DNA of 64,000 nucleotides from Nocardioides sp. W7 (GTDB taxonomy: Bacteria > Actinomycetota > Actinomycetes > Propionibacteriales > Nocardioidaceae). This document shows positions 1 through 64,000 of the stretch, one piece after another (within the stretch, counting starts at the first letter, position 1; each line of letters begins with the position of its first letter). Made by a program: the position numbers and the translations under genes. The stretch covers positions 310,001-374,000 of the forward strand of contig NZ_CP095078.1 in NCBI RefSeq assembly GCF_022919075.1. The letters are read 5' to 3'. The notes under the pieces were generated by a model. It saw only the letters and a program-made list of their open reading frames with translations. It ran no database searches and had not been told where the DNA came from.

Positions 1-635
1 AGGAGGTAGTTCCGCTGCTCGTCCCCGCCCAGCATCGTGGGCATGACCTGCAGCGCAGTTGAGGCCGAGGCCATCGCCCGGTGCGTGCTCCGCACGGTGC
101 CGGCGAGGTCGCGATACTTGTCGCGGAGCCTCATCACGAAGTCCGCGGGGTCCTCCTCGGCGAGCGCGTCCTCCGCCTCGGCGAGTGAGCGCTCCGCTTC
201 GCCGACGGGTGCCTGCAGCTCGACCAGCGCATCGATCGAGACCTGGCCACCGCGCGGGAGGATCTCCTTCAGGCTCTGGGAGACGCCGACCAGGGGGCGA
301 GCGCCCTCGGCGGCGAGGTCGTGAACCACCGAGCTGACCACCCGGACGCCTCGGGCGTCATCGCCGAACCAGGGCACTCGGGTCAGGGCAGCCCAGGTGA
401 CGCCCGAGGTCCGCTCCTCGGCACTCGCGCTGCGCTGCTCGAGGCGATCCAGAGACCGGTCCATCGCCTCGACGTCACCGGCATCGGCCGCCGAGCGCAG
501 GACGTCGACCTCGTTGACGGCCGCAATGAGGTCCTTGTTGACCTGCCACACCTGCCAACCGAGCCAGGCACCGGCGACGAGGGCCAGTCCCAGAACGGTG
601 AACAGAGTGATTCGCCAGGAGGGCATCCGTCGCAT
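1..635 (-). CDS. DUF4012 domain-containing membrane protein (3' end beyond window)
   Basis: The frame is open from an ATG at 635 to the window edge, so about 211 N-terminal residues are present and the C-terminal part is missing. Residues about 7-27 form a hydrophobic membrane anchor ending in a Trp-rich stretch (WLGWQVWQ). A helical region rich in Glu, Ala and Arg follows, and then the motif MLGGDEQRNYL, which matches the start of the DUF4012 domain. DUF4012 proteins are membrane-anchored and lie mostly outside the membrane; they are often found near exopolysaccharide genes, and their function is unknown. The family call rests on the architecture and that motif. Confidence 0.75.
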   Translation of the reverse strand, partial: MRRMPSWRITLFTVLGLALVAGAWLGWQVWQVNKDLIAAVNEVDVLRSAADAGDVEAMDRSLDRLEQRSASAEERTSGVTWAALTRVPWFGDDARGVRVVSSVVHDLAAEGARPLVGVSQSLKEILPRGGQVSIDALVELQAPVGEAERSLAEAEDALAEEDPADFVMRLRDKYRDLAGTVRSTHRAMASASTALQVMPTMLGGDEQRNYL

Positions 636-703
636 GGCAGGACCCTATCGATCAGCGAGGGCCGAGAGCGCCAGATGCCCAAGCACTGTGCCAAGAAACA
701 CCA

Positions 704-732
704 GTGGCCCCGCGGTCAGTCCGCGGGGCCAC
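704..732 (-). terminator. Perfect 12-bp hairpin terminator
   Basis: The arms gtggccccgcgg and ccgcggggccac pair perfectly around the loop tcagt. It lies just past the stop of the secreted Ig-like gene at 755 and is followed on the minus strand by a T-rich stretch (tggtgtttctt). That fits a rho-independent terminator for that gene. Confidence 0.75.
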
Positions 733-754
733 CGGTCGAGCTGTGAGTCTGCGA

Positions 755-1165
755 TCAGCGCTTCTTCTTCACGGTGATCGTCGTCGACTTCTTGGAGTCC
801 TTGAAACCCTCGGCACCCTTGAAGGTCACCGTGACCTTGTACTTGCCCGGCTTGCGGAGCTTGCCGAGGTTGATGCTGAGGGTCTTGCCGCTGTAGGCCT
901 TGCGGACGGTCTTGTTGACGCCCTTGCCCTTGATCGTGATGATCACGGTGCCCTTGGGCTTGATGTTGCCGCGGGTCTTCACCGAGACGCGGACCTTGGC
1001 AGCCTTGCCGGCCTTGATCGTCTTCGGCGCGGGCTTGGCAGTCGAGGTCGTGCTGTTGCAGACATACTGCGTGCACGCCGCGGAGGCGGGTGCGGTCGAG
1101 GTGACGGCCACAAGACCAGCCGTCGTCAAGATGGCCGCGAACAGACCGGCGATGAGCTTCTTCAT
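755..1165 (-). CDS. Secreted Ig-like (bacterial Ig) domain protein, 136 aa
   Basis: A Sec signal peptide covers residues 1 to about 25 (MKKLIAGLFAAILTTAGL, then an APASA cleavage site). A short linker with a Cys pair (CTQYVC) follows, and then one beta-rich domain of about 90 residues with the lysine-rich KGTVIITIKG and GKYKVTVTFKGAEGF pattern of Ig-like repeats in actinobacterial surface proteins. I chose the ATG at 1165 because it carries the signal peptide and has a GGGGAG ribosome site just upstream; the frame runs open further upstream but adds no coherent sequence. It probably acts outside the cell; its partner is unknown. It appears monocistronic, with a hairpin terminator at 704-732. 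Confidence 0.8.
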   Translation of the reverse strand: MKKLIAGLFAAILTTAGLVAVTSTAPASAACTQYVCNSTTSTAKPAPKTIKAGKAAKVRVSVKTRGNIKPKGTVIITIKGKGVNKTVRKAYSGKTLSINLGKLRKPGKYKVTVTFKGAEGFKDSKKSTTITVKKKR

Positions 1166-1403
1166 GGTGTCAGACTCCCCGTGGTAGGCACTGGAGGGTG
1201 GTGCCCGGTGAATACTTCGAGGCTCCAGCAAACCACACGAGGACTGAGTCCCGCACATCGGTTCCGCTATCCGGGCGCTCCGGCGGAGAGAATTAATGCT
1301 GGCGGGCGTTGGCGAAACCCATTCGTTACCTGACGTCCTCGTGGGGTCCGCAATGACGCACTCCTCGAACCCGGCTGGTCTAGAAGGCCCAGGCTAGGGG
1401 TAG

Positions 1404-1544
1404 TTAGCCCGCCTGTAGGGCGCGGACGACCAGGACGGCCGTCACCAGCCCCAGGATCGACAGCCCGACCCACTGGACGGCCAGTCGTCGCCGGCGCTCG
1501 ACCACCGGGTCGAGCGAGTGTCGCTTGCGCTGTCTGTTGCTCAC
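1404..1544 (-). CDS. Small single-pass membrane protein, 46 aa
   Basis: A GTG at 1544, preceded by GGGGA, opens a 46-codon frame. The N-terminal half is strongly basic (RQRKRH, VERRRR), and the C-terminal half is one hydrophobic helix (VGLSILGLVTAVLVV) ending in RALQAG. The charge pattern predicts N-in, C-out insertion. I recognise no family. The base composition and the clean basic-then-hydrophobic design suggest a real micro-protein, but a gene this short cannot be proved by inspection. Confidence 0.5.
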   Translation of the reverse strand: MSNRQRKRHSLDPVVERRRRLAVQWVGLSILGLVTAVLVVRALQAG

Positions 1545-1650
1545 GTGGTCCCCATTCTCAACACAGTTCTTTACTCTTTCAGGCCGAGGACTGGATTGCT
1601 GGGAAATGGGTGAACAGATGGGTGAATTCAGGCACAGGATCAGGAAACAG

Positions 1651-1681
1651 CGAGCGCCGCCCGGTGACCGGGCGGCGCTCG
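1651..1681. terminator. Perfect 14-bp hairpin
   Basis: The arms cgagcgccgcccgg and ccgggcggcgctcg pair perfectly around tga. It lies in the 326-bp gap between the DUF1416 gene (ends 1871, minus) and the small membrane-protein gene. Its most likely role is terminating the sulfurtransferase operon, which reads into it after the REP repeats. There is no strong T-tract on either side. Confidence 0.6.
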
Positions 1682-1720
1682 TCTGAGTGGCTCTTATTGC
1701 GTATGTCGACTTACTGTCAG

Positions 1721-1867
1721 CGGTCGGGTGCGGGGGTCTCGACACGCTCAGGACTTCGTCCTTCGCTGCTCGACCACCGGCTCCCTTCGCTGCTCGACCA
1801 CCGGCTGCCGCTGCTCGACCGACGGGTCTCGATACGCTCGCTGGCGCTCGCTACTCGACCACCGAGG
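1721..1867. repeat. REP-like intergenic repeat cluster
   Basis: It contains the prefix cggtcgggtgcgggggtctc, then three degenerate units ending in ctgctcgaccaccgg, and then a full core (tcgatacgctcgctggcgct) ending in tactcgaccaccga. The same core recurs at 3081-3127, 7996-8052 and 8541-8656. The units contain short inverted repeats (gctcgctggcgctcgc). Together with the hairpin at 1651-1681 it fills the gap between genes; no coding sequence is seen here. Confidence 0.75.
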
Positions 1868-1870
1868 GGC

Positions 1871-2167
1871 CTAGATGTTGACGGTCACCTCGGTGACGGA
1901 GCCGATGGCTGCCTGCACCGTGCGGTCGACCGGGTCGGCCTTCGGGGCGAGGGTGCGCAGGGTCCAGTCGCCCTCGCCGGCGAAGAACCGGAAGTGGCCC
2001 GACGCGGAGGTCGGGACCTCGGCGGTGAACTCACCACTGCGGTCGAGGAGCCGGACGTAGGCGTTGCCGACCGGGTCGTCACCGCGCAGCACCTGGCCCT
2101 GGATCACGGCCTCCTTGGCGACGTTGACGCCGTCCAGGGAGAGGCCGCCCTCAGTCGCGCCGCACAT
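1871..2167 (-). CDS. sseC: DUF1416 protein, SseC-like (98 aa)
   Basis: This 98-residue protein begins MCGATEGGLSL and carries one small beta-sandwich (VIQGQVLRGDDPVGNAYVRL, then SGHFRFFAGEGDWTLRTL) typical of DUF1416, known as SseC in mycobacteria. Its ATG overlaps the stop of the sulfurtransferase gene by one base (TGATG), so the two are translationally coupled. The family nearly always accompanies SseA/CysA2-type sulfurtransferases and is presumed to help them in thiosulfate or sulfane-sulfur metabolism; no catalytic role is established. The fold resembles a short CarboxypepD_reg domain. Confidence 0.88.
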   Translation of the reverse strand: MCGATEGGLSLDGVNVAKEAVIQGQVLRGDDPVGNAYVRLLDRSGEFTAEVPTSASGHFRFFAGEGDWTLRTLAPKADPVDRTVQAAIGSVTEVTVNI

Positions 2168-3015
2168 CAGGCGACACCGGGCTCGTCGCCCAGGGCGATC
2201 GGAACGCCGACGAGGGAGCCGTACTCGGTCCACGAGCCGTCGTAGTTCTTCACGTTCTGGTGGCCGAGGAGCTCCTTGAGCACGAACCAGGTCAGCGACG
2301 AGCGCTCACCGATGCGGCACAGGGCGATGGTGTCCTTGCTGTCGTCGATGCCGACCTCGGCGTACAGCGCCTGGAGGTCGGCGTCGGACTTGAAGGTGCC
2401 GTCGTCGTTGCAGTTCTTGCTCCACGGGACGTTCAGCGACGTCGGGACGTGACCGGCGCGCTGCGACTGCTCCTGCGGGAGGTGGGCCGGGGCGAGCAGG
2501 CGACCGGCGAACTCGTCGGGGCTGCGCACGTCGATCAGGTTCTGCACGCCGATCGCGGCGACCGCGTCGTCGCGGAAGGCGCGGATCGAGAGGTCCTGCT
2601 CGGAGGCGGAGTACGTCGTGGCGGCGCGGGTCGGCAGCTCGGACACCAGCTCGCGGGAGTCCAGCTCCCACTTCTTGCGGCCGCCGTCCATGAGCTTGAC
2701 GTCCTGGTGGCCGTAGAGCTTGAAGTACCAGTAGGCGTAGGCGGCGAACCAGTTGTTGTTGCCGCCGTAGAGCACGACGGTGTCGTCGTTGGAGACGCCG
2801 CGCTCGGACAGCAGCGCCGAGAACTGGTCCTTGCTCACGAAGTCACGGCGGACCTGGTCCTGGAGGTCGGTGGTCCAGTCGAGCTTGATGGCGCCCTTGA
2901 TGTGGCCCTTGTCGTACGCCGTGGTGTCCTCGTCGACCTCGATGAAGACGATGCCGTCCTTGCCGAGGTTGTCCTCGACCCACTGGGTCGAGACGAGGGA
3001 GTTCTCGCGAGTCAT
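2167..3015 (-). CDS. sseA: Thiosulfate sulfurtransferase (rhodanese), SseA/CysA2 type
   Basis: This 282-residue cytosolic enzyme has two rhodanese domains. The N-terminal one is inactive (residues about 1-140, with FIEVDEDTTAYDKGHIKGA). The C-terminal one is catalytic and carries the loop CRIGERS with the nucleophile at about Cys233, the signature of actinobacterial thiosulfate:cyanide sulfurtransferases. It transfers sulfane sulfur from thiosulfate to thiol acceptors. The length fits the family. The gene is followed with overlap by sseC and preceded 97 bp upstream by a DUF4395 gene, matching the conserved actinobacterial sulfur cluster. Confidence 0.93.
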   Translation of the reverse strand: MTRENSLVSTQWVEDNLGKDGIVFIEVDEDTTAYDKGHIKGAIKLDWTTDLQDQVRRDFVSKDQFSALLSERGVSNDDTVVLYGGNNNWFAAYAYWYFKLYGHQDVKLMDGGRKKWELDSRELVSELPTRAATTYSASEQDLSIRAFRDDAVAAIGVQNLIDVRSPDEFAGRLLAPAHLPQEQSQRAGHVPTSLNVPWSKNCNDDGTFKSDADLQALYAEVGIDDSKDTIALCRIGERSSLTWFVLKELLGHQNVKNYDGSWTEYGSLVGVPIALGDEPGVA

Positions 3016-3080
3016 GTTTCTACCTTTCTGTTGCGTCGTGCTCGACGCGGGGTCTGTTGGGTTTCAGGTCGGTTCTTGGG

Positions 3081-3127
3081 TGCGGGGGTCTCGATACGCT
3101 CGCTGGCGCTCGCTACTCGACCATCGA
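3081..3127. repeat. REP-like repeat overlapping the end of the DUF4395 gene
   Basis: A full copy of the family (tgcgggggtctcgatacgct, then cgctggcgctcgctactcga). The stop codon of the DUF4395 gene (cta at 3113-3115) and its last three codons lie inside the repeat, so this copy supplies the terminus of the protein. Confidence 0.75.
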
Positions 3128-3577
3128 GAGACGCGCTCGCTTGAGGAGGAGGTAGAGCTCGCAGCCCAGACAGAAGCGGAACAGGGCATTGAGCAGGGCG
3201 GCCACCAGCGCGAAGCCGGTCGCCACCACGCCGAGGGCGGTCACGCCGGAGGCGAAGCCGACGAAGGCCACGACCGCGAAGACCAGGCCGACCGCCTGAG
3301 CGAACCGTGGCGGCCGCGGGTCCTCGAACTCGGTGGTCCCGGAGAGCCGGGGGCGGACCACGCGTCGGAAGACCCACGCGGTCGGCGCGTGCTGGACGCC
3401 CAGGCCCGCTCCGAGGGCGAACAGGACGGCCTGGATGCCGATGAGCACGGTCGCCGCCGGAGTCGGCAGGGCCAGGACGGCGATCAGCACCAGCGCGGTG
3501 ACCGCGGCAGTGAACTGCGGACCGCGCGCGTCGATGCGCGCCGAGGCAACGGCGTGACGATCGATGGCAGTGCTCAT
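3113..3577 (-). CDS. DUF4395 integral membrane protein (154 aa)
   Basis: It has about four hydrophobic segments: AAVTALVLIAVLAL, AATVLIGIQAVLFALGAGLG, AQAVGLVFAVVAFVGFASGV, and LGVVATGFALVAALLNALF. The conserved Cys motif of DUF4395, FCLGCELYLLL, lies near the C-terminus. The family sits beside thioredoxin-like and sulfurtransferase genes in actinobacteria and may take part in membrane thiol or sulfur chemistry, but its activity is unknown. The ATG at 3577 follows a possible GGAG site. The final residues (SMVE) and stop come from a REP element, so the C-terminus may be slightly altered relative to homologues. Confidence 0.85.
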   Translation of the reverse strand: MSTAIDRHAVASARIDARGPQFTAAVTALVLIAVLALPTPAATVLIGIQAVLFALGAGLGVQHAPTAWVFRRVVRPRLSGTTEFEDPRPPRFAQAVGLVFAVVAFVGFASGVTALGVVATGFALVAALLNALFRFCLGCELYLLLKRARLSMVE

Positions 3578-4012
3578 GATGTTCTCCTGCAGGGACGGCC
3601 CGGGTGCGAAGCACGGGATCGGTCGGCGTCGAGGGCTGCGATGTTACTGCAGTGACTTGCTCGACTTAAAGCAGTTGCGGGCCGACCCCGTCAGGACGTC
3701 CGACACAGCGACGAGCGCACGCGGCAGTGATCCACTGCGCGTCGCTTGGTCAGCCAGGTCGAGGACATGCCACCAAGGTAGAGGGCGGGCCCAGCCAACG
3801 CTGAATCCGTGTCTCGAATGTTGGACGGTCGTACCACGATTCGAGATGGTAGAACGTGTTACACCCGTGTTAATCCGGCCTCCCCAGTTTTCGGGAGAGA
3901 ACGCCGTCACCGAGGGTCTGCCTCACTTGTCCGGATCTACCGTCGATTCCTAGGCGACGCACCCTCGGATCGCCCCGGGAACAGGTGGAACGCCAAGGGG
4001 AGGCACACGCCC
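3578..4012. other. Intergenic region, 435 bp, divergent promoters
   Basis: It lies between the minus-strand DUF4395 gene and the plus-strand DUF1800 gene, so it must hold both promoters. It is more AT-rich than its surroundings (for example cgacttaaagcagttgcgg). An 88-codon minus-strand frame at 3644-3910 has poor codon bias, and I do not call it a gene. Nothing else is recognised. Confidence 0.5.
3927..3956 (+). promoter_or_regulatory. Candidate promoter of the DUF1800-DUF1501 operon
   Basis: TTGTCC, 18 bp, then TAGGCG, about 57 bp before the DUF1800 start. It resembles the actinobacterial housekeeping consensus. Placement is by eye only. Confidence 0.4.
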
Positions 4013-5503
4013 ATGTCGAGCGATCTCGCCATGCCCTCACGCCGCCGCGGCAGGGGTCGATACGCCCCGGGCCGCTACCGGGAGACGCAGGTGCTGTCGC
4101 GACCCGCCCGGCACCTGGTCAACCGGTTCAGCTTCGGGATCACCCCCGCGCTCACCGCTGAGGTCCGGAAGGCCGGCTCCCACCTGGCCTGGTTCGACCA
4201 GCAGCTGGTGACGGCGTACGACGGCAGCGCCAACGGCTTCCAGAGCTGGTGGCCCGACCTGGCCCTGCCCGCGGCCGTTGTCTTCCGGCGCCAGCGCGAC
4301 CTGGTCCGGCACTCGCTGGAGGTCGGGTACGACGTCGGCTCGCGCACCATGGTCCGGCGGATGCAATCGCCCCGGCCGGTGCTGGAGGTGATGACGAAGT
4401 TCTGGGAGAACCACCTCCACGTCCCGCTCACTGCGGACAACGTGGCGGTATTCCGCGCCGACTACGGCGAGCGGATCCGGGCCGGCGCGTTGGGCCGCTT
4501 CGACGACCTGCTCGTCGCAGCGGTGCTGCACCCGGCGATGCTGATGTACCTCGGCAACGCCGGCTCCACCCGGACCCACCCCAACGAGAATCTCGGCCGA
4601 GAACTCCTCGAGCTGCACACCGTCGGCATCGGCCACCACACCGAGGAGGACGTCAAGAGCTCCGCACGGATCCTCACCGGCTGGCGGGTCGCGCTCTACA
4701 GCACCTGGGAGCCGTACTACAGCTCCGACGACCACTGGACCGGGCCCGTGCGCGTGAAGGACTTCGCCGACCCCAACGGTGCGGCCGACGGCCAGGCACT
4801 CACCGTGCGCTACCTGCGCTACCTGGCCCATCACCCGGAGACCGCGCGACGGATCGCGACCAAGCTCGTGCGGGTCTTCGTCTCCGACGACGTACCCGCC
4901 TCCCTGGTGGACCGGTTGGCGGCGATCTACCTAGCCGGCGGTACCGAGATCAAGCCCGTCCTGCGTGCTCTGGTCCGCTCTCGCGAGTTCGCCGGCGCCG
5001 TCGATCGCAAGGTCCGCGACGCGGACGGGGACGTGGTCGCGACGTACCGCCTCCTCGGAGCGCGGGTGACCAGGCCGAGGAACGAGTTCTCGGCGGCCAA
5101 CACGGCGTTCTGGCAGGCCGGTGCCCTCGGCCTCTCCCCCTTCACCTGGCCACGCCCCGACGGTCAGCCGCTGGACAACCGCTCGTGGGCCTCGCCCACT
5201 CGGGTGCTGGCCTCCGTCTCGCTGCACTGGGAGCTGGCCGGACGGTGGCCGGCGACGGAGATCAGGTTCACCAGGCCGGTCGACTTCCTGCCGGAGCGCT
5301 CGATGCTCTTCCGCGACCTCGTCGACCATCTGTCGCGGCAGCTCCTCCAGCGCCCCTCGACGGAGGCGTTGTTGAAGGCCGGCTGCCGCGCCACCGGCTA
5401 CGCACCGAAGGACACCGTCACCGCCACGTCCGATCTGTTCCGCGGCAAGTGGCAGCGGCTGATCACGACCTTCCTCGACAGCCCGGCCTTCTACCAGCAC
5501 TGA
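4013..5503 (+). CDS. DUF1800 domain-containing protein (496 aa)
   Basis: The protein matches DUF1800 across its length: HLVNRFSFGITPAL near the N-terminus, KFWENHLHVP, NPNENLGRELLELHTVG-type (here HPNENLGRELLELHT), ARILTGW, and a C-terminal RSREF block. I chose the ATG at 4013 because AAGGGGAGG lies 10 bases upstream and the frame's upstream extension is not coding-like. DUF1800 genes are regularly paired with DUF1501 genes, as here 87 bp downstream, suggesting a shared extracytoplasmic process; the biochemical role is unknown. No signal peptide is seen, although the N-terminus is basic. Confidence 0.92.
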   Translation: MSSDLAMPSRRRGRGRYAPGRYRETQVLSRPARHLVNRFSFGITPALTAEVRKAGSHLAWFDQQLVTAYDGSANGFQSWWPDLALPAAVVFRRQRDLVRHSLEVGYDVGSRTMVRRMQSPRPVLEVMTKFWENHLHVPLTADNVAVFRADYGERIRAGALGRFDDLLVAAVLHPAMLMYLGNAGSTRTHPNENLGRELLELHTVGIGHHTEEDVKSSARILTGWRVALYSTWEPYYSSDDHWTGPVRVKDFADPNGAADGQALTVRYLRYLAHHPETARRIATKLVRVFVSDDVPASLVDRLAAIYLAGGTEIKPVLRALVRSREFAGAVDRKVRDADGDVVATYRLLGARVTRPRNEFSAANTAFWQAGALGLSPFTWPRPDGQPLDNRSWASPTRVLASVSLHWELAGRWPATEIRFTRPVDFLPERSMLFRDLVDHLSRQLLQRPSTEALLKAGCRATGYAPKDTVTATSDLFRGKWQRLITTFLDSPAFYQH

Positions 5504-5590
5504 TCCCGCCCCGCGTCCATCGCCGCTGCCCTCGCCGGCGGGCGCTTCGTCGACCCCACACGTGCCGCATCCAGCCCACGGAGAACCGCC

Positions 5591-6884
5591 ATGACCACGA
5601 ACGCAGAAGCCGACGTCTCGCCCTGCGACTGCCGCGAGGACCGCCTCCTCGACGCGGATGTCGTCCGCGCCAGCCGCCGAGGAGTGCTCCGGGGCTCCGC
5701 CCTCGCCGGCGCCACCACCATGTTCGGCTCGACCGTCGTCACCATGAGCGGCTCGCCCTCCGGAGCGACCGCCGCCACCTCCGAATCGGCTCTCGTCGTG
5801 GTGTCCCTGCGCGGGGCCGCCGATGGGCTGTCGCTGGTCGTGCCGCACGGCGACCCGGCGTACGACGCCGCCCGACCCACGATCGCCGTACCGAAGGCGC
5901 GACTGCTCGCGGCCGACGGGTTCTTCGGCCTGCACCCCGCGCTCGGCCCGCTTCTCCCGTTGTGGAACGCGGGCCGGCTCGCCGCCGTCCATGCCACCGG
6001 CCTGCCGGTCGCGAACCGGTCCCACTTCGCCGCCATGGAGGAGCTGGAGGACGCCGACCCCGGCTCCCCCGCCCGGGTCGGGTGGCTCAACCGGCTGGTC
6101 GGCGGCTCGGGTCGGCGCAGCGCCCTGGGAGCGGTCGCTCTCGGCAGCACGCTGCCCACCTCCCTCGTCGGACCGGCAGCCGTGATGTCGTTCTCGTCCC
6201 TGGACTCGGCCGGCGTGGCGGGCGTCAACCTGCGCGCCTCCTCCGCCAGCGCGCGCTTCACCGCCATGCGCAGGCAGTGGGCGCACGCGCCGGGCGACAT
6301 GGGCTCCGCGTTCCGGACCGCGCTGGGCGCCGTCGGCCGACCTGGGCCCGGCCCAGGCCCAGTCCGACCGCTCCGCGCTCTACCCGCACTCCGACCTCGG
6401 CCTGTCGCTGGCCTCGGTCGCCCGGACCCTCCGCGCGAACGTGGGCGTCCGGGCCGTCACCGTCGACTCCGGCGACTGGGACATGCACGTGGACGTGGGG
6501 ACGGCCAGCTCCGGATGGATGGTGCGCAACGCCACCGACCTCGCGAGCAGCCTCGCCGCCTTCTTCAAGGACCTCGGCGCAGTCGGCGACCGGGTCACCG
6601 TCGTGACGGTCAGCGAGTTCGGCCGCCGGGTCCAGGAGAACGCCAACCAGGGTCTGGACCACGGCTGGGGCAACGTCATGTTCGTCGCCGGCGCGGGGGT
6701 CAAAGGTGGCCGGTACTACGGCACCTGGCCCGGCCTGCAGAACACCCTCGACGCCGATCTCCCGGTCACCACCGACTACCGCAGCGTGCTCGCCGAGGTC
6801 GTCTCCTCGCGGATGGGGGTGTCCACCGCCCAGGTCTTCCCCGGCTTCCAGCGCGAGCGGGTCGGGGTGATGCTCGGTCAGTAG
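5591..6884 (+). pseudogene. DUF1501 protein, frameshifted (about 430 aa if repaired)
   Basis: Translation from the ATG at 5591 (GGAGAA six bases upstream) gives a twin-arginine leader (SRRGVLRGSALAGA) and a good DUF1501 N-terminal half: VVVSLRGAADGLSLVVPHGD, LHPALGPLLPLW, and ANRSHFAAMEELE. Near 6337 the frame is lost. The adjacent frame continues the family perfectly (DLGPAQAQSDRSALYP, VDSGDWDMHVD, VSEFGRRVQENANQGLDHGW) to the stop at 6882-6884. One extra C in ggccgacctg accounts for this. It is either a true one-base insertion or a sequencing error. The intact protein would be a Tat-exported, sulfatase-like fold partner of the DUF1800 protein. Confidence 0.85.
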
Positions 6885-7117
6885 GCGTCGACCCGCGACG
6901 CGTGGGCACGCCTCGTACCGGGCACGTGCAGCCGCGCGTGGGATTCATCGCGGCACCCGCACTCGTCGTCGCCGAGGTACGACCACGGGTCGTCGACCGA
7001 CCGGTGGCAGCAGTCGTTCGCCCAGATGAGCGGCTCGACCAGCCGACCCACGAGGCCCGGCGCCGGGTGCTGGCACGTCGGGCACAGCTTCGGCGCGCGG
7101 TGCGGCAGGAGGCTCAT
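6878..7117 (-). CDS. Small Cys-rich putative zinc-ribbon protein (79 aa)
   Basis: The ATG at 7117 is preceded by GGGGAGG. The protein has the Cys pairs CPTC, CCH and CGC spaced through its middle, with an aromatic block (EPLIWANDCCHRSVDDPW), which suggests a metal-binding ribbon. I recognise no named family. It converges on the DUF1501 gene and overlaps its end by 7 bp. It follows the thioredoxin gene on the same strand after a hairpin at 7169-7186. Confidence 0.5.
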   Translation of the reverse strand: MSLLPHRAPKLCPTCQHPAPGLVGRLVEPLIWANDCCHRSVDDPWSYLGDDECGCRDESHARLHVPGTRRAHASRVDAY

Positions 7118-7168
7118 GAATCCATTGACCTCCCCGGGTGCCGAGCGAGGCCAGGGAGGCGACTGCTT

Positions 7169-7186
7169 CTCCCCCATTTCGGGGAG
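7169..7186 (-). terminator. Weak hairpin after the thioredoxin gene
   Basis: ctcccc and ggggag pair around a six-base loop, 26 bp past the stop of the thioredoxin gene. There is no T-tract; it may be an attenuator or simply a structured gap. Confidence 0.35.
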
Positions 7187-7212
7187 GCCCCGGTGCGTCG
7201 GGGTGGAGTCGG

Positions 7213-7665
7213 TCAGGGCAGCGCCGCGAGCACCTGCTCCTTGCGGGGCGCGCCGGCCGCGCGGGTGACCTCGGTCCCGGTGCCGTCCAGGATCAGGGTG
7301 GTCGGCGTACGCAGGATGCCGAGCTCGCGGACCAGCTCCAGGTGGTACTCGGCGTCCACCTCGACGTGGACCACGCCGGGGACGACCTCCGCGATGTCGG
7401 CGAGGGTACGACGGGTCGCGCGGCACGGGGCGCAGAAGGCGCTGGAGAACTGCAGCAGGGTCGCGCGCTCGCCGCGCTCGGCGTCCGGGAGGGCGGAGGT
7501 GACACTGGCCCAGAGGCCGTCCGTCGGCTCGCCGGGTTTCGGGGCCTCCACCTGCGTCGGGTTCGCCGTCCGCGCGCGGAAGCGGCCGTCGGCGTACTGC
7601 CGGTAGAGCCCGAAGGCCACCGCCACCACGACGGCGGCAACGGCTGTCCACAGTCCGGTCGTCAC
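7213..7665 (-). CDS. Membrane-anchored thioredoxin family protein (ThiX-like, 150 aa)
   Basis: An N-terminal hydrophobic anchor (LWTAVAAVVVAVAFGLY) is followed by a thioredoxin domain with the redox motif FCAPCRATR and the cis-Pro loop LRTPTTLIL. The fold would face outside if the anchor is N-in. The GTG at 7665 is the most sensible start: it directly precedes the anchor, although no clear ribosome site is visible. It resembles mycobacterial ThiX, which sits next to CysA2/SseC-type genes; here it is separated from the sulfurtransferase cluster by about 3.6 kb holding DUF1800 and DUF1501. Its probable job is thiol reduction tied to sulfur transfer. Confidence 0.83.
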   Translation of the reverse strand: MTTGLWTAVAAVVVAVAFGLYRQYADGRFRARTANPTQVEAPKPGEPTDGLWASVTSALPDAERGERATLLQFSSAFCAPCRATRRTLADIAEVVPGVVHVEVDAEYHLELVRELGILRTPTTLILDGTGTEVTRAAGAPRKEQVLAALP

Positions 7666-7754
7666 GTCAGGTCGAGCGTTCCGGGGTCGATCGGTATTCC
7701 AGGAGGTCTCGCGTGGGTTCGATACGCGGGTCTCCGCCCCTGGTGCCGGCTCCC

Positions 7755-7760
7755 TAGGAT
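7755..7760 (+). promoter_or_regulatory. -10 element of a leaderless promoter
   Basis: TAGGAT lies seven bases before the ATG at 7768, with no ribosome site between them. The spacing places transcription start at the start codon. Confidence 0.5.
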
Positions 7761-7767
7761 CCTGCCC

Positions 7768-7968
7768 ATGCGCCGTGACCTCGCCTTCGTCGTCGCGGCA
7801 GCGCTCACCGGGCTGATGATGCTGCTGATCGCCGGGCACGGGCCGTGGGCCGGCGACGTGATCTGGGCATTCGGCGACGGCCACGGGTTGAACAACGGCG
7901 ACCTGCCTGTGCTGGGGCTGTGGGTCATCGGGATGGTGGCGACGGGGTTGCTCGCTCGGCAGGAGTGA
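7768..7968 (+). CDS. Small two-helix membrane protein (66 aa)
   Basis: Two hydrophobic segments (LAFVVAAALTGLMMLLIAG and VLGLWVIGMVATGLLA) are linked by a short polar loop. No family is recognised. A -10-like TAGGAT seven bases upstream supports this start and suggests a leaderless transcript. It is convergent with the zinc-ribbon gene at the 3' end of the injection-system operon, with a REP-like repeat between them. Confidence 0.6.
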   Translation: MRRDLAFVVAAALTGLMMLLIAGHGPWAGDVIWAFGDGHGLNNGDLPVLGLWVIGMVATGLLARQE

Positions 7969-7995
7969 GGCACGGGTGAGGGTGGACGCGTTGGT

Positions 7996-8052
7996 TGCGG
8001 GGGTCTCGACAACGTCAGGCGCTGGCGCGCCTTCCTGCTCGACCACCGGCGG
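7996..8052. repeat. REP-like repeat between convergent genes
   Basis: tgcgggggtctcgacaacgt, a variable centre (caggcgctggcgcgcc), then ttcctgctcgaccaccggcg. It ends five bases from the stop of the zinc-ribbon gene. Confidence 0.7.
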
Positions 8053-8056
8053 GGGG

Positions 8057-8686
8057 TCAGCGCTGGATGAGGTAGACGATCAGCGCGATGGCGAGGACGA
8101 GGGTGAGGGCGATGCCGGCCCAGACCCACCAGGGGGTGCGCTGGACGGGGTCGGGCTCGGGCTCCGGGTCGGGGGGCGGGGCCAGGACCGGTGGGGCGGG
8201 CGGCGCGGCGAAGACGGGGTGCAGGTCGCCCTGGCAGCGCAGGCAGTGGGTCTCCGTGACCGGGTTGGACTCCCGGCAGTGCGGGCAGTCCAGCTTGCCG
8301 ACCGTGACCCGACCCGCGGTGCCGGGCAGCCGGCGCAGCGCGTCGGAGGCCGGACCGCTGGAGGTGTCCAGGACGATCGCCGCGGGGGTCCAGAACAGCG
8401 GGAAGTCGCAGCGCCGGCAGAAGTCCTCGGCCTCGCGACGGTTGATGGTGATCGTGGCCGACGTGCCGCACTCGGGGCAGATCACCTCGCGACGCGCGCC
8501 CTTGGTCTCGGCGATCACGATCGTCGGGTTGTCGTCGGCGGTCGGGTGCGGGGGTTTCGACACGCTCGGCGCTGGCGCGCCTCCCTGCTCAACCACCGGG
8601 GACGCGCCTCCCTGCTCAACCACCGGGGACGCGCCTTCCTGCTCGACCGCCGGGGAGTCGTCACCGAGGTGCTTGCCCGCACTCAT
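8057..8686 (-). CDS. Tail-anchored zinc-ribbon protein at the 3' end of the CIS operon (209 aa)
   Basis: Residues 1 to about 50 are low-complexity and include in-frame nine-residue repeats (VVEQGGASP) encoded by a REP-like element. Two zinc-ribbon modules follow, with CPEC and CRRC and then CPHC and CLRC. Next come a Pro-rich linker and one C-terminal membrane span (WWVWAGIALTLVLAIALIVY). The predicted topology is a cytosolic body held by a C-terminal anchor. It starts 8 bp after the tail protein I gene stops, so it belongs to the injection-system operon, and I infer a role in holding the particle or its baseplate at the membrane. No family name is assigned. Confidence 0.75.
   Translation of the reverse strand: MSAGKHLGDDSPAVEQEGASPVVEQGGASPVVEQGGAPAPSVSKPPHPTADDNPTIVIAETKGARREVICPECGTSATITINRREAEDFCRRCDFPLFWTPAAIVLDTSSGPASDALRRLPGTAGRVTVGKLDCPHCRESNPVTETHCLRCQGDLHPVFAAPPAPPVLAPPPDPEPEPDPVQRTPWWVWAGIALTLVLAIALIVYLIQR
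8541..8656. repeat. REP-like repeat inside the zinc-ribbon gene
   Basis: cggtcgggtgcgggggtttc is followed by three tandem 27-bp units (ggggacgcgcctccctgctc plus aaccacc). All are in frame with the gene and encode its N-terminal repeats. The prefix matches the copy at 1721. Confidence 0.75.
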
Positions 8687-8694
8687 CGTGTCCC

Positions 8695-9282
8695 TCACCA
8701 GTCCTCGTCTTCCTCGGAGCTCCAGACCCGCTCGGGGCCGACGTACAACTCTGCCCGCACGTGCGCCGGGACCTCGTCCTTGACCATGTCCACGAACGCC
8801 TCCCGCTCCAGGGAGCCGGTGTCCTCCACCCTCATGGAGACCCACGCGGTGTCGTCCGGGACGTCGCCGGCTCGCCACACGCCGCCACCCTCCCGGACCT
8901 CCGCAGGACCGCCGCTGAGCAGCTCGAGGAAGGAACGCAGACCACCCACGGTCCCCCGAGTCGCGAGGGTGCGGGCCGCCGTGGCCACGATACGTCTCCG
9001 GAGGACCGCCGGCATGGAGTTGTCGAGACTGTCCACCCCGATCCACGAGCCCAGCCAGGCGATCGAGTCCTCCGGCGCCACCGAGAGGTCGGCGACGTGC
9101 TCGATGCTGTCGGCGTCCTCCAGCAGGGTGGTGCCGACCTCCTGGAAGATCGAGACGAACCGGACGAAGAAGTCCTGGCTCAGCATCTGCACCGGCAGCT
9201 GGCGCAGCATCCAGTCCTCGGCCCGTCGCGGCTGCCGATGGCCGCTGGTCAGCGCCGCGGACGCGCGGACCAGGGAGGTCAC
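8695..9282 (-). CDS. Phage tail protein I-like baseplate component (195 aa)
   Basis: This corresponds to Afp12/Cis12, the second baseplate wedge protein. It has the family pattern LPVQMLSQDFFVRFVSIFQE, then a block with AWLGSWIGVDSLD, and then ARTLATRGTVGGLRSFLELL. The GTG at 9282 overlaps the stop of the upstream baseplate J gene (GTGA), giving translational coupling. The C-terminus is acidic (SSEEDEDW). It is expected to pair with the J protein to form the baseplate wedges around the spike. The length fits a lean eCIS version. Confidence 0.85.
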   Translation of the reverse strand: MTSLVRASAALTSGHRQPRRAEDWMLRQLPVQMLSQDFFVRFVSIFQEVGTTLLEDADSIEHVADLSVAPEDSIAWLGSWIGVDSLDNSMPAVLRRRIVATAARTLATRGTVGGLRSFLELLSGGPAEVREGGGVWRAGDVPDDTAWVSMRVEDTGSLEREAFVDMVKDEVPAHVRAELYVGPERVWSSEEDEDW

Positions 9283-11231
9283 CGCACCACCACCTGGTGC
9301 ACGGCCGACAGGAACAGCGACTGCCGGTCCAGCCGGATCACGTCCTTGGCGGCGCCGAGGCGACGGCCCGAGCGCAGGTCGTACTCGAAGAGCAGCGCCT
9401 CCTCGACCCGGTCCACGCCCTCGACCGACTCCAGGATCTGGGTGACCGTCGCGATGTTGAGGTCGGCGTCGAAGGGCCAGCCGGTGCCGTCGGGTCCGCC
9501 GACGAGCGGGTTGACGTAGCGGTTCAGCGCATCGACCGAGCGCTGCCGGACGATGCCCGGCGGGCGCCCCGGCGCGCCGTACACGCGGGCGACCACGGAG
9601 ACGCCCTGGTAGAACGGCGTGGTCACCTCCACGGCCGTCCCGATCACCCGGTGCTCGTCGAGATGCTCGGAGATCTCCGCCATCAGGTCCTGCGAGATCG
9701 CGTAGTCGTCGATCTGGTGCCCGCCGACGTCGCCGCGGGCGTGCGGGACGACCAGCAGCTGGACCGTGCCGTTGCCGCGACGAGCCGAGCGGCACCGGGC
9801 CCGCGCGACCTGGGGCGAGGCCTCCAGGGTCAGCCGCTCGTAGTCGCCGGCGGTGACCGCACGCTGGCCGGTGCGCAACGTCAGCGGCCCGCGGACCTTC
9901 GCCTCCGCCACCGTCTCGGCGTCCACGCCACCGGTCGCCGGCTGCAGGTTCATCACGCCGCTCACGAACGGCAGCGTCGAGCGGAGCAGGCTGAGGGTGC
10001 GGGCGCCGACGTTGCCGCGGGTGCCGCCACCGTGGCGGTACGACGTCACCTCGATCCGCGCGCCGTCCCGCGGGATCGCGCCGTGCTGGCGCACCGACCC
10101 GTCGGGGTAGCGGACCCGGGGGCCGAAGTGGATGGTGCCGGCGCCGCTGTCCCACACGTAGTGCCGGTCGCCGTCGCGCGACTCCGAGAAGTCCGCGACC
10201 TCGGTCCACTCCTGGGCGTGGTCGCCGTCGACGACCCGGACCACCTCGTCGGCCCGACGCGGCAGGACCGGCACCCGGGACACCCCGAACACCTGACCCG
10301 CCGCCCCGTCGCTGCGGCCCACGACCTCCGGCGGCGCCGTCTCCGCGTGCTCGGCGCGCACCGTGCCGCCCAGGGCCGCGACCTCGATGCTCTGCACCCG
10401 CGGCGAGGCCTTGTACGTCGGCTGGCCGCTGACCGGCGCGAGCAGCCGGGTCCGCAGCCAGTACGCCGAGTGGTTGCCGACGCTCATCGGGACGTGCACG
10501 GTCGGCACCATCAGCACGATCTCGCCGGCCCGGTTCAGGCCACCGGTGGTGTCCTCGTAGATGTCGGTGGCGATCCAGGCGTCGCCGTTCCAGACCTCCC
10601 AGACCAGCGGGGGACGCCGCGGGTCCACGCCGATGCCCTCGGCCTCGGCCGACACCGAGATGCGCAGCACCATGCCGGCCAGGGAGTCGCGGAAGCCCAG
10701 GCAGAACGCGTCGCCGGGGGTCATCTGCTCGGAGGCGAAGACCGGTACGCCGGCGGGGTTGAACCGCAGGTCCTCCCACACGTCGCGGGTGCGGCCGTCG
10801 CCGACCGTGACGACCTGCGCGGACTCCAGGACGGGCGGGGCGATGACCAGCTCGGTGTCGGTGCTGAACACGACGGCGTCGGCCCGCTCCGCGGCACCGG
10901 CGACCGTCATCACCTCGGTGTCGGCGGGCACCACGACGGGCGAGTCGAGGACGGCGGAGAGCCAGAAGGTCAGGTCGGTGCTCGCGACCGCGGGCGGGAA
11001 CGGCTCGATGCCCACCATGTTGAGGAAGTGGGTGTAGAGCCGCTCGGGCACCTGGTTGACGCGGAAGAGCACCATCTCGCTCATCCATGCGAACAGCTCG
11101 ATCAGCGCCACGCCCGGGTCGGAGACGTTGTGGTTGGTCCACTCGGGGCAGTAGCGCGGGATCAGCCGCTTGGCCTCGTCGACGATGTCCTGGAAGGTCC
11201 GGTCGTCGAGGCCGGGGGTCGGCAGTGGCAT
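9279..11231 (-). CDS. Baseplate J-like assembly protein (Afp11/Cis11 type, 650 aa)
   Basis: The N-terminus has the conserved wedge block (DRTFQDIVDEAKRLIPRYCP, then NVSDPGVALIELFAWMSEM). The centre carries Ig-like insertions, and the C-terminal third is the baseplate J region (TAGDYERLTLEASPQVARAR and RVYGAPGRPPGIVRQRSVDA). In contractile systems this wedge protein senses the signal and triggers sheath contraction. It follows the gp25 gene by 16 bp and overlaps the tail protein I gene. The ATG at 11231 lies close behind the gp25 stop, as expected. Confidence 0.92.
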   Translation of the reverse strand: MPLPTPGLDDRTFQDIVDEAKRLIPRYCPEWTNHNVSDPGVALIELFAWMSEMVLFRVNQVPERLYTHFLNMVGIEPFPPAVASTDLTFWLSAVLDSPVVVPADTEVMTVAGAAERADAVVFSTDTELVIAPPVLESAQVVTVGDGRTRDVWEDLRFNPAGVPVFASEQMTPGDAFCLGFRDSLAGMVLRISVSAEAEGIGVDPRRPPLVWEVWNGDAWIATDIYEDTTGGLNRAGEIVLMVPTVHVPMSVGNHSAYWLRTRLLAPVSGQPTYKASPRVQSIEVAALGGTVRAEHAETAPPEVVGRSDGAAGQVFGVSRVPVLPRRADEVVRVVDGDHAQEWTEVADFSESRDGDRHYVWDSGAGTIHFGPRVRYPDGSVRQHGAIPRDGARIEVTSYRHGGGTRGNVGARTLSLLRSTLPFVSGVMNLQPATGGVDAETVAEAKVRGPLTLRTGQRAVTAGDYERLTLEASPQVARARCRSARRGNGTVQLLVVPHARGDVGGHQIDDYAISQDLMAEISEHLDEHRVIGTAVEVTTPFYQGVSVVARVYGAPGRPPGIVRQRSVDALNRYVNPLVGGPDGTGWPFDADLNIATVTQILESVEGVDRVEEALLFEYDLRSGRRLGAAKDVIRLDRQSLFLSAVHQVVVR

Positions 11232-11247
11232 GGGGGCTCGCTCTTCT

Positions 11248-11682
11248 TCACTCGGCGTCGTGCGGGATGACGTAGAACGGGTAGACCAGGTTGCGGCGAT
11301 CGTTGGTCGCGCGCACCCGGAAGGTGATGTTGATCCGGACCAGCGAGGGGTTCTCGACGTCGGGCTCCGGGTGGACGTCCTCGACGACGACCCGGGGCTC
11401 CCACTGGGCCAGCGCGTCGCGGACCGCCTGGGAGATCAGGCCGAGCAGGTTGGCGGTGACCGGCTCGAAGAGCAGGTCCCAGATGCGACACCCGAACTGC
11501 GGGCGCATCAGCCGCTCCCCGGGCGCCGTCATCAGCACGATCTCGATCGCGCGGTCCAGCTCGGGTACGCCGTTGGAGAGCCGGATCGACCCGGTGTGGT
11601 CGACCCCCAGCGGCCAGCCGAACCCGCGGCCGACGAAGGCGCTGGTGTCGCCGGTGTTGCCCGGCAGGGCGATCTCGGACAT
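11248..11682 (-). CDS. GPW/gp25 family baseplate protein (144 aa)
   Basis: The hallmark residues of gp25 are present: GFGWPLGVDHTG, APGERLMRPQFGCRIWDLLF and VRDALAQWEPRVVVEDV. The protein forms the inner collar of the baseplate and nucleates the sheath. The ATG overlaps the stop of the VgrG-like gene (ATGA). Its length matches Afp9/Cis9. Confidence 0.95.
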   Translation of the reverse strand: MSEIALPGNTGDTSAFVGRGFGWPLGVDHTGSIRLSNGVPELDRAIEIVLMTAPGERLMRPQFGCRIWDLLFEPVTANLLGLISQAVRDALAQWEPRVVVEDVHPEPDVENPSLVRINITFRVRATNDRRNLVYPFYVIPHDAE

Positions 11683-13445
11683 CAGTTGATCGCCACCATC
11701 GCGCCCTTGATGGCCAACGGCCCGCCGGCCTCGATCTTGCCGGTCGCCGACGCCTTGACCTCCACCTGGGCCCCCTCGAGGGACGCCTTGGTGTTGCCCT
11801 TGATCCCGACCTCGGTGCCGCCGCTGATCTCGACCTTCTGCTTGGCCTTGAGGGTGATGTTGTTGCCCTCGATGGTGATGTCGCCCTGCTCGGTGAACTT
11901 GATCGTGGCCTGGCCGTTGGTGATCGTGACCGGCTTCTTGTCCACGATCACCTCGAGCTTGTCCTCGCCGAGCCGGATCTTGTGCTTCTTGCCCTTCAGG
12001 GTCAGCAGGATGTGCTGGTCGGCGGGCGCCTCCCCGTCGGCCAGCTCGATCAGGTGGCCCAGGCGCGAGGTGATCCGGCGGAACTTCACCTTGTTCTGGT
12101 CGACGTCGTCGCTGGTCGGCAGGCCCTTGTTCTTCGAGAACAGCCCGCCCAGGATCACCGGCCGCCGGGTGTCGCCCTGCTCGAAGGCGATCAGCACCTC
12201 GTCGTTGACCTCCGGGGTGAAGACCATGCCGCGCTTGTCGCCGCCACCGAGGGTGACCAGGCGGGCCCAGTGCGACTCGACCTCGCCGGAGATGGTCGTG
12301 TACTTCACCTTGGCCCGGCCGATCTTGTCCGGGTCGGCGAGGTCGGTGACCAGCGCCGGCAGCACGCCGTTCATCGTCAGGCCCGGGTCGCGGCGGGCGC
12401 TGCCGCCCAGCAGGTCGACCAGGCTGGAGGGCCGGTGCGGTCCGGCGGTGAACTGGGTGGTGAAGCCGGAGCGGTTGTAGACGTGCTCGACCTTCGACAC
12501 CAGGTAGGAGCCCGAGGTCGGGCCGGCGTTGACCACCTTGACCTTCACCCCCGGCGCGATGGCGCCGTTCACGTCGCCCGAACCGCGCGCGACGACGCCG
12601 GCGGCGCTGGCCTCGGCGAGGAAGGACTTCGCCAGGGTGGAGGCCTCGGCGGCGTCCAGCGGGGGCGGGTCGGCCACCAAGACGTCCTTGGTCCAGCCGC
12701 GCGATCCCGAGCCGGAGCGGCCGGGGACGTTGGTGACGAAGTTCGACTCCGCCGTCGCCTTGGTCTCCGCCTCGCCCGTGATGGCGGCCTGCTGGGCCTG
12801 GTCCCACCCGGTCACCGAGACCTTGTCGGGTCCGGCGGCCGAGGCGCGCACGGAGAAGGAGCGCAGCTGCGGCGTACCGAGCGTGACCTCGACGACGCTC
12901 GACCCGGCCGTGCCCGCCGCCACCACCTTCAGGCTCTTGTCCTCGACCCACCAGACCAGGCCCGCCCGGGCCGCGATCGCGCTGAGGTACGACAGGTCGG
13001 AGCCCGCCTGGAGGAGGTACGGGTGCGAGCCCGCGGCGCCCGTGACCGACGCGCTGAGGCCGGTGCCGACGACGAGCTTGGTGATGATGTCGGAGTACGA
13101 CTGGTTGAGGAAGGCGCGGCTCTTGACCCGCCCGGCCATCCGGTGCGTCGGGTCGTCGACCGTGACGATCAGCTCCGGCGTGTGCAGGCCGTCCTGCTCC
13201 AGGGCGATCCCGGTGACCTCACCGCGGATCAGCTGCTTGGTCCCGCTGAGCACCTCGACCTCCTTGCCCACCTTGAAGGTGGTCGAGGAGGCCAGGGCGT
13301 ACCCGTTGTCGACGAACCGCAGGGTCGCCCGACCGGGCAGGCCGATGGCCCGCTCCACCCGGACCGCCGTGAGGCCCTCGAGCCACTTCAGGGGCAGCGT
13401 GCTGCCCTCGACCTTGACGACCGGGGCGGTGTCGATGGGCGGCAT
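11682..13445 (-). CDS. VgrG/gp5-gp27-like central spike (587 aa)
   Basis: Residues about 1-330 correspond to the gpD/gp27-like hub (YSDIITKLVVGTGLSASV; LLQAGSDLSYLSAIAARAGL). Residues about 345-430 form the OB fold (NGVLPALVTDLADPDKIGR; FTPEVNDEVLIAFEQGD, with GGLF). The last 120 residues are the triple beta-helix needle (VTITNGQATIKFTEQG; ITLKAKQKVEISGG). There is no extra effector domain at the C-terminus. It is expected to form the trimeric spike tipped by the PAAR-like protein encoded at 22943-23332. The start overlaps the LysM gene stop by one base. Confidence 0.95.
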   Translation of the reverse strand: MPPIDTAPVVKVEGSTLPLKWLEGLTAVRVERAIGLPGRATLRFVDNGYALASSTTFKVGKEVEVLSGTKQLIRGEVTGIALEQDGLHTPELIVTVDDPTHRMAGRVKSRAFLNQSYSDIITKLVVGTGLSASVTGAAGSHPYLLQAGSDLSYLSAIAARAGLVWWVEDKSLKVVAAGTAGSSVVEVTLGTPQLRSFSVRASAAGPDKVSVTGWDQAQQAAITGEAETKATAESNFVTNVPGRSGSGSRGWTKDVLVADPPPLDAAEASTLAKSFLAEASAAGVVARGSGDVNGAIAPGVKVKVVNAGPTSGSYLVSKVEHVYNRSGFTTQFTAGPHRPSSLVDLLGGSARRDPGLTMNGVLPALVTDLADPDKIGRAKVKYTTISGEVESHWARLVTLGGGDKRGMVFTPEVNDEVLIAFEQGDTRRPVILGGLFSKNKGLPTSDDVDQNKVKFRRITSRLGHLIELADGEAPADQHILLTLKGKKHKIRLGEDKLEVIVDKKPVTITNGQATIKFTEQGDITIEGNNITLKAKQKVEISGGTEVGIKGNTKASLEGAQVEVKASATGKIEAGGPLAIKGAMVAIN

Positions 13446-14101
13446 CAGCCCTCCAGCCTCGGGATGTCGAGCAGCGCGCCGGGCCGGATCGCCAGCGGGT
13501 CCTCCAGGCCGTTCGCACTGGCCAGCACCCGCCAGCGGGTGGCGTCGCCGTAGTAGCGGGCGCTGATCCGGTCCAGGGTCTCCCCCGGCTGCACGCGGTG
13601 CACACGGCTCGGTTTGGGGGTGCCGGAGGTGGGGTTCTGCGGGCCGAAGGCGTTGGAGCGCTCGTACTGCATCAGCTCCAGGTGCAGCTGCGCGCGCAGC
13701 GGGACACCGGAGGAGGAGAAGTAGGTGAAGCTCAGCCGCAGGTCCTGCACGACCGCCTTGAAGGAGTGCAGGTCGCCCCAGTGGAAGGTGACCGTCGGCG
13801 GGCGGGCGTTGTTGGTGGTCTCGTCCGAGCCGGGGAGGTTCGGGTCGATCTCCATCAGCCCGAGGATCTTGCCCGTGTGCGCGGTGACCGCGGTGCCGAC
13901 GTCGGTGGTGTCGAAGATGAGGTCCAGAGCCATCCAGCCGGACCCGGCGCCGGCGTACTGCAGGGTCGAGACGCCCTTGCCGGGCATCGGGTTGGACACC
14001 CAGTTGTTGCGGCGGCCGATGCTGAGGGTCTCGGGGTTGTACAGACACGGGAGCCGGGTGCCGTCCTCGGTCTCCAGGAACGCCTTCTCGAGCTCCGACA
14101 T
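13445..14101 (-). CDS. LysM-containing CIS tube-hub adaptor (Afp7/Cis7 type, 218 aa)
   Basis: An N-terminal CIS tube-type domain (residues about 1-155: LPCLYNPETLSIGRRNNWV; PPTVTFHWGDLHSFKAVVQD) is followed by a C-terminal LysM (VQPGETLDRISARYYGDATR; RPGALLDIP). In Afp and PVC particles this protein joins the tube to the spike hub. LysM here probably serves structure rather than wall binding. The gene overlaps the genes on both sides by one to three bases. Confidence 0.92.
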   Translation of the reverse strand: MSELEKAFLETEDGTRLPCLYNPETLSIGRRNNWVSNPMPGKGVSTLQYAGAGSGWMALDLIFDTTDVGTAVTAHTGKILGLMEIDPNLPGSDETTNNARPPTVTFHWGDLHSFKAVVQDLRLSFTYFSSSGVPLRAQLHLELMQYERSNAFGPQNPTSGTPKPSRVHRVQPGETLDRISARYYGDATRWRVLASANGLEDPLAIRPGALLDIPRLEG

Positions 14102-17100
14102 CAGAACGCCGCCCAGTCCTGGCGCCGGCCGCGCCGCTCCAGCTCGTCGATCACGCGCTGCTCGACCCGCTCGACGACCGCGTCGACGAGGGCCTCCAGG
14201 GCACCGCCGGGCTGCAGGTCGTCATCGAGCTCCGCCGGACCCTGGCCCGCCATGGTCGTGGCCGGCGACCCACCGGACGGGGCCGACCAGCGGCGCACCA
14301 CCGTGCCGGGCGAGGACGGGGCCGACCCCCCAGGCGACCACGACTCGTGCTGGTGACCGGACATGGAGGTTCCTCCCTCGTCGAGGAGGCGTCGTACGAC
14401 GCCCTCGGGGACCGAGCTGAACAGGTGGGCGGTGGACTCGACCAGCGAGCGGGGCGCGCCGGCCGGGGTGCTGGTGGGGGTCGACGTCGGCCCGGACGTG
14501 CGGGCGACCGACGGGACGGGGGGCGCGGCGGGGCCGTCCCCGCGAGACGGGCTGATGCTGATCCGGGGCGGGGCGACCGTCATCCGGCTGATCCGGCCGG
14601 CGGGGGCGGCACCGGGGCCGCCGGTCGGACCGGCGCCAGGCGGGGCGATCAGGCCGACGACGGGCACGGGCGGGCCGGACTGCATGGACTGCCCGGACTG
14701 CCCGGACTGCGCGGACTGCGCGGCCAGGCCGGGCATGGTGGGCGCGGGCATGGTGGGCATCGCGGATGACGCGGCGGCCGGGGTGCTGCTCGGCGGGGCG
14801 GCGGGGGTCCACGGGCCGGCGGTGCTCGCCGACGCGCTCGTCCTCGAGGCTGCCATCGGGCCTGCCGTGGTGCGGGTCGGGCCCGCGGGGGTACGCCGCA
14901 GCGGCTCACCGCCGCGGTCGGCGCGGGCGAGCAGGCCGGGGACCGGTACGCCGCCCGGGGCCGGGGGCGCGGTGCGCGCGAACCCGGTCACGGGACCGCC
15001 GCTCGCTGCCGCGGAGCCGCCGCCCGCAGGCGCGGGGGCGACGCGCGCCCAGCGGAGCACGGTGCTCGGCGAGGTCGTCGGGGTGGCGACCTCGCGGATC
15101 GCGGCCGGGGTGGGGTAGGTCGGAGCGCCCGCCGCCGGAACGGCGGACCCGGCCGGGGTGCCGGGGGTCGCCCGCGGGTTGGTCGAGCGAGCGATCACCG
15201 GCGCGGACCCACCCGTCGCGGTCGGTGCGCCCAGGCGCTGGTGAGGCGCCGCCGGGGCGGCGGAGCCGGTCACCGACGACGCGGGGGTGCGGCGCAGCAC
15301 CGGAACTCCCGCCGCGGGAGCGGACGACGTGGGGGCAGACGACACGGGCGATGTGGACGATGTGGACGACGCTGCCGAGCTCGAGGGGGCCGGGCGGGCG
15401 GACCCGTCGGACCGACCGCGAGGCGCGGAGGCAGCCGCCTCGCGCGGGGGCGCGGCGTGCGCGCGCGGAGTCGGGGTGACGAGGGGCCCACCCGCGGCGC
15501 CGGACGTGGTCGCCCCGGTGACCGGGCGGATCGCCTCCGAGCCGGCGAAGCCGGACGCGAGCGACCGGGTGGCATCGACACCGAACGCCGCGCGCCGGCG
15601 CACGGTCATCAGCTCGGGCATCGCGATCGCGCCGCCGGTGGGCGCGGTGTGGGCGTGCGAGCCGGAGAGCAGCGACGCGACCGGGCGGGGCGGTTGCCCC
15701 GCCTGCTGGGTCGCGACCCGTCGGACCGGTGTCGGCGCCGACGGAGTCGTGGCCGAAGCGGCCGGCGCTGCCTGCGGTGCCTGCGCGCCCGGGGCAGATC
15801 CCGTCGTCATCGACAGCGCCGACGACGATGAGGATGAGGATGAGGAGGCCGACGCGGCGGAGGAAGCGGCAGCGGGGGTCGAGACCGTGGGTGCCGAGGG
15901 CGGGGCCGCCGGGGCCGCCGACGACGAGGAGGCTGACCCCGCGGGGGCCGAGGAGGCAGAGGTCGCCGGTGTGCGCCGGACCTCGGTCGGGGCGGTGCCG
16001 GTCGGGGCGCTTGCCGGGGCGCTCGGGGTGCTTGCCGGGGACCCGGGGCGCGCCGTGCTCGTGCTGGACGCGGTGGACGCCGACGGCGCTTGGTGAGCGG
16101 GCCGGCTCGGGCTGGGCGGTGCCACGGCGGCGGGACCGGAAGCGGCGGCTGAGGTGGCCGCCGCGGCGGCGATCCCGGGGGCGACCGAGGAACGGCGGAT
16201 CTCGGTGGCCGGTCGGATCGCGGTGTCGACGACCTCGGGGCTCCACATCCGGCGGATCGAGCGGGCGGTCGTGCGGAAGAGATTGCCCGGGGCACCGCCC
16301 AGCGGCGCCGCGAGCATCGCGCGAGCGGTCAGGTGGGGCGCCGATGCCGCGGGTGCGGTCGGGGTCTCGGCCGCCCGGGTCGCAGTTGCGACCGCAGCCG
16401 CGGACGGCGAGCCGGCGGCGCCGGACGCACCGGAGATGCTCGGGTGCGCGGCCCGGGCCGACTGACGTGCCTGGGCGGCCTCGGCCGCCGGGACCGGAGC
16501 GGACGGGTCGGCGGGCAGCCGATGGATGGTGGGGCCGACAGCCGCGACCGCCGCCGGCGAGGAGGTCCGGGCCTGCGATGCCGAGGCGGGCGAGCCGGCC
16601 GAACCTGCGGCACCGCCGGCCGACGAGCCGGCCGTGGGCGAGGACGTGCGGGTGCCCGGCGCCGGGGTCGGGGACGCGGACCCGGACGGAGCGGACGCCG
16701 ACCCGGATCGCGCCACCGTCTCGGTGGCGGCGGTGCTGCTCGTGCTGCCCGTGCTGGCGCTGTCGATGCTCGACCGGCGCACCGCCGGGGCTGAGGCCGT
16801 GCCGGTCGGCGCGGGCGCGGCCGATGCCGATGCCGCAGCAGCGGCCGCCTCACGGCGGGTCGCCGCCTGGCGCATCACCACGCTGGTGGCGCCCCACAGG
16901 TCGCGACGCGAGGCGGGGGCGGCGGCGTACGAACGGGCGATCAGGTCGGAGCCACCGGCGCGGATCGCGACCGGCGACGAGACGGCGGCCGCGAGGAACC
17001 GGTCGCCGCTGCTGGTCGATGCGGTCGCGAGCTGCTCGACGGCCTGCGGACCGCGGCCGGCGACGGGTGCCCGACGAACGACGCTGCTGAACCGGGGGCG

Positions 17101-18180
17101 GGCGGGCGAGAGCTGCCACGCGGAGCGGCGTACGTCCGGGGCTCCGGCACCCGGGCTCGGCGCCGAGACCGACCGCGCGGTCGCCGTGGCGGTCGCCCCC
17201 GAACCGCCGGACGGGGCGGCCGGCGCGACCGGGCCGGCCGGCGATCCAGACGGCCCGGCACTCGGTGACCGGCGGACCGGGTCCGAGGTCGGGGCCGTCG
17301 GGGCGGAGGTCGGGCTCGTTCTCGGGATGGAGGTCGAACCGGAGATCGAAGAGGCAGCCGTGGGAGCGGAGGCCGCAGACGAACCGCCGCGCTCACCCTC
17401 CGCGCCGGCGTCACCAGAGCTCGCGCGGGGTCCGGCGGGGCTGCTCGCACCCGAGCCGCTCGGGGCCCGGGGGGCGGGCCGGGTGGCGGGCGCGGCCGGG
17501 CTGGGTGCGGGAGCCGGCGGCGCGGACGCGGCGGGTGTACGGCGCACGGTCGGGGTGGGCGCCGGCGCAGCGGCCGCCTCGGCCGACTTGCGAGCGGCGG
17601 TGGCGGCGTGCAGCCGCGCCTGGTCGGCGGCCATCAGCATCGGGCCGGCAGCGACGGTCTCCGTGTGCCGGCGGACGTTGGCGACCTCGGCCTGCAGGCC
17701 GTTGACGATGCCGCCGGGGCTCCAGCTCTGCTCGTTGGGGATCGAGCGGGCGGCCCGGGGCAGCTCGCGGCCACCCAGCTGCTCGGTGGGCAGCGCCCGC
17801 GAGGGGGCCAGCCAGCTCGGGGTCGACGTCGAGGCGGCGACCGCGCGGCGCAGCCCGACGGCGCGACCCGGGCGCACGACCGGAGCGGCCACCACCTCCG
17901 GCGAGGCCGGCATCGGCACCCACCAGCGCGGCGGACGGACGTACCCGGCGAGCGACGCGGAGGGGTCGGGGCCGGCGAGCGCTCGGCGTACCTCCACGGG
18001 GCGCGAGGTGGACGCGGCGAACCGGGAGACGCCGGAGGCGAGGCTGCCGATCCGGGACGGCAGCGGCCGGCCCAAGGGCGGTCCGGGCAGCCGCATCCGG
18101 CGCACGGCAGCAGCGCCCAGCCAGTGGGTGGGCTCCTCGCTGGGCGTCGCGGGGGGAGTCTCGATCGTCGTCTCGGTCAT
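14101..18180 (-). CDS. Giant Ala/Ser/Pro-rich low-complexity protein in the CIS operon (1359 aa), candidate tape measure or tube cargo
   Basis: The protein is mostly disordered (Ala, Ser, Pro, Thr and Gly). It has an ordered-looking N-terminal 190 residues (THWLGAAAVRRMRLPGP; a helix AADQARLHAATAARKSAEAA) and a helical C-terminus (GALEALVDAVVERVEQRVID). A short motif [V/I/L]RR, often followed by [T/S/A]P, recurs about 18 times along the chain. The phrase SWSPGG occurs near both ends. The gene sits between the second tube protein and the LysM hub gene, overlaps the latter, and is the only large unassigned gene in the operon. I infer a scaffold that runs inside the tube, but a toxin carrier is possible. 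No catalytic motif (for example HExxH) was seen. Confidence 0.8.
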   Translation of the reverse strand: MTETTIETPPATPSEEPTHWLGAAAVRRMRLPGPPLGRPLPSRIGSLASGVSRFAASTSRPVEVRRALAGPDPSASLAGYVRPPRWWVPMPASPEVVAAPVVRPGRAVGLRRAVAASTSTPSWLAPSRALPTEQLGGRELPRAARSIPNEQSWSPGGIVNGLQAEVANVRRHTETVAAGPMLMAADQARLHAATAARKSAEAAAAPAPTPTVRRTPAASAPPAPAPSPAAPATRPAPRAPSGSGASSPAGPRASSGDAGAEGERGGSSAASAPTAASSISGSTSIPRTSPTSAPTAPTSDPVRRSPSAGPSGSPAGPVAPAAPSGGSGATATATARSVSAPSPGAGAPDVRRSAWQLSPARPRFSSVVRRAPVAGRGPQAVEQLATASTSSGDRFLAAAVSSPVAIRAGGSDLIARSYAAAPASRRDLWGATSVVMRQAATRREAAAAAASASAAPAPTGTASAPAVRRSSIDSASTGSTSSTAATETVARSGSASAPSGSASPTPAPGTRTSSPTAGSSAGGAAGSAGSPASASQARTSSPAAVAAVGPTIHRLPADPSAPVPAAEAAQARQSARAAHPSISGASGAAGSPSAAAVATATRAAETPTAPAASAPHLTARAMLAAPLGGAPGNLFRTTARSIRRMWSPEVVDTAIRPATEIRRSSVAPGIAAAAATSAAASGPAAVAPPSPSRPAHQAPSASTASSTSTARPGSPASTPSAPASAPTGTAPTEVRRTPATSASSAPAGSASSSSAAPAAPPSAPTVSTPAAASSAASASSSSSSSSSALSMTTGSAPGAQAPQAAPAASATTPSAPTPVRRVATQQAGQPPRPVASLLSGSHAHTAPTGGAIAMPELMTVRRRAAFGVDATRSLASGFAGSEAIRPVTGATTSGAAGGPLVTPTPRAHAAPPREAAASAPRGRSDGSARPAPSSSAASSTSSTSPVSSAPTSSAPAAGVPVLRRTPASSVTGSAAPAAPHQRLGAPTATGGSAPVIARSTNPRATPGTPAGSAVPAAGAPTYPTPAAIREVATPTTSPSTVLRWARVAPAPAGGGSAAASGGPVTGFARTAPPAPGGVPVPGLLARADRGGEPLRRTPAGPTRTTAGPMAASRTSASASTAGPWTPAAPPSSTPAAASSAMPTMPAPTMPGLAAQSAQSGQSGQSMQSGPPVPVVGLIAPPGAGPTGGPGAAPAGRISRMTVAPPRISISPSRGDGPAAPPVPSVARTSGPTSTPTSTPAGAPRSLVESTAHLFSSVPEGVVRRLLDEGGTSMSGHQHESWSPGGSAPSSPGTVVRRWSAPSGGSPATTMAGQGPAELDDDLQPGGALEALVDAVVERVEQRVIDELERRGRRQDWAAF

Positions 18181-18210
18181 GATCGCTGCCAGAGTGTCAC
18201 GCGCAGCGGC

Positions 18211-18687
18211 TCAGGTTTGGGTCTTTGCCCGAAAACCGTGATGCGTGACCTCGAGCTCCTCCTCGAGCGGATCCCTGCTCTCGGCCGAGAAGTCGGGACC
18301 CTTCCAGCGGACGGGGAAGACGTCGATCAGCTCCCAGGCGCGCAGCCGGGTGCCGAGGTGGTCGAGCGCGGTGATCGCGCCGGTCGACCGGGTGAGCTTG
18401 TTGCTGCTGGCCGCGAAGCCCTCGCCCGAGGACTTGTTGAGCCACTCGAAGAGCGCGTTGCCCTGGGTGACGCCGCGTCGGAACACGATGTTCGGCCAGG
18501 TCATCCGGCCGGGGACGCGGTGGCTGAAGCCGTTCTGGCCGCCCTCGCGGAACTCCTCCACGTTGACGGTCACCTGGAGACCGTGGATCTCGCGGAAGAC
18601 GCCGATCTCGACGCCGTCCAGCTCGAACAGGAACCGGCTCGCGGTGGGGAGCTCCCCACCCAGCGGCTCGGACGCCTGGTCAGCCAT
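18211..18687 (-). CDS. Second tail tube protein (gp19 family, Afp5/Cis5-like, 158 aa)
   Basis: Clear T4 gp19 family features are present: TASRFLFELDGVEIGVFREI at the N-terminus, VPGRMTWPNIVFRRGVTQGN in the middle, and a C-terminal strand (EELEVTHHGFRAKTQT). In Afp-type particles this less abundant tube protein starts the tube on the hub. Its ATG lies inside the DUF6760 gene (8-bp overlap). Confidence 0.93.
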   Translation of the reverse strand: MADQASEPLGGELPTASRFLFELDGVEIGVFREIHGLQVTVNVEEFREGGQNGFSHRVPGRMTWPNIVFRRGVTQGNALFEWLNKSSGEGFAASSNKLTRSTGAITALDHLGTRLRAWELIDVFPVRWKGPDFSAESRDPLEEELEVTHHGFRAKTQT

Positions 18688-18853
18688 GATCGCGTACCAC
18701 CTGCCATGCTCGCTCGTTCAGGGAGACGACCGCGCGCACCATCCGCACGCGGTCCATGTGCTCGAGGTCGAGCAGCTCGTCGAGGCTCCAGTGCAGGTGG
18801 TACGCCAGGTAGGCGATCTCCTGCCACAGGGCGTCGGTCGGATAACGCAGCAT
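18680..18853 (-). CDS. DUF6760 small protein (Afp6-like position, 57 aa)
   Basis: A 57-codon gene runs from the ATG at 18853 to the TGA at 18680. The protein begins MLRYPTDALWQEIAYLAYHL and continues with HWSLDELLDLEHMDRVRM, the characteristic DUF6760 signature next to tail tube genes. It lies 9 bp after the tail assembly gene and overlaps the second tube gene. Afp6-type proteins are small assembly factors of unknown mechanism. Confidence 0.9.
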   Translation of the reverse strand: MLRYPTDALWQEIAYLAYHLHWSLDELLDLEHMDRVRMVRAVVSLNERAWQVVRDHG

Positions 18854-18862
18854 CCGAGCGAC

Positions 18863-19378
18863 CTACTGCGTCCGCCGCGGGAGCTCCTCGACGCCGCGAC
18901 GGAGGTTGGGCCGCGAGACCTGGTACGGCGCCGCCGCCCCCGGCTCCGACTCGGGTGCGAGCCCGTCCGGCGCCTCGGCGGCCGGCTCGGGCTCCGGCGC
19001 CGGGCGCGCTGCCGGGTCCGCCGAAGCGGTCCCGAGCAGCGCGCTCGACTCCTGGGCACTGATCAAGGCGTCGTACTCCTCCTGGCTCCCGAAGTTGATC
19101 ACTCCGTAGAAGTCCTGGAGGAACGCGAGGTCGACGGCGAAGAGGCCCTCGATCTCGTGTGCGGTCACCATCGCGACATCGCCCAGCTTCTCGACCACCC
19201 GGGTCAGCACCAAGATGGTGAGCCTCGGGTCGTCGGGACCGGTGATGCGCGGGTCGCGCAGCGGCTCCAGCTCGTCGCGAGCCGTCGCGAGCCGCATGGC
19301 CCCCGTGCGGTGCAGCCGGCCGTCCTGGTCGACGTAACCGCGCGGGAGGGTGAACTCGTACGAAGTCTTGAGGGTCAC
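18863..19378 (-). CDS. CIS tail assembly protein (171 aa)
   Basis: Residues 1 to about 110 contain the block YEFTLPRGYVDQDGRLHRTG, then MRLATARDELEPLRDPRI and FAVDLAFLQDFYGVIN, as in the assembly chaperone gene found after the tube gene in actinobacterial CIS loci. The C-terminal 45 residues are a Pro/Ala/Glu-rich tail. The GTG at 19378 is the start that keeps the conserved N-terminus. The gene lies 10 bp after the tube gene. Confidence 0.82.
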   Translation of the reverse strand: MTLKTSYEFTLPRGYVDQDGRLHRTGAMRLATARDELEPLRDPRITGPDDPRLTILVLTRVVEKLGDVAMVTAHEIEGLFAVDLAFLQDFYGVINFGSQEEYDALISAQESSALLGTASADPAARPAPEPEPAAEAPDGLAPESEPGAAAPYQVSRPNLRRGVEELPRRTQ

Positions 19379-19388
19379 GAAGCCAGTA

Positions 19389-19859
19389 TCACTTGACTCG
19401 CTCGAGGCGCTCGATCACCAGGGTGATCGTCTCCTTGAGGGCGTCGTTGGAGTCGGCGGAGACGCCGTCGGTCGCGATCTTGCTCGGCCAGCCGCTGAAG
19501 AAGTTGAACCGGCCGACCTCGGTGCCGACGACGTCGTACAGGACGATCGAGCCGTTCTTGCGCTTGTCGGCGCGGTTGGCGCCGGCCATGCCCTTGTCGC
19601 GGATGTCGGTGAACCACTTCCAGATCGGGTCGCTCATGGCGTCGAGCGGGGCCATGCGGGTGATCGAGAGGTCGGCCGTCTTGTTGGCGGTGCCGCGGGT
19701 CTTCACGGTCTCGGCGATGCCCTTGGCACCGACCTGCTGCATCTCGACGACGTCGATCTCCTGCTCGAAGCCGGACACGCCGGACAGGATGATCGCGGCG
19801 CCGTCGAGCTCCAGGAAGAAGTTCTGGGAAACGATCGGGTCGGACTTGATGAGGCTCAT
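19389..19859 (-). CDS. Main tail tube protein (gp19 family, Afp1/Cis1 type, 156 aa)
   Basis: Sequence features are SDPIVSQNFFLELDGAAI, the insertion loop GIAETVKTRGTANKTADL, and SDPIWKWFTDIRDKGM, typical of the hexameric inner tube of eCIS particles. It sits 37 bp behind the sheath gene in the same operon. As the most abundant structural subunit along with the sheath, it forms the channel for cargo. Confidence 0.95.
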   Translation of the reverse strand: MSLIKSDPIVSQNFFLELDGAAIILSGVSGFEQEIDVVEMQQVGAKGIAETVKTRGTANKTADLSITRMAPLDAMSDPIWKWFTDIRDKGMAGANRADKRKNGSIVLYDVVGTEVGRFNFFSGWPSKIATDGVSADSNDALKETITLVIERLERVK

Positions 19860-19896
19860 GAGGGTGGTGCTCCGTTTCGGAAGTCAGGGACGAGGG

Positions 19897-21468
19897 TCAG
19901 GAGGACTGCTTGTGCTGGGCGATCCGGAACACCACGAACTCGGCGGGCTTCACCGGGGCGATGCCGACCTCGACGATCAGCATGCCGGCGTCGACCGACT
20001 CCGGGGGGTTCGTCTCCGCGTCGCACTTGACGTAGAAGGCCTGGTCGGCGCTGGCGCCGGACAGCGCGCCGGCGGTCCACAGGCCGCGCAGGAAGCCGCT
20101 GACCGTGCGGTTGACGCCCTCCCACAGGGTGACGTCGTTGGGCTCGAAGACGGCCCACTGGGTGCCGGACAGGATCGCGGTCTCCACCATGTTGAACAGG
20201 CGGCGGACGTTGATGTAGTTCCAGTCGGTGTCCGAGGCCAGGGTGCGCGCGCCCCAGATGCGGATACCGCGGGTGCCGAACGGGCGGATGCAGTTGATGC
20301 CGATCGGGTTGAGCAGCGACTGCTCGTTCTGGGTGATGCTCCGCTCGATGTCGAGCACGCCGCGCATGGTGTCGTTGGCCGGGGCCTTCCACACACCGCG
20401 GGTGTCGTCGGTGCGGGCCCACACGCCGGCGATGTGGCCGGACGGGGGCATCAGGATCTCGGTGTCGCCGTTGGTCGGGTTGGGGTTCTCGACCTTGATC
20501 CAGGGGTAGTACAGCGCGGCGTAGGCCGAGTCGTACATCGCGACCTCGGAGCGCCACTCCTTGATCTGCTGCGGGTTCATGCCGGGAGGCGAGTCGAGGA
20601 TGGCCATCCGGTTGCCGTTCTGCTCGCAGTGCGAGATCAGGGCGGTCTGCACGGCCTTCCAGAGGCCGAGGTCGATCGAGCCGTCCTCCTTGGTGGCGGC
20701 GGTGATCAGGTCGGGGACCAGGACGATGGTGACGTCGTCGGCGACCGCGAGGCCGTTGATGCCGTTGCGGGCCGACTCGGAGCCGGCGAACTTGCGGCCG
20801 GTCACGGCGACCGGGACGGGCGCGGACTTCTCCAGCGGGTAGACGCCCGGCTTGATGAGCTCCAGCTGGGCGGCCAGGTCGGCGTCGTCGTCGAGGTTGA
20901 GCTCGATCTTGACCTTGGTGGAGGTCGCGTTGACCTTCGTGGCGACGTTCGAGTCACCCTTGCCGAAGTCGAGGCCGGCGTACTCCTCGACCGGGCTGCC
21001 GCCCTCGAGGACGGTCAGCGTGAAGGTCGCGGGACCCTCGTCGTCGGAGTCACCGGCGTCGTCGGTGCTGATGGCGATGGAGATGCTGGCGTCGGGCTCG
21101 ACGCTCTCGACGGCGACGGGCAGGCCCAGCGCGCGGTCGGAGGCGGGCAGCGCGGTGCGCGAGGGCTCACCGGCGGGCTCGGTGTTCGGGACCCGGCAGA
21201 TGTAGGCGATCGAGCCGCCGTTGGCGAAGTAGCCGTAGACCGAGAGCGGCAGCATGCAGCCGGGCGCGAACCCGCCGTACAGCGCCTCGAACTGGCTCCA
21301 GCTGGTGACCAGGCGCGGGGCCAGGCCCTGCGGGTCGTTGGGGTCGTCGTTCGGTGCGAGCTCGGTGAAGCCGACGAAGGCGGCAATCGCCGTCGGGGCC
21401 GCGCTGAGGATCTTCTGGGAGGAGGCGACCTCCTCGATGTACACGCCCGGGGCGGTGTAGGTAGGCAT
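19897..21468 (-). CDS. Contractile tail sheath protein (Afp2/Cis2 type, 523 aa)
   Basis: The N-terminus TYTAPGVYIEEVASSQKIL and the C-terminal core (RRLFNMVETAILSGTQWAVF; FLRGLWTAGALSGASADQAF; VGIAPVKPAEFVVFRI) are diagnostic of tail sheaths. The middle (residues about 110-250) is an acidic, more variable surface domain. A single sheath gene is present, compared with three in Afp. A GGAG site precedes the ATG. It is the first gene of the main operon; its promoter must lie in the 170-bp gap shared with the divergent transposase-derived gene. Confidence 0.97.
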   Translation of the reverse strand: MPTYTAPGVYIEEVASSQKILSAAPTAIAAFVGFTELAPNDDPNDPQGLAPRLVTSWSQFEALYGGFAPGCMLPLSVYGYFANGGSIAYICRVPNTEPAGEPSRTALPASDRALGLPVAVESVEPDASISIAISTDDAGDSDDEGPATFTLTVLEGGSPVEEYAGLDFGKGDSNVATKVNATSTKVKIELNLDDDADLAAQLELIKPGVYPLEKSAPVPVAVTGRKFAGSESARNGINGLAVADDVTIVLVPDLITAATKEDGSIDLGLWKAVQTALISHCEQNGNRMAILDSPPGMNPQQIKEWRSEVAMYDSAYAALYYPWIKVENPNPTNGDTEILMPPSGHIAGVWARTDDTRGVWKAPANDTMRGVLDIERSITQNEQSLLNPIGINCIRPFGTRGIRIWGARTLASDTDWNYINVRRLFNMVETAILSGTQWAVFEPNDVTLWEGVNRTVSGFLRGLWTAGALSGASADQAFYVKCDAETNPPESVDAGMLIVEVGIAPVKPAEFVVFRIAQHKQSS

Positions 21469-21638
21469 GGGATCTCCGCTGGTTGAAAGGAAGTGGTGGC
21501 GCTAGCGATTGCTGCCGGTCCAGATCCTTGGGCCCCCCCGGTCGGCGCGGGCGAGAACGGAGCAACGTAGTCCGAAGTGACCACCCTTTTGTCCCAGAAG
21601 TACCTTCACAGTCGGCCGATCCACGGCACGATCCTCAC

Positions 21639-22637
21639 GTGCCCGCGCCGACCGCCGTACCCCTCGTCCTCCGCGACGGCGACCGCGCGCGACTCACGGA
21701 GGTGGCGGCGAGCGACGCGTCGATCGCCGTGCGTGCGCGGATCGTGCTGCTGGCCGCCGCCGGCACCGGGAACTCCACGATCGCCGCGACTCTCGGGGTG
21801 AGCCGACCCACCGTGGTCACCTGGCGCAACCGGTACGTCGCCGGCGGGCTGCCGGCCCTCGGCGACCGCGAGCGCGCCGGCCGGAGACGGCGCCTCGATG
21901 ACCGGGCCATCGTCACCGCGACCCTCGAGCCGCCGCCGCGGATGCTGCGCGCCACGCACTGGTCGGCCCGGCTGCTCGGACAGCAGCTCGGCGTCGGGCA
22001 CAGCACCGTCGCGCGGGCGTGGCAGGCGTACGGCGTGCGCCCGCACGGCACCGAGACCTACCGCTTCGCCACCTCGCCCGAGATGGTGGTGCACGTCGCC
22101 GACGTGATCGGGATCGCGCTCACCCCCGAGGCCCGGATCCTCGCGCTTCGGGTGCACCCGACCGAGCGCCAGGGCCGGCACGTGCAGCGGGCTGCGGCGC
22201 TCGCGACCGGCGTGGGCCCGATCGAGATGTACGTCGCCCTGCGTGCCGTCCTCGACGACCCCGCCGCCCACGCCCAGCACTCGGCCGCCGACCTCGGTCG
22301 CTTCCTCCAGGTCGTCGAGCGCGCGCACCTGACCGCCGCGCAGCGCGGCCCGACGCTCGCCCTCGTGGTCGCCGACCCCGCGACCCTGGACCGGCCGGAG
22401 GTCGCGCCCTGGATCGCCGCCCACCCGCGCGTCGCCCGGCACCACGTCCCCGGCCTCGCTGCCTGGCTGGACCTGGTCGAGGTCTGCCTCACGATCGTCG
22501 AGCACCCCGCCACCCAGCGCGGCGCCGAGGGCTGCGTGCCCGAGCTCGACGAGCTGCTCCGCGGCGTCGCCCAGGGTGAGGGCGGGCTCCGCACGCCGTT
22601 CGTGTGGACGTCGCGGATCCGGGGGGTGCGGGGGTGA
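21639..22637 (+). CDS. IS630-type transposase-derived HTH protein inside the CIS locus (332 aa)
   Basis: The N-terminal half is the IS630/Tc1-like helix-turn-helix pair: LTEVAASDASIAVRARIVLL, then STIAATLGVSRPTVVTWRNR, then STVARAWQAYGVRPHGTE. The C-terminal half aligns by eye with the IS630 catalytic core: DVIGIALTPEARILALRVH, LALVVADPATL, and a last block AAWLDLVEVCLTIVE. The first catalytic Asp appears replaced (RVHPTERQ where active enzymes have a VDEKSQ-like strand). The last Glu survives, while the second Asp is uncertain. No IS ends or target duplications were seen. Its place between the two CIS operons suggests a domesticated regulator. The GTG start has no clear ribosome site. Confidence 0.75.
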   Translation: MPAPTAVPLVLRDGDRARLTEVAASDASIAVRARIVLLAAAGTGNSTIAATLGVSRPTVVTWRNRYVAGGLPALGDRERAGRRRRLDDRAIVTATLEPPPRMLRATHWSARLLGQQLGVGHSTVARAWQAYGVRPHGTETYRFATSPEMVVHVADVIGIALTPEARILALRVHPTERQGRHVQRAAALATGVGPIEMYVALRAVLDDPAAHAQHSAADLGRFLQVVERAHLTAAQRGPTLALVVADPATLDRPEVAPWIAAHPRVARHHVPGLAAWLDLVEVCLTIVEHPATQRGAEGCVPELDELLRGVAQGEGGLRTPFVWTSRIRGVRG

Positions 22638-22650
22638 GGGGGCGAGGGGG
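22621..22650 (+). other. Potential G-quadruplex at the 3' end of the transposase-derived gene
   Basis: Four runs of six, five, five and five G are separated by TGC, TGA and CGA. The TGA loop at 22635-22637 is the stop codon of the gene. Confidence 0.6.
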
Positions 22651-22653
22651 CGA

Positions 22654-22767
22654 GATGAGTTTCTCCACCCAGGCGGAGAAACTCGCTCCCCTGTCGTGAA
22701 GGATCATGCGCCAGCAGTGAGTTCCTCGACACCGGTGTGACCCGTGGGGCGCCAGAGGTGCGACGGG
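22654..22767 (+). repeat. Two-palindrome repeat element, copy A
   Basis: It starts with a 10-bp hairpin (gagtttctcc / ggagaaactc) around acccaggc. A conserved middle follows (ctcccctgtcgtgaag; gcgccagcag), and then a short palindrome caccggtg (cgacaccggtgtgac) and a tail ccagaggt. About 85 percent or more matches copy B, by eye. No coding capacity is seen; this and copy B fill the 305-bp gap. Confidence 0.75.
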
Positions 22768-22808
22768 ACCCGCTGGTCGACAGTCGGATCAGCTGGCTGT
22801 CGGGTTGC

Positions 22809-22923
22809 GATGAGTTTCTCCACCCAAGCGGAGAAACTCACTCCCCTGTCGTGAAGCATCCTGCGCCAGCAGCGAGTTCGCCGACACCGGTGTGACTGCT
22901 GAGGCCCCAGAGGTACGACGGGC
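22809..22923 (+). repeat. Two-palindrome repeat element, copy B
   Basis: Same order and orientation as copy A, 155 bp downstream of it: gagtttctcc / ggagaaactc stem, ctcccctgtcgtgaag, gcgccagcag, cgacaccggtgtgac, and ccagaggtacgacggg. It ends 20 bp from the stop of the PAAR-like gene. Confidence 0.75.
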
Positions 22924-22942
22924 CGGACCGCCGGCGGCGGGA

Positions 22943-23332
22943 TCAGCCGGCGGTGGTCTTCATGGCGCCGGTCATGGTGATGCTGACCATGCCGCCGAAG
23001 GCGCAGTTGCAGGTGGAGCCGGAGACCAGCGCGGGTTTGCCGCCGATGGTGGTCTTCAGGGCGCCCGGCTTCCACGGGCCGGCCATGGTCGGGATGCACG
23101 GCATCGGGGTGAGTACGCCGAGGGCGGCGGAGGTGGCGGCGGCGACGGTCGGGTTGGAGAGGCTGGTGCACATCCCGAACGGCGGGATGTTGACCATCGG
23201 CATCATGTCCATCGTGGTGCCGGCCGGCCGGCCCTCGATGGTCACCCGGGTGATGGGCAGGAAGTTCAGGGTCGACGGCGCGACGCCGAACGAGCACGTC
23301 GCCATCGCCCCGGTCACTACCGACTGGCCCAT
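22943..23332 (-). CDS. PAAR-like spike tip protein (DUF4280-type, 129 aa)
   Basis: The N-terminal GQSVVTGAMATCSFGVAPS, the centre GMCTSLSNPTVAAAT, and the repeated Cys-Pro turns (TPMPCIPTMAGPW; STCNCAFGGMVSI) match PAAR-like/DUF4280 proteins, which cap the VgrG spike with a metal-stabilised cone. It corresponds to Afp10/Cis10. It is third in a minus-strand operon after the DUF4255 and lipoprotein genes, and is separated from the VgrG gene by the whole structural operon. Confidence 0.92.
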   Translation of the reverse strand: MGQSVVTGAMATCSFGVAPSTLNFLPITRVTIEGRPAGTTMDMMPMVNIPPFGMCTSLSNPTVAAATSAALGVLTPMPCIPTMAGPWKPGALKTTIGGKPALVSGSTCNCAFGGMVSITMTGAMKTTAG

Positions 23333-23378
23333 GCGGTCCTCCTCGTGGTCGTGTCCGGCGTGGTCGTGTGCGGCATCG

Positions 23379-23843
23379 TCACTGCTTGGTGCCCTTGACC
23401 GAGCCCTCGAGCTTCCGGCCCGCGGCCGTGACGAGGCAGACGACCGAGCGGTCGTCCTCCTGCCAGCTGCGCGGCGACGGGAGCAGGTAGGTGAAGAACA
23501 GCTCGGAGTCGAGGTAGTCGACGCCGACGTACCCGCGGTACTGCTCGGCGCAGGTCCCGTCGGCGAACTTCGTCAGCGTGTCGTCGCCGGGGTACTCGTC
23601 ACTCGGCTCCTCCTCGCCGGGGAGCAGGTAGGGGACGACGGCGTACGCCTCGTGGTCGTGGGCCTCCTGGCAGTCCACCTCGTCGAGGTCGGCGATCTGG
23701 GCCTCGACCTCCGCGGGTGCCAGGAAGCACTCCTTCGGCTTGATCGAGAACACCGAGCTCTGCTCGTCGTCGCCCGAGCAGGCGCCGAGGGCCAGGAGCA
23801 GCAAACCGGCCAGGGCGGCACGGCCGCCGGTCGAGAGGTTCAT
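23379..23843 (-). CDS. Septum-formation-type lipoprotein within the CIS locus (154 aa)
   Basis: A lipoprotein signal (LLLLALGAC, lipidated Cys22) is followed by a domain resembling the actinobacterial Septum_form family: VFSIKPKECFLA, then VDCQEAHDHEAYAVVPYLL, a TCAEQYRGYVG block, and DRSVVCLV. It would be anchored on the outer face of the cytoplasmic membrane. The gene lies 4 bp after the DUF4255 gene and 46 bp before the PAAR-like gene, so it is co-transcribed with CIS parts. Such lipoproteins are not standard CIS components. I infer a cell-envelope role tied to the system; the family label itself is moderately sure. Confidence 0.82.
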   Translation of the reverse strand: MNLSTGGRAALAGLLLLALGACSGDDEQSSVFSIKPKECFLAPAEVEAQIADLDEVDCQEAHDHEAYAVVPYLLPGEEEPSDEYPGDDTLTKFADGTCAEQYRGYVGVDYLDSELFFTYLLPSPRSWQEDDRSVVCLVTAAGRKLEGSVKGTKQ

Positions 23844-23847
23844 CTGG

Positions 23848-24447
23848 TCAGCTCGCCCCGGTTTCGAGGGTGGCGGGGCGACGCTCACGCGGCCGGTCCA
23901 TGCGCTCGGCCATCGCCGAGACCCGCTCGACCGACGGCGGGGTGGCCGTCCAGTCGAACGAGTCGGCGCCGACGTTCACCTGCAGGGTGGTGGAGGCCTT
24001 CAGCGACCCGCCCGCAGCGCTCCACAGCTCCCGGGGCAGGCTCCGATCGTCGCCGAGCGACAGCAGGACCGAGGTCGACATGGGGGCGGTGAAGAACTCC
24101 TCCGGCAGGTTGTCGGCCGCCGCGAACAGGCTCACCAGGTCGCCGAGCAGCTGGTGCTCGTCGCGCGGGCTGCCCGCCCAGGCGCTCACCAGGTAGCTCA
24201 GCTGCACCATCGGCTGCAGCTTTCGACGCTGCAACGACCCGCCCTCGGCGGTGCGGTGCATCGGCGAGCGCGACGGCTGGGTGCTGCGCTGGACGTCGTA
24301 CAGGAAGAAGTTGACGGTGATCCGGGACAGCTGGGCCGACCAGTTGCCGGTCGGGGCGTCGAACGCCACGTCACCGATCTCCTCGGGGAGGGGCAGGCGC
24401 GCCCGCACCATGCGCTCCAGCCCGGAGTCGACGTTGCTGATGAACAC
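23848..24447 (-). CDS. DUF4255 protein, CIS tail cap/terminator (Afp16/Cis16 type, 199 aa)
   Basis: The conserved family start is VFISNVDSGLERMVRARLPL, followed by VAFDAPTGNWSAQLSRITVN, FFLYDVQRSTQ, LSYLVSAWAGSPRDEHQLLG, and the final RPRERRPATLETG. I start at the GTG at 24447 because the open frame back to the ATG at 24537 uses AT-ending codons unlike coding DNA of this genome. The protein caps the tube and sheath at the end far from the baseplate. It opens the small operon with the lipoprotein and PAAR-like genes and is divergent from the giant membrane genes. Confidence 0.9.
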   Translation of the reverse strand: MFISNVDSGLERMVRARLPLPEEIGDVAFDAPTGNWSAQLSRITVNFFLYDVQRSTQPSRSPMHRTAEGGSLQRRKLQPMVQLSYLVSAWAGSPRDEHQLLGDLVSLFAAADNLPEEFFTAPMSTSVLLSLGDDRSLPRELWSAAGGSLKASTTLQVNVGADSFDWTATPPSVERVSAMAERMDRPRERRPATLETGAS

Positions 24448-24651
24448 CGGCGTGAGTCTGGCACGGACGACCGGCCGGCACGGGGGAATCGGCGCCTCCG
24501 GACGGACCGGAGGTGGACTAGACGGCAAAATCCCCATTCCGCCACGCGTACGGGCGGCCGCTCCTAGTCTGACACGGCTTCCCCGGCCACATCTGAACCC
24601 TCGGTAGGTCTCCGTGCTCCGCTCCGCTCAGCGCCCCTGCGCAGCGTCAGT

Positions 24652-27063
24652 GTGCACCCCCAAGGGCGGTACGACGTGCGGGTAGCCACCGAGAACCGGG
24701 TGGTCATGGCGGAGCCGGGTTCGACCATCGACCTGGTCGTCGACGTCGTCAACACCGGCGACCTCATCGACGGTGTCACCGCGAGCCTCATCGGGCTGCC
24801 GGGCGCGACGGTCGACGTCGAGCCGAAGGTGCTCCCGCTCTTCCCGTCCGCGCAGGGCCAGATCCGGCTGACCGTCGAGGTCCCCGCCACCCAGCCCGCG
24901 GGCTCGCACCCGGTGAGCGTCGAGGTCGTCTCGCACGGCAGCGGAGCGGTCTCCCAGCACGTCGACATCGACCTGTCGGTCTCGGCCCGGCCCGCCGTCC
25001 GCCTCGGCCGCACGCCGCACACCGTGCGCGGACGCCGCAACGGCCGGTTCGTGCTCGAGGTCGAGAACACCGGCAACACCGCGCTCGACGCCAGCCTCGA
25101 CGCAACCGTCGAGGACGGCCGTACGACGACCCGGTTCACCCCGCGCACGCTCCGGGTCGAGCCGGGAGTCACCACCCCCGTCATCCTGGTCGTCAAGGGG
25201 CCCCGGATGTTCACGGGCGCCGAGCTCGACCGCACCGCGGCGATCAACCTCACCGCCAAGCGGACCAACGTCATCTCGGCGATGCAGGAGGCGGAGAACG
25301 AGCCCGAGCTCGAAGCCGCCACCACGGTCGTCCTGCGCCAGCGGCCGACGATCAGCCGCGGGGTGCTGACCGCGCTGATCCTGATGCTGATCATCGGCCT
25401 GTGGGCCGCCGTCTTCCTGCTCGGCCTGACCCAGGTCCTCGCCGGCGACCCGCTCACCAAGACCGCGCCCGCATCGTTCTTCCCGGTCAGCGCCGAGGAG
25501 GCCGCGGCCGAGGCCGACGGCGCAGGGTCCGAGGGCGGATCCGAGGGCGAGGCGGCCGGAGGCGGGGACGCGGCGGCCGCCGCGCCGGCCGGGGCCATGC
25601 CCAAGGACGGCCTGCTGCCGCCGGGCGTCGGCGGCACCATCGAGGGGGTCGTCACCGCGACCAGCAACGAGCTGCCCGTCGGCCGGATCCTGGTGGAGGC
25701 CTACCGCGACGGCCGCAAGGGCCCGCAGCTGGTCAGCTCCGCTGCCAGCCAGACCGACGGCACCTACTCGCTGGTCGGGCTGTTCCCCACGTCGTACCGG
25801 CTGAAGTTCAGCGCCAAGGGCTTCGAGCCGGTCTGGTACCCCGCCAAGAAGAACCCCGCCCGAGCGACCCAGGTCCCCGTCTCCGCCCAGGGGAAGGTCG
25901 CCGGCATCAACGCCGTCGTCAGCGGCCTGCCCGCGCAGATCCAGGGCACCATCGACCAGGGCTCGTCGCTCGAACCGGCCGAGGCGACGGTCACCGCGCG
26001 GCCGCTCGACATGCTGACCCCCGAGGGGCTGCCCGTCGGGGTCGTCGCCCAGACCACGACCACCAACGGCGCGTACACGCTGACCGGGCTGCCCGCGCCC
26101 GCGACCTACGAGCTGAGCTTCGAGTTCGTCGGGTACGCCGTGAAGAAGGTCGTCACGAAGGTCTCCGGCGAGGAGCAGCGCCTGCAGCCGAGCATCGTGC
26201 CGAGCGCCTCGGCGGGGACCATCAGCGGCACCGTCACCGACGGCCGGCGGAAGCCGCTCGGCGGCGTCACGGTGTCCACGACCATCGCCGGCGAGACCGT
26301 CTCGATCGTCACCCCGACCGTCGGCGTGGTGGGGCAGTACACCCTCGGCGACCTGCCGACGCCCGGCACCTACGTGCTGACCTTCACCTCCGAGGGTCAC
26401 GGCTCGACCTCGGAGGTCGTGGAGCTGGACGCCGGGCAGACCCGACCGGGGCTGAACGTCCGGCTGATCGCAGGCACCGGGAGCATCACCGGCCACCTCT
26501 ACGACCTGGACGGCAAGGGCATCGGCGGCGCCACGGTGACGGTCGGCGGCGCGAGCGGCATGCCGGCCGCCACCGGCGCGGACGCCGTCACCGGCAGCAC
26601 CCCGCTGGTCCCGACCGCGACCACGCTCACCACCGGTGACGTGGGCAGCTTCAGCCTCAGCGGCCTGCAGGCGCCGGGCGAGTACACCCTGACCTTCAGC
26701 CTGAAGGGCTACGCCGCCCAGTCGGTGCCCGTCGTGCTCAGCGAGAGCGGACCGAGCAACACCCTCGAGGTCACGCTCACCACGGAGCTGGGTCGCCTGG
26801 CGGGCGTGGTCGTCGACGCCTCCGGCACGCCGTACGTCGGAGCGACCGTCTCCGTCACCAACGGCCAGCAGACCTGGACGGCCACCTCGGGCGCCGCCGG
26901 CACCGGCGACCTGCCGGCCGGTGGCTACCGCGTGAACGGCCTGCCGCCCGGCAGCTACTCCGCGACCGTCACCGCACCCAACATGAGGCAGCAGACCGCC
27001 CTCGTCACGATCATCGCCGGCGTCGACACCACCCAGCGGCTGCGCGTGCGGAGGGCCGACTGA
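24652..27063 (+). CDS. Membrane protein: two cytosolic Ig-like domains, one span, CarboxypepD_reg repeats (803 aa)
   Basis: Residues about 1-225 hold two NEW3/CARDB-like beta-sandwiches (IDLVVDVVNTGDLIDGVTAS; FVLEVENTGNTALDASLDA). A membrane span covers about 238-262 (LILMLIIGLWAAVFLLGL). An acidic Ala/Glu/Gly linker follows, and then about five CarboxypepD_reg repeats to the end (GTIEGVVTATSNELPVGRI; GTISGTVTDGRRKPLGGVTV). The basic RQRPTISRG flank predicts N-in, C-out, and there is no signal peptide. The N-terminal half resembles the so-called hydrolytic protein beside Streptomyces CIS genes (from memory). It is divergent from the CIS cap gene. The GTG start is uncertain by some codons. Confidence 0.8.
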   Translation: MHPQGRYDVRVATENRVVMAEPGSTIDLVVDVVNTGDLIDGVTASLIGLPGATVDVEPKVLPLFPSAQGQIRLTVEVPATQPAGSHPVSVEVVSHGSGAVSQHVDIDLSVSARPAVRLGRTPHTVRGRRNGRFVLEVENTGNTALDASLDATVEDGRTTTRFTPRTLRVEPGVTTPVILVVKGPRMFTGAELDRTAAINLTAKRTNVISAMQEAENEPELEAATTVVLRQRPTISRGVLTALILMLIIGLWAAVFLLGLTQVLAGDPLTKTAPASFFPVSAEEAAAEADGAGSEGGSEGEAAGGGDAAAAAPAGAMPKDGLLPPGVGGTIEGVVTATSNELPVGRILVEAYRDGRKGPQLVSSAASQTDGTYSLVGLFPTSYRLKFSAKGFEPVWYPAKKNPARATQVPVSAQGKVAGINAVVSGLPAQIQGTIDQGSSLEPAEATVTARPLDMLTPEGLPVGVVAQTTTTNGAYTLTGLPAPATYELSFEFVGYAVKKVVTKVSGEEQRLQPSIVPSASAGTISGTVTDGRRKPLGGVTVSTTIAGETVSIVTPTVGVVGQYTLGDLPTPGTYVLTFTSEGHGSTSEVVELDAGQTRPGLNVRLIAGTGSITGHLYDLDGKGIGGATVTVGGASGMPAATGADAVTGSTPLVPTATTLTTGDVGSFSLSGLQAPGEYTLTFSLKGYAAQSVPVVLSESGPSNTLEVTLTTELGRLAGVVVDASGTPYVGATVSVTNGQQTWTATSGAAGTGDLPAGGYRVNGLPPGSYSATVTAPNMRQQTALVTIIAGVDTTQRLRVRRAD

Positions 27064-29702
27064 TGCACGTCGACATCACCCCGCGCCGGTTCGAGCTGAT
27101 GCCGGGCGTCCCCCAGCCGATCAACGTCACGATCAGCAACACCAGCGACGTCATCGGCGGGTACGCCGTCCGCATCCTCGGCGCCGACCCGTCCTGGATC
27201 ACGATCGACGACGCCGAGATCTCGCTCTTCCCGGACGAGAGCCGCACCGTGAGCGTGCTGGTCTCCGTGCCCGACGGCATGACCGCGGGCGAGCGCCGGC
27301 TCGCCGTGCAGGTGCGCGAGCTGACCCCGCCCGAGGGGGCGGTGGTCGAGGAAGTCGTGTTCACGGTCCCGGAGGCTCCGGCCGTCCAGCTGCGGGTCGA
27401 CCCGATGGCCGTGACCGCCGGCCGGACGGCCCGGCTGAACCTGCTCATCGACAACACCGGCAACACGCCGATCCACCGGCGCCTGCACGGCCAGGACCCG
27501 GAGAGCCGGGTGCGGTTCAGGTTCGAACCGCCGATCCTCAGGCTCGAGCCCGGCGAGCACGCCCTGGTGGATATGCGGGCCAGCGCCAAGCAGCCGTTCC
27601 TCGGCAACCCGGTGGTCCGACCCCTGGAGCTCCGGCTGGTCGACCCCGACTACGTCCCCGCCGCGCCACCGCCCGAGGAGAAGGACGAGACGGCGAAGCT
27701 CGCCCGTCCGAAGCTGCGCCGCAAGCCCCCCGTGCCGCGGATCGACGACGAGACCATCCCGTCGCTCGCGAACGCCACGTTCATCCAGAAGCCGGTGATC
27801 TCCCGCGGTCCGGTGTCACTGATCGGCCTGCTGATCGCCGTCACCGTCTTCGCGATCGTCATCACCCTCTCGCTGTCGCGCCTGGTCGGCCAGTCCGCCG
27901 CCGACCGCAACCTGGCGCTCGAGATCGCCGCGGCCCGCGATGGCGGGGCGAGCACCGGGACCTCCGGCCTGGCCGGCACGGTCTCCCTGCTCACCTCCGG
28001 CGCCCCCGTCGAGGGGGTGACCGTGAGCGTCTTCTCGGCAGCGGACACCGAGGCCCCCCTGGCCACGACCGCGACGTCCGACCAGGGCACGTGGAGCCTC
28101 GGGAAGCTCGCCGCCGGCGACTACAAGGTCACCTTCCGTGGCGCCGGGTTCGTCCAGCTCTGGTATCCCCAGGCCCTGGACCCTGCCGACGCCGAGACCG
28201 TCACCGTCGAGGCCGGCGCCGACCAGCAGGGACTCGACGTGGCCCTGGGCGGGGTCCCCGCCTCCATCGCGGGCGTCGTCGACGGTCCCGACGTCGCCGC
28301 CGCGACCCTGACCCTCCGGGCCCCGCTGAGCGGCATGGCCGCCGGCACCGTCAGCCCCGCCGACACCGGCGACGTGTCCACCGCCCAGCAGGGCGCGGTC
28401 GTCATGACCGTGCCCGTCGGCGACGACGGCAGCTTCGTCCTCGAGAACGTGCCCTCGCCGAGCGTCTACGACCTGGTGGTCGAGAAGCCCGGCTTCGCCA
28501 CCTCCACGCAACGCGTCGACGTCTCCGCCGGCGAGGAGCGGACCGGCGTCGAGATCACGCTGCGCCAGGGCGACGGCCTGATCAGCGGCATCGTCAGCTC
28601 CGCGGCAGGCCCGCTCGGAGAGGCGACGATCACCGCCACGTCGGGCCAGACGACCGTTACGACGATGTCCGTGAGCGAGGGCGACCCGGGCACCTTCAGC
28701 CTGCGTGGCCTGCCGACGCCGGCGACCTTCACCGTCGTGATCAGCCTCGCCGACTACGCCAGCCAGACGCTGACGGTCACCCTCGCCGACGGCCAGCGAC
28801 TGACCGGCATCGGCGTCACCCTGGACAGCTCCTCGGGCCAGCTCTCCGGGCAGGTGCTGACGGCCGCCGACGAGCAGCCGGCGGCCGGTGTCCTGGTGTC
28901 GGTGACCAACGGCGTCCAGACCGTGCAGACGGCCACCACCAGCTCCTCGGAGACCGAGGATGGCGGGCACTGGAAGGTCACGGGCCTGGCGCTCCCCGGC
29001 AACTACACGGTGACGTTCAGCCGCTCCGACCTCGAACCCCAGACCGTCGCGCTCGCCCTCGACGCCCAGGGCCGGCTGGTGACCGACAACGGCAGCACCG
29101 CCACTGCGCAGGAGGTCCAGATGGTCTCCGCCACGGCGGTCGTCCAGGGCACGGTCCTGCAGCGCCAGCGCACCGTCGGCGGGACCACTCCCGCCGCGGT
29201 CCCGATCGGCGAGGCCACCGTCACGCTCACGTCGAACGCCTCGACGTACACCGTGACGACCGCGAGCGTCCCGCAGCGCAACGCGGGCCAGTACCGGATC
29301 GCCGGGGTCCCGCCGGGCACCTACACGCTCAGCATCGGCCGCAACGGGGTCAGCCCCGTCTCGCAGATCGTGGAGCTGACGGCCGGCCAGACCTTCACCG
29401 GCGAGACCACGCTCTCGGTCGCAGCCTCGGTGACCGTCACGGTGGTCGACGCGCAGGGCTCGCCCGTCGGCCCGGGCTGGGTCGTCGAGCTCTACCGCTA
29501 CGCGGAGTACCCCGACTCGGTCTACCGGCTCGGACGTACTGGTCAGAACAGCACGGTCACGTTCGAAGACGTCGACGCCCCCGGGGCGTACATCATCCAG
29601 ATCAAGGCCACGCGGGGCGGTGCCTCACGCGGATCGACGACGATCCGCGTCGACGCGAGCGAGTCCGCGACGGCCACGGTGGAGGCACGCTCAGATGGCT
29701 GA
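27063..29702 (+). CDS. Paralogous membrane protein with outside CarboxypepD_reg repeats (879 aa)
   Basis: It has the same plan as the preceding gene. Two cytosolic NEW3-like domains cover about residues 1-205 (HVDITPRRFELMPGVPQPIN; RLNLLIDNTGNTPIHRR). A basic, Pro-rich stretch (LARPKLRRKPPVPR) leads to one span at about 251-275 (LIGLLIAVTVFAIVITLSL). The rest is about six CarboxypepD_reg repeats (GDGLISGIVSSAAGPLGEAT and similar) ending in a domain with VTVTVVDAQGSPVGPGW. The ATG overlaps the upstream stop by one base. The cytosolic half is the more conserved part relative to its paralogues. Confidence 0.82.
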   Translation: MHVDITPRRFELMPGVPQPINVTISNTSDVIGGYAVRILGADPSWITIDDAEISLFPDESRTVSVLVSVPDGMTAGERRLAVQVRELTPPEGAVVEEVVFTVPEAPAVQLRVDPMAVTAGRTARLNLLIDNTGNTPIHRRLHGQDPESRVRFRFEPPILRLEPGEHALVDMRASAKQPFLGNPVVRPLELRLVDPDYVPAAPPPEEKDETAKLARPKLRRKPPVPRIDDETIPSLANATFIQKPVISRGPVSLIGLLIAVTVFAIVITLSLSRLVGQSAADRNLALEIAAARDGGASTGTSGLAGTVSLLTSGAPVEGVTVSVFSAADTEAPLATTATSDQGTWSLGKLAAGDYKVTFRGAGFVQLWYPQALDPADAETVTVEAGADQQGLDVALGGVPASIAGVVDGPDVAAATLTLRAPLSGMAAGTVSPADTGDVSTAQQGAVVMTVPVGDDGSFVLENVPSPSVYDLVVEKPGFATSTQRVDVSAGEERTGVEITLRQGDGLISGIVSSAAGPLGEATITATSGQTTVTTMSVSEGDPGTFSLRGLPTPATFTVVISLADYASQTLTVTLADGQRLTGIGVTLDSSSGQLSGQVLTAADEQPAAGVLVSVTNGVQTVQTATTSSSETEDGGHWKVTGLALPGNYTVTFSRSDLEPQTVALALDAQGRLVTDNGSTATAQEVQMVSATAVVQGTVLQRQRTVGGTTPAAVPIGEATVTLTSNASTYTVTTASVPQRNAGQYRIAGVPPGTYTLSIGRNGVSPVSQIVELTAGQTFTGETTLSVAASVTVTVVDAQGSPVGPGWVVELYRYAEYPDSVYRLGRTGQNSTVTFEDVDAPGAYIIQIKATRGGASRGSTTIRVDASESATATVEARSDG

Positions 29703-32700
29703 CGACAGGTACGACGGAATCGAGCCGCGCCCGCTCGTCGGCGTGGCCCCGCAGATCGGCACCGCCGCCGCCGTCCCGACCACCCTGCGCGTCGCGGTCA
29801 CCAACGCCGCCGCCCAGCCGCGGGTGCTGTCGGTGGCCGCGGTCGGCCTCGACGCCTCGTGGACCACGGGGCCGCAGCGCACCGGCGTGCTCGCGCCCGG
29901 AGGCTCCGCCGTCGTCGAGATCCGGCTCTCCCCGCCGCTGGGCACGCTGCCGGCGCACTACCCGCTGGTGGTCGCCGCCCAGCCGCTCGACCCCGAGACC
30001 GGCCAGCCCACGAGCCCGGTGACCGGCACCGCCGAGTCCGTGCTCGTCGTCAACCCGCGATCGCAGCTGTCCCTCGACGTCAAGCCGGCCGCGGTGACCC
30101 TGATCGGGGCGCGCCGGTTCGCCGTCGAGCTCCACAACAGCGGCGCGGTGACGGCCGAGGTCAAGCTCGAGCTCAAGTCGAGCACGCACGTCAGCTTCCA
30201 CCTCCAGCGCGACGTGGTCCGGGTCAAGCCGAGCGAGACGGTCACTGTCCGCGCCCGGGCCCGGGCCCGGCGACCCACCATGGTCGGCCCGCGCTCGGTG
30301 CACTCGTTCACGGTGAGCGCCCGGGGCTCGGAGACCGTGCGCCACGTCGACGGACAGATCATCCAGCGGTCCCTGATCGGGCCGACCGGCGTCAAGGCGT
30401 TCTTCCTCCTCCTCGCGATCGCCGTGTGGGCGGGGGCCGCCATCGTGTTCATCCCGGCGCTGGCCGAGCGGGTGCAGACCTCCTCGGAGGAGTCGGCGGC
30501 CGCGGAGTCCCCGGGCGGTGAGGACGCCGAGAGCGAGGGCGCCGACGCGGCCGCCGGCGAGGACGGCGAGGACGGCGGGACAGAGGACGGCGAGGACGCC
30601 GCGGGCGAGGAGGACGCCGCCGGGGAGAAGAAGGAGGGCCTCCAGCTCAGCGGCACCGTCGCCGGCGAGAGCCCCGAGGGCGTCTCCGTGCAGCTGGAGC
30701 CCACCTCGCTCGTCAACGAGAAGGCCCAGGGCGGCACCGGGGTCGGCGTCGAGGACGCCGTCCTGGACGGCACGGGCATGCGCCTGGCGTCGGCGTTCCT
30801 GCGCAGCGCTCCCGAGCGCGCCGTCGCCGAGCGCAGCGTGCAGACCTCCCAGGACGGCTCCTGGGCGTTCCCGTCGGTGCCGACGCCCGGCTACTACCTG
30901 GTCAGCTTCACCAAGCCCGGCTACCAGACCCAGCGGTTCGTCGTCGACTCCAGCAGCGAGGCGGCCGGCGAGCCCCTCGAGTTCGACCTGAAGTCGGGAG
31001 AGGGCTCCCTGTCGGGACGGATCACCGGCCCCGACGGCAAGCCCGAGGGCGGGGCCTCGATCACCATCACCGACGGCACCAACACCGCGGTGACCAACAG
31101 CAACTCCAAGGGCGACATCGGCGCCTGGTCCATCGAGGGCCTCTCCACGCCGAGCACGTACGTCGTGACCGCGACCAAGCACAACATGAGCAGCGAGGCC
31201 CGCGTCGTACCCCTCGGCGCCGGCGGGTCCGCGACGGCCTCGCTCAAGCTCGTCTCCGGTGTCGCGCTCCTCACCGGCAGCGTCGAGGCGTCCGGCCTCG
31301 GCGGCCGGAGCGCGGGCGTCGGCGGCATCACCATCACCGTGAGCGACGGCAAGGGCGACGTCCGGACCGCCACCACCCTCACCCAGGACCCGCGCGGCAG
31401 CTACTCGATGCCCTCCCTCCCGGCACCCGGCACCTACTCGGTGACCGCGAGCGGCGCCGGCTACCAGCCGCAGACCAAGGCGCTCACCCTGAAGAAGGGC
31501 AAGGCCACCGCCACGCTCGACTTCGACCTGAACCCCTCGACCGGTCACCTCAGCGGCCGGGTGCTCGCGACCGACGCCGACGGCGTCACGCGGGGCTGGC
31601 CGAACACCGGCCTGACGCTCAGCAACCCCGACCACACCTACAAGACGATGAGCACCGAGGCGACCCGGCCGGGTGACGAGAGCGGCAGCGGCAGCTACGA
31701 GTTCGCGGGCGTGACGCCCGGCTCCTACGTGCTGACGGCGTCGTACTTCGGCAAGAAGACCCTGCACCAGAACGTCGAGGTGAAGACCGGTCCGTCGAAG
31801 TCCTGGACCCTCCGGCTCGAGAACGACGGCAGCGACGGCCTGACCGCCAGCTCCACCATCGAGGGCTCGGTGCTGGACGCCGTCACCCAGCTGCCGGTGC
31901 CCGACAACATCTGCGCCCTCGCCGGCTCGGTGCCGGACTGCCTGACCGCGACGGTCAACCAGCCGAAGGTCCCGAGCACCACCCCCGAGACCTACGACAC
32001 CTTCACGACGTCGTTCGCGCCGGGCGAGAACTACACGCTCCCGGACCCCGAGGACAACGCGGACGCGTTCCTGCGACCCGGCCTGCACACCGTGACCGTC
32101 CGGGTGCCCGGCTACGAGGTCGGCACCGTCGACGTCGAGCTGGGCGTCGAGACCGCCGCGATCGCGCCGCTGGCCCAGCTCTTCCCCGCCCCCACCGTCT
32201 CCGGCCTGGTGACCGCGTCGTACGACGGCACCCACCCGACCAGCTGCGTGTGGGTCGTCCCCGGCAACCTCGGCAGCGCCCAGCTGGAGGACCAGCTCGG
32301 CAGCTGCAAGGCCGCCCAGACCGCTTCGCCGCCGCGCTGCACCACCTCCAGCTACCCGTTCCTGAACGAGGGCGTCCCGTCCAACGCCTGGTGTGCCGCG
32401 AGCGTCCCCGACGGCTCGGACGGCTCGACCGGTGCCGACGGCGCGTACAGCGTCCAGGTCCCGACGGTCGGCGACTACACCGTGTGGGCGCAGCCGCTGA
32501 ACCCCGAGTACGCCGCCTCGGAGCCCCGCTACGTCAATCTCGGGCGTGGGGAGACCGAGACCGCGAACCTCACCCTCGCGCGGTACGGCGAGATCACGCT
32601 GCAGGTCCTGCAGCCGGGCCCGGACGACGACAAGTTGATGGCGGTGGTCGACGGGACCGAGGTCGAGGTCACGGTCGGCGCGCGGCGGGTCACTACCGAG

Positions 32701-35700
32701 GTCACGACCACGGGCGGCGTCGCGAGGGTCACCGGACTGCTGCCGAACGTCCAGTACACCGTCAAGGCCGAGACCGACCTCGTGGACGGCGAGGCTCCCG
32801 ACGACGTCACCCTGGCCACCGTGTCCGGCACCACCTCCGGCCTCGCGGCCGGGATGAACCAGGCGACGCCGGCCAAGCTCCGGCTGATCCAGCCGATGGA
32901 AGGCATCACCGGCCGGGTCACCACGAGCCTCGACGACGCCGCGCCCGGCGCCGACAGCCTCGTCGGCGCCAAGGCCACGCTGAAGCTGGCGCGGACGTAC
33001 GACGCCGCCGATGCCCCGGTCTACCCCGTGCCCGCCGCCGAACTCACCACCGACGCCCGTGGCTGCTTCGCCGTCAGCGCGATCCAGGCCGGCCCCAACC
33101 CCGAGCGCCGGGACGCGTGCAAGGGCGACGGCCTCGGCGACAGGTCCTGGCCCACCGGCTCCATCGCCAACCGGGACATCGCCACCAGCCGGGTCCAGCA
33201 GATCACCGTCTCCGCAGACGGGTACGTCTCCCAGACCTACGAGAACCACCCGTTCAGCAGCATCGCCCTCACGTCGTTCAAGCTCGACCCGGCACCGACG
33301 GCGTTCCCGGCCACGTCCGCGATCGGCTACACCCCGGTGCCGACCAACCCGCAGCCCACCGACGGACCGGACTGGTCGCAGGTCGCCGTCAAGGTGACCG
33401 GCAAGCCGTCGAAGGCGGGGACGATCACCGTGGGGCTGACCGGCACCGGGACGGACCGGACGCTGACCTGGTCGGACTCGAAGCTCGCCCCCGGGCAGGT
33501 GCTTCCCGGCACCTACACGGTCGACGTGGAGACTCCTGCCGACTACGCGCCAGTGGTCGGCGCGAAGGTCGTGTGTCCCGTGGGCGGCGGCGCCTGCTCG
33601 TGGACGATGTACGGCGACGCCGCCACCACCACGCCGAAGCTCAAGAAGCGCGGCTCCCTCAAGATCGAGGTGAGGGGCCAGCTGTACCCGTCGGGCTCCG
33701 ACCCCCTCAAGGAGGAGGGCATCTCGGTGACCTACGGGGCCGGGGCCAGCAGCCCGGCCGACGACACCGACGCGACCGGAGTGGCCCTCTTCCCGGGGCT
33801 GGTCCCGGTGATCCAGGACAACCCCCCGTTCACCGTGGCGGACGTGGCCGGCTACGCGCCCGGCAGCACCGCCAACGGGACGCTCGCGCTCTCCTGCATC
33901 AAACCCGGCACCACCGACACCTCCACCGGCACCCAGGTCGTCATCGCCCCGGGCCTGGTCACCACGTGCACCCTGACCCTGACCAAGAAGCTGAGCACGG
34001 TCGCGGGCACCCTGGTCGGCCTGATGCGGGCCGAGGACTCGACCGAGACCCCCCAGACGGGCCAGTCCAACGAGGAGAACCTCGGCAACGTCACCGTCAC
34101 CCTGGACAAGTGCACGGACGTCTCGTGCACCGGCACCAGCACCGGGTCCGGCTGGCCGATGACCCGGGTGACCTCCCTCGGCAACACCAACGACCCCACG
34201 ACCGGCGGCGCCTTCCGCTTCGCGGCGACCACCAGCGAGCTGGGGCCGGGCACCTACCTGGTCCGCGTGCAGCCGGGCGACCTGCCCGCGGGCTACCAGT
34301 CGCCGAGCGACGCCAACCGCACGGTCGTGACGCTGGCCCAGGGCCAGGACCGGACGGACCTGACGGTCAACCTGTACGCCGCTTCGGTCGGCCTCACCGT
34401 CAACGTGGTCGACGACGCCGGCCGAGCGGTGACCGACGCGACGGTCTACCTGCACCGCCGCGCCGTCACCTCCCCCGGGGTCGAGGCCGACCAGCACATG
34501 GCGACGAACACCGCCGGCGCGTACCGGTTCACGGCGGTCGTGCCCGGCTGGACCACGGTCTGGATCAAGGCACCGGGGATCGGGGACGGGAAGCGGGTCC
34601 TGGTCCGCACCAACAGCACCGGCCAGAGCGAGACCGTGACCGTGAACCGCCCGCGCGGTGGCGCCACCGGCCTGGTGACCACGATCGAGAGCAGCTCGAC
34701 GGTCCCGCTTCCCGGAGCCACGGTGACCCTCACCTGCCCGACGTCCGGCCCGACGCCCGGCCGGCCCCCGGTGGCGTACTGCCGTGACGCGGAGCCGGCG
34801 GTCGACATCGAGGGCGAGCCGCTGGAGCGGACCACCGACGAGCAGGGCGGCTACACGTTCGCCGACGTCGCCGTCGGGACGTACGTCGCGACGTACCACA
34901 AGCGCGGCTACGGCTCGACGCCCCAGACCGTCGTCGTCATCACCGCCGCGGGCGGCGACGACGTCCAGGACCCGGTCTCGCTGGAGGGCAAGTGGCAGCA
35001 GGTGAAGATGTCGCTGACCTCGGCGGACACCAGCACCGACCTGTCGGATGCCCTGGGCGGGCTGAAGGTCCGGCTGGTGGGCCTGAACGGCACTCCCTCG
35101 GCGGGCACCGCGGACGTCACGGGCAGCGGCGGGACCTTCACCGCCGGCTTCTCCCGAGTTCGCTGGGGCTGCTACCGCGTCGAGTTCGACCGCCCGACCA
35201 CCTGGCAGGGTGCGATCGTGGGTCCGGCGACGCCGCCGACCCCGACCCCCACCGGGCCGTGCGCCGGCGCCGACCTGGTGATCGCCGACGACAGCACGGG
35301 GACGGTCACGACGCTCTCCTACAGCCTGCGCAGCGGGCGGCTGCCCTGGAAGTTCACCCGGGAGGCCCAGCTGGTGCAGACGCTGCCGGCGGTGACGCTC
35401 ACCCTCACGCCGGAGACCGGCGACCCGATCGTCGTCACGGGAGCGACCACGGGCAACTCGCGGTTCGTGCCGCCGGGCAGCTACGCCGTCACAGCGGCGG
35501 TGCCTGCGGGCGATGCGGCGTACTGGCAGATCACCGCGCCGACCGCACGCGTGACCGTGCCCGACGGCAGTGCGGCGGCCACCCCCGCGTCGATCCACTT
35601 CAAGGAAGTGCTCTTCGAGGTGACCGTGACGGTCCCGAGCCTGACCGGCACGGAGCAGGCGCAGATCCGCTACAGCTCCGGCGCCGGACAGACCGCCACC

Positions 35701-36003
35701 GCGCCGGCGAACAACCTCGTCGAGACGGACGCCGGGAAGCAGGCGAAGCTGTACCTGCCCCGGGGCAAGTGGCTGATCCGCGGCGCCTGGTCGACCGGGC
35801 CCGGCGGCTCGGTCATCGACGTGCTCGCCGGGTCGACCCTGACCCTGCAGCTCGATCCGTTCGTGACGACCACCGGCACGCCGACGCCGTCGGGGGGCCC
35901 GACCAGCCCCTCGTCGTCCCCGACGACGACGGCACCCTCGCCGGACCCCACGACGACCGCGCCCTCGGACCCCGGCACCCCCAGCGCAGTCGTGACGCCG
36001 TGA
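29695..36003 (+). CDS. Giant paralogous membrane protein with very long outside arm (2102 aa)
   Basis: The start is the ATG at 29695 (GGTGGAGG eight bases before), overlapping the previous gene by 8 bp. Two NEW3-like domains occupy residues 1 to about 225 and a span about 235-255 (AFFLLLAIAVWAGAAIVF). A highly acidic linker runs about 265-315 (GEDGEDGGTEDGEDAAGEED). Then about 1700 residues of CarboxypepD_reg and related beta-sandwich repeats (GSLSGRITGPDGKPEGGASI; GLTVNVVDDAGRAVTDATV) follow, and a Ser/Thr/Pro tail. There is no LPxTG signal; the span is the only anchor. The outside arm could reach far beyond the cell wall. Confidence 0.85.
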   Translation: MADDRYDGIEPRPLVGVAPQIGTAAAVPTTLRVAVTNAAAQPRVLSVAAVGLDASWTTGPQRTGVLAPGGSAVVEIRLSPPLGTLPAHYPLVVAAQPLDPETGQPTSPVTGTAESVLVVNPRSQLSLDVKPAAVTLIGARRFAVELHNSGAVTAEVKLELKSSTHVSFHLQRDVVRVKPSETVTVRARARARRPTMVGPRSVHSFTVSARGSETVRHVDGQIIQRSLIGPTGVKAFFLLLAIAVWAGAAIVFIPALAERVQTSSEESAAAESPGGEDAESEGADAAAGEDGEDGGTEDGEDAAGEEDAAGEKKEGLQLSGTVAGESPEGVSVQLEPTSLVNEKAQGGTGVGVEDAVLDGTGMRLASAFLRSAPERAVAERSVQTSQDGSWAFPSVPTPGYYLVSFTKPGYQTQRFVVDSSSEAAGEPLEFDLKSGEGSLSGRITGPDGKPEGGASITITDGTNTAVTNSNSKGDIGAWSIEGLSTPSTYVVTATKHNMSSEARVVPLGAGGSATASLKLVSGVALLTGSVEASGLGGRSAGVGGITITVSDGKGDVRTATTLTQDPRGSYSMPSLPAPGTYSVTASGAGYQPQTKALTLKKGKATATLDFDLNPSTGHLSGRVLATDADGVTRGWPNTGLTLSNPDHTYKTMSTEATRPGDESGSGSYEFAGVTPGSYVLTASYFGKKTLHQNVEVKTGPSKSWTLRLENDGSDGLTASSTIEGSVLDAVTQLPVPDNICALAGSVPDCLTATVNQPKVPSTTPETYDTFTTSFAPGENYTLPDPEDNADAFLRPGLHTVTVRVPGYEVGTVDVELGVETAAIAPLAQLFPAPTVSGLVTASYDGTHPTSCVWVVPGNLGSAQLEDQLGSCKAAQTASPPRCTTSSYPFLNEGVPSNAWCAASVPDGSDGSTGADGAYSVQVPTVGDYTVWAQPLNPEYAASEPRYVNLGRGETETANLTLARYGEITLQVLQPGPDDDKLMAVVDGTEVEVTVGARRVTTEVTTTGGVARVTGLLPNVQYTVKAETDLVDGEAPDDVTLATVSGTTSGLAAGMNQATPAKLRLIQPMEGITGRVTTSLDDAAPGADSLVGAKATLKLARTYDAADAPVYPVPAAELTTDARGCFAVSAIQAGPNPERRDACKGDGLGDRSWPTGSIANRDIATSRVQQITVSADGYVSQTYENHPFSSIALTSFKLDPAPTAFPATSAIGYTPVPTNPQPTDGPDWSQVAVKVTGKPSKAGTITVGLTGTGTDRTLTWSDSKLAPGQVLPGTYTVDVETPADYAPVVGAKVVCPVGGGACSWTMYGDAATTTPKLKKRGSLKIEVRGQLYPSGSDPLKEEGISVTYGAGASSPADDTDATGVALFPGLVPVIQDNPPFTVADVAGYAPGSTANGTLALSCIKPGTTDTSTGTQVVIAPGLVTTCTLTLTKKLSTVAGTLVGLMRAEDSTETPQTGQSNEENLGNVTVTLDKCTDVSCTGTSTGSGWPMTRVTSLGNTNDPTTGGAFRFAATTSELGPGTYLVRVQPGDLPAGYQSPSDANRTVVTLAQGQDRTDLTVNLYAASVGLTVNVVDDAGRAVTDATVYLHRRAVTSPGVEADQHMATNTAGAYRFTAVVPGWTTVWIKAPGIGDGKRVLVRTNSTGQSETVTVNRPRGGATGLVTTIESSSTVPLPGATVTLTCPTSGPTPGRPPVAYCRDAEPAVDIEGEPLERTTDEQGGYTFADVAVGTYVATYHKRGYGSTPQTVVVITAAGGDDVQDPVSLEGKWQQVKMSLTSADTSTDLSDALGGLKVRLVGLNGTPSAGTADVTGSGGTFTAGFSRVRWGCYRVEFDRPTTWQGAIVGPATPPTPTPTGPCAGADLVIADDSTGTVTTLSYSLRSGRLPWKFTREAQLVQTLPAVTLTLTPETGDPIVVTGATTGNSRFVPPGSYAVTAAVPAGDAAYWQITAPTARVTVPDGSAAATPASIHFKEVLFEVTVTVPSLTGTEQAQIRYSSGAGQTATAPANNLVETDAGKQAKLYLPRGKWLIRGAWSTGPGGSVIDVLAGSTLTLQLDPFVTTTGTPTPSGGPTSPSSSPTTTAPSPDPTTTAPSDPGTPSAVVTP

Positions 36004-36031
36004 CCGTGCCCGACGCCCCGGAGGGCATGCT

Positions 36032-39000
36032 GTGACCCGACGCCTCCTCACCCTCGCCCTGGGGGCCGCGCTCCTGGTCGGGGGCGGGCCGGTGACCGCG
36101 CTCCCCGCGAGTGCCGCCGACCCCATCCCGACCTCGACGGAGACCGAGCTGGCGGCCACGCCCGCCACGACGACGCCCGGTGGGTCGGTCACGCTCAGCG
36201 CCGAGGTCGCGAGCACCGCGACCGGGGTGCCCGCCGGGAAGGTCACCTTCCACGCCGCCGGCGACACCGACCTGAGCGACGACGTCGACGTCCAGCTCGC
36301 GAGCGGCGTACCGTCCGCCAACGCGGTCACGGTCACGACGTCGGTCACCGCTCCGGCGGCGGCGGGCGACCACGAGTACCTCGCGACCTTCGTCCCCGCG
36401 GACCCGACCCTCTGGGTCGGCAGCAGCAAGACCGTCACCGTCGGCGTGCGGCGTGCGGCCGACGTGACCCTGACCGCCGACGCGACCAGCGTGATCGCGC
36501 GGGAGGACCTGACGCTGACCGCCACGGTCGACAGCGGCGGGAACGGGGTGCCGACGGGTTCCGTCCTCGTCCTGCGGGACGGGGACACCGGGCCCGGTCA
36601 GCGCTTCGACCTCGACGACGCCGACCACGGCACGGACTCGGCGACCTTCACCGCGACGGTCCGGCCGCCCGTCGCCGGCCCAGTCACCTACACCGCGACC
36701 TACGAGCCCGCGACCGGCTCCCCGCTGCTCACCGACCAGGCGAGCGTCGGGGCCACCGTCACCGCGCGCGCCTACACGCCGGCCTTCTCCTTCGACCCCG
36801 GACCGGCCGTCGTGGGCGCGACCAGCACCGTGACCGTCTCGGCCACCGACGACGAGGACCAGTCCGCCGTCGAAGCCGACCCGGCCGCGACCACCCTGAC
36901 CGTCGGCGGCGCGCCGGTGGTCCTCTCGCTGGTCGGCGGCGAGCTGACCGGCAGCTACCAGCCGACCCAGCCCGGTGATCCCGCGGTCGCCCTGTCCTTC
37001 GCCCCGGCCAGCGGCGCCTACGCGGTGGAATCCGCCACCGGCACGGTCGCGGTCCGCCGCGGCACCACGACCACCCTGTCGTCCCCGACCTCGAGCCCGC
37101 GGGTCGAGGACCAGCTGACCTTCACCGCCACCGTGTCCACCTCCGGACACGGCGTGCCGACCGGCACCGTGCGGCTGATGCGCGTCGTCGACCCCGCGCC
37201 GCCGGGCGGGCCGCTCACCGAGACCGTCGTGGCGAGTGCGTTGCTCAGCGCCAACACGGCGCCGGGCGCCCACTCCGACGCGGTGACGATCACCATCCCC
37301 ACCACCGACACCGACGTCAGCGACTACGTCGCGCGGTACCTGCCCGACAGCACCGCCGCGGCGACCTTCGTCGGCAGCGACTCCGCGCCCGCGTCCCGGA
37401 TCAACCCCGTCCTGCGCAGCGTCGACCTGAGCGTCGCCGTGGCCGCCACCCTCCCGACCGTCGGCGCGCTCACCACGGTCACCGTGACCGCCGAGGACCG
37501 GGACAACGGCCAGCCGGTCGCCCCGACCAGCAGCACCCTCACGATCGGTGGCGACACGGTCCCCCTGACCTGGGGCACCGGAGCCGCGAAGGGCACCGCC
37601 ACCGGCCCTTGGACCCCGAGCGCCGGCGGCCAGCGAGCCGTCGCGCTCGGCTTCCGGCCGGCCGGAGCGTCGTACGACACCGCGACGACGCTGACCCCGA
37701 CCATCGCCGCCGTGCGCGTCGCGGACCGGACCACGACTGTCCTCGACGTCCCCGCCAACCCCCTGATCGGGGACCCGGTGACGCTCACCGCCACCGTGCG
37801 CGCCCGCGAGGGGTCGGTCACGCCGACCGGCCAGGTCTCGTTCACCGCCAACGGCGGCTCCCCCGTGCTGCGGAGCCTCGTCGCCAGCGACACCGACGGG
37901 GAGGCGACCGCCGAGTACACCTTCACCCCCGGCTCGAACGCCGCGCTCGCCTTCGCCGCCGCCTACGTCCCGGCCACCGGTCCCCAGCTCCACGCCTCCA
38001 GCAGCATCCCGTCCGCCCCCGCCACCACGCTCACGCCCCGCAAGCGCATCCTGGAGGTCGACGTGGCCTCCGCCGACCACCTGGTCAACACCGACAAGGT
38101 GGTCACGGTCACTGTGCGGGACAAGGACGACCACGACCGCGCCTTCACGATCGCCTCCGGATCGCTCACCCCCGGTGGCACGGCCGCCCGCGCCATCGCC
38201 TGGGCGGGCAAGGTCGGCACCGCCACCTACCGGCCCGGGACCGTCGGCACGAAGGCGCTCCTGGCGAGCGTCGTCCCCGGCGACACCACGGTCTACGAGA
38301 GCCCCGCGACCGGCTCCGGGAGCCTCGTCGTCAAGGCGAACCAGAACCCGACCGCCTCGGTCCCGTCCGGGATCCACCGGGCCGGCTCCACGGCGACCGT
38401 GACCGTCGCGAACAGCTTCGGCGCCGTCACCATCACCCCGAAGGCCGCGGACGGCACCACGTACTGCTCCGTCAACGGCTCGGTCGTCACGCTGACCCGG
38501 GGCCCCACCTGCACCGTCACCGTCGTGGCCGCCGGCGACGCCACCCACTTCGACAAGACCTTCGACCTCCCGATCACCGTCACCCCGCGGCCGGTCGACG
38601 TGACCGTCACGGTCACGCCGGTGAAGTCCCCCTACGGCACCCGGGTGCGGGTCAGCGCGAAGGCGGTCGAGACCGGCAGCAGCACCGCGCTGGGCGGCAC
38701 CGGTCAGGTATTCCTCCACACCGACAACCCGGCCGCCAAGGTCCTCGCCGGCGACTACGAGTACGGCGGACCGGACCTCGTCATCTCCGACGTCGGCGAC
38801 CTGCTCGACGCCGACGCGTACGTCGCCACCGTCACCTACGTGCCGCCGACGGCGTTGACCGGCGTCCTCGGGACGACCCAGGACACCGCCGCCTTCACCG
38901 TCGACCAGACGACCCAGGAGGTCGCGTTCAGGGACCCGACGGCGTCGTACGTCGACGAGGTCTGGGAGGACGTGGCGGGCAACACCACCGTTTCCAGCGC

Positions 39001-42000
39001 GAGCGTGAACCTCTCCGTCGTCACGCCGGTCGGCACTCCCGCGGGCCAGGAGGTCTGCCGGGTCGAGAACGCCACCGACGTGAAGTTCCTGCGGCCGGGT
39101 TCCTGCACCGTCCGGGCGGTCGCCCCGGCGAGCAACAACTACTTGGAGCGCACGGTCTCGGAGACGGTCACGGTCGCCCGGCGGCCCCTGTTGGTCTCGA
39201 CGGCCGCGACCAACGTGACCACGAGCGGCGACAGCCCCCGCTACGGCGACGACCTGCTCGTCCGGGTCACCCTCACCGACCAGCTGAGCTCGTCGAGCAC
39301 CGTCCCGGTCAACGGCGTCGGCACCATCCGGATCGGGGGGTACGACGACCCCTCCGCCGTCCTGGTGACGGGCAGGTTCACCAACGGCGTCGCCGACCGG
39401 CCGTTCCGGGCGACGGCCATCGGGACGCACCGGGTCTCGGTCACCTTCACCCCCGACGCCGTCGGCGGCGTCGACCGGTTCCGGCCCGTCGTCGCGACCG
39501 ACCCGGTCCTCCCGCAGGCCACCTTCACGGTCGAGCGCGGCTTCCAGCGGATCCTGTGGCACGGCCAGCGCGGCGACCTCACGGCGTTCCAGGACTCGGC
39601 GTACGTCGACGAGCCCTGGGACCCGCAGGTGACCGGGGGGCCGTCCGGCGAGCCGGTCGTCCTGACACCCGTCAACACGGCCGTCTGCAAGGTCGTCGCC
39701 GGCAAGGTCGTCGTCGTCCGGGCCGTCGCCGCCGAGACCTGCCAGGTCACGGCGACGCAGGACGGCGGCGACTTCCACCACGACGCCGACGTCAGCCGTG
39801 CGGTGCTCACCACCCGGCTCCGGCCGGTGACCGCGGTCATCGGCGTGCCCGCCGTCCCGACGTACAACCAGCCGGCCGAGCTCACCGTCACCGCGACCGA
39901 CACCCGTCTCCCGGGCCCGGTGCCGAACGCCCCCGTCCCCGGCAGCAACCCCGTCGTCCAGCGCTCCGGCACCGGCGAGCTGACCGTCTGGCTGGGCGGC
40001 ACGCTCGCGAAGACCCTCCCGCTCACCTACGTGGCGGGCGTGGCGACCACGGCCGGCTTCACGCCGCCCGAAGCGAAGACCTACACGCTCCGGGCCACCT
40101 TCGTCCCGACCCGGGTCCAGGTGTACGACGTCGCCGCGATCCCGGACGTCCCGCTCGTCGTCCAGGTCGCCCCGCAGGTGATCCGGCTCGCCGATCCACC
40201 GGAAGACCCGAACGTCGACACCACCTGGGACCCGGCGCCGCAGCGCGGCGCCTCCGGCAACCCGGTCACCATGGTCGTCACCACGCCGGACGTCTGCGAG
40301 AAGGTCCGGCCCGCCGGGACCCCGATCCCGACCCCGGATCTCGAGGTGCTGCCGGTCCGCTTCACGAAGGTCAGCCAGAACTGCGAGCTGACCTTCGGCC
40401 AGGCCGGCAACGAGTTCTACGCCGCCGCCGACCCGACCCCGAGGACGATCCTCGTCGAGCGCCGCAAGGTCGACCTCAAGGTCACCGGGCCCGGCGACTC
40501 CCTGAACTTCGAGAGCCGGATCGAGATCGACCTCGCCGCCACAGCCCGGCGGGCGCCAAATGCGCTGGTCCCGGGCAGCACGGAGGTGATGGTCACCGAC
40601 CTCACCGTCCCCGGCACGCCCACCGCACCGAGCTCCGTCGGCGAGCTCACCGTCGACGAGGTGAACGGCACGGCCGAGCTGGTCTTCCCCGAGAAGACCC
40701 TCAAGGCAGGCACGTACTCCGTCACCTTCACCTTCCAGCCCGGTGACCAGACCAACTGGGAGCCGAAGACGGCCGCCCCGGTGACGTTCACGGTCGCGCT
40801 GGCGACGCAGACCGTCGAGCTGATCGGGAACGTGCCGACCCTGAACCAGGTCTCGAAGAAGTGGACGCCGCCGTTCAAGCGGCCCTCCTCGCTGGGGACG
40901 GTGATGCTCTCCGCCGGCGACGTGACCCACCCGACCTGGCTTTCGGACTACACCCGGATCTCCGAGGAGACGCGCCCGACGACCACCTGCGCCACGAAGG
41001 ACACCGCGCACACGCCGCAGGTCCCGGAGCCGGACACGATCCACGACACGGTCGTCTTCCAGGCCGACGGCCCTTGCGAGGTCCTGGCCGAGCTGCCGGC
41101 CATCGAGCGCGAGTACTCCGCGTCCCCGGTCGTACGCCTCGACCTCACCGTCACCCGGATCCCCACGACCATCGAGCCCGGCGTACCGACGAAGGGCTCG
41201 GCGGACCCGGCCTGGCCGACCGTCGACGAGGACATCCTCGTCACCGCGATCGCCCGCGGCGATGGCCGCTTCGGCGTCGGCGCCGGGACGTTCGCCCTGT
41301 CGCGGGCCGGGCAGCCGCTCCCTGGCTTCACCGGTGAGTCCCAGGAGTGGTTCGGTGGCGGCAACTTCGCCTCCTTCCGCGCCGAGCTCGCCGGTGACTA
41401 CCGCTTGACCGCCACCTTCCTGCCGACGGACCCGGTGACCTTCTCCGGCGCGACCGAAGTCCGCGACTTCAAGATCGAGGAGGCCAAGCAGCCGATCACC
41501 CCCGCCGAGCAGCCGCCCACGAGCCGCAAGGTGCGCAAGGACTGGACCACCACGGTGACCGGCGGCGCCTCCTCGAACCCGGTGCGGCTGGTGGTCGACA
41601 ACAGCGCGACCACCGGGCTGGACCCGGTGTCGCTGCCGCCGGGCGTCCCGCCCTACGCCTGCCACGCCGAGGGCCTGGTGCTGAAGTTCGAGGGCAAGGG
41701 CACGTGCACGTTCTCCTACGTGCAGGCCGCGGTCCCGGACAAGTACCGCGAGGGCCGGAGCCCGGCGTACGCCATCGACGTGCAGCAGACGGACACCGAC
41801 CTCGTGATCGAGCCCCCGGCCTCCCTCGAGGTCGGCAAGAGGGCCACCGTCGTCGTCCGCGCGAGCGCCGGCGGCTCGCCGGTCCCCGGCACCGGCGCGA
41901 TCGACCTGCGCGACCAGGACGGGGCGATCTCCCTGAGCACCCCCGGCGGGACCTGGGTCAACGGGGTCGGCACCTACGTCTTCACGCCGCGGGTGGCCGG

Positions 42001-44389
42001 GGGCGGGCTGCGGATCGCGGTGGACTTCACGCCCGCGGACCTCCAGGCGTTCACCCGGCGCAGTTCCACGGTGCCGGTCAGCGTCTGGGCCGGCACCCCG
42101 GTGATCGCGCTCGCCACCGACCAGGTCCCGGGTGCCTGGGTGGGCGACGCGTGGACGCCCGGCGCGACGGCCACCAGCGGCGGCACCGTTGCGATCAAGG
42201 TGACGCCCGCGGACGGTCCCTGCACGCGCGTCGGCAGCACCGTCGAGTTCAGGTCGGCCGGCGACTGCACAGTGGCGCTGACGCTGGCCGAGGACAAGGG
42301 CACCGACGACATCGTCGACTGGACCGCCGCCGAGGCGGTCGAGCGGGAGATCACGGTCTCCCGGCACCCGGTCGAGGTCGACGTCGACGTCGTGATCCCC
42401 CCGGCGACGGGCCTGCGCTACGCCGAGGACATCTCGGTCAGCGCGCGGGTCGTCGGTCGCCCGCGCAACTCCACGGCGGTCGCCCGGGTCAAGGGCATGC
42501 TCACGTTCCTCGTCGACGGCGCGGAGGTGCCGGGCGTCGCCCCGGTCGAGGTCGCGGACGACGGCTCCGCGGCTGCGACCATCCGGGTGTTGCGCGGTCC
42601 GGTCGTCGACGGTGTCGACCCGGACCAGCACACCATCGGCGCGCGGTTCACGCCCGCGACCGACTACCTCAATGCCTGGGCGAGTCCCACGGTCCAGGCG
42701 ACGTACCGGGTCGCTCGCACCGTCGAGAGCGTCGTAGCCGACCTGAACCCGCCGCCGGACGGGTTGGTGGTCGGGCAGACGTGGGCGCCCCAGGTGAGCA
42801 CCGCCTCCGGCCGGCCGGTCACCGTCTCGGCGGGACCGGCCACGATCTGCTCCAGCGACGACGACAAGGTGACCATCGACGGCTACACCGGATCCACCAC
42901 CGCGTGCGAAGTCTCGTACACGGTCGCCGGCGACGACGTCTACGCGCCGATCGCGCCCTTCGTCGGAATCCGGCTGCAGCCCTCCCTGCGGCCCGTGACC
43001 GTCGTGCCGACCGCCGAGCAGACCGTCATCGGCGAGCCGGTGCGCGTGACGGCCCAGGTCTCGGCGCCGGCGTACACCCCGCCGGCGGCCGAGACGCACA
43101 CGACCGGCCTCGCCCGGGCCGTGCCCTCCGGCACGGTGACGTTCGAGGTCAGCGGCACTCCCGTCGTTACGCAGACGGTCGCGGTGGACGCGGCGGGTCG
43201 GGCGGTCTTCACGGGCTACCGCCCCGACACCGCGGAGCCGCGGACGGTGACCGCGACGTTCGAGCCCGACCCGAGCGGGCCGAGGACCTACGCGAGCTTC
43301 ACCGACTCCGTGGCCCTGCCCATCGGGCGCATCGGAACGGAGGCCCGGGTGCAGTCGGTGACTCCGACCGAGATCCGGGCGGCGGTGACCCGGCTGGGGA
43401 CGCCCGCCTCGACCCTCGGCGGCACCGTCACGTTCTCGTGGACCGCGCCGGACGGTTCGGGCGCGGTCCAGGTGCTCGGGTCCGCCCCGGTGCTCGGGGG
43501 TGTCGCGCGGCTGGCGAGCCTGCCCCCGCCCACCCAGGACGCGCTCATCACCGCCCGGTACAGCGGCGACCGCGACCACGACCTCAGCTTCGGCAGGTAC
43601 CGGCGCGCGCTGCCGACCCTCACGGCGACGGCCAACCGGTCGGTCAGCGGGTGGCAGACCAAGCCGGTGCGGATCACCTTCGCCTGCGCGTGGCCCAGTC
43701 CCGCGGTCGCGGGCGACTGCCCCGACCCGGTGGACCTCACCACCGACCAGCGCGACCGAACCGTGTCGGCGACGGTGACGACGACCGACGGCGGCACGGC
43801 CTCGGCCGCCGTCACCGACATCAACATCGACCAGACCGCACCGACGATCGGCCTCACCGGCGTCACCGGCGGCCGGCGCTACCTCAGCACCATGCCCGAC
43901 GTGGGCTGCCGCACCTCCGACCAGACCTCGGGGTCCACCTGTCGGGTCCGGCTGTCGCCGGCGGTGGACGAGGACGACCTGTACGCCGGGGAGGTCACCG
44001 CGACCGCTCGGGCGACGGACGCCGCCGGCAACACCAGCACCACGACGACCAGCTTCCAGGTGCTGCAGGCCTGGGTGACCGGGGCCCCCGACGTCTCAGG
44101 CGGCTTCCAGGTCAAGCGGCGCGCCAAGCTGAAGATCGCGGCCCGCACCGAGGGTGCGCAGCCCCAGCTCATGCTGCCCCGGGCCAAGGGCAAGCTCTTC
44201 CCGGGTCCGGTCTTCCGGGCGGTCCGGGTCAACGAGGGCATCGTCAGCTGGGTGGCCACGGTGAAGGTGCCGGCCCGCTACCGGGCCGGGGACCGCTGGA
44301 CCGTCGGCTACCGGCTCTCCGACGCCAAGCGCACCGTCGTCCGGCTCCGCGTCGACGTCGTACGACGGCCCAGCGCCCGGACCCGCTGA
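36032..44389 (+). CDS. Giant secreted Ig-like repeat protein (2785 aa)
   Basis: A Sec signal (RRLLTLALGAALLVGGGP, cleaved after PASA) is followed by some twenty-odd Big_3_5-type Ig repeats, recognisable by recurrent pairs such as GVPAGKVTFHAAG, GVPTGSVLVLRDG, GVPTGTVRLMR and a YTATYEPATG-like strand. Cys-containing modules with a VCRVENA-type pattern alternate in the middle. The C-terminal 150 residues hold an Ig domain (ATARATDAAGNTSTTTTSF) and a basic end (RRPSARTR). There is no membrane span or sortase motif, so attachment is non-covalent or absent. It follows the giant membrane gene by 28 bp (GGAGGGC before the GTG) and is probably co-transcribed with it. Confidence 0.85.
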   Translation: MTRRLLTLALGAALLVGGGPVTALPASAADPIPTSTETELAATPATTTPGGSVTLSAEVASTATGVPAGKVTFHAAGDTDLSDDVDVQLASGVPSANAVTVTTSVTAPAAAGDHEYLATFVPADPTLWVGSSKTVTVGVRRAADVTLTADATSVIAREDLTLTATVDSGGNGVPTGSVLVLRDGDTGPGQRFDLDDADHGTDSATFTATVRPPVAGPVTYTATYEPATGSPLLTDQASVGATVTARAYTPAFSFDPGPAVVGATSTVTVSATDDEDQSAVEADPAATTLTVGGAPVVLSLVGGELTGSYQPTQPGDPAVALSFAPASGAYAVESATGTVAVRRGTTTTLSSPTSSPRVEDQLTFTATVSTSGHGVPTGTVRLMRVVDPAPPGGPLTETVVASALLSANTAPGAHSDAVTITIPTTDTDVSDYVARYLPDSTAAATFVGSDSAPASRINPVLRSVDLSVAVAATLPTVGALTTVTVTAEDRDNGQPVAPTSSTLTIGGDTVPLTWGTGAAKGTATGPWTPSAGGQRAVALGFRPAGASYDTATTLTPTIAAVRVADRTTTVLDVPANPLIGDPVTLTATVRAREGSVTPTGQVSFTANGGSPVLRSLVASDTDGEATAEYTFTPGSNAALAFAAAYVPATGPQLHASSSIPSAPATTLTPRKRILEVDVASADHLVNTDKVVTVTVRDKDDHDRAFTIASGSLTPGGTAARAIAWAGKVGTATYRPGTVGTKALLASVVPGDTTVYESPATGSGSLVVKANQNPTASVPSGIHRAGSTATVTVANSFGAVTITPKAADGTTYCSVNGSVVTLTRGPTCTVTVVAAGDATHFDKTFDLPITVTPRPVDVTVTVTPVKSPYGTRVRVSAKAVETGSSTALGGTGQVFLHTDNPAAKVLAGDYEYGGPDLVISDVGDLLDADAYVATVTYVPPTALTGVLGTTQDTAAFTVDQTTQEVAFRDPTASYVDEVWEDVAGNTTVSSASVNLSVVTPVGTPAGQEVCRVENATDVKFLRPGSCTVRAVAPASNNYLERTVSETVTVARRPLLVSTAATNVTTSGDSPRYGDDLLVRVTLTDQLSSSSTVPVNGVGTIRIGGYDDPSAVLVTGRFTNGVADRPFRATAIGTHRVSVTFTPDAVGGVDRFRPVVATDPVLPQATFTVERGFQRILWHGQRGDLTAFQDSAYVDEPWDPQVTGGPSGEPVVLTPVNTAVCKVVAGKVVVVRAVAAETCQVTATQDGGDFHHDADVSRAVLTTRLRPVTAVIGVPAVPTYNQPAELTVTATDTRLPGPVPNAPVPGSNPVVQRSGTGELTVWLGGTLAKTLPLTYVAGVATTAGFTPPEAKTYTLRATFVPTRVQVYDVAAIPDVPLVVQVAPQVIRLADPPEDPNVDTTWDPAPQRGASGNPVTMVVTTPDVCEKVRPAGTPIPTPDLEVLPVRFTKVSQNCELTFGQAGNEFYAAADPTPRTILVERRKVDLKVTGPGDSLNFESRIEIDLAATARRAPNALVPGSTEVMVTDLTVPGTPTAPSSVGELTVDEVNGTAELVFPEKTLKAGTYSVTFTFQPGDQTNWEPKTAAPVTFTVALATQTVELIGNVPTLNQVSKKWTPPFKRPSSLGTVMLSAGDVTHPTWLSDYTRISEETRPTTTCATKDTAHTPQVPEPDTIHDTVVFQADGPCEVLAELPAIEREYSASPVVRLDLTVTRIPTTIEPGVPTKGSADPAWPTVDEDILVTAIARGDGRFGVGAGTFALSRAGQPLPGFTGESQEWFGGGNFASFRAELAGDYRLTATFLPTDPVTFSGATEVRDFKIEEAKQPITPAEQPPTSRKVRKDWTTTVTGGASSNPVRLVVDNSATTGLDPVSLPPGVPPYACHAEGLVLKFEGKGTCTFSYVQAAVPDKYREGRSPAYAIDVQQTDTDLVIEPPASLEVGKRATVVVRASAGGSPVPGTGAIDLRDQDGAISLSTPGGTWVNGVGTYVFTPRVAGGGLRIAVDFTPADLQAFTRRSSTVPVSVWAGTPVIALATDQVPGAWVGDAWTPGATATSGGTVAIKVTPADGPCTRVGSTVEFRSAGDCTVALTLAEDKGTDDIVDWTAAEAVEREITVSRHPVEVDVDVVIPPATGLRYAEDISVSARVVGRPRNSTAVARVKGMLTFLVDGAEVPGVAPVEVADDGSAAATIRVLRGPVVDGVDPDQHTIGARFTPATDYLNAWASPTVQATYRVARTVESVVADLNPPPDGLVVGQTWAPQVSTASGRPVTVSAGPATICSSDDDKVTIDGYTGSTTACEVSYTVAGDDVYAPIAPFVGIRLQPSLRPVTVVPTAEQTVIGEPVRVTAQVSAPAYTPPAAETHTTGLARAVPSGTVTFEVSGTPVVTQTVAVDAAGRAVFTGYRPDTAEPRTVTATFEPDPSGPRTYASFTDSVALPIGRIGTEARVQSVTPTEIRAAVTRLGTPASTLGGTVTFSWTAPDGSGAVQVLGSAPVLGGVARLASLPPPTQDALITARYSGDRDHDLSFGRYRRALPTLTATANRSVSGWQTKPVRITFACAWPSPAVAGDCPDPVDLTTDQRDRTVSATVTTTDGGTASAAVTDINIDQTAPTIGLTGVTGGRRYLSTMPDVGCRTSDQTSGSTCRVRLSPAVDEDDLYAGEVTATARATDAAGNTSTTTTSFQVLQAWVTGAPDVSGGFQVKRRAKLKIAARTEGAQPQLMLPRAKGKLFPGPVFRAVRVNEGIVSWVATVKVPARYRAGDRWTVGYRLSDAKRTVVRLRVDVVRRPSARTR

Positions 44390-44404
44390 CGCGGACCGGT
44401 CCGG

Positions 44405-44422
44405 CCGCGACCCAGGTCGCGG
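44405..44422. terminator. Hairpin between convergent genes
   Basis: ccgcgacc and ggtcgcgg pair around ca. It lies in the 51-bp gap between the giant Ig-like gene and the 93-residue gene; probably bidirectional. Confidence 0.5.
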
Positions 44423-44440
44423 TCGCGGTGGGCCGGGCGG

Positions 44441-44722
44441 TCAGCCGACCAGCGTCGCCAGCGTCATCCGGGTCGCCGGTGCGCTCCGGGCCGCCTCCAG
44501 GCGCGCCAGCAGGAGCAGCACCGCGGCCTCCTGGGGCTCCCGGCCGCCCTCGTGCGGGATCGTGAACAGCAGCCGCTGCAACCAGTTCCGCAGCTCGGTC
44601 TCCCCCACCTCGACGTCGACCGCGACGGCGCCCGCGTCGTCGTGGAGCGTGAGCCGGCGACGGCGGGCGTCGTACACCGCTCGGCCATCGCTGAGCCGAG
44701 CGATGTCCTTGGCGAGTGCCAT
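44441..44722 (-). CDS. Hypothetical protein (93 aa) downstream of the LuxR gene
   Basis: The ATG at 44722 follows a strong GGAGG. The protein is soluble: an N-terminal helix and beta-hairpin (RAVYDARRRRLTLHDDAGAV), a central amphipathic segment (ELRNWLQRLLFTIP), and a C-terminal Ala/Leu helix (AAVLLLLARLEAARS). I recognise no family. It lies 134 bp downstream of the large LuxR-type regulator on the same strand and next to the CIS-associated giant genes. Confidence 0.7.
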   Translation of the reverse strand: MALAKDIARLSDGRAVYDARRRRLTLHDDAGAVAVDVEVGETELRNWLQRLLFTIPHEGGREPQEAAVLLLLARLEAARSAPATRMTLATLVG

Positions 44723-44856
44723 CAGGTCTCCCTCCGAGGTGCCAGGACAGGAGAACGCCACGACACCACGTCCATTACGCACGACTCGACGCGGTCCAGA
44801 CCGGCTTTCGCGGGTGAAGTCGCGGGTGACGGCGAGATGCCCGGGATGAGGTCTCC

Positions 44857-47052
44857 TCAGCCCGGCCGGTCGAGCAGGCCGAGCGCGTAGGCGCGGGCGA
44901 CCGCCTCCTCGCGGGTCGTGGCGCCGAGCTTGCGGTAGAGACTCTGCAGCTGGGTCTTCACCGTGTTGGTCGAGACGAACAGCGTGGCCGCGATGCTGTC
45001 GCGCGGGAGCGAGCCGCGCAGCAGGTCGAGCAGCTCGCGCTCGCGGCCGGTCAGGTGCACGACCTCGACGGACGCGGGGTGGACCGGCCCCCCGGGGAGC
45101 AGGTCGAGCAGCCGCGGCCAGGGGGCGCGCCGGGCCAGCTCGTCGGACGCCGCCTGCGCGGCCGCCGTCCGGCCCGCACGCCGGTGCGCCTCCGCCGTCA
45201 GCAGCAGGGCCTCCATCCGGAGCCGGCGCAGGGACGCCGGCGGGTGCACGACCGCCGCGAGCTCGGCGAGAGCCACGTCCAGCTGGCCGGTCATCAGCGC
45301 GAGTCGACCCCGCAGCAGCCGCCCCGCCGCGCTGTCGACCAGGCGGTCGAGGCCCGCTGCGGCCTCGGTGGCCCGGCCGGAGGCGAGCAGCAGATCGAGC
45401 TCGGCAGCGTCGAGGGCGCAGCGGACGAAGGAGCCGGCCGGCGCCCGCCGGGCATGCTCGGCCCGTCGGGTCCGCAGGAGGTGCAGCGCTTCCGAACGCG
45501 CCGGGGTCAGCAGCGCGAGCTCGGCCCCGACGACCGCCGCCAGGTACCAGAGGTCCCCGGGCCGGCCCGGCCGTGTCGGCCCTGCCGCGGCCGCGAGCTG
45601 ACGGCCGGCCTCGGCCAGCTCGCCCCGGTCCAGGGCGTCGATCGCACACGCCAGCCGGAGGGCGTCGGTGCCGCCGGGGCCGCCGGTGCCGGCCCGGTCC
45701 CGCCAGGTCGCCAGGGCGTCGTGGTCCGCCTCGATCGCCGCGAGCAGCGCGAGCAGCGCCGCCGCCTCGGTCTCACCGGCGACCGCCGTGTGCGCCCGCA
45801 GCCACCAGCGCCGCGCCGCCGGCAGCTCACCGGTCTCCAGCGCGACCAGGCCCGCCTCCAGCGCGAACCTGCGGACCACGGCCGGATGAGCGCAGTCCCC
45901 ATCGCCACCGTCGAGCACCGCCTCGCCGCGTCGTACCGCCCGGGTCGCCGCCTCCAGGTCGCCGCGCCGCCGGCTCGCGAGCGCCCGGACCGTGGCCGCG
46001 GCCAGGTCGGACGGGAACGCGTCCCCGGCGGCGACCGGCGCTCCCACCAGGCCCTCCGCGCGCAGCTGGGTCGCCAGCGGACCGGCCGCCGCAGGCTCGT
46101 CCGGCAGGGTGGCCACCAGGTCGCGGAGCAGGTCCGGGTCGTCGCGCAGCAGCTCCCACCAACGACTCCGCAGCACGGTCCCGACCAGGTCCGGCCCCCA
46201 CGCCCCGAGCCCGACCCGGTCGCGCAGCACCTCGCGGAGCGCCGGAGTCGTCCCGAGGAGCAGTCCGTCGTGGGCGAGCTGGACGCTCCCGACCTGTTCG
46301 AGGTCGCCCAGCGGATCGCCCCCGAGGCCCGCGAGCAGCTCGGTGAGCGTCGCCGGGCCGACCGTGGTGCGACCGAGGGCGGAGAGGAGCTCGATCCCCA
46401 TGTCCGAACTCCTCCCCACGGCGTCCAGGCACACGCCGAGATAGGCGCGTGCGCACGCTCGGGACCAGCCGCCGCCCGCGCCGGGGACGGGCAGGCCACT
46501 GACGACCGTGCCGACGTGACCCCCGGTCCAGGCCAGCACGTCGTGCGGGACCTCGACCAGGTCCCGCAGCTCCGCCGCGTCCAGGGCGAGATCGACCGCG
46601 GTCAGCACCTGGCTCTCGACCTCGGTCCGGAGCCGGTGCACCACGCGGTGGTCGCCGCGCAGGCAGAGGATCAGGTGGAGAGCCGGCCGGCGGCGGACCA
46701 GGTCCACCAGGGCGAGCAGCCGGTCGAGGCCGAGCGCGTCGGCCCGGTCCACCACCAGCGCGGCGCGGCCGCCCGCCGGTGCCTCGAGTGCGGGCGCCAG
46801 GCCGGCCAGCGTCGGCGCGGGGTCCGGCCCGTCGGTGGCGGCGTCGTACCACTCGACGCGCTCGCCGCGCTCCCGGGCCGTCGCCGCCCACTGCGCTGCC
46901 AGCGTGGTCTTGCCCGCCCCGATCGGGGCGTGCAGCACCGTCAGCGGCAGCCACCGGTCCAGCCGTTCCGCGAGCCGGGGTCTCGGACGGGCCGCGGGAT
47001 GGATCCGGGGTCGGCCGGATCGTCCGTGGTCACTGGGCCTCTGCTCGTCCAC
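44857..47052 (-). CDS. LuxR-type (MalT/LAL-like) transcription regulator (731 aa)
   Basis: An N-terminal NTPase has a Walker A (LHAPIGAGKTTLAAQ) and a Walker B-like strand (AALVVDRAD). A long alpha-helical, TPR-like middle (residues about 280-640) is rich in Ala, Leu and Arg. The C-terminal LuxR HTH reads LTGRERELLDLLRGSLPRDS, then STNTVKTQLQSLYRKLGA. The length is short for LAL regulators (often about 900). Proteins of this class bind an inducer or partner through the middle domain. Its position beside the CIS giant genes makes it a candidate regulator of the locus, but it could act elsewhere. The start is a GTG. Confidence 0.88.
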   Translation of the reverse strand: MDEQRPSDHGRSGRPRIHPAARPRPRLAERLDRWLPLTVLHAPIGAGKTTLAAQWAATARERGERVEWYDAATDGPDPAPTLAGLAPALEAPAGGRAALVVDRADALGLDRLLALVDLVRRRPALHLILCLRGDHRVVHRLRTEVESQVLTAVDLALDAAELRDLVEVPHDVLAWTGGHVGTVVSGLPVPGAGGGWSRACARAYLGVCLDAVGRSSDMGIELLSALGRTTVGPATLTELLAGLGGDPLGDLEQVGSVQLAHDGLLLGTTPALREVLRDRVGLGAWGPDLVGTVLRSRWWELLRDDPDLLRDLVATLPDEPAAAGPLATQLRAEGLVGAPVAAGDAFPSDLAAATVRALASRRRGDLEAATRAVRRGEAVLDGGDGDCAHPAVVRRFALEAGLVALETGELPAARRWWLRAHTAVAGETEAAALLALLAAIEADHDALATWRDRAGTGGPGGTDALRLACAIDALDRGELAEAGRQLAAAAGPTRPGRPGDLWYLAAVVGAELALLTPARSEALHLLRTRRAEHARRAPAGSFVRCALDAAELDLLLASGRATEAAAGLDRLVDSAAGRLLRGRLALMTGQLDVALAELAAVVHPPASLRRLRMEALLLTAEAHRRAGRTAAAQAASDELARRAPWPRLLDLLPGGPVHPASVEVVHLTGRERELLDLLRGSLPRDSIAATLFVSTNTVKTQLQSLYRKLGATTREEAVARAYALGLLDRPG

Positions 47053-47150
47053 GCTGCACAGACGTCCGGACGACGGCGCCCTTACGCCTCCACCGGACCG
47101 GTCTGGTCCACCCGTCGCCCAGCCGTCCAGACGCCCCGCTGCCCAGCCGC

Positions 47151-47453
47151 TCAGCCGCCCGCGAACGGCGGCAGCAGCTCGACCGACGAGCCCGGCTCAA
47201 CCAGCAGAGCCTCCGGGTCGGCGGTCCCGACCGGCCGGTCGTCGACCAGCACCGAGCAGGCCTTGACCACCTCGACGAGGCGGGTGCCGGGGTGCAGGTC
47301 GAGCACGCGGCGTACCACCTCGGCCAGCGGCAGCGGGCCCGTCACCCGCAGCCGGTCCTCCGGTACGCCGGCGGCCGCCTTCGCAGCCGCCCAGTAACGA
47401 ACCCGAATGAGATCCGTCTCATTTGCCTGGACTCCACCCCATGTATCCGCCAC
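47151..47453 (-). CDS. MoaD/ThiS family sulfur-carrier protein (about 100 aa)
   Basis: It has a ubiquitin-like fold ([25 protein letters not shown]) ending in the Gly-Gly tail LLPPFAGG that is thiocarboxylated in sulfur carriers. MoaD proteins feed molybdopterin synthesis; ThiS feeds thiazole. Most relatives begin at the IRVRYW block, so the GTG at 47453, with no visible ribosome site, may add about 16 residues. It is divergent from glnR, a pairing I remember from other actinobacteria. Confidence 0.8.
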
Positions 47454-47538
47454 GTTTCGGTATTCTTCCCGATGGATCACCAGACCGGAGCCCAGCGTTG
47501 CGTTTCGGTTCCCGCCCCGTTGTCGGGAGGAAACCCTG

Positions 47539-48279
47539 ATGAGCACTCTGCTTCTGTTGACCAGCGCTCTGCAGCCGTCTGCCGAGGTGCTCCCCGGGTT
47601 GGCCCTGCTGGGGCACCAGGTCAAGATCCTGCCGTCCGAGGGCAGCGCCCTGCTGGAAGCTCCGGACTCCGATCTGCTCCTCGTCGACGGGCGCCAGGAC
47701 CTGGCCCACGCCCGCGACCTGTGCCGACTCATCCGCACCACCGGCACCGACGTCCCGGTCCTGCTCGTCGTCACCGAGGGCGGCCTGGCCGTCGTCAGCC
47801 ACGACTGGGGCATGGACGACGTCGTCCTGCACACCTGCGGCCCCGCCGAGCTCGAGGCCCGGATCAAGCTAGCCATCGGCCGGCTCAACGCCCGCCGGGA
47901 GGCCGCGGACCCCGACGCCCACGTCATCCGCTCCGGCGAGGTCGTGGTCGACGACGCGACGTACACCGCGAAGGTCGGGGGCCGGGTGCTCGACCTGACC
48001 TTCAAGGAGTTCGAGCTCCTGAAGTTCCTGGCCCAGCACCCGGGGCGGGTCTTCAGCCGCCAGCAGCTGCTGCAGGAGGTCTGGGGCTACGACTACTTCG
48101 GCGGCACCCGCACCGTCGACGTGCACGTGCGGCGCCTGCGCGCCAAGCTCGGCCCGGAGAACGAGATCCTGATCGGCACCGTCCGCAACGTCGGGTACCG
48201 GTTCGTGCTCCCCGCCAAGGAGAGCGCCAAGGTCGAGGCCGACGCCCGCAGCACCGAGTCGACGTCGGTCGACGCCTGA
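47539..48279 (+). CDS. glnR: GlnR, orphan OmpR-family regulator of nitrogen metabolism
   Basis: This 246-residue protein has a receiver-like domain without the usual acidic pocket ([20 protein letters not shown]; conserved Asp50 in LLLVDGRQD). It also has a winged-helix domain ([51 protein letters not shown]) that is nearly identical to actinobacterial GlnR. GlnR activates or represses nitrogen genes (for example glnA and amtB) on nitrogen limitation without a cognate kinase. The ATG at 47539 is preceded by GGGAGG, eight bases away. The C-terminus is a short acidic extension. Confidence 0.93.
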
Positions 48280-48294
48280 GGCCTGACGCGTGAT

Positions 48295-48335
48295 CGCGGA
48301 GCCTGATACGCACCTGGTGCGTATCAGGCTCCGCG
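48295..48335. terminator. 20-bp near-perfect palindrome, bidirectional terminator or REP element
   Basis: The arms cgcggagcctgatacgcacc and ggtgcgtatcaggctccgcg are separated by one base. It lies between the ends of glnR and the convergent AbiEi-type pseudogene. A related palindrome sits at 49343-49387, on the other side of the pseudogene. Confidence 0.75.
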
Positions 48336-48336
48336 G

Positions 48337-49283
48337 TCATCCGGGCCCCGCGCTGCAGTCGGGGCCACACGACTGCGGTCCACCCGACCAGCCGTGCCGC
48401 TGGAACAACCGGGCCAACCGCTCGGCGGTCCGACACGGCCGGTCGAAGACCTGGGCCCAGCGGATCCGGACGCTGTCGTCACCCTCGGCCCGGGCGTCGA
48501 GATCCCGGTCCGCGTCCCGCCCGGCCGCCTGCCACCCGGCGTGGCCCAGCTGCCCGTCCAGCTCGATCACCACCCCGAGCTCGTCGTAGACGGCGTCGCG
48601 GTACTCGATGCCGGACTCCCCGCGCCGGGGTGCCTGCCGACGTGGAGCCGGCAGTCCGTGTGGTCGCTCCACCCGGGTCAGGTAGCCCTGCTCCAGCACC
48701 GAGCACGCCCCGCTCTCCAGATCGTCGAGCACGAGGCCGACCCAGGCCCGCCGGGTCATCCGGCCCCGCGTGGCGAGCTGATCCCGCAGGCGCGGCACCG
48801 TCGTACGACGTGAGCCGACCGCGTCACTGAGCAGCCGGATCACCTCGCTCTCCGTGCCGGCCCGGTCGACCCGCTCGAGCACGTTCGGCTCGACCCTCAG
48901 GCGCGGCGGACTGGCCGACCAGCGCACGAGATCCCAGAAGCCGGCCACGCGGTGGACCCGTACCCCGGCCGGTGCCGCCACCGCCGCTCGGCCGCCACCG
49001 CGACGTGGATGACCGCCGACCGGTCCGCCTGCGGCTCAGCCGAGTCCAAGCAGAGGGCCGCCGGTTCAGCGTGCAGCACGGCGGCCCAGGCACGCTGGGA
49101 CCAGGTGAGCGGGCCCGAGTGGTCGGCGTACACCCGCGGATGCACCCGGACCAGCTCGCGCCGCCGCAGCATCCGGTCGAGATGGTGACGCTGCAGGCCG
49201 GCGGCCCGCAGCTGTGACCAGGAGGCCACCCCGTCCTGGCGTGCGAGCACCGCACGCACCTCCGCCATGGTCCCGGGATCCAT
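48337..49283 (-). pseudogene. AbiEi-type HTH plus DUF559-like nuclease-fold protein, frameshifted
   Basis: From the ATG at 49283 the first frame gives an AbiEi antitoxin-like N-terminal domain (VLARQDGVASWSQLRAAGLQ; RRRELVRVHPRVYADHSGPL) up to VAVAAERR. It then needs a one-base shift near 48984 to continue as VAAPAGVRVHRVAGFWDLVR and end in a DUF559-like core (LGVVIELDGQLGHAGW; RIRWAQVFDRPCRTAERLAR). Together this is the usual length (about 315 residues) for this common actinobacterial family, whose role is unknown. The break may be real or a sequencing error. Confidence 0.75.
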
Positions 49284-49342
49284 CACCCCACCGTGCCCGG
49301 ATCCGCAGGTCGGAGCCACCCCGCTCGGCTGGGCTGTGGATC

Positions 49343-49387
49343 ATCGCGGAGTCGCGCACGCATCCGGTGCGTGCGCCACTCCGCGAT
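49343..49387. repeat. Imperfect 20-bp palindrome upstream of mshD
   Basis: atcgcggagtcgcgcacgca and tgcgtgcgccactccgcgat pair with one mismatch around tccgg. It shares the cgcggag...acgca / tgcgt...ctccgcg layout with 48295-48335. It lies between divergent genes, so it is not simply a terminator. Confidence 0.65.
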
Positions 49388-49392
49388 CTGCC

Positions 49393-49398
49393 TAGGCT
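49393..49398 (+). promoter_or_regulatory. mshD: -10 element of leaderless mshD promoter
   Basis: TAGGCT lies six bases before the GTG at 49405; no ribosome site is present. Confidence 0.55.
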
Positions 49399-49404
49399 CT
49401 CCGC

Positions 49405-50238
49405 GTGAGCATCGAGGAGATCGCCGCCGAGGCCGAGGCGTACGACGGCGCCGCACCCCTGGACGAGGCGACCCTGCTCGCTTTGCGCCACCACCCCGAG
49501 CGGGTGCGCGTGCACGAGAGCGAGGACGGCTTCGCGTTGCGGCTCGACCGCGAGCTCAGCCTGGTCGTCCGACCGGACTCCCGCGGCCGCGGTGTCGGCC
49601 GGGCCCTCCTCGAGCAGGCCCTGGCCGACGCGGGTCCCGGTGAGCTGCTCGCCTGGTCGCACGGCCACCACCCGGCGGCGGCCGCGCTCGCGGCGTCGTA
49701 CTCCTTCGCGCAGGTGCGCGACCTGTGGGTGATGCGCCGACCGCTGGCCGACCTGCCGCCGCTGCCCGACTCCGACGTCGAGGTCCGCGGCTACCGGCCG
49801 TCCGACGCGGGCGAGATCGTCCGCGTCAACGCCGCCGCCTTCGCCCACCACCCCGAGCAGGGCGCGATGGACGAGGACAACCTGCGCGAGCGGATGGCCG
49901 AGGACTGGTTCGACCCGGCCGGGCTGCTGGTGGCGGTCCGGGACGGTGCCGTCGCCGGCTTCCACTGGACCAAGCACCACACCGCGGCGCTCGGCGAGGT
50001 GTACGTCGTCGGCGTCGACCCCGCCGCCCAGGGCGGCGGACTCGGCAAGCTGCTGACCCTCGCGGGGCTGCACCACCTCGCCGCCACCGGCCACACCGAG
50101 GTGCTGCTGTACGTCGAGTCCGACAACCACCCGGCCGTCCGCGTCTACTCCGGTCTCGGCTTCACCCACGCGGCATCAGACACCCACGTCCAGTACCGCC
50201 GAGTCAGCAGCAATGGTGGGCCGAGTCAGCACCAGTAG
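49405..50238 (+). CDS. mshD: Mycothiol synthase MshD (277 aa)
   Basis: Two GNAT acetyltransferase domains are present. The first is partly eroded (residues about 1-115; VVRPDSRGRGVGRALLEQAL). The second, active one (about 125-270) has VEVRGYRPSDAGEIVRVNAA, EVYVVGVDPAAQGGGLGKLL, and LYVESDNHPAVRVYSGLGF. This is the layout of MshD, which acetylates Cys-GlcN-Ins with acetyl-CoA in the last step of mycothiol synthesis. It is a little shorter than the common 300 residues. The GTG start follows a TAGGCT at -10 spacing, so the mRNA is probably leaderless. Confidence 0.92.
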   Translation: MSIEEIAAEAEAYDGAAPLDEATLLALRHHPERVRVHESEDGFALRLDRELSLVVRPDSRGRGVGRALLEQALADAGPGELLAWSHGHHPAAAALAASYSFAQVRDLWVMRRPLADLPPLPDSDVEVRGYRPSDAGEIVRVNAAAFAHHPEQGAMDEDNLRERMAEDWFDPAGLLVAVRDGAVAGFHWTKHHTAALGEVYVVGVDPAAQGGGLGKLLTLAGLHHLAATGHTEVLLYVESDNHPAVRVYSGLGFTHAASDTHVQYRRVSSNGGPSQHQ

Positions 50239-50250
50239 TGCTGACTCGGC
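50220..50250. terminator. Perfect 13-bp bidirectional terminator hairpin
   Basis: gccgagtcagcac and gtgctgactcggc pair around cagta. It spans the mshD stop codon and lies between convergent mshD and ygfZ. Confidence 0.75.
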
Positions 50251-50255
50251 GACTC

Positions 50256-51230
50256 TCAGCGGCGCGGGCGGACGTGCAGGCCGACCTCGGGGTCGACGAC
50301 GACCTCCTGGGCGGCGACCAGCCCGTCCACCTCGAGCGTGGCGGCGACGTCGACGTTGCGCTTGAGCAGCGCGAGCGCGATCGGGCCGAGCTCGTGGTGT
50401 CGGGCGGAGGTGCCGACCCGGCCGATCACCTTGCCGCCGGCTTCACCGGCGACGGTGATATCGGAGCCGACCGCGGGCAGCCGGTTCTCCGAGCCGTCCA
50501 GGTGCAGCAGCGTCAGCCGGCGCGGCGGCCGACCCAGGGTGTGCACCCGGGCGACCGTCTCCTGGCCGCGGTAGCAGCCCTTCTCGAGGTGGACCGACGG
50601 GCCGATCCAGCCGGCCTCGTTGGGGATGGTGCGCTCGTCGGTGTCGAGACCGAACCGCGGCTCGCCGCGCGCGATCCGCAAAGCCTCGAAGGCCCAGGTT
50701 CCGGCGGCCGGCCCCGCGGCATCGGCGTACGTCGTCAGCTGGTCGCGCGGGACGAGCTCGTAGGCGTCGTACCAGCCCGGGTCGGTGGCGGAGGGGGCCG
50801 ACGACGGCCGCCAGGTCACCGCGAGCTCGGCGGTCACGTCGGTGACCTCGACCCGCATCATGAACCGCATCCGGTCCAGCCAGGCGACCAGCGCCGCGGC
50901 CGCTCCGGGCTCGGTGTGGGCGGTGAACGACTCGCCGTCGTCGACGCCGACGAAGGCGTGCTCGACGTGGCCCTGCGGGCTGAGCACCAGCGCCCCAATC
51001 CACTGCTTCGGCGCCAGCGCCTCGAGGTGCTGGGTGGTGAGGGAGTGCAGCCAGGTCAACCGGTCCGGTCCGGTGACGCGGAAGACGTCGCGGTGCGAGA
51101 GGTCGACGAAGCCCTCGCCGGTGTCGAGCAGCCGCTGCTCGCCGTACAGGGAGCCGTAGTGGGCCGCGACCGGGCCGTCGATCCCGTTTCCGGCCACGGC
51201 TCCCGGAAGGTCCAGGAGGGGACTGGTCAT
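50256..51230 (-). CDS. ygfZ: YgfZ/GcvT-type folate-binding protein (324 aa)
   Basis: GcvT-like folate-binding fold with the YgfZ signature KGCYRGQE (Cys at about residue 219). The N-terminal part contains GFVDLSHRDVFRVTGPDRLT, and the C-terminal barrel has GKVIGRVGTSARHHELGPIA. YgfZ proteins help assemble or repair certain iron-sulfur enzymes using tetrahydrofolate. I chose the ATG at 51230, which overlaps the stop of the fur gene (ATGA), over the upstream in-frame start. It is coupled to the Fur-family and nitrobindin-like genes. Confidence 0.92.
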   Translation of the reverse strand: MTSPLLDLPGAVAGNGIDGPVAAHYGSLYGEQRLLDTGEGFVDLSHRDVFRVTGPDRLTWLHSLTTQHLEALAPKQWIGALVLSPQGHVEHAFVGVDDGESFTAHTEPGAAAALVAWLDRMRFMMRVEVTDVTAELAVTWRPSSAPSATDPGWYDAYELVPRDQLTTYADAAGPAAGTWAFEALRIARGEPRFGLDTDERTIPNEAGWIGPSVHLEKGCYRGQETVARVHTLGRPPRRLTLLHLDGSENRLPAVGSDITVAGEAGGKVIGRVGTSARHHELGPIALALLKRNVDVAATLEVDGLVAAQEVVVDPEVGLHVRPRR

Positions 51231-51640
51231 GTGGGGCACTCCTCGCACTCGCCGAACACGGTCAGGTGGCCCACGTCGGCGACGAAGCCCCTATCGGTGC
51301 GCAGGGTGTCGACGAACGGCTGCACCACCTCCGGGTCAACCGACTCGACCCGGCCACAATTCCGACAGACCAGGTGGAAGTGGGTGTGGCCGGTCACCGC
51401 GTGGTACGTCGGGGCGCGGTCGGCCAGGTGCGCGTGCCGCACCAGGCCGAGCTCCTCGAGGACCTCGAGGGTGCGGTAGACCGTGGAGATGTTGACCGCC
51501 GTGGAGTGGGTCTGGACCTCGGCGTACACCTCGTCGGGCGTCGCGTGCCGCAGCTTCTCGACGGCTCCGAGGATCAGCTCGCGCTGAGGAGTGAGCCGGT
51601 AGCCGCTCCCCCGCAGCTTGGACCTCAGGTCGTCGCTCAC
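51227..51640 (-). CDS. Fur-family metal-dependent repressor (137 aa)
   Basis: Winged helix (RLTPQRELILGAVEKL; NISTVYRTLEVLEELGLVR) followed by a dimerisation/metal domain with HTHFHLVCRNCGRVESVD and CEEC at the end, so the structural zinc Cys4 site is intact. Subfamily (Fur, Zur or Nur) cannot be fixed by eye; the place next to ygfZ resembles the Nur neighbourhood in Streptomyces (from memory). Starts with a GTG directly after the FABP gene stop. Confidence 0.9.
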   Translation of the reverse strand: MSDDLRSKLRGSGYRLTPQRELILGAVEKLRHATPDEVYAEVQTHSTAVNISTVYRTLEVLEELGLVRHAHLADRAPTYHAVTGHTHFHLVCRNCGRVESVDPEVVQPFVDTLRTDRGFVADVGHLTVFGECEECPT

Positions 51641-51641
51641 G

Positions 51642-52136
51642 TCACGCTCGCTGCAGTCGGGCCCAGGTGTGCGGCTGGAGGTCCTGGCCGACCATCGCCA
51701 GGTCGTTGGCGTAGAGCAGGTCGCCCTCGACGTTGCCGTACATCCGGTGTCCCTCGGTGACCTCCTTGGCGGTCTCGGTGAAGGACACCCCCGCGGTACG
51801 CAGCTCGACCTTGCCGCCCTCGGCCTGGCCGTACCAGATCTCGCTGATGCCGGTGTTGTGGGTGAGCAGCACCTCGAGCCGGCCGCCCGGCTTGGCCCGC
51901 CAGAAGCCCGTCTCGATCGCGCCCTCGCGGACCTTCTCGCCCGCCTCGTCGACGATCCAGGCGCGCGACATGTAGTGGAAGAACGGCCGCCCGTCGTGGG
52001 TGAAGATCAGCTCCTGGCCGAACTGGAAGCCGTCGATCGTCGGGTAGTCGCCGTGCCCGTTGCCGCGCCAGGTCCCCAGCAGCCAGGCGATCGGGCCACA
52101 GTCGGGGTGAAGGTTCTCGGGGATCTCGAACGGCAT
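51642..52136 (-). CDS. FABP-family, nitrobindin-like heme protein (164 aa)
   Basis: Ten-stranded barrel family with the signature LLGTWRGNGHGDYPTIDGF, EIWYGQAEGG in the middle, and a C-terminal HTWARLQRA; the His near the end is the usual heme ligand in nitrobindins. These proteins bind ferric heme and act on nitric oxide or peroxynitrite. It is the first gene of the cluster with fur and ygfZ; its ATG is preceded at seven bases by a TAGACT -10 element, so the transcript is probably leaderless. Confidence 0.92.
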   Translation of the reverse strand: MPFEIPENLHPDCGPIAWLLGTWRGNGHGDYPTIDGFQFGQELIFTHDGRPFFHYMSRAWIVDEAGEKVREGAIETGFWRAKPGGRLEVLLTHNTGISEIWYGQAEGGKVELRTAGVSFTETAKEVTEGHRMYGNVEGDLLYANDLAMVGQDLQPHTWARLQRA

Positions 52137-52143
52137 GGGGCCC

Positions 52144-52149
52144 AGTCTA
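52144..52149 (-). promoter_or_regulatory. -10 element of the nitrobindin-fur-ygfZ operon
   Basis: TAGACT on the minus strand ends seven bases before the ATG at 52136. Repeat copy C lies immediately upstream. Confidence 0.55.
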
Positions 52150-52157
52150 GGAGCGGC

Positions 52158-52244
52158 GGGAGCTTCTCCGCCCAGGCGGAGAAACTCCCGCCTCTGTCGA
52201 GATGTTTCACACCACAGCAGCGAGTTCCCCGACATCGGTGTGAC
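52158..52244 (+). repeat. Two-palindrome repeat element, copy C
   Basis: agcttctccgcc / ggcggagaaact hairpin, then ctctgtcg, cagcagcgagtt, and cgacatcggtgtgac. It has the same order as copies A and B near 22.7 kb, but is more diverged. It occupies the divergent gap between the nitrobindin-like and DsrE genes. Confidence 0.7.
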
Positions 52245-52266
52245 GCCTGATGCGGAGCGCCACCTC

Positions 52267-52272
52267 TAGAGT
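52267..52272 (+). promoter_or_regulatory. -10 element of leaderless DsrE promoter
   Basis: TAGAGT, six bases before the ATG at 52279, with no ribosome site. Confidence 0.55.
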
Positions 52273-52278
52273 CGCGAC

Positions 52279-52641
52279 ATGCCTCGCTCACTCCTCGTCA
52301 AGGTCACCTGCGGCGCCGACGACCCCGAGCGCGCCAACCAGGGCTTCACGGTCGCCTCGCTGGGGGTGGCCGCGGGGGCCGAGGTGTCGCTGTGGCTGTC
52401 GGGCGAGTCGGTGTGGACGGCGGTCGCGGGTCGCGAGGACCCGTTCACCCTCGAGTACGCCGCCTCCCCCCGCGAGCTGGTCGCGGCGGTCCGGGCGGCG
52501 GGCACGGTGACGGTGTGCAGCCAGTGCGCGGCCCGGCGCGGGATCACCGAGGCAGACCTCGACGAGGGCGCCCGGATCGCCGGCGCAGCGGTCTTCGTCG
52601 AGGAAGCGCTGCGCGACGGGGTTCAGGCACTCGTCTACTAG
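52279..52641 (+). CDS. DsrE-family protein (120 aa)
   Basis: Begins SLLVKVTCGADDPERANQGF and continues with GAEVSLWLSGESVW and TVCSQCAARRGI, the DsrE/DsrF-like fold with a Cys pair (CSQC) where sulfur-relay members have their active Cys. Members act in sulfur transfer or have unknown roles. The final block (IAGAAVFVEEALRDGVQALV) is typical. Divergent from the nitrobindin operon. Confidence 0.85.
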   Translation: MPRSLLVKVTCGADDPERANQGFTVASLGVAAGAEVSLWLSGESVWTAVAGREDPFTLEYAASPRELVAAVRAAGTVTVCSQCAARRGITEADLDEGARIAGAAVFVEEALRDGVQALVY

Positions 52642-52704
52642 ACCGCTGCCGAGGATCTCACCGATCCTCCGACGTCCTCGGCCCGGCGCCAGCACCATGG
52701 TCCG

Positions 52705-53344
52705 GTGCCCGCACTTCGCTCCACCGTGCTCACCGTCATCCTCGCGATGGCGGCCTGCCTGCTCCCGACACCGTCGGGGTCGTGACCGCCACTGCGGCGC
52801 CGGCCCTGCCCCGCGCCCTGACGGGGTCGCGGAGTTCGAGGACCTGCTCGAGGAGGGCGGCGACGGGGGGCCGTACGTCGACACCGCGGCCTTCGTCGAC
52901 TGGTACCTCGTCGCGGAGCTCTTCAAGAACCTCGACTCCGACTTCTACTCCAGCATCTTCCACACCTGGCGTCCCGGTCAGCCGTCCGCGATGGGCCCGG
53001 TCTGGGACTTCGACCTGAGCAGCGGGTACCCCGGCGGGACCGCGCAGTCCTACGGCGAGCCCACGGGTTGGTGGGTCCGGGGCAGCCACCTGGCCGACAC
53101 CCTCCCGGAGCACCCGCTGCACGACACCCACTGGTTCGCCCGGCTGCTCGACGACCCGAGGTTCGCCGCACTGGTCAAGGCCCGCTGGGCCGAGCTCTCC
53201 CCGGTCGCGGAGACCGACGACGAGGTGTGGCCCGAGCACCCCTGGTGGGCCATGGAGCACGGCGACAACCCGGCCGAGGAGGTCGCCTACCTCGCCGGCT
53301 GGCTGACCAGCCGGATCGCGTGGCTGGACGGGCAGCTCGCCTGA
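52705..53344 (+). pseudogene. Decayed CotH-type kinase gene
   Basis: A GTG at 52705 opens a signal-peptide-like sequence (LRSTVLTVILAMAACLLPTP) that stops at 52786. In another frame, residues matching only the C-terminal third of CotH proteins follow (VDWYLVAELFKNLDSDFYSS; MGPVWDFDLSSGYPGG) to 53344. The N-terminal and catalytic part of a normal CotH kinase (several hundred residues) is missing. This looks like an internal deletion with a frame change. Confidence 0.75.
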
Positions 53345-53345
53345 G

Positions 53346-53440
53346 CCCGACCCGCGGCACCGGGCTCAGCGCCCATGAGCGGCGCACAGCACCCCGGGGA
53401 TGACGGAGCGAGGCGACGCCGCCGGTCTCCCGCGTCGGCG
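53346..53440 (+). pseudogene. Duplicated 5' end of the coiled-coil gene
   Basis: The sequence ggctcagcgcccatgagcgg and the next 40 bases nearly repeat the promoter and start of the gene at 55853. The fossil frame from 53375 reads MSGAQHPGDDGA followed by an Arg run, against MSGEQHPGDDGAGRRWRRRQ in the live gene. The TAGGCT -10 box has become CGGGCT here. It is cut off after about 25 codons. Confidence 0.7.
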
Positions 53441-53460
53441 GCCTCGTCCACTGACGACAC

Positions 53461-55692
53461 CTACCTCCGCTTCGGCACCCTGACCCTCGCCGAGCCCTTG
53501 CTCGGCAGCACGAGCCCGCTGCCGCCGTACGTCACGACGTAGGTGTGCCTGCCCGCAGACGGCCGCTTGACGATCAGCGTCGCCCGGCCGTTCCTCAGGA
53601 CCACCCGGGCCCTGACCGTACGACGCCCCTCGGTGACCGCGACCGTGCCCGTCGGCGCCGAGGCGGCGGCGACCGTGATCCTCAGCCGGACCGCCCGCTT
53701 CCTCTTGTCGTACGACGCCCGCACGGTCGTGCGGGAGACCTGCTTCACCTCCGGCACCGGGCCGATCGGGGCGGCGACCACCGCCGCGGTCGGGGCGGAG
53801 GTGGCGACGCCGGTCCAGTCCCAGAACCGCGCGGTGACCCGCAGCTGCAGGGTGGACCCGACATCCGCCCCGCCGAGCGGGTACGACGCGCCGGTGCCGA
53901 CGACCGTCGCGCCCCGCAGCCACTCGTAGGAGTGCTCGACCCCGACGTTGACGTTCCACCGGCCCGGCGTCGCCCGGAGCACCTGCCCGACGATCGCGCT
54001 CCCGCCGATCGTCGGCACGTCGTACGCCGTCAGCTGGTCGGTCAGCGCGACGTCGACGTCGGGCGCGAAGGCGCCCCCCTCGACCGTCACCGGCGTGGCG
54101 GTGGTGAAGTTGTTGCCCGCGCGCCACCACCTCGGTGCGAGCACGACCGGTCGACCGGTCTCGGAGTCCCAGCCCTCGGCCTCGACGTGCACGCGGTACT
54201 GGCCGGGCTCCACCTCGGCGCTCCACGTGCCGTCCTCCTCGGCCCAGCCCGACCACACCTCGCGGCCGTCCTCGTCGACGACGGCCACCTCGGCCTCGAA
54301 GGCGGGCACGGGGCTGGTGACGGTGCCGCGCAGGCCGCCGTACTGCTGCAGGACCCCGTCGATGCCGGTGCGGACCTGGTCCCAGCCGACGACGACCTCC
54401 GCGGCGCGCCGCACCGTGGGCTGCTGGCCGTGGTAGATGCTGCGGTAGTCGAAGCCGTCCGGGTCCTCGGTCCGGTGGAACTCGACCCGTACCACGGTGT
54501 CCTCGCCCTCGGCCGTCTCCGCCTCGACGGCGTCGAGGGCGTAGCGGCCGAAGCGGTCCGTCCGGCCCCAGTCGATCGATTTCCAGCCGTCCCCGTCCCG
54601 CACCCAGGCCGTGACCTCGACGCCGGGGATCGGGGCTCCCGCGCGGTCCAGCGCCCGGCCCGTGACGGCCGCGCCGTCGGTGACCGGCTCGGCGATCGCG
54701 AGCGTCGCGTCGATGCCGGTGGTGACCTGCGCCTCCGTGACGGTCACCGGGGTGGCCGCGGCAAGGGACGTGGCGTCCTCGTAGTACTCGGCCGCGAACC
54801 CACTGATCCGATCCACGAAGCCGATGCGCACCGCGCCCGCCTTCAGCCGGTCGATCCGGTAGCGCCCGTCGGCATCGGTCTCCACCGACCCCAGCGGCGC
54901 CCCGGTCGCCGCGAACGCGCCGACCAGTACGTCGTCTACGGGAGCACCGTCGGAACCGGTCACCCGGCCGGAGACCGATCCGACGGGACGCAGCTCGACC
55001 TCAGGCACCCGGATCCCCGTGCTGCCGGTCGGCAGGCTGAGGGACTCGCTGTCAGCGCGCACGGCGACGTCGTCGTACCACTCCTCGGCCAGGTCGCCGT
55101 CGGTCGGCGGCAGGAACTGCAGCTGGCGGTCGGCGGCACCGGTCGTGGCGATGCGATAGACGCCGTCGAGGTCGGTCTGCGCCGACTGCTCCGGCTCTTC
55201 CCCGGAGGTCCGGAAGACCTGGACGGTGCCACCGACCACGGGATCGCCCTCCTCGTCGACGACCCGACCCACGAGGACGTTGCTGCGCGGGTCGAGGTCG
55301 ACCGGGTCGAGCACCACGTCGTCGTCCTCGACGGTGACGACCTCGGCCTGCCCGGGGTCGGTCGTGTCGCCGTAGAACTCAGACGCCCAGAGCGACGAGT
55401 CCGTGGCGATGTGGAACGTGTACTCCCCCTCTTCCAGCGTCATCTTCAGCGGATATCCGGCACCGCCGTAGACGGTGTCCTGGGGGATGAAGTCCTCCCC
55501 GTCCTTGAGGTACGGCGTCACGAGCACCTGGCCGGTGGTGCTCAGACGCTGGCCGCCACCGGTGACGTTCACCGTCACGGTCTCGGACAGGCCGTCGGCC
55601 GCCGTGGCGGAGGTGGTGGGCACCAGGACCCCCGCGACGGCGACGGCACCGGCGAGGATCAGGGCGGGGAGTCGGGTCGAAGGGGGGTGCAC
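53461..55692 (-). CDS. Secreted CarboxypepD_reg / Ig-like repeat protein (743 aa)
   Basis: A Sec signal (LPALILAGAVAVAGVLVP, cleaved near ATA-ADG) is followed by several CarboxypepD_reg domains (NVLVGRVVDEEGDPVVGGTV; GSVSGRVTGSDGAPVDDVLV; GAAVTGRALDRAGAPIPGVE). One Ig-like repeat with GQVLRATPGRWNVNVG and a C-terminal basic Ig domain (RVVLRNGRATLIVKRPSAGR) complete it. There is no membrane anchor. It uses domains like those in the CIS-side giants but lies 10 kb away and in a separate unit. The GTG at 55692 has GGAAG upstream. Confidence 0.85.
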   Translation of the reverse strand: MHPPSTRLPALILAGAVAVAGVLVPTTSATAADGLSETVTVNVTGGGQRLSTTGQVLVTPYLKDGEDFIPQDTVYGGAGYPLKMTLEEGEYTFHIATDSSLWASEFYGDTTDPGQAEVVTVEDDDVVLDPVDLDPRSNVLVGRVVDEEGDPVVGGTVQVFRTSGEEPEQSAQTDLDGVYRIATTGAADRQLQFLPPTDGDLAEEWYDDVAVRADSESLSLPTGSTGIRVPEVELRPVGSVSGRVTGSDGAPVDDVLVGAFAATGAPLGSVETDADGRYRIDRLKAGAVRIGFVDRISGFAAEYYEDATSLAAATPVTVTEAQVTTGIDATLAIAEPVTDGAAVTGRALDRAGAPIPGVEVTAWVRDGDGWKSIDWGRTDRFGRYALDAVEAETAEGEDTVVRVEFHRTEDPDGFDYRSIYHGQQPTVRRAAEVVVGWDQVRTGIDGVLQQYGGLRGTVTSPVPAFEAEVAVVDEDGREVWSGWAEEDGTWSAEVEPGQYRVHVEAEGWDSETGRPVVLAPRWWRAGNNFTTATPVTVEGGAFAPDVDVALTDQLTAYDVPTIGGSAIVGQVLRATPGRWNVNVGVEHSYEWLRGATVVGTGASYPLGGADVGSTLQLRVTARFWDWTGVATSAPTAAVVAAPIGPVPEVKQVSRTTVRASYDKRKRAVRLRITVAAASAPTGTVAVTEGRRTVRARVVLRNGRATLIVKRPSAGRHTYVVTYGGSGLVLPSKGSARVRVPKRR

Positions 55693-55838
55693 GATCTCGC
55701 TTCCTGGTGAGAGACGGTCCTAACAGCGGGGAAACTAATCCCGATCCGCCTCGGGCAAAGACGGTTCGGCCGGATCGGGCCGGTCCTGCGGCGATGGTCC
55801 AGACCGGGCGCGTGCCCGGTCACCCGACCCACGACCAC

Positions 55839-55844
55839 TAGGCT
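55839..55844 (+). promoter_or_regulatory. -10 element of leaderless coiled-coil gene promoter
   Basis: TAGGCT, eight bases before the ATG at 55853. Confidence 0.5.
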
Positions 55845-55852
55845 CAGCGCCC

Positions 55853-58800
55853 ATGAGCGGCGAGCAGCACCCGGGGGACGACGGAGCGGGACGACGCTGG
55901 CGGCGACGCCAGTCCCCCACCTCCGCGGCGGTTCCGGCTGCCGTCGCGGCGCCCTCGCCGGAGGAGTTCGCCGGGCTGATGCGCGAGGCGACGGCCGCGG
56001 CCGAGCAGGCGACCGCACTGCGCCGCTCGGCCGAGCTCGCGGCGGCCGAGGCCCACGCCGAGAGGCTGGTCGCCGAGGAGGCCGCCCGCGACGCGACGCG
56101 GGCCCGCGAGTCGGCCGAGCAGTCGCTGGCGTCGTACCGCACCACCGTCGAGGAGGCGTACGGCGTCCGCACGGCCGCCGAGGAGGCCGCGGCGCGCGCG
56201 GCCCAGGAGGTCGCGACCGCGCACGAGTCCGCGGCCGAGACCGCGCGACTGCGCGAGGAGGCCGAGCAGGCCGCGACCCGGCAGGCCGAGGCGGCCACGG
56301 AGGCCGCGCGACTGCACGAGGAGGCCGAGCGCGCGGCGACCGACGCCGCGGACGCCCGGCAGGCGGCCGAGACGGCCGCCCGCGAGCAGGCCGAGGCCGC
56401 CACCGCCGCGCACGAGGCGCAGCTGGCCGCCGAGGAGGCCGCCCGGACGGCGGCCGTGACCGCGCAGGCCGCCCACGAGGCCCGCCTGGCCGCCGAGGAG
56501 GCCGCCCGACGACTGGCCGAGGACGCGGAGGCCGCCCACCGCGACCGGACCTCTGCCGAGGAGGCGCTGCGCGAGGCGTCCGCCGCCGCCACGACCGCGG
56601 CCGAGCAGCACTCGGAGCTCACCCGGATCGCCACCGAGCAGCGCGAGGCCGCGGAACGGGCCGCGGCCGAGCAGGCCACCGCGCGAGCAGCCGCCGAGAC
56701 CGCGGCCGCCGAGCAGGCCGCGGCGCGCACCGCCGCCGACGAGGCCGCCACCGCCGCCGCGAACGCCGCCGAACAGGCCCACACCGCCCGCACCACCGCG
56801 GAGCGGGCCGCGGCCGACCAGGCCGCTGCCGCCGAGGCCGCCCACACCGCCCGCCTCCAGGCCGAGGAGGCCGGTCGTCACCAGGCCGCCCTCGCCGGCC
56901 AGGCCGCCGCCGCCGAGACCGCCGCCCACACCACCGCCACCGAGCAGGCCCAGGCCGCAGCACAGGCCCACGAGGCCCACGCCGCCGCCGACGAGGCCGC
57001 GGCCGAGCAGGCCTCCGCACGCGCGGCCGCCGAGACCTCGGCCGCGGAGCAGGCCGCGGCCCGCACCGCCGCCGACGAGGCCGCGACCACCCAGGCGAAC
57101 GCCGCCACCGAGGCCCACTCCGCCCGCACCACCGCGGAGCAGGCCGCGGCCGACCAGGCCGGTGCCGCCGAGGCCGCGAACGCCGCCCGCCTCCAGGCCG
57201 AGGAGGCCGGTCGTCACCAGGCCGCCCTCGCCGGCCAGGCCGCCGCCGCCGAGACCGCCGCCCACACCACCGCCACAGAACAGGCCCAGGCCGCAGCACA
57301 GGCCCACGACGCCCGCGCCGCCGCCGACGAGGCCGCTGCCGAGCAGGCCACCGCCCGCGCGGCCGCCGAGACCGCGGCCGCCGAGCAGGCCGCGGCGCGC
57401 ACCGCCGCCGACCAGGCCGCCGCCGCCGCCGCTAACGCCGCCGAACAGGCCCACACCGCACGCACCACCGCCGAGCAGGCCGCCGGCACGGCCGCGGAGC
57501 AGGCCGAGGCCGCCCACACCGCCCGCCTCGAAGCCGAGGAGGCCGCCCGCGATCAGGCCGAGGCCGCCGGCCAGGCCGCCGCCGCCGAGCAGGCCGCCCA
57601 CACCACTGCCACCGAACAGGCCCGGGCCGCGGCCGCTGCCCACGACGCCCGCGCCGCCGCCGACGCGACCGCAGCCGAGCACGCCGCGGGCGCGCAGGCG
57701 GCGTACGACGCCCGCGCCGCCGCCGAGCAGGCAGCCGAGCAGGCCTTCACCGCCCGCACCGCCGCCGACGACGCCGCCCGGGCCCAGGCCGCGGCCGCCG
57801 CCCGCGCGCTCACCGAGCGGATCGCGGCCGAGCAGGCCGCCGCCGGGGCCGCCACCGTCAGCGAGCAGGCGCACGCCGCACGCACCGGCGCCGAGCAGAC
57901 GGCCCGCGAGCAGGCCGAGGCCGCCGGCCAGGCGGCCGCCGCCGAGCACGTCGCCCACACCACCGCCGCCGAGCAGGCCGAGGCGGCCGCCGCCGCCCAC
58001 GGCGCGCGCACAGCCGCCGAGCTGGTGGCCGTCGAGCTGGCCACGCAGGCCGAGGCCGCCCACCGGGGCCGCGCGGAGGCCGAGGCCGTCGCCGCAGCCG
58101 CGGTCGAGGCCCGCACCCGCGCGGAGGCCGACGCCCAGGCCCATGCCGAGCTCGCCGCCCAGGCCCACGCCGCGCTGACCGACGCCGAGCAGCGACTGGC
58201 GGAGCAGGCCGCGGCACTCGCCGCGGCACTGACCGCCCGCGAGGCCGCGGAGGCCGATGCGTCCGAGCACGCCCGGCTCCGGGCGGAGGTCGAGGACGCC
58301 GCCGAGCGACGTGCTGTCGAGCGGCAGGCCGTGGAGTCCTCGGTGCGCTACCAGGCCGAGCTGGCCCAGGCGGCGCTCGAGGAGCGGCTCGTCGCCGAGC
58401 AGCGGGCCGCCGACCTGGCCCACCAGCTCGCCGAGCTCCGCGCCCAGCAGCTCGGCGTCGACCCCGGCACGAAGCGGAGCCGACCCCGACCGGCCCCCAC
58501 CGCCGAGGAGGCCGTGACGGACCCGCCGACCGGCCCGGTCACCTTCAAGCGCGGCAGCGGCCGGCGACTGCTGTCGGTGGTCCTGCTCGTCGCCGCCCTG
58601 GCCGCCGCCGCCGGCACGGCGTACGTCGCCTCCGAGCGCGACCTGCTCCAGCCGCTCGGCATCGCCCTTTCGGCGGCCACGGTGGTTCTGGTGCTGCTCG
58701 GCCTCGCCGTCCGGCCCCGCGGCCGGACCGTCACCGTGGACGACGGCGTCGTGGTCGTCGTCGACGGCGACAGCCAGCACCGCTTCGACCTCACCAGCGA

Positions 58801-58954
58801 CCGCACCCAGATCGAGGTCCACGGCCAGCCGGGCGACCGCGGCTGGCGCCTCGACTTCGTACGACGCAGCATGCCGCCGGTCAGCATCGACCGCCGCTCG
58901 GCCGACCCCGAGGAGCTGACCCGCCTGCTGCGCAGGTGGCGCCCCGAGCTGTGA
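55853..58954 (+). CDS. Long Ala/Glu-rich coiled-coil membrane protein (1033 aa)
   Basis: Residues about 40-870 are an uninterrupted Ala/Glu/Gln/Arg-rich helix (EEAARTAAVTAQAAHEARLA type) with heptad spacing. Within it, 112-residue units repeat at 336-bp intervals. Two hydrophobic segments follow near residue 905 (LLSVVLLVAALAAAAGTAYV and LGIALSAATVVLVLLGLAV). The C-terminus is a small beta-rich domain (VDDGVVVVVDGDSQHRFDLT; VDRRSADPEELTRLLRR type ending RRWRPEL). The topology suggests a long cytosolic rod and a cytosolic C-terminus with a two-span hairpin. The function is not known; a structural or polarity role is possible. Confidence 0.82.
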   Translation: MSGEQHPGDDGAGRRWRRRQSPTSAAVPAAVAAPSPEEFAGLMREATAAAEQATALRRSAELAAAEAHAERLVAEEAARDATRARESAEQSLASYRTTVEEAYGVRTAAEEAAARAAQEVATAHESAAETARLREEAEQAATRQAEAATEAARLHEEAERAATDAADARQAAETAAREQAEAATAAHEAQLAAEEAARTAAVTAQAAHEARLAAEEAARRLAEDAEAAHRDRTSAEEALREASAAATTAAEQHSELTRIATEQREAAERAAAEQATARAAAETAAAEQAAARTAADEAATAAANAAEQAHTARTTAERAAADQAAAAEAAHTARLQAEEAGRHQAALAGQAAAAETAAHTTATEQAQAAAQAHEAHAAADEAAAEQASARAAAETSAAEQAAARTAADEAATTQANAATEAHSARTTAEQAAADQAGAAEAANAARLQAEEAGRHQAALAGQAAAAETAAHTTATEQAQAAAQAHDARAAADEAAAEQATARAAAETAAAEQAAARTAADQAAAAAANAAEQAHTARTTAEQAAGTAAEQAEAAHTARLEAEEAARDQAEAAGQAAAAEQAAHTTATEQARAAAAAHDARAAADATAAEHAAGAQAAYDARAAAEQAAEQAFTARTAADDAARAQAAAAARALTERIAAEQAAAGAATVSEQAHAARTGAEQTAREQAEAAGQAAAAEHVAHTTAAEQAEAAAAAHGARTAAELVAVELATQAEAAHRGRAEAEAVAAAAVEARTRAEADAQAHAELAAQAHAALTDAEQRLAEQAAALAAALTAREAAEADASEHARLRAEVEDAAERRAVERQAVESSVRYQAELAQAALEERLVAEQRAADLAHQLAELRAQQLGVDPGTKRSRPRPAPTAEEAVTDPPTGPVTFKRGSGRRLLSVVLLVAALAAAAGTAYVASERDLLQPLGIALSAATVVLVLLGLAVRPRGRTVTVDDGVVVVVDGDSQHRFDLTSDRTQIEVHGQPGDRGWRLDFVRRSMPPVSIDRRSADPEELTRLLRRWRPEL
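56662..57669 (+). repeat. 336-bp tandem repeats in the coiled-coil gene (three units)
   Basis: The string ggccaggccgccgccgccga recurs at 56897, 57233 and 57569, exactly 336 bp apart; the first two units are nearly identical and the third is diverged. A fourth related block is 357 bp further. 336 bp is 112 codons, or 16 heptads. Confidence 0.8.
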
Positions 58955-58958
58955 TCGG

Positions 58959-58986
58959 GACGCCGGCCGTCAGGGCGGCCGGCGTC
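58959..58986. terminator. 11-bp bidirectional terminator hairpin
   Basis: gacgccggccg and cggccggcgtc pair around tcaggg between the convergent coiled-coil and esterase genes; it includes the esterase stop codon. Confidence 0.7.
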
Positions 58987-60007
58987 AGGGGAGCAGCGCG
59001 GCGCGGAGCCGCTCGGCGACGACGGCGTTCGCGGCCGGGGCGCTGCGCCCCGCACCGGCGATGTTGAAGAAGCCGTGGATCTGGTCGGGGAACCGGCGCA
59101 GCTCGACGGTGGCGCCGGCTTGCTCCAGCCGTCGGGCGTAGGCCTCGCCCTCGTCGCGCAGCGGGTCGAACCCGGCGGTGACGACCAGGGCGGGCGCGAG
59201 GCCGGCGGGCAGCTCGGCGTACGCCGGCGAGACCCTCGGGTCGAGCGGGTCGGCGTCGCCGACGTAGCTGCTGGCGGCGAGGTCGATGAACTCCTGGGTC
59301 AGGTAGAAGCCCTGCGCGAACAGCCGGGCGCTCAGGGTGGGGTGCGCGTGGTCGGTCACCGGGTAGATCAGGAGCTGGAACGCCAGCGGCAGCCCGTCGC
59401 GAGCCGCCTCGATCGCCACCCCGGCCGCAAGGTTGCCGCCGGCCGAGTCGCCGCCGACGGCCACCCGCCCGGGCTCGGTGCCGAGTTCGTCGGTGTGGTC
59501 GAGCACCCAGCGGTACGCCGCCTGGGCGTCGTCGTACGCCGCCGGGAACGGGTGCTCGGGCGCCAGCCGGTAGTCGACCGCCAGCACCCGCACCCCGGAC
59601 CGCTCCGCGAGCGACCGGCAGCCCGCGTCGTGGGTCTCCAGGTCGCCGAAGAAGAAGCCGCCGCCGTGGAAGAAGACGAGCAGCGGCCCGGGCGTCGCGG
59701 CCCCGGTGGGCACGTAGAGCCGGGCGCCGAGGCCGGCGACCCGCAGGTCGCGCACCGACCCGATCGCCTGGTCGCCGCCGGCCAGGCGGGTGTGGTCGAC
59801 GGCCGCCAGCCGGGCCCTCGGGATCGGCATCGTCTCGACGCCGGCCTTCCGGGCCAGGCGCTGCAGGCGCAGCATCAGCTGGGTGTCGGCGGCGAGCGTC
59901 TGCCCGTCGAGGTGCACGGGCCGCCCGCCCAGTCGGCGCTGCACCGGCTCCGGCAGGGCGAGCACGGCGGTCAGCAGCGAGCGTTCGACGCGATGACGCA
60001 GGTTCAC
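58985..60007 (-). CDS. Alpha/beta hydrolase, HSL-type esterase (340 aa)
   Basis: Oxyanion-hole motif [11 protein letters not shown], nucleophile elbow VGGDSAGGN (Ser at about 188), acid region [11 protein letters not shown], and catalytic His in DQIHGFF, all as in hormone-sensitive-lipase-family carboxylesterases. It is a cytosolic enzyme that probably hydrolyses short acyl esters; the natural substrate is unknown. I chose the GTG at 60007 because a TAGGTT -10 element ends seven bases before it and the longer open frame upstream is not needed for the fold. Confidence 0.9.
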
Positions 60008-60014
60008 GAGCGCC

Positions 60015-60020
60015 AACCTA
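60015..60020 (-). promoter_or_regulatory. -10 element of leaderless esterase promoter
   Basis: TAGGTT on the minus strand, seven bases before the GTG at 60007. Confidence 0.55.
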
Positions 60021-60086
60021 GATGACCCGCGCCTACCGGCCCCCCGGTGCCGCTCCGGAGGACACCTGGCGTTCACCCGTCGATGC

Positions 60087-60092
60087 CACAAT
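60087..60092 (+). promoter_or_regulatory. ppk1: Candidate -10 element of ppk1
   Basis: CACAAT, six bases before the ATG at 60099; no ribosome site is seen between them. Confidence 0.4.
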
Positions 60093-60098
60093 GGCGTC

Positions 60099-62249
60099 AT
60101 GTCAGCCGAGATCGTCCCGGTCTCGTCGAACGAGGCCGCTCCCGAGGAGCCCTTCGACGTCGAGCCGCCGTACGTCCCCGACCACGAGGCGCTCGCCGCG
60201 GTCGAGAAGTACGACGACCGCTTCCTCGACCGGGAGCTCTCCTGGCTGCACTTCAACCAGCGGGTGCTCGAGCTGGCCGAGGACCCCACCCTGCCGCTGC
60301 TGGAGCGGGCCCGGTTCCTGGCCATCTTCACCAGCAACCTCGACGAGTTCTTCATGGTGCGCGTCGCCGGCCTCAAGCGCCGGATCGCCGCCGGCCTCGC
60401 CGTGCGTGCCGCCTCGGGGATGATGCCGCGCGAGGTGCTGGAGAGCATCTGGTCGACGACCCGCGGACTGAGCGAGCGGCACGCCCGGATCTTCCGCGAG
60501 GACATCGTGCCCTCGCTCACCGAAGCCGGGATCGAGCTGGTCCGCTGGGACGACCTGGACCGCGAGGAGCAGAAGTCCTGCAAGCGGCTGTTCAAGGACC
60601 GGATCTTCCCGGTGCTCACGCCGCTGGCTGTCGACCCGGCCCACCCGTTCCCCTACATCTCGGGGCTCTCGCTCAACCTGGCGGTGCTGATCCGCAACCC
60701 GAAGACCCGCAAGGAGCACTTCGCGCGGGTCAAGGTGCCGCCGATCTTCGCGCGGTTCGTCCCGCTCGGGAACCAGCGCTTCGTGCCGCTCGAGGACGTC
60801 ATCCGCGAGCACCTCAAGCGGCTCTTCCCGGGCATGGAGGTGCTGGAGGTGCACACCTTCCGGGTCACCCGCAACGAGGACCTCGAGGTCGAGGAGGACG
60901 ACGCCGAGAACCTGCTCGCCGCCCTGGAGAAGGAGCTGCTGCGGCGGCGCTTCGGGCCGCCGGTGCGCCTGGAGGTCGAGGAGTCGATCTCGACCTCGGT
61001 GCTGGAGCTGCTGATGGACGAGCTGGGCGTCGTCGACCAGGAGGTCTTCCGGCTGCCCGGCCCGCTGGACCTGCGCGGCCTGCACGGGATCGCCGATCTG
61101 GGCCGCGAGGAGCTGAAGTTCCCCGCCTTCCTGCCCACCACCCACCACCGGCTCGCCGAGGTGGAGTCCTCCGCACCGGTGGACGTGTTCAAGGCGACCC
61201 GGCGCAACGACGTACTGCTGCACCACCCGTACGACTCGTTCGCCACCTCGGTGCAGCGCTTCATCGAGCAGGCCGCCGCCGACCCGCACGTGCTGGCCAT
61301 CAAGCAGACGCTCTACCGCACCTCCGGCGACAGCCCGATCATCGACGCCCTGATCGACGCCGCCGAGGCCGGCAAGCAGGTGCTGGTGATCGTCGAGATC
61401 AAGGCCCGCTTCGACGAGCAGGCCAACATCCGGTGGGCCCGCAAGCTGGAGCAGGCCGGCTGCCACGTCGTCTACGGCCTGGTGGGCCTCAAGACCCACT
61501 GCAAGCTCGCCCTGGTGGTGCGCGACGAGCCCGACGGCATCCGCCGCTACACCCACATCGGCACCGGCAACTACAACCCGAAGACCTCGCGGATGTACGA
61601 GGACCTCGGGCTGATCACCACCAACGAGACCATCGGCGAGGACGTCGCCCACCTGTTCAACAACCTGTCGGGCTGGTCGCGCAACGCGTCGTACGACGAG
61701 CTGCTCGTCGCGCCGGACTCGGTGCGCGACGGACTGATCGACCAGATCCACCGGGAGGTCGCCCACCACGCCGCCGGCCGGCCCGCCCGGATCCGGATGA
61801 AGGCCAACTCGGTGGTCGACGAGGCGGTGATCGACGCGCTCTACCTCGCCTCGCAGGCCGGCGTCCCGGTCCAGCTGCTCGTGCGCGGCATCTGCGCCCT
61901 GCGCCCTGGCGTACCCGGCCTGTCGGAGACGATCGAGGTGCGCTCGATCCTGGGCCGGTTCCTGGAACACAGCCGGGTGTTCTCCTTCGAGAACGGCGGC
62001 GAGCCGGTCGTCTGGATCGGCTCGGCCGACATGATGCACCGCAACCTGGACCGCCGGGTGGAGGTCCTGGTTCGACTGCCCGGCGACGACAGCGTCACCG
62101 CGGTCGGCACCATGCTCGACCTGGCCTTCGCGCCCAGTACCTCGGCGTGGCTCCTCGACAGCGCCGGCGACTGGCGGCGCAACGAGGGTGACGTGCATCT
62201 CCAGGAGAGCCTGATCGAGCGTCAGCGGCGCCGCCGACCGAACTCCTGA
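60099..62249 (+). CDS. ppk1: Polyphosphate kinase Ppk1 (716 aa)
   Basis: All four Ppk1 domains are present: N ([35 protein letters not shown]), head ([20 protein letters not shown]), C1 ([40 protein letters not shown]), and C2 ([40 protein letters not shown]). The phosphorylated His is in HIGTGNYN, at about residue 486. The enzyme makes inorganic polyphosphate from ATP. The following DUF47 and Pit genes (88 bp on) form a phosphate module. The N-terminal 35 residues are an acidic extension. Confidence 0.96.
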
Positions 62250-62270
62250 GGGCCGCGGCGGGCATCCGAC

Positions 62271-62301
62271 TTGTGTCGTTCGTCTGCCGACCCCCTAGCA
62301 T
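62271..62301 (+). promoter_or_regulatory. Candidate promoter of the DUF47-pit operon
   Basis: TTGTGT, 19 bp, then TAGCAT, giving a leader of about 30 bases that contains the CCAGGAG ribosome site before the GTG at 62338. Confidence 0.45.
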
Positions 62302-62337
62302 GATGGGCGTTTGCTTCCCGCTCTCCAGGAGTTCTTC

Positions 62338-62955
62338 GTGGCGTTCCGCTTCCGGCCGGTCGATACCTCGTTCTACGATCTCTTCACCGACTCGGCCAAC
62401 CACCTGGTGACCGGCACGGCGCTGCTGGCCGAGATGCTCAGCGAAGGCGCCGATCACGACGATGTCGCCCGGCGCATGCGCGACGCCGAGCACGCGGCCG
62501 ACGACACGACCCACGCGATCATCAAGAAGGTCAACTCGACCTTCGTGACGCCGTTCGACCGCGAGGACATCTACTCGCTGGCCTCGGGTCTCGACGACGT
62601 CATGGACATGATGGACGAGGTCGTCGACATGATCCTGCTCTACGAGGTCCGGCAGCTGCCGGCCGCACTGTCGAACCAGGTCGAGGTGCTGCAGCGCTGC
62701 GCCGAGCTGACCTCCGCCTGGATGCCGCGGCTGCAGTCGATGCAGTCCCTCGAGGAGTACTGGATCGAGATCAACCGGCTGGAGAACACCGGCGACAAGA
62801 ACCACCGCCGGATCCTGGCCAACCTCTTCTCGGGTGAGTACAAGACCATCGAGGTGCTGAAGCTGAAGGACATCGTGGAGTCCCTCGAGGACGCCATCGA
62901 CGCCTTCGAGAAGGTCGCCAACATCGTGGAGCAGATCGCCGTCAAGGAGTCCTGA
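62338..62955 (+). CDS. DUF47 (PhoU-like) phosphate transport accessory protein (205 aa)
   Basis: Helical bundle of the DUF47/PhoU-like family: RFRPVDTSFYDLFTDSANHL, MRDAEHAADDTTHAIIKKVN, FVTPFDREDIYSLASGLDDV, and C-terminal LKDIVESLEDAIDAFEKVAN. Such proteins sit beside Pit transporters and are thought to control them through metal or phosphate binding. The GTG at 62338 follows CCAGGAG. It ends 5 bp before the Pit gene, so the two are co-translated. Confidence 0.94.
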   Translation: MAFRFRPVDTSFYDLFTDSANHLVTGTALLAEMLSEGADHDDVARRMRDAEHAADDTTHAIIKKVNSTFVTPFDREDIYSLASGLDDVMDMMDEVVDMILLYEVRQLPAALSNQVEVLQRCAELTSAWMPRLQSMQSLEEYWIEINRLENTGDKNHRRILANLFSGEYKTIEVLKLKDIVESLEDAIDAFEKVANIVEQIAVKES

Positions 62956-62960
62956 CCCAC

Positions 62961-63962
62961 GTGGAACTCGCGCTCGTCATCGCCGTAGTCGTCGTTGCCC
63001 TGACGTTCGATTACACCAACGGATTCCACGACGCGGCCAACGCCATCGCCACCTCGGTGTCGACGCGGGCGCTGACGCCGCGGGTGGCCCTGATCATGGC
63101 CGCCGTCATGAACTTCGTCGGTGCGTTCCTCGGCCAGGAGGTCGCCAACACCGTCGGCAGCGTCATCTCGCCGCCGTCCGGGTCGCAAGGCCTGGTCGTG
63201 GTGATGTCCGGGCTCCTCGGCGCCATCGCGTGGAACCTCATCACCTGGTACTACGGCCTGCCCTCGTCGTCCTCCCACGCCCTGATCGGTGGACTGGTCG
63301 GCGCGGCGCTCGCGTCCGGGACCCTCGTGGAGTGGTCGACGGTGATCGACAAGGTCGTCATCCCGATGATCGTCTCGCCGCTGTTCGCGTTCGCGGCCGG
63401 CTTCGCGCTGATGCTCGCGATCATGTGGTTGCTGCGCAAGCGCAACCCCCACAAGGTCAACCGCAACTTCCGGTTCCTGCAGACCGTCTCGGCCGCCGCG
63501 ATGGCCCTGGGCCACGGCCTGCAGGACGCCCAGAAGACGATGGGCGTGATCTTCCTGGCGCTGCTCGCGGGCGGCTTCGTGGACCAGGGCGACGACCTCC
63601 CGCTGTGGGTCATCATCTCCGCCGCCAGCGCCATCTCGCTCGGCACCTACTCCGGCGGCTGGCGGATCATGCGCACCCTCGGTCGCCGGATCATCCACCT
63701 CGACCCGGCCCGCGGCTTCGCCGCCGAGGCGGTGGCCGCCACCGTGCTCTACACCACGGCGTTCATCTACCACGCCCCCATCTCCACGACGCACACCATC
63801 ACCTCCGCCGTGATGGGTGTCGGGGCGACCAAGCGGTTCTCCGCCGTGCGCTGGGGCGTGGCGAAGTCGATCCTCGCCGCCTGGATCCTCACCTTCCCCA
63901 TGGCCGGTGCCGTCGCCGCCGCCGTGTACCTCATCTGCCACTTCGTCTTCCAGCTGCCGTAG
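62961..63962 (+). CDS. pit: Inorganic phosphate transporter, Pit family (333 aa)
   Basis: Duplicated Pit signatures: FDYTNGFHDAANAIATSVST with LPSSSSHALIGGLVGA in the first half, and LGHGLQDAQKTMGV with YHAPISTTHTITSAVMGVGA in the second. About eight to ten membrane helices. It imports metal-phosphate complexes with protons. It starts at the GTG at 62961, 5 bp behind the DUF47 gene. The short central loop (RKRNPHKVNRNFRF) suggests a compact variant as in other actinobacteria. Confidence 0.95.
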   Translation: MELALVIAVVVVALTFDYTNGFHDAANAIATSVSTRALTPRVALIMAAVMNFVGAFLGQEVANTVGSVISPPSGSQGLVVVMSGLLGAIAWNLITWYYGLPSSSSHALIGGLVGAALASGTLVEWSTVIDKVVIPMIVSPLFAFAAGFALMLAIMWLLRKRNPHKVNRNFRFLQTVSAAAMALGHGLQDAQKTMGVIFLALLAGGFVDQGDDLPLWVIISAASAISLGTYSGGWRIMRTLGRRIIHLDPARGFAAEAVAATVLYTTAFIYHAPISTTHTITSAVMGVGATKRFSAVRWGVAKSILAAWILTFPMAGAVAAAVYLICHFVFQLP

Positions 63963-63970
63963 GCAGCTGG
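63950..63970 (+). terminator. 9-bp hairpin over the pit stop codon
   Basis: ccagctgcc and ggcagctgg pair around gta. There is no T-run in the remaining 30 bases of the window. Confidence 0.5.
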
Positions 63971-64000
63971 CGATAGTTGGTGGGGTAGTCCGTCACACCA

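What the first reader, a model, noticed from the sequence alone, without database searches (positions are those of the whole stretch)
14101..18180. 1359-residue disordered protein with about 18 regularly recurring [VIL]RR motifs in the tape-measure slot
Seen: an Ala/Ser/Pro-rich chain with repeats of a short linear motif (for example TVRRTP, EIRRSS, VLRRTP, VVRRWS) and SWSPGG near both ends, ordered only at its N- and C-termini. It is the only unassigned large gene between the tube and hub genes, and no classical tape measure (Afp14) is found. Inferred: the repeated motifs could bind successive tube rings from inside, making it a new type of length ruler or a carrier threaded through the lumen.
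Basis: partly seen in the sequence, partly recalled or inferred. Interest (0 to 1): 0.8.

Follow-up and report, generated by a model that had tools for sequence, protein, structure and literature searches.

The report
Disordered tape-measure-slot protein with docking motifs
A long, floppy protein encoded where phages keep their tail-length ruler carries about 18 copies of a three-residue tag that this bacterium's likely injected-cargo proteins also carry, which hints at how such injection machines could organise their cargo and perhaps their length.

Summary
The observation largely holds. The 1359-residue Ala/Ser/Pro-rich protein is on the minus strand and has 18 [VIL]RR motifs against 1.0 expected (0 of 20,000 shuffles), though spaced only slightly more evenly than chance (P 0.037).

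A protein of this kind fills the same slot in 56 of 56 named actinobacterial loci with the full neighbourhood, next to a likely tail assembly chaperone: the phage tape-measure position. Nocardioides/Cellulomonas-type members carry [VIL]RR; Streptomyces/Micromonospora/Kribbella-type members carry [VIL]QR. eCIS_core (DUF4157) proteins elsewhere in the same genomes carry the matching variant. In 15 of 56 loci the slot protein itself has a HExxH eCIS_core-like domain.

So the motif looks like a lineage-specific docking code shared by slot protein and cargo family. Function is inferred, and RR versus QR is one deep split on the tree.

A strict ruler is less well supported: length drifts by hundreds of residues between relatives and motif spacing does not match tube rings. 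It stays open, because S. coelicolor particles have one length and no recognised tape measure. Best reading: a disordered lumenal scaffold or passenger that docks through the cargo code.

The parts
14101..18180 (-). The protein of the finding ('BIG'), 1359 aa, Ala/Ser/Pro-rich, 18 [VIL]RR motifs; its stop overlaps the start of the next gene
14122..14205 (-). Conserved C-terminal helix region (residues 1326-1353, GALEALVDAVVERVEQRVIDELERRGRR), shared with slot proteins of other genera
   Evidence: alignments A6 and A7 and their comparison
17920..17940 (-). N-terminal VRPPRWW motif (residues 81-87), also in several Nocardioides, Cellulomonas and Jiangella slot proteins and, as VRPPWW, in Kibdelosporangium and Labedaea
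   Evidence: not found by the pattern in about half of the rows
18211..18687 (-). Second tube protein (tubeB, Phage_T4_gp19; Afp5 / SlpT2 / Cis1b position)
18680..18853 (-). Small DUF6760 protein (57 aa) after the chaperone gene
   Evidence: E 1.1e-9; sequence read
18863..19378 (-). Likely tail assembly chaperone homologue
   Evidence: PHROG 508 E 1.5e-4; AlphaFold model and structure matches
19389..19859 (-). First tube protein (tubeA, Phage_T4_gp19)
19897..21468 (-). Contractile sheath protein
13445..14101 (-). CIS_tube + LysM protein (Afp7-like tube initiator)
11682..14048 (-). ORF holding the VgrG-like hub/spike (Phage_GPD, Phage_base_V); its first part overlaps the LysM gene, so the true start is probably further in
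9279..11231 (-). Baseplate J-like protein, used to collect related loci

Best explanation
The protein is the tape-measure-slot component of an actinobacterial contractile injection system: a disordered chain anchored by its C-terminal helix near the tube-initiator end. Its many [VIL]RR tags are docking sites for a receptor that also takes eCIS_core (DUF4157) cargo proteins, which carry the same tag. It would work as a lumenal scaffold or passenger that organises or loads eCIS_core cargo in the tube during assembly. Shown here: the slot, the likely chaperone neighbour, the motif, its lineage-matched variant in eCIS_core proteins, and slot proteins that contain an eCIS_core domain. Inferred: that the motif binds anything, that the receptor is tubeB, the tube wall, the chaperone or the eCIS_core domain, that the C-terminal helix anchors the chain, that the chain is in the lumen, and that it loads cargo.
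For: Slot protein present in 56 of 56 named loci with sheath, chaperone, tubeB and LysM genes. Motif in slot proteins: 390 [VIL]RR against 56.5 expected in the 35 of the RR group, 153 [VIL]QR against 6.8 in the 17 of the QR group; the groups were defined from these counts, so this describes rather than tests. TubeA, tubeB, LysM and chaperone show no group-matched excess; the sheath has [VIL]RR in all groups. The test proper, eCIS_core proteins outside the core domain: 51 in RR-type genomes have 145 [VIL]RR against 50.6 expected and 27 [VIL]QR against 18.3; 18 in QR-type genomes have 6 against 7.0 and 62 against 3.6. Neighbour genes as control: [VIL]RR 1.36 and 1.41 times, [VIL]QR 2.06 and 1.33 times expectation in RR- and QR-type stretches. 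The residue after the motif agrees too: Ser in RR-type slot proteins (0.25) and eCIS_core (0.26), Ala in QR-type (0.44 and 0.39). 15 of 56 slot proteins contain HExxH; Pfam eCIS_core matched 5 of 5 such proteins tested, 4 over the cut-off. In print, a potential interaction of a Streptomyces DUF4157 protein (Sle2) with the Afp5-type tube initiator SlpT2 was seen by co-elution (PMC13277306, section 5 read).
Against: RR versus QR is a single deep split on the sheath tree, so the agreement counts as one evolutionary contrast. RR enrichment in eCIS_core proteins is moderate (2.9 times, against 1.4 in neighbour genes). Only part of the eCIS_core genes were read (60 stretches for the 115 matches). 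An eCIS_core protein of G020, a genome of the window's genus without a LysM-protein match, carries 5 [VIL]QR and 1 [VIL]RR, so the variant is not fixed by genus. Core-fused slot proteins carry few motifs and no clear variant, their genomes' 8 eCIS_core proteins show neither clearly (9 against 7.1 and 7 against 3.1), and Acidimicrobiia-type members mix variants. No receptor was identified: charge changes in chaperone, tubes, LysM protein and eCIS_core domain are inconclusive. The chaperone call is not certain. The passage read on purified S. coelicolor particles names SCO4242, SCO4256 and SCO4251 among unknown proteins, not the gene I infer to be the slot protein (PMC10020575, passages). Removing three effectors left the lumen mostly empty by tomography (PMC10066040, passages), though one thin chain might not be seen.
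Confidence: 0.45

Rival explanations
1. It is the missing tape measure: the chain spans the tube during assembly and its length, or number of motifs, sets the number of tube rings.
For: Tape-measure slot beside a likely tail assembly chaperone. S. coelicolor particles have 61 sheath and 60 tube layers, all one length, and the authors note that no tape-measure gene is present (PMC12237407, section 6). Motifs are more evenly spaced than random in 13 of 17 S. coelicolor-like slot proteins at P<0.05 (10 of 28 RR and 3 of 11 other QR proteins). Motif number rises with length, r 0.62 (19 Streptomyces loci, one of them frame-broken) and 0.48 (35 RR loci).
Against: Length is not conserved: net indel length is 1.08, 1.96, 1.28 and 1.03 times the root-sum-square of indels in four groups (21, 19, 22 and 45 pairs, not independent), against 0.80 expected without constraint. 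Nocardioides-type relatives run from 957 to 1359 aa. About 1300 residues fully stretched would be about twice the tube length (0.34 nm per residue recalled), and particles of about 200 nm were seen with a Tme cut at residue 2006 (PMC11126660, passages), so there is no common ratio. The Pro-rich composition does not suit a helical tape measure.
Confidence: 0.25
2. It is itself an ejected cargo or lumen plug, a relative of the tape-measure-slot effector Tme, without organising other cargo.
For: Tme of S. davawensis has DUF4157, about 70% disorder and lies immediately upstream of baseplate genes (PMC11126660, passages). Slot proteins with an eCIS_core domain exist.
Against: The window protein has no enzymatic or eCIS_core domain that was found. 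Its motif content and conserved C-terminal helix suggest binding rather than enzymatic function.
Confidence: 0.15
3. The motifs are cleavage sites for the eCIS_core zinc-peptidase-like domain, so the slot protein is its substrate.
For: eCIS_core has HExxH. Motifs lie just after the core domain in several eCIS_core proteins.
Against: No cleavage data. A published DUF4157 toxin inhibited growth independently of the metalloprotease motifs (cited in PMC11297309, passage). The core domain of RR-type genomes is not more acidic.
Confidence: 0.07
4. The motifs have no function: a low-complexity spacer that drifts, with motifs multiplied by repeat expansion.
For: Fast indel turnover; repeat-like units in the Streptomyces member printed.
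Against: The variant agrees with that of eCIS_core proteins; neighbour genes are not enriched to the same degree.
Confidence: 0.08

Closest known systems
Phage tape measure proteins and Afp14/Pvc14
   Same: Genomic slot near the tail assembly chaperone and before tube-initiator and hub genes; one of the longest genes of the cluster
   Different: No sequence match, Pro/Ala/Ser-rich instead of helical; length drifts between relatives
Tme, tape-measure-related effector of Streptomyces davawensis (PMC11126660, passages)
   Same: Slot upstream of baseplate genes, mostly disordered; some relatives of our protein carry the same kind of eCIS_core (DUF4157) domain
   Different: The window protein has no eCIS_core or nuclease domain that was found, and carries repeated [VIL]RR motifs
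Sle1/Sle2 of Streptomyces lividans (PMC13277306, section 5 and passages)
   Same: DUF4157 protein with a potential contact to the Afp5-type tube initiator; DUF4157 proteins of other Streptomyces examined carry [VIL]QR
   Different: Sle1 is a coiled-coil effector upstream of the sheath gene, not a disordered slot protein
Disordered T3SS/flagellar ruler proteins such as FliK (recalled; search listing only)
   Same: Chain with a flexible part proposed to measure a tube
   Different: Other machine; no sequence relation tested

Membership tests
Phage/CIS tape measure protein | Gene near the tail assembly chaperone, between tube and hub genes | tested here: met
   in this genus tubeB lies between chaperone and slot gene
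Phage/CIS tape measure protein | Recognisable sequence similarity to tape measure families | tested here: not met
   no Pfam, NCBIfam or PHROG match
Phage/CIS tape measure protein | Mostly helical/coiled coil | tested here: inconclusive
   Pro 14.1, Ser 14.9% speak against it; by composition only, the protein was not folded
Phage/CIS tape measure protein | Protein length proportional to tail length | not testable with these tools
   no particle lengths for these systems; length drift argues against strict constraint
eCIS_core (DUF4157) proteins | HExxH eCIS_core domain | tested here: not met
   absent in the window protein; HExxH present in 15 of 56 slot proteins of other genera
Tme-like effectors | N-terminal DUF4157 plus C-terminal nuclease | tested here: not met
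   no domain found
Tail assembly chaperone (neighbour gene 18863-19378) | Profile match to known chaperones | tested here: met
   PHROG 508 E 1.5e-4, Streptomyces relative 2.4e-4, third relative 0.014; no Pfam match to the window protein
Tail assembly chaperone (neighbour gene 18863-19378) | Fold match to known chaperones | tested here: inconclusive
   PDB: 4 of 222 chains with Z at least 2; YqbN 7.0, HK97 tail assembly chaperone 6.0, 3fgx 5.7 (middling). Viral library: best are baseplate hub assembly and baseplate proteins (E 6.4e-6 to 8.8e-4, one of the three unnamed); a 'tape measure chaperone' only at E 0.30

The most novel reading that the evidence does not exclude
The system uses a short, lineage-specific docking code, [VIL][QR]R, read by one receptor of the tube or its assembly chaperone. 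A disordered protein with about 20 code copies replaced the helical tape measure, setting both cargo loading and particle length through multivalent docking, so cargo and ruler are recognised by the same signal.
Probability: 0.2. Interest if true: 0.88.

Novelty: new variant of a known kind. Interest (0 to 1): 0.68.

Why it matters
The eLife 2025 paper on the S. coelicolor system states that its particles are identical in length although the tape-measure gene is absent (PMC12237407), and papers on toxins of these systems call the role of DUF4157 unresolved (PMC11297309, PMC8213781, passages). This work names one conserved candidate protein and a short motif that links it to DUF4157 proteins. 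Both questions become testable with one gene deletion, one length variant and a peptide pull-down in a laboratory Streptomyces strain.

Tried and rejected
One motif per tube ring: gaps too large and uneven. Strict length constraint: not seen. Receptor by charge covariation: positions that are acidic in one group only occur in each of the five CIS proteins compared; mean net charge of the chaperone core is -5.0 (RR), -2.9 (QR), -1.5 (core-fused); inconclusive. The eCIS_core domain is less acidic in RR genomes (-1.7 against -4.7), against it as receptor by simple charge pairing. A third motif variant in core-fused slot proteins was looked for and not found clearly; [VIL]HR is raised in two Acidimicrobiia-type proteins (6 against 0.5 and 4 against 0.5), and one eCIS_core protein from one of those genomes has one [VIL]HR. 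AlphaFold of a core-fused slot protein: mean pLDDT 46.6, no PDB match under E 0.001. The PDB sequence search with the chaperone profile gave nothing. Literature: no paper in the library held both 'contractile injection system' and 'short linear motif', nor 'contractile injection', DUF4157 and LQR; SCO4249 occurs in one paper, as a label for PhoP.

Rows left out or wrong. Searches used a wrong frame for the small DUF6760 gene (right). L022 was given a wrong ORF (3 of the 153 [VIL]QR); the true ORF has 0 of either. The QR group also holds two core-fused proteins (L146, L148; 6 motifs) and the RR group two (L139, L142; 10 motifs). Of the 20 stretches, eight (L067, L073-L079) were not counted because the slot type of their genomes was not assigned. 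Of 115 eCIS_core matches I fetched 60 stretches. Searches dropped L281 (slot ORF not read rightly) and L267 (its motifs lie in another frame than its C-terminal part; left as it is), except that the length correlation kept L267; one search dropped both, and also eCIS_core ORFs of L192, L198, L209 and L213 for doubtful starts. Start codons were picked by rule, so some eCIS_core ORFs carry N-terminal extensions that raise counts and expectations.

Full report
What is there. The window lies in a 5.5 Mb genome; the closest named loci by baseplate J are Nocardioides. A contractile injection system (CIS) is encoded on the minus strand: Pvc16_N cap protein, DUF4280, sheath, tubeA, likely tail assembly chaperone, small DUF6760 protein, tubeB, the protein of the finding (BIG below), CIS_tube/LysM protein, hub, gp25-like and baseplate J. 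BIG is 1359 residues. Its 18 [VIL]RR motifs are far beyond chance (1.01 expected, 0 of 20,000 shuffles), but spacing is only weakly even. Among open frames of the window two others pass a loose excess filter for [VIL]RR, each with 4 against 1.3-1.4 expected.

The family. A scan of genome contigs with a baseplate J alignment gave 80 named loci, a capped list. Of these, 56 hold sheath, chaperone, tubeB and LysM genes, and 56 of 56 have a BIG-type protein (one, L149, was added by hand). Two gene orders occur. In 47 loci BIG lies between tubeB and LysM (572-1501 aa). In 9 it lies between chaperone and tubeB (560-1026 aa). The N-terminal VRPPRWW/VRPPWW motif, found in part of the rows, and the C-terminal helix link members of the first order. 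The C-terminal helices of the two orders match weakly (hhalign probability 82.7). From the nine modelled proteins in PMC12237407 (section 6 and a methods passage read) and this gene order I infer that the S. coelicolor member is SCO4249; this is an inference, not a lookup.

The slot. The gene upstream is a tail assembly chaperone by profile (PHROG 508, E 1.5e-4; Streptomyces relative 2.4e-4). Its predicted fold (residues 1-110 mostly confident) matches in PDB YqbN, the HK97 tail assembly chaperone and 3fgx with Z of 7.0, 6.0 and 5.7. The viral library instead ranks a T4-like baseplate hub assembly protein first, so the name is likely, not certain. In phages such chaperones act on the tape measure protein, and in P2-type phages the order is sheath, tube, chaperone, tape measure (recalled). 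So clusters said to lack a tape measure seem to keep its chaperone and a large protein in its place.

The motif code. Slot proteins: 390 [VIL]RR against 56.5 expected in 35 RR-group proteins, 153 [VIL]QR against 6.8 in 17 QR-group proteins; the groups were set by these counts, and misassignments are told under Tried and rejected. Tubes, LysM protein and chaperone show no group-matched excess; the sheath has [VIL]RR in all groups. 48 of 48 genomes that could be searched hold eCIS_core genes; the window's genome has five, none in the window. Outside the core domain, 51 eCIS_core proteins (46 loci) of RR-type genomes have 145 [VIL]RR (50.6 expected) and 27 [VIL]QR (18.3). Eighteen of QR-type genomes have 6 (7.0) and 62 (3.6). 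Per protein, RR exceeds QR in 46 of 51, and QR exceeds RR in 16 of 18. Eight proteins from core-fused lineages show neither clearly (9 against 7.1; 7 against 3.1). Neighbour genes give ratios of 1.36 and 1.41 for RR, 2.06 and 1.33 for QR. The residue after the motif also agrees between slot protein and eCIS_core within each group. The caveat is strong: on the sheath tree QR is one side of a branch and the RR rows lie together apart from a few others, so this is one contrast, however many motif copies follow it. Against a simple genus effect, an eCIS_core protein of another genome of the window's genus, without a LysM-protein match, has the QR variant.

Slot proteins with an eCIS_core domain. 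In 15 of 56 loci (Actinoplanes-type, Phytohabitans, Jidongwangia, Micromonospora sp. CPCC 205371, Kibdelosporangium, Labedaea, a MAG, and in the other gene order Solihabitans) the slot protein contains HExxH. Pfam eCIS_core matched 5 of 5 such proteins tested, 4 over the cut-off, and none of three slot proteins without HExxH; Solihabitans matches a home-made core profile at 2.7e-11. The first-order ones have 0-5 of either motif. Such fusions suggest that slot protein and eCIS_core proteins work together; with the domain in cis the docking sites may not be needed. Published work puts DUF4157 proteins at the tube-initiator end: Sle2 and SlpT2 showed a potential interaction by co-elution in S. 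lividans (PMC13277306, section 5 read), and Tme co-eluted with the tagged spike tip together with spike and tube-initiator proteins in S. davawensis (PMC11126660, passages).

Ruler or scaffold. For a ruler: the slot, uniform 268 nm particles with 60 tube layers and no recognised tape measure in S. coelicolor (PMC12237407), even spacing in 13 of 17 Streptomyces proteins (10 of 28 RR and 3 of 11 other QR proteins), and motif number growing with length. Against: length drifts without compensation (|net|/root-sum-square 1.08, 1.96, 1.28 and 1.03 in four groups; 0.80 expected without constraint). No single length-per-residue ratio fits S. coelicolor-like systems and Tme. The passages read on purified particles name no such protein (PMC10020575), and effector removal leaves the lumen mostly empty (PMC10066040). 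I therefore rank 'lumenal scaffold or passenger using the cargo docking code' first (0.45) and 'ruler' second (0.25); the two may both be true.

Novelty. I found no paper on the motif, and none of the passages and sections I read assigns a function to this slot protein. Only openly licensed papers are in the library, and the supplementary files of the S. coelicolor papers were not readable, so published mass-spectrometry tables may already list it.

Noticed in passing
G000 contig 1: 1170856, 2049823, 2285984, 2778944, 5252782 (outside the window): Five eCIS_core (DUF4157) genes scattered over the genome, none in the window; all five proteins carry [VIL]RR outside the core domain.
   Followed up: partly
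window 24652-36003 (+): Three long proteins rich in carboxypeptidase-regulatory-like repeats start right beside the CIS cluster on the other strand.
   Followed up: no
window 36032-44389 (+): A 2785-residue ORF with high GC3 and no Pfam match at E 1e-4.
   Followed up: no
window 22943-23332 (-): DUF4280 protein between cap and sheath genes, possibly the PAAR-like spike tip (PAAR link recalled).
   Followed up: no
eCIS_core proteins of RR-type genomes (L061, L191-L230): At least three share a PGC[DG]HLRRS peptide; in L061 it lies before the core domain.
   Followed up: no
chaperone genes of L144-L159 and L020-L026: Most QR-type chaperones end in a CPxC zinc-ribbon-like tail, most RR-type ones in a long Ala/Pro/Glu-rich tail (Pfam zinc-ribbon matches only weak).
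   Followed up: no
L067 (G020, same genus as the window): An eCIS_core protein with 5 [VIL]QR and 1 [VIL]RR in a genome without a match to the LysM protein.
   Followed up: no

What the first reader, a model, noticed from the sequence alone, without database searches (positions are those of the whole stretch)
24652..36003. Three tandem N-in/C-out paralogues with cytosolic Ig-like pairs and growing outside arms, divergent from the CIS cap gene
Seen: all three share two NEW3-like domains before a single span and CarboxypepD_reg repeats after it. Total lengths are 803, 879 and 2102 residues; the genes overlap by 1 and 8 bp. Two of the three have acidic linkers just after the span. Known: a membrane adaptor is needed for the Streptomyces cytoplasmic CIS, and proteins of similar N-terminal plan sit by those loci (from memory). 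Inferred: the cytosolic pair docks the baseplate while the arm senses or crosses the envelope.
Basis: partly seen in the sequence, partly recalled or inferred. Interest (0 to 1): 0.78.

Follow-up and report, generated by a model that had tools for sequence, protein, structure and literature searches.

The report
Three membrane arms beside injection machine
Next to the genes for a phage-tail-like injection machine, many soil actinobacteria carry an inherited set of three related membrane proteins with matching domains inside the cell and outside arms of three fixed lengths; they are probably how the machine is held and triggered at the cell envelope, although their best-studied relatives have been called its toxic cargo.

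Summary
Window 24652-36003 (+) of a Nocardioides-type genome holds three overlapping paralogues (803, 879, 2102 aa). Each has two PapD/NEW3-like domains, one span and a CarboxypepD_reg arm. They sit beside a contractile injection system (CIS) cluster. The N-terminal pair belongs, by profile, architecture and position, with S. coelicolor Sco4256-4258, published as 'CIS effectors', so the family is known.

New here:
(1) the family tracks one CIS clade (class sample: 49 of 49 carriers have the baseplate gene; 0 of 331 genomes without it carry the family);
(2) its outer domain is exchanged (ricin, ChW, PG-binding, FN3/SPOR, CarboxypepD);
(3) the trio is an old set, each position one clade, with arms of 527±18, 614±17 and 1781±57 aa in 15 loci;
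(4) arm cysteines are even in 45 of 45 proteins, supporting an outside location;
(5) trio loci encode a CisA-like zinc-ribbon anchor without an outer domain;
(6) all four trio genomes of the genus sample carry separate eCIS_core proteins, a known cargo class.

I favour a membrane docking/sensing set over luminal cargo (about 0.55). Docking is untested, and the published empty-tube phenotype argues for cargo.

The parts
24652..27063 (+). P1, 803 aa: two PapD/NEW3-like domains (residues about 7-232), span (about 236-263), disordered linker, arm of five CarboxypepD_reg-type domains
   Evidence: start codon GTG, start not proven
27063..29702 (+). P2, 879 aa: same plan, span at about residues 251-269, arm 610 aa; conserved juxtamembrane VGQSAADRxLAL motif
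29695..36003 (+). P3, 2102 aa: same plan, span at about residues 235-253, arm 1849 aa with 18 cysteines
25357..25440 (+). transmembrane helix of P1 (model residues 236-263)
27813..27869 (+). transmembrane segment of P2 (hydropathy)
30397..30453 (+). transmembrane segment of P3 (hydropathy)
23848..24537 (-). CIS cap, Pvc16_N, divergent from P1
19897..21468 (-). CIS sheath
19389..19859 (-). CIS tube protein (gp19 family)
18211..18687 (-). second CIS tube protein (gp19 family)
14101..18180 (-). 1359-aa Ala/Ser/Pro-rich protein at the tape-measure position
11682..14048 (-). CIS hub/spike (GPD and gpV domains)
9279..11231 (-). CIS baseplate J protein (TIGR02243, 433 bits)
8057..8690 (-). CisA-like protein: two zinc ribbons, proline-rich linker, span, ends about 2 residues after the span (start approximate)

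Best explanation
The three proteins are a fixed set of bitopic membrane accessories of a cytoplasmic contractile injection system, not its cargo. Shown here: the N-terminal PapD/NEW3-like pair is the constant part of a Sco4256-type family that occurs with one CIS clade; the part beyond the span is exchangeable and often made of wall-, glycan- or surface-type domains; the trio is an old, jointly inherited set with three arm lengths; the arms look exported. Inferred: the pair faces the cytoplasm and holds the CIS particle, directly or together with the CisA-like zinc-ribbon anchor, while the two shorter arms lie in the cell wall and the long one reaches through it, so that wall damage or an outside ligand is passed to the particle and triggers firing. 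At about 4 nm per domain the arms would be roughly 20, 25 and 75 nm long (an estimate, not a measurement). Which CIS component is bound (baseplate or cap) is open.
For: Co-occurrence: genus 4/4 against 0/55; order, all 26 genomes with a pair match over 70 bits have the CIS baseplate gene; class 49/49 against 0/331. Constant pair, exchanged exodomain. P1, P2 and P3 each one clade at 97-100% support; arm lengths nearly constant in 15 loci and for P1 in 49 of 50 further loci. Even arm cysteines 45/45. SCO4256 listed as a membrane glycoprotein (PMC6593405). The CisA-like protein in the window and three further trio genomes ends just after its span. Separate eCIS_core proteins in all four trio genomes of the genus sample and only in genomes with a CIS baseplate gene. 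A further family joins a zinc ribbon resembling CisA's with PapD/NEW3-like domains and spans in one chain, and was met only in CIS-positive genomes.
Against: In S. coelicolor the sco4256-4258 triple mutant has about 85% empty tubes against about 3% in wild type and behaves as a CIS-null, and the proteins reduce E. coli viability (PMC10066040); Sco4256 was found in purified particles (PMC10020575). No interaction with any CIS component was tested here. Charge alone does not settle N-in for P2 and P3.
Confidence: 0.55

Rival explanations
1. Effector cargo: as published for Sco4256-4258, the proteins are loaded into the CIS by the conserved N-terminal pair and released on firing, the C-terminal part being the active domain.
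For: Empty tubes and loss of cell death in the triple mutant, toxicity in E. coli (PMC10066040); Sco4256 in purified particles and the proposal of toxic cargo (PMC10020575); constant N-terminus with a variable C-terminus is also what polymorphic cargo looks like.
Against: SCO4256 is listed as a membrane glycoprotein; exodomains found are wall-, glycan- or surface-type, none enzymatic by Pfam; arm lengths are almost constant; E. coli toxicity is also seen with CisA; other cargo candidates exist: eCIS_core proteins here and Sle1/Sle2 in S. lividans (PMC13277306).
Confidence: 0.25
2. Self-protection or envelope repair: a set of wall-bound anchors that reinforce the envelope or seal the puncture where the CIS fires, without holding the particle.
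For: Wall-, glycan- or surface-type exodomains, strict CIS co-occurrence.
Against: The cytoplasmic pair is as well conserved as the arms in P1 and P2 and is the only part common to all relatives, which a purely outside role would not need; loss of the relatives abolishes killing rather than raising it.
Confidence: 0.1
3. Regulated-proteolysis signalling: cleavage beside the span, at the conserved outside motifs, frees the cytoplasmic pair as a firing signal.
For: Strongly conserved juxtamembrane motifs GDPxTKxAPASFF in P1 and VGQSAADRxLAL in P2.
Against: No protease gene in the cluster was identified; P3 lacks such a conserved motif.
Confidence: 0.06
4. Ordinary surface adhesins that happen to lie beside the CIS genes.
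For: CarboxypepD_reg arms are common in surface proteins (general knowledge).
Against: Presence and absence follow the CIS in genus, order and class samples; one genome without the baseplate gene holds only a 147-aa open frame of the pair.
Confidence: 0.03

Closest known systems
Sco4256-4258 of the Streptomyces coelicolor CIS (PMC10066040, PMC10020575)
   Same: Tandem paralogues in the CIS cluster, highly similar N-terminus, single span, C-terminal domain outside the common part; trio-based profiles find such proteins beside the CIS in Streptomyces-like genomes
   Different: Outer part is a long CarboxypepD_reg arm of fixed length, up to about 1850 aa, instead of ricin or other short domains; the three trio members are old, distinct clades. 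Published as effectors; the reading here is membrane anchor or sensor
CisA (SCO4242), membrane adaptor of the S. coelicolor CIS (PMC12237407)
   Same: Bitopic, cytoplasmic N-terminus, CIS-linked, proposed docking and sensing role
   Different: CisA has a zinc-ribbon, largely unstructured N-terminus and a 150-residue outer domain; the trio has a folded PapD-like pair and repeat arms. Trio loci carry a separate CisA-like gene without the outer domain
eCIS_core (PF13699, DUF4157) effectors
   Same: Linked to CIS presence in the genus
   Different: The trio lacks the domain; the five eCIS_core proteins of this genome lie elsewhere on the chromosome
TssJLM membrane complex of the type VI secretion system
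   Same: Possible role only: tie a contractile machine to the envelope (general knowledge)
   Different: No sequence comparison was made here

Membership tests
Sco4256-4258-type CIS-associated bitopic proteins | Shared N-terminal PapD-like (NEW3-like) pair | tested here: met
   Trio-based profiles hit Streptomyces-like proteins with the same plan, including ricin copies beside the sheath gene, at 185-277 bits; tree. The Sco sequences themselves were not at hand, so the link to them is by architecture and position
Sco4256-4258-type CIS-associated bitopic proteins | Single transmembrane segment after the pair | tested here: met
Sco4256-4258-type CIS-associated bitopic proteins | Encoded with a type IId CIS and absent from CIS-negative genomes | tested here: met
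   for CIS linkage; the IId subtype itself was not assigned here
Sco4256-4258-type CIS-associated bitopic proteins | Toxic in E. coli and needed for filled tubes | not testable with these tools
   published for Sco4256-4258
CisA (SCO4242) family | Cys-rich zinc-ribbon N-terminus | tested here: not met
   for the trio: folded PapD-like pair, mostly no cysteines. The neighbouring gene 8057-8690 does have two ribbons
CisA (SCO4242) family | Conserved outer domain of about 150 residues | tested here: not met
   trio: CarboxypepD_reg arms; CisA-like gene 8057-8690: ends about 2 residues after the span
eCIS_core effectors | PF13699 domain | tested here: not met
   absent from the Pfam scan of the trio; five other proteins in the genome have it

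The most novel reading that the evidence does not exclude
The trio plus the CisA-like zinc-ribbon anchor form a trans-envelope trigger complex of a Gram-positive cytoplasmic CIS: a cytosolic docking face of PapD-like domains and three outer arms of fixed length that measure or cross the wall. It would do for monoderm CIS what the TssJLM complex does for the type VI system, and would mean that the 'Sco4256-type effectors' are anchor and trigger.
Probability: 0.3. Interest if true: 0.82.

Novelty: new variant of a known kind. Interest (0 to 1): 0.6.

Why it matters
How a cytoplasmic contractile injection system meets the membrane and is told to fire is an open question; among the papers read here CisA is the only membrane adaptor tested. 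This family is tied to one CIS clade, has a constant inside part and an exchangeable outside part, and is currently labelled effector. The trio, with three fixed arm lengths and a CisA-like neighbour that has no outer domain, gives a clear way to test anchor and trigger against cargo. It also extends the question to genera such as Cellulomonas and Nocardioides, outside the Streptomyces life cycle in which CIS-linked cell death was described.

Tried and rejected
Trio as CisA itself: rejected; CisA is a separate zinc-ribbon protein and a CisA-like gene is present too. The 1359-aa protein 14101-18180 as an enzymatic effector: no Pfam domain, no span, mostly Ala/Ser/Pro with conserved ends, so more likely a tape measure. 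Charge rule alone for topology: clear for P1, not for P2 and P3, so cysteine parity was used. A scan of genome contigs with the 12-row N-terminal alignment failed for lack of conserved stretches, and with the single P1 protein found nothing; the 15-row P1 alignment worked. The same alignment found no relatives in viral contigs. Acidic linker as a functional mark: not conserved. Literature searches with 'hydrolytic protein' and 'carboxypeptidase regulatory' gave nothing. A first 12-row alignment mixed strands and was discarded.

Full report
What is there. The window is positions 310001-374000 of a single 5.51-Mb contig. The genus is inferred to be Nocardioides: contigs of sister genomes in the same sampled genus agree in length with named Nocardioides records. 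On the minus strand, 9279-24537 is a contractile injection system: baseplate J (TIGR02243, 433 bits), hub/spike, two tube proteins, sheath and the Pvc16_N cap. Divergent from the cap lie three overlapping plus-strand genes of 803, 879 and 2102 aa, with overlaps of 1 and 8 bp. Each has an N-terminal pair, one span and CarboxypepD_reg repeats. A profile of the three N-terminal halves finds only these three places in the genome.

Fold. The N-terminal pair of P1 is predicted at mean pLDDT 91 from 16 sequences, as two Ig-like domains followed by a long helix. Foldseek ranks the SPD-2 domain of CEP192 and chains of ciliary central-pair complexes first. The second aligner places the first domain on the Ig-like domain of Micromonospora sialidase (Z 12.4, rmsd 1.9, 98 residues) and both domains on PapD-family chaperones. 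[quoted passage not shown] The full P1 model shows the pair, the span, a disordered linker (262-322) and beta-sandwich domains after it, about five by strand pattern.

Which family. Profiles built on the trio find, in other actinobacteria, proteins of about 440-660 aa with the same pair and span but different C-terminal parts. Pfam names outer parts as Ricin_B_lectin, ChW, PG_binding_1, fn3 plus SPOR, or PKD; the type met most often, about 100 aa long, has no Pfam name. The architecture with ricin copies beside the sheath gene is that of Sco4256-4258, reported as three proteins with a highly similar N-terminus, one span and a ricin-type C-terminus in two of them (PMC10066040). The Sco sequences themselves were not at hand, so the link is by profile, architecture and position.

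Tie to the CIS. In 59 genomes of the genus, the full trio is in G000, G014, G038 and G049, and the close-type baseplate gene (over 400 bits) is in exactly those four. In 294 genomes of the order, all 26 genomes with a pair match over 70 bits have TIGR02243, mostly within 2-30 kb on the same contig, and all 25 genomes with a baseplate match over 400 bits have the pair. In 395 genomes of the class, 49 have a pair match at E 1e-20 or better; all 49 have TIGR02243, and none of the 331 genomes without it does. These counts were made by hand from the tables. Of 47 class genomes with a baseplate match over 390 bits, only G453 lacks the pair, and in the 34 kb fetched around its baseplate gene no sheath was found. 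One genome without the baseplate gene holds a 147-aa open frame of the pair (L072).

The trio as a set. In 15 trio loci from several GTDB families the order is always P1-P2-P3. The arms beyond the span measure 527±18, 614±17 and 1781±57 aa. In a tree of 70 pairs, P1, P2 and P3 are each one clade at 97-100% support with similar inner branching, while ricin and ChW exodomains are mixed on closely related pairs. P1 homologues occur in Nocardioides, Cellulomonas, Sanguibacter, Actinotalea, Jiangella, Phytoactinopolyspora, Rarobacter, Pseudactinotalea and several metagenome-assembled actinobacteria; 49 of 50 have arms of 484-577 aa. P1 and P2 are conserved along most of their length, whereas the distal part of P3 falls to about 0.2 mean identity, as expected of an exposed surface (inference).

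Topology. There is no signal peptide. K+R before the span exceeds K+R after it in 15/15 P1 and 47/50 of the wider P1 set, but the count is level for P2 and P3. The arms carry an even number of cysteines (zero included) in 45 of 45 proteins; all 15 P3 arms have 10-20, always even (by chance about 3e-5 for P3 alone if the sequences were independent, which they are not fully). In the wider P1 set 48 of 50 are even, mostly zero. Paired cysteines fit disulphides outside the cell. SCO4256 is listed as a membrane protein in the S. coelicolor glycoproteome (PMC6593405).

Relation to CisA. CisA is bitopic with a cytoplasmic N-terminus and is needed for contraction (PMC12237407). CisA-type genes beside baseplate J in two Streptomyces-like genomes show zinc ribbons, a disordered stretch, a span and an outer domain. 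At the same position the window (8057 to about 8690, minus) and three other trio genomes have a protein with two zinc ribbons, a proline-rich linker and a span, ending 1-5 residues later; tblastn finds the ribbon protein in the other trio loci wherever the fetched DNA covers the place. Profile comparison supports only one ribbon (probability 84%), so it is called CisA-like. Trio-type systems thus have an anchor without an outside part and a separate set of proteins that is mostly outside.

Cargo or anchor. The published case for cargo is strong in one respect: the triple mutant has about 85% empty tubes and behaves as a CIS-null. Against it stand the glycoproteome entry, the wall- or surface-type outer domains, the near-constant arm lengths, the toxicity of CisA itself in E. 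coli, and other cargo candidates: S. lividans SLP carries Sle1 with Sle2 (PMC13277306), and all four trio genomes in the genus sample have eCIS_core proteins, five in this genome, while eCIS_core in the genus sample occurs only in genomes with a CIS baseplate gene. I weigh anchor/sensor at 0.55 and cargo at 0.25. Loss of luminal density could be indirect if the proteins are needed for loading or maturation at the membrane; that is a guess.

Limits. The first-look filter of the genome search scored only part of its candidates in the larger samples, so absences there are strong but not absolute.

Noticed in passing
G000:C1:2778944, 2285984, 5252782, 2049823, 1170856 (loci L137-L141): Five eCIS_core (PF13699) proteins scattered over the chromosome, none in the window; one has a weak ADP-ribosyltransferase match in its C-terminal part. 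They are likely CIS effectors encoded away from the CIS cluster.
   Followed up: partly
L127-L135: A second family in CIS-positive genomes: an N-terminal zinc ribbon ending in YLGW, as in CisA, then three to four PapD/NEW3-like domains and three to four spans; in G212, G586 and G674 it lies near the CIS baseplate gene, elsewhere far from it.
   Followed up: partly
window 8057-8690 (-): CisA-like zinc-ribbon protein that ends just after its span, lacking CisA's outer domain, in the window and three other trio genomes.
   Followed up: partly
window 14101-18180 (-): 1359-aa Ala/Ser/Pro-rich protein with a recurring VRR motif at the tape-measure position; only its two ends are conserved between species.
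   Followed up: no
window 36032-44389 (+): Fourth gene 28 bp after P3: a 2785-aa protein with a signal-peptide-like start and no Pfam domain; similar long genes follow the trio in G093 and G317 and perhaps G292.
   Followed up: partly
window 23379-23888 (-): A protein with a Septum_form (PF13845) match is encoded between sheath and cap and is conserved in the Nocardioides trio loci.
   Followed up: no
L072 (G066): A 147-aa open frame holding only the start of the N-terminal pair, in a genome with no TIGR02243 match: possibly a relic of a lost CIS.
   Followed up: no
L109-L110 (G453): A very high-scoring baseplate J (725 bits) with no pair protein, and no sheath in the 34 kb fetched: possibly a decayed CIS cluster.
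   Followed up: no
L054, L064, L078, L089 and relatives: The outer domain met most often in single-copy relatives (about 100 aa, ITDxVxxNxxGDxG ... NFRDxDYH) has no Pfam name.
   Followed up: no
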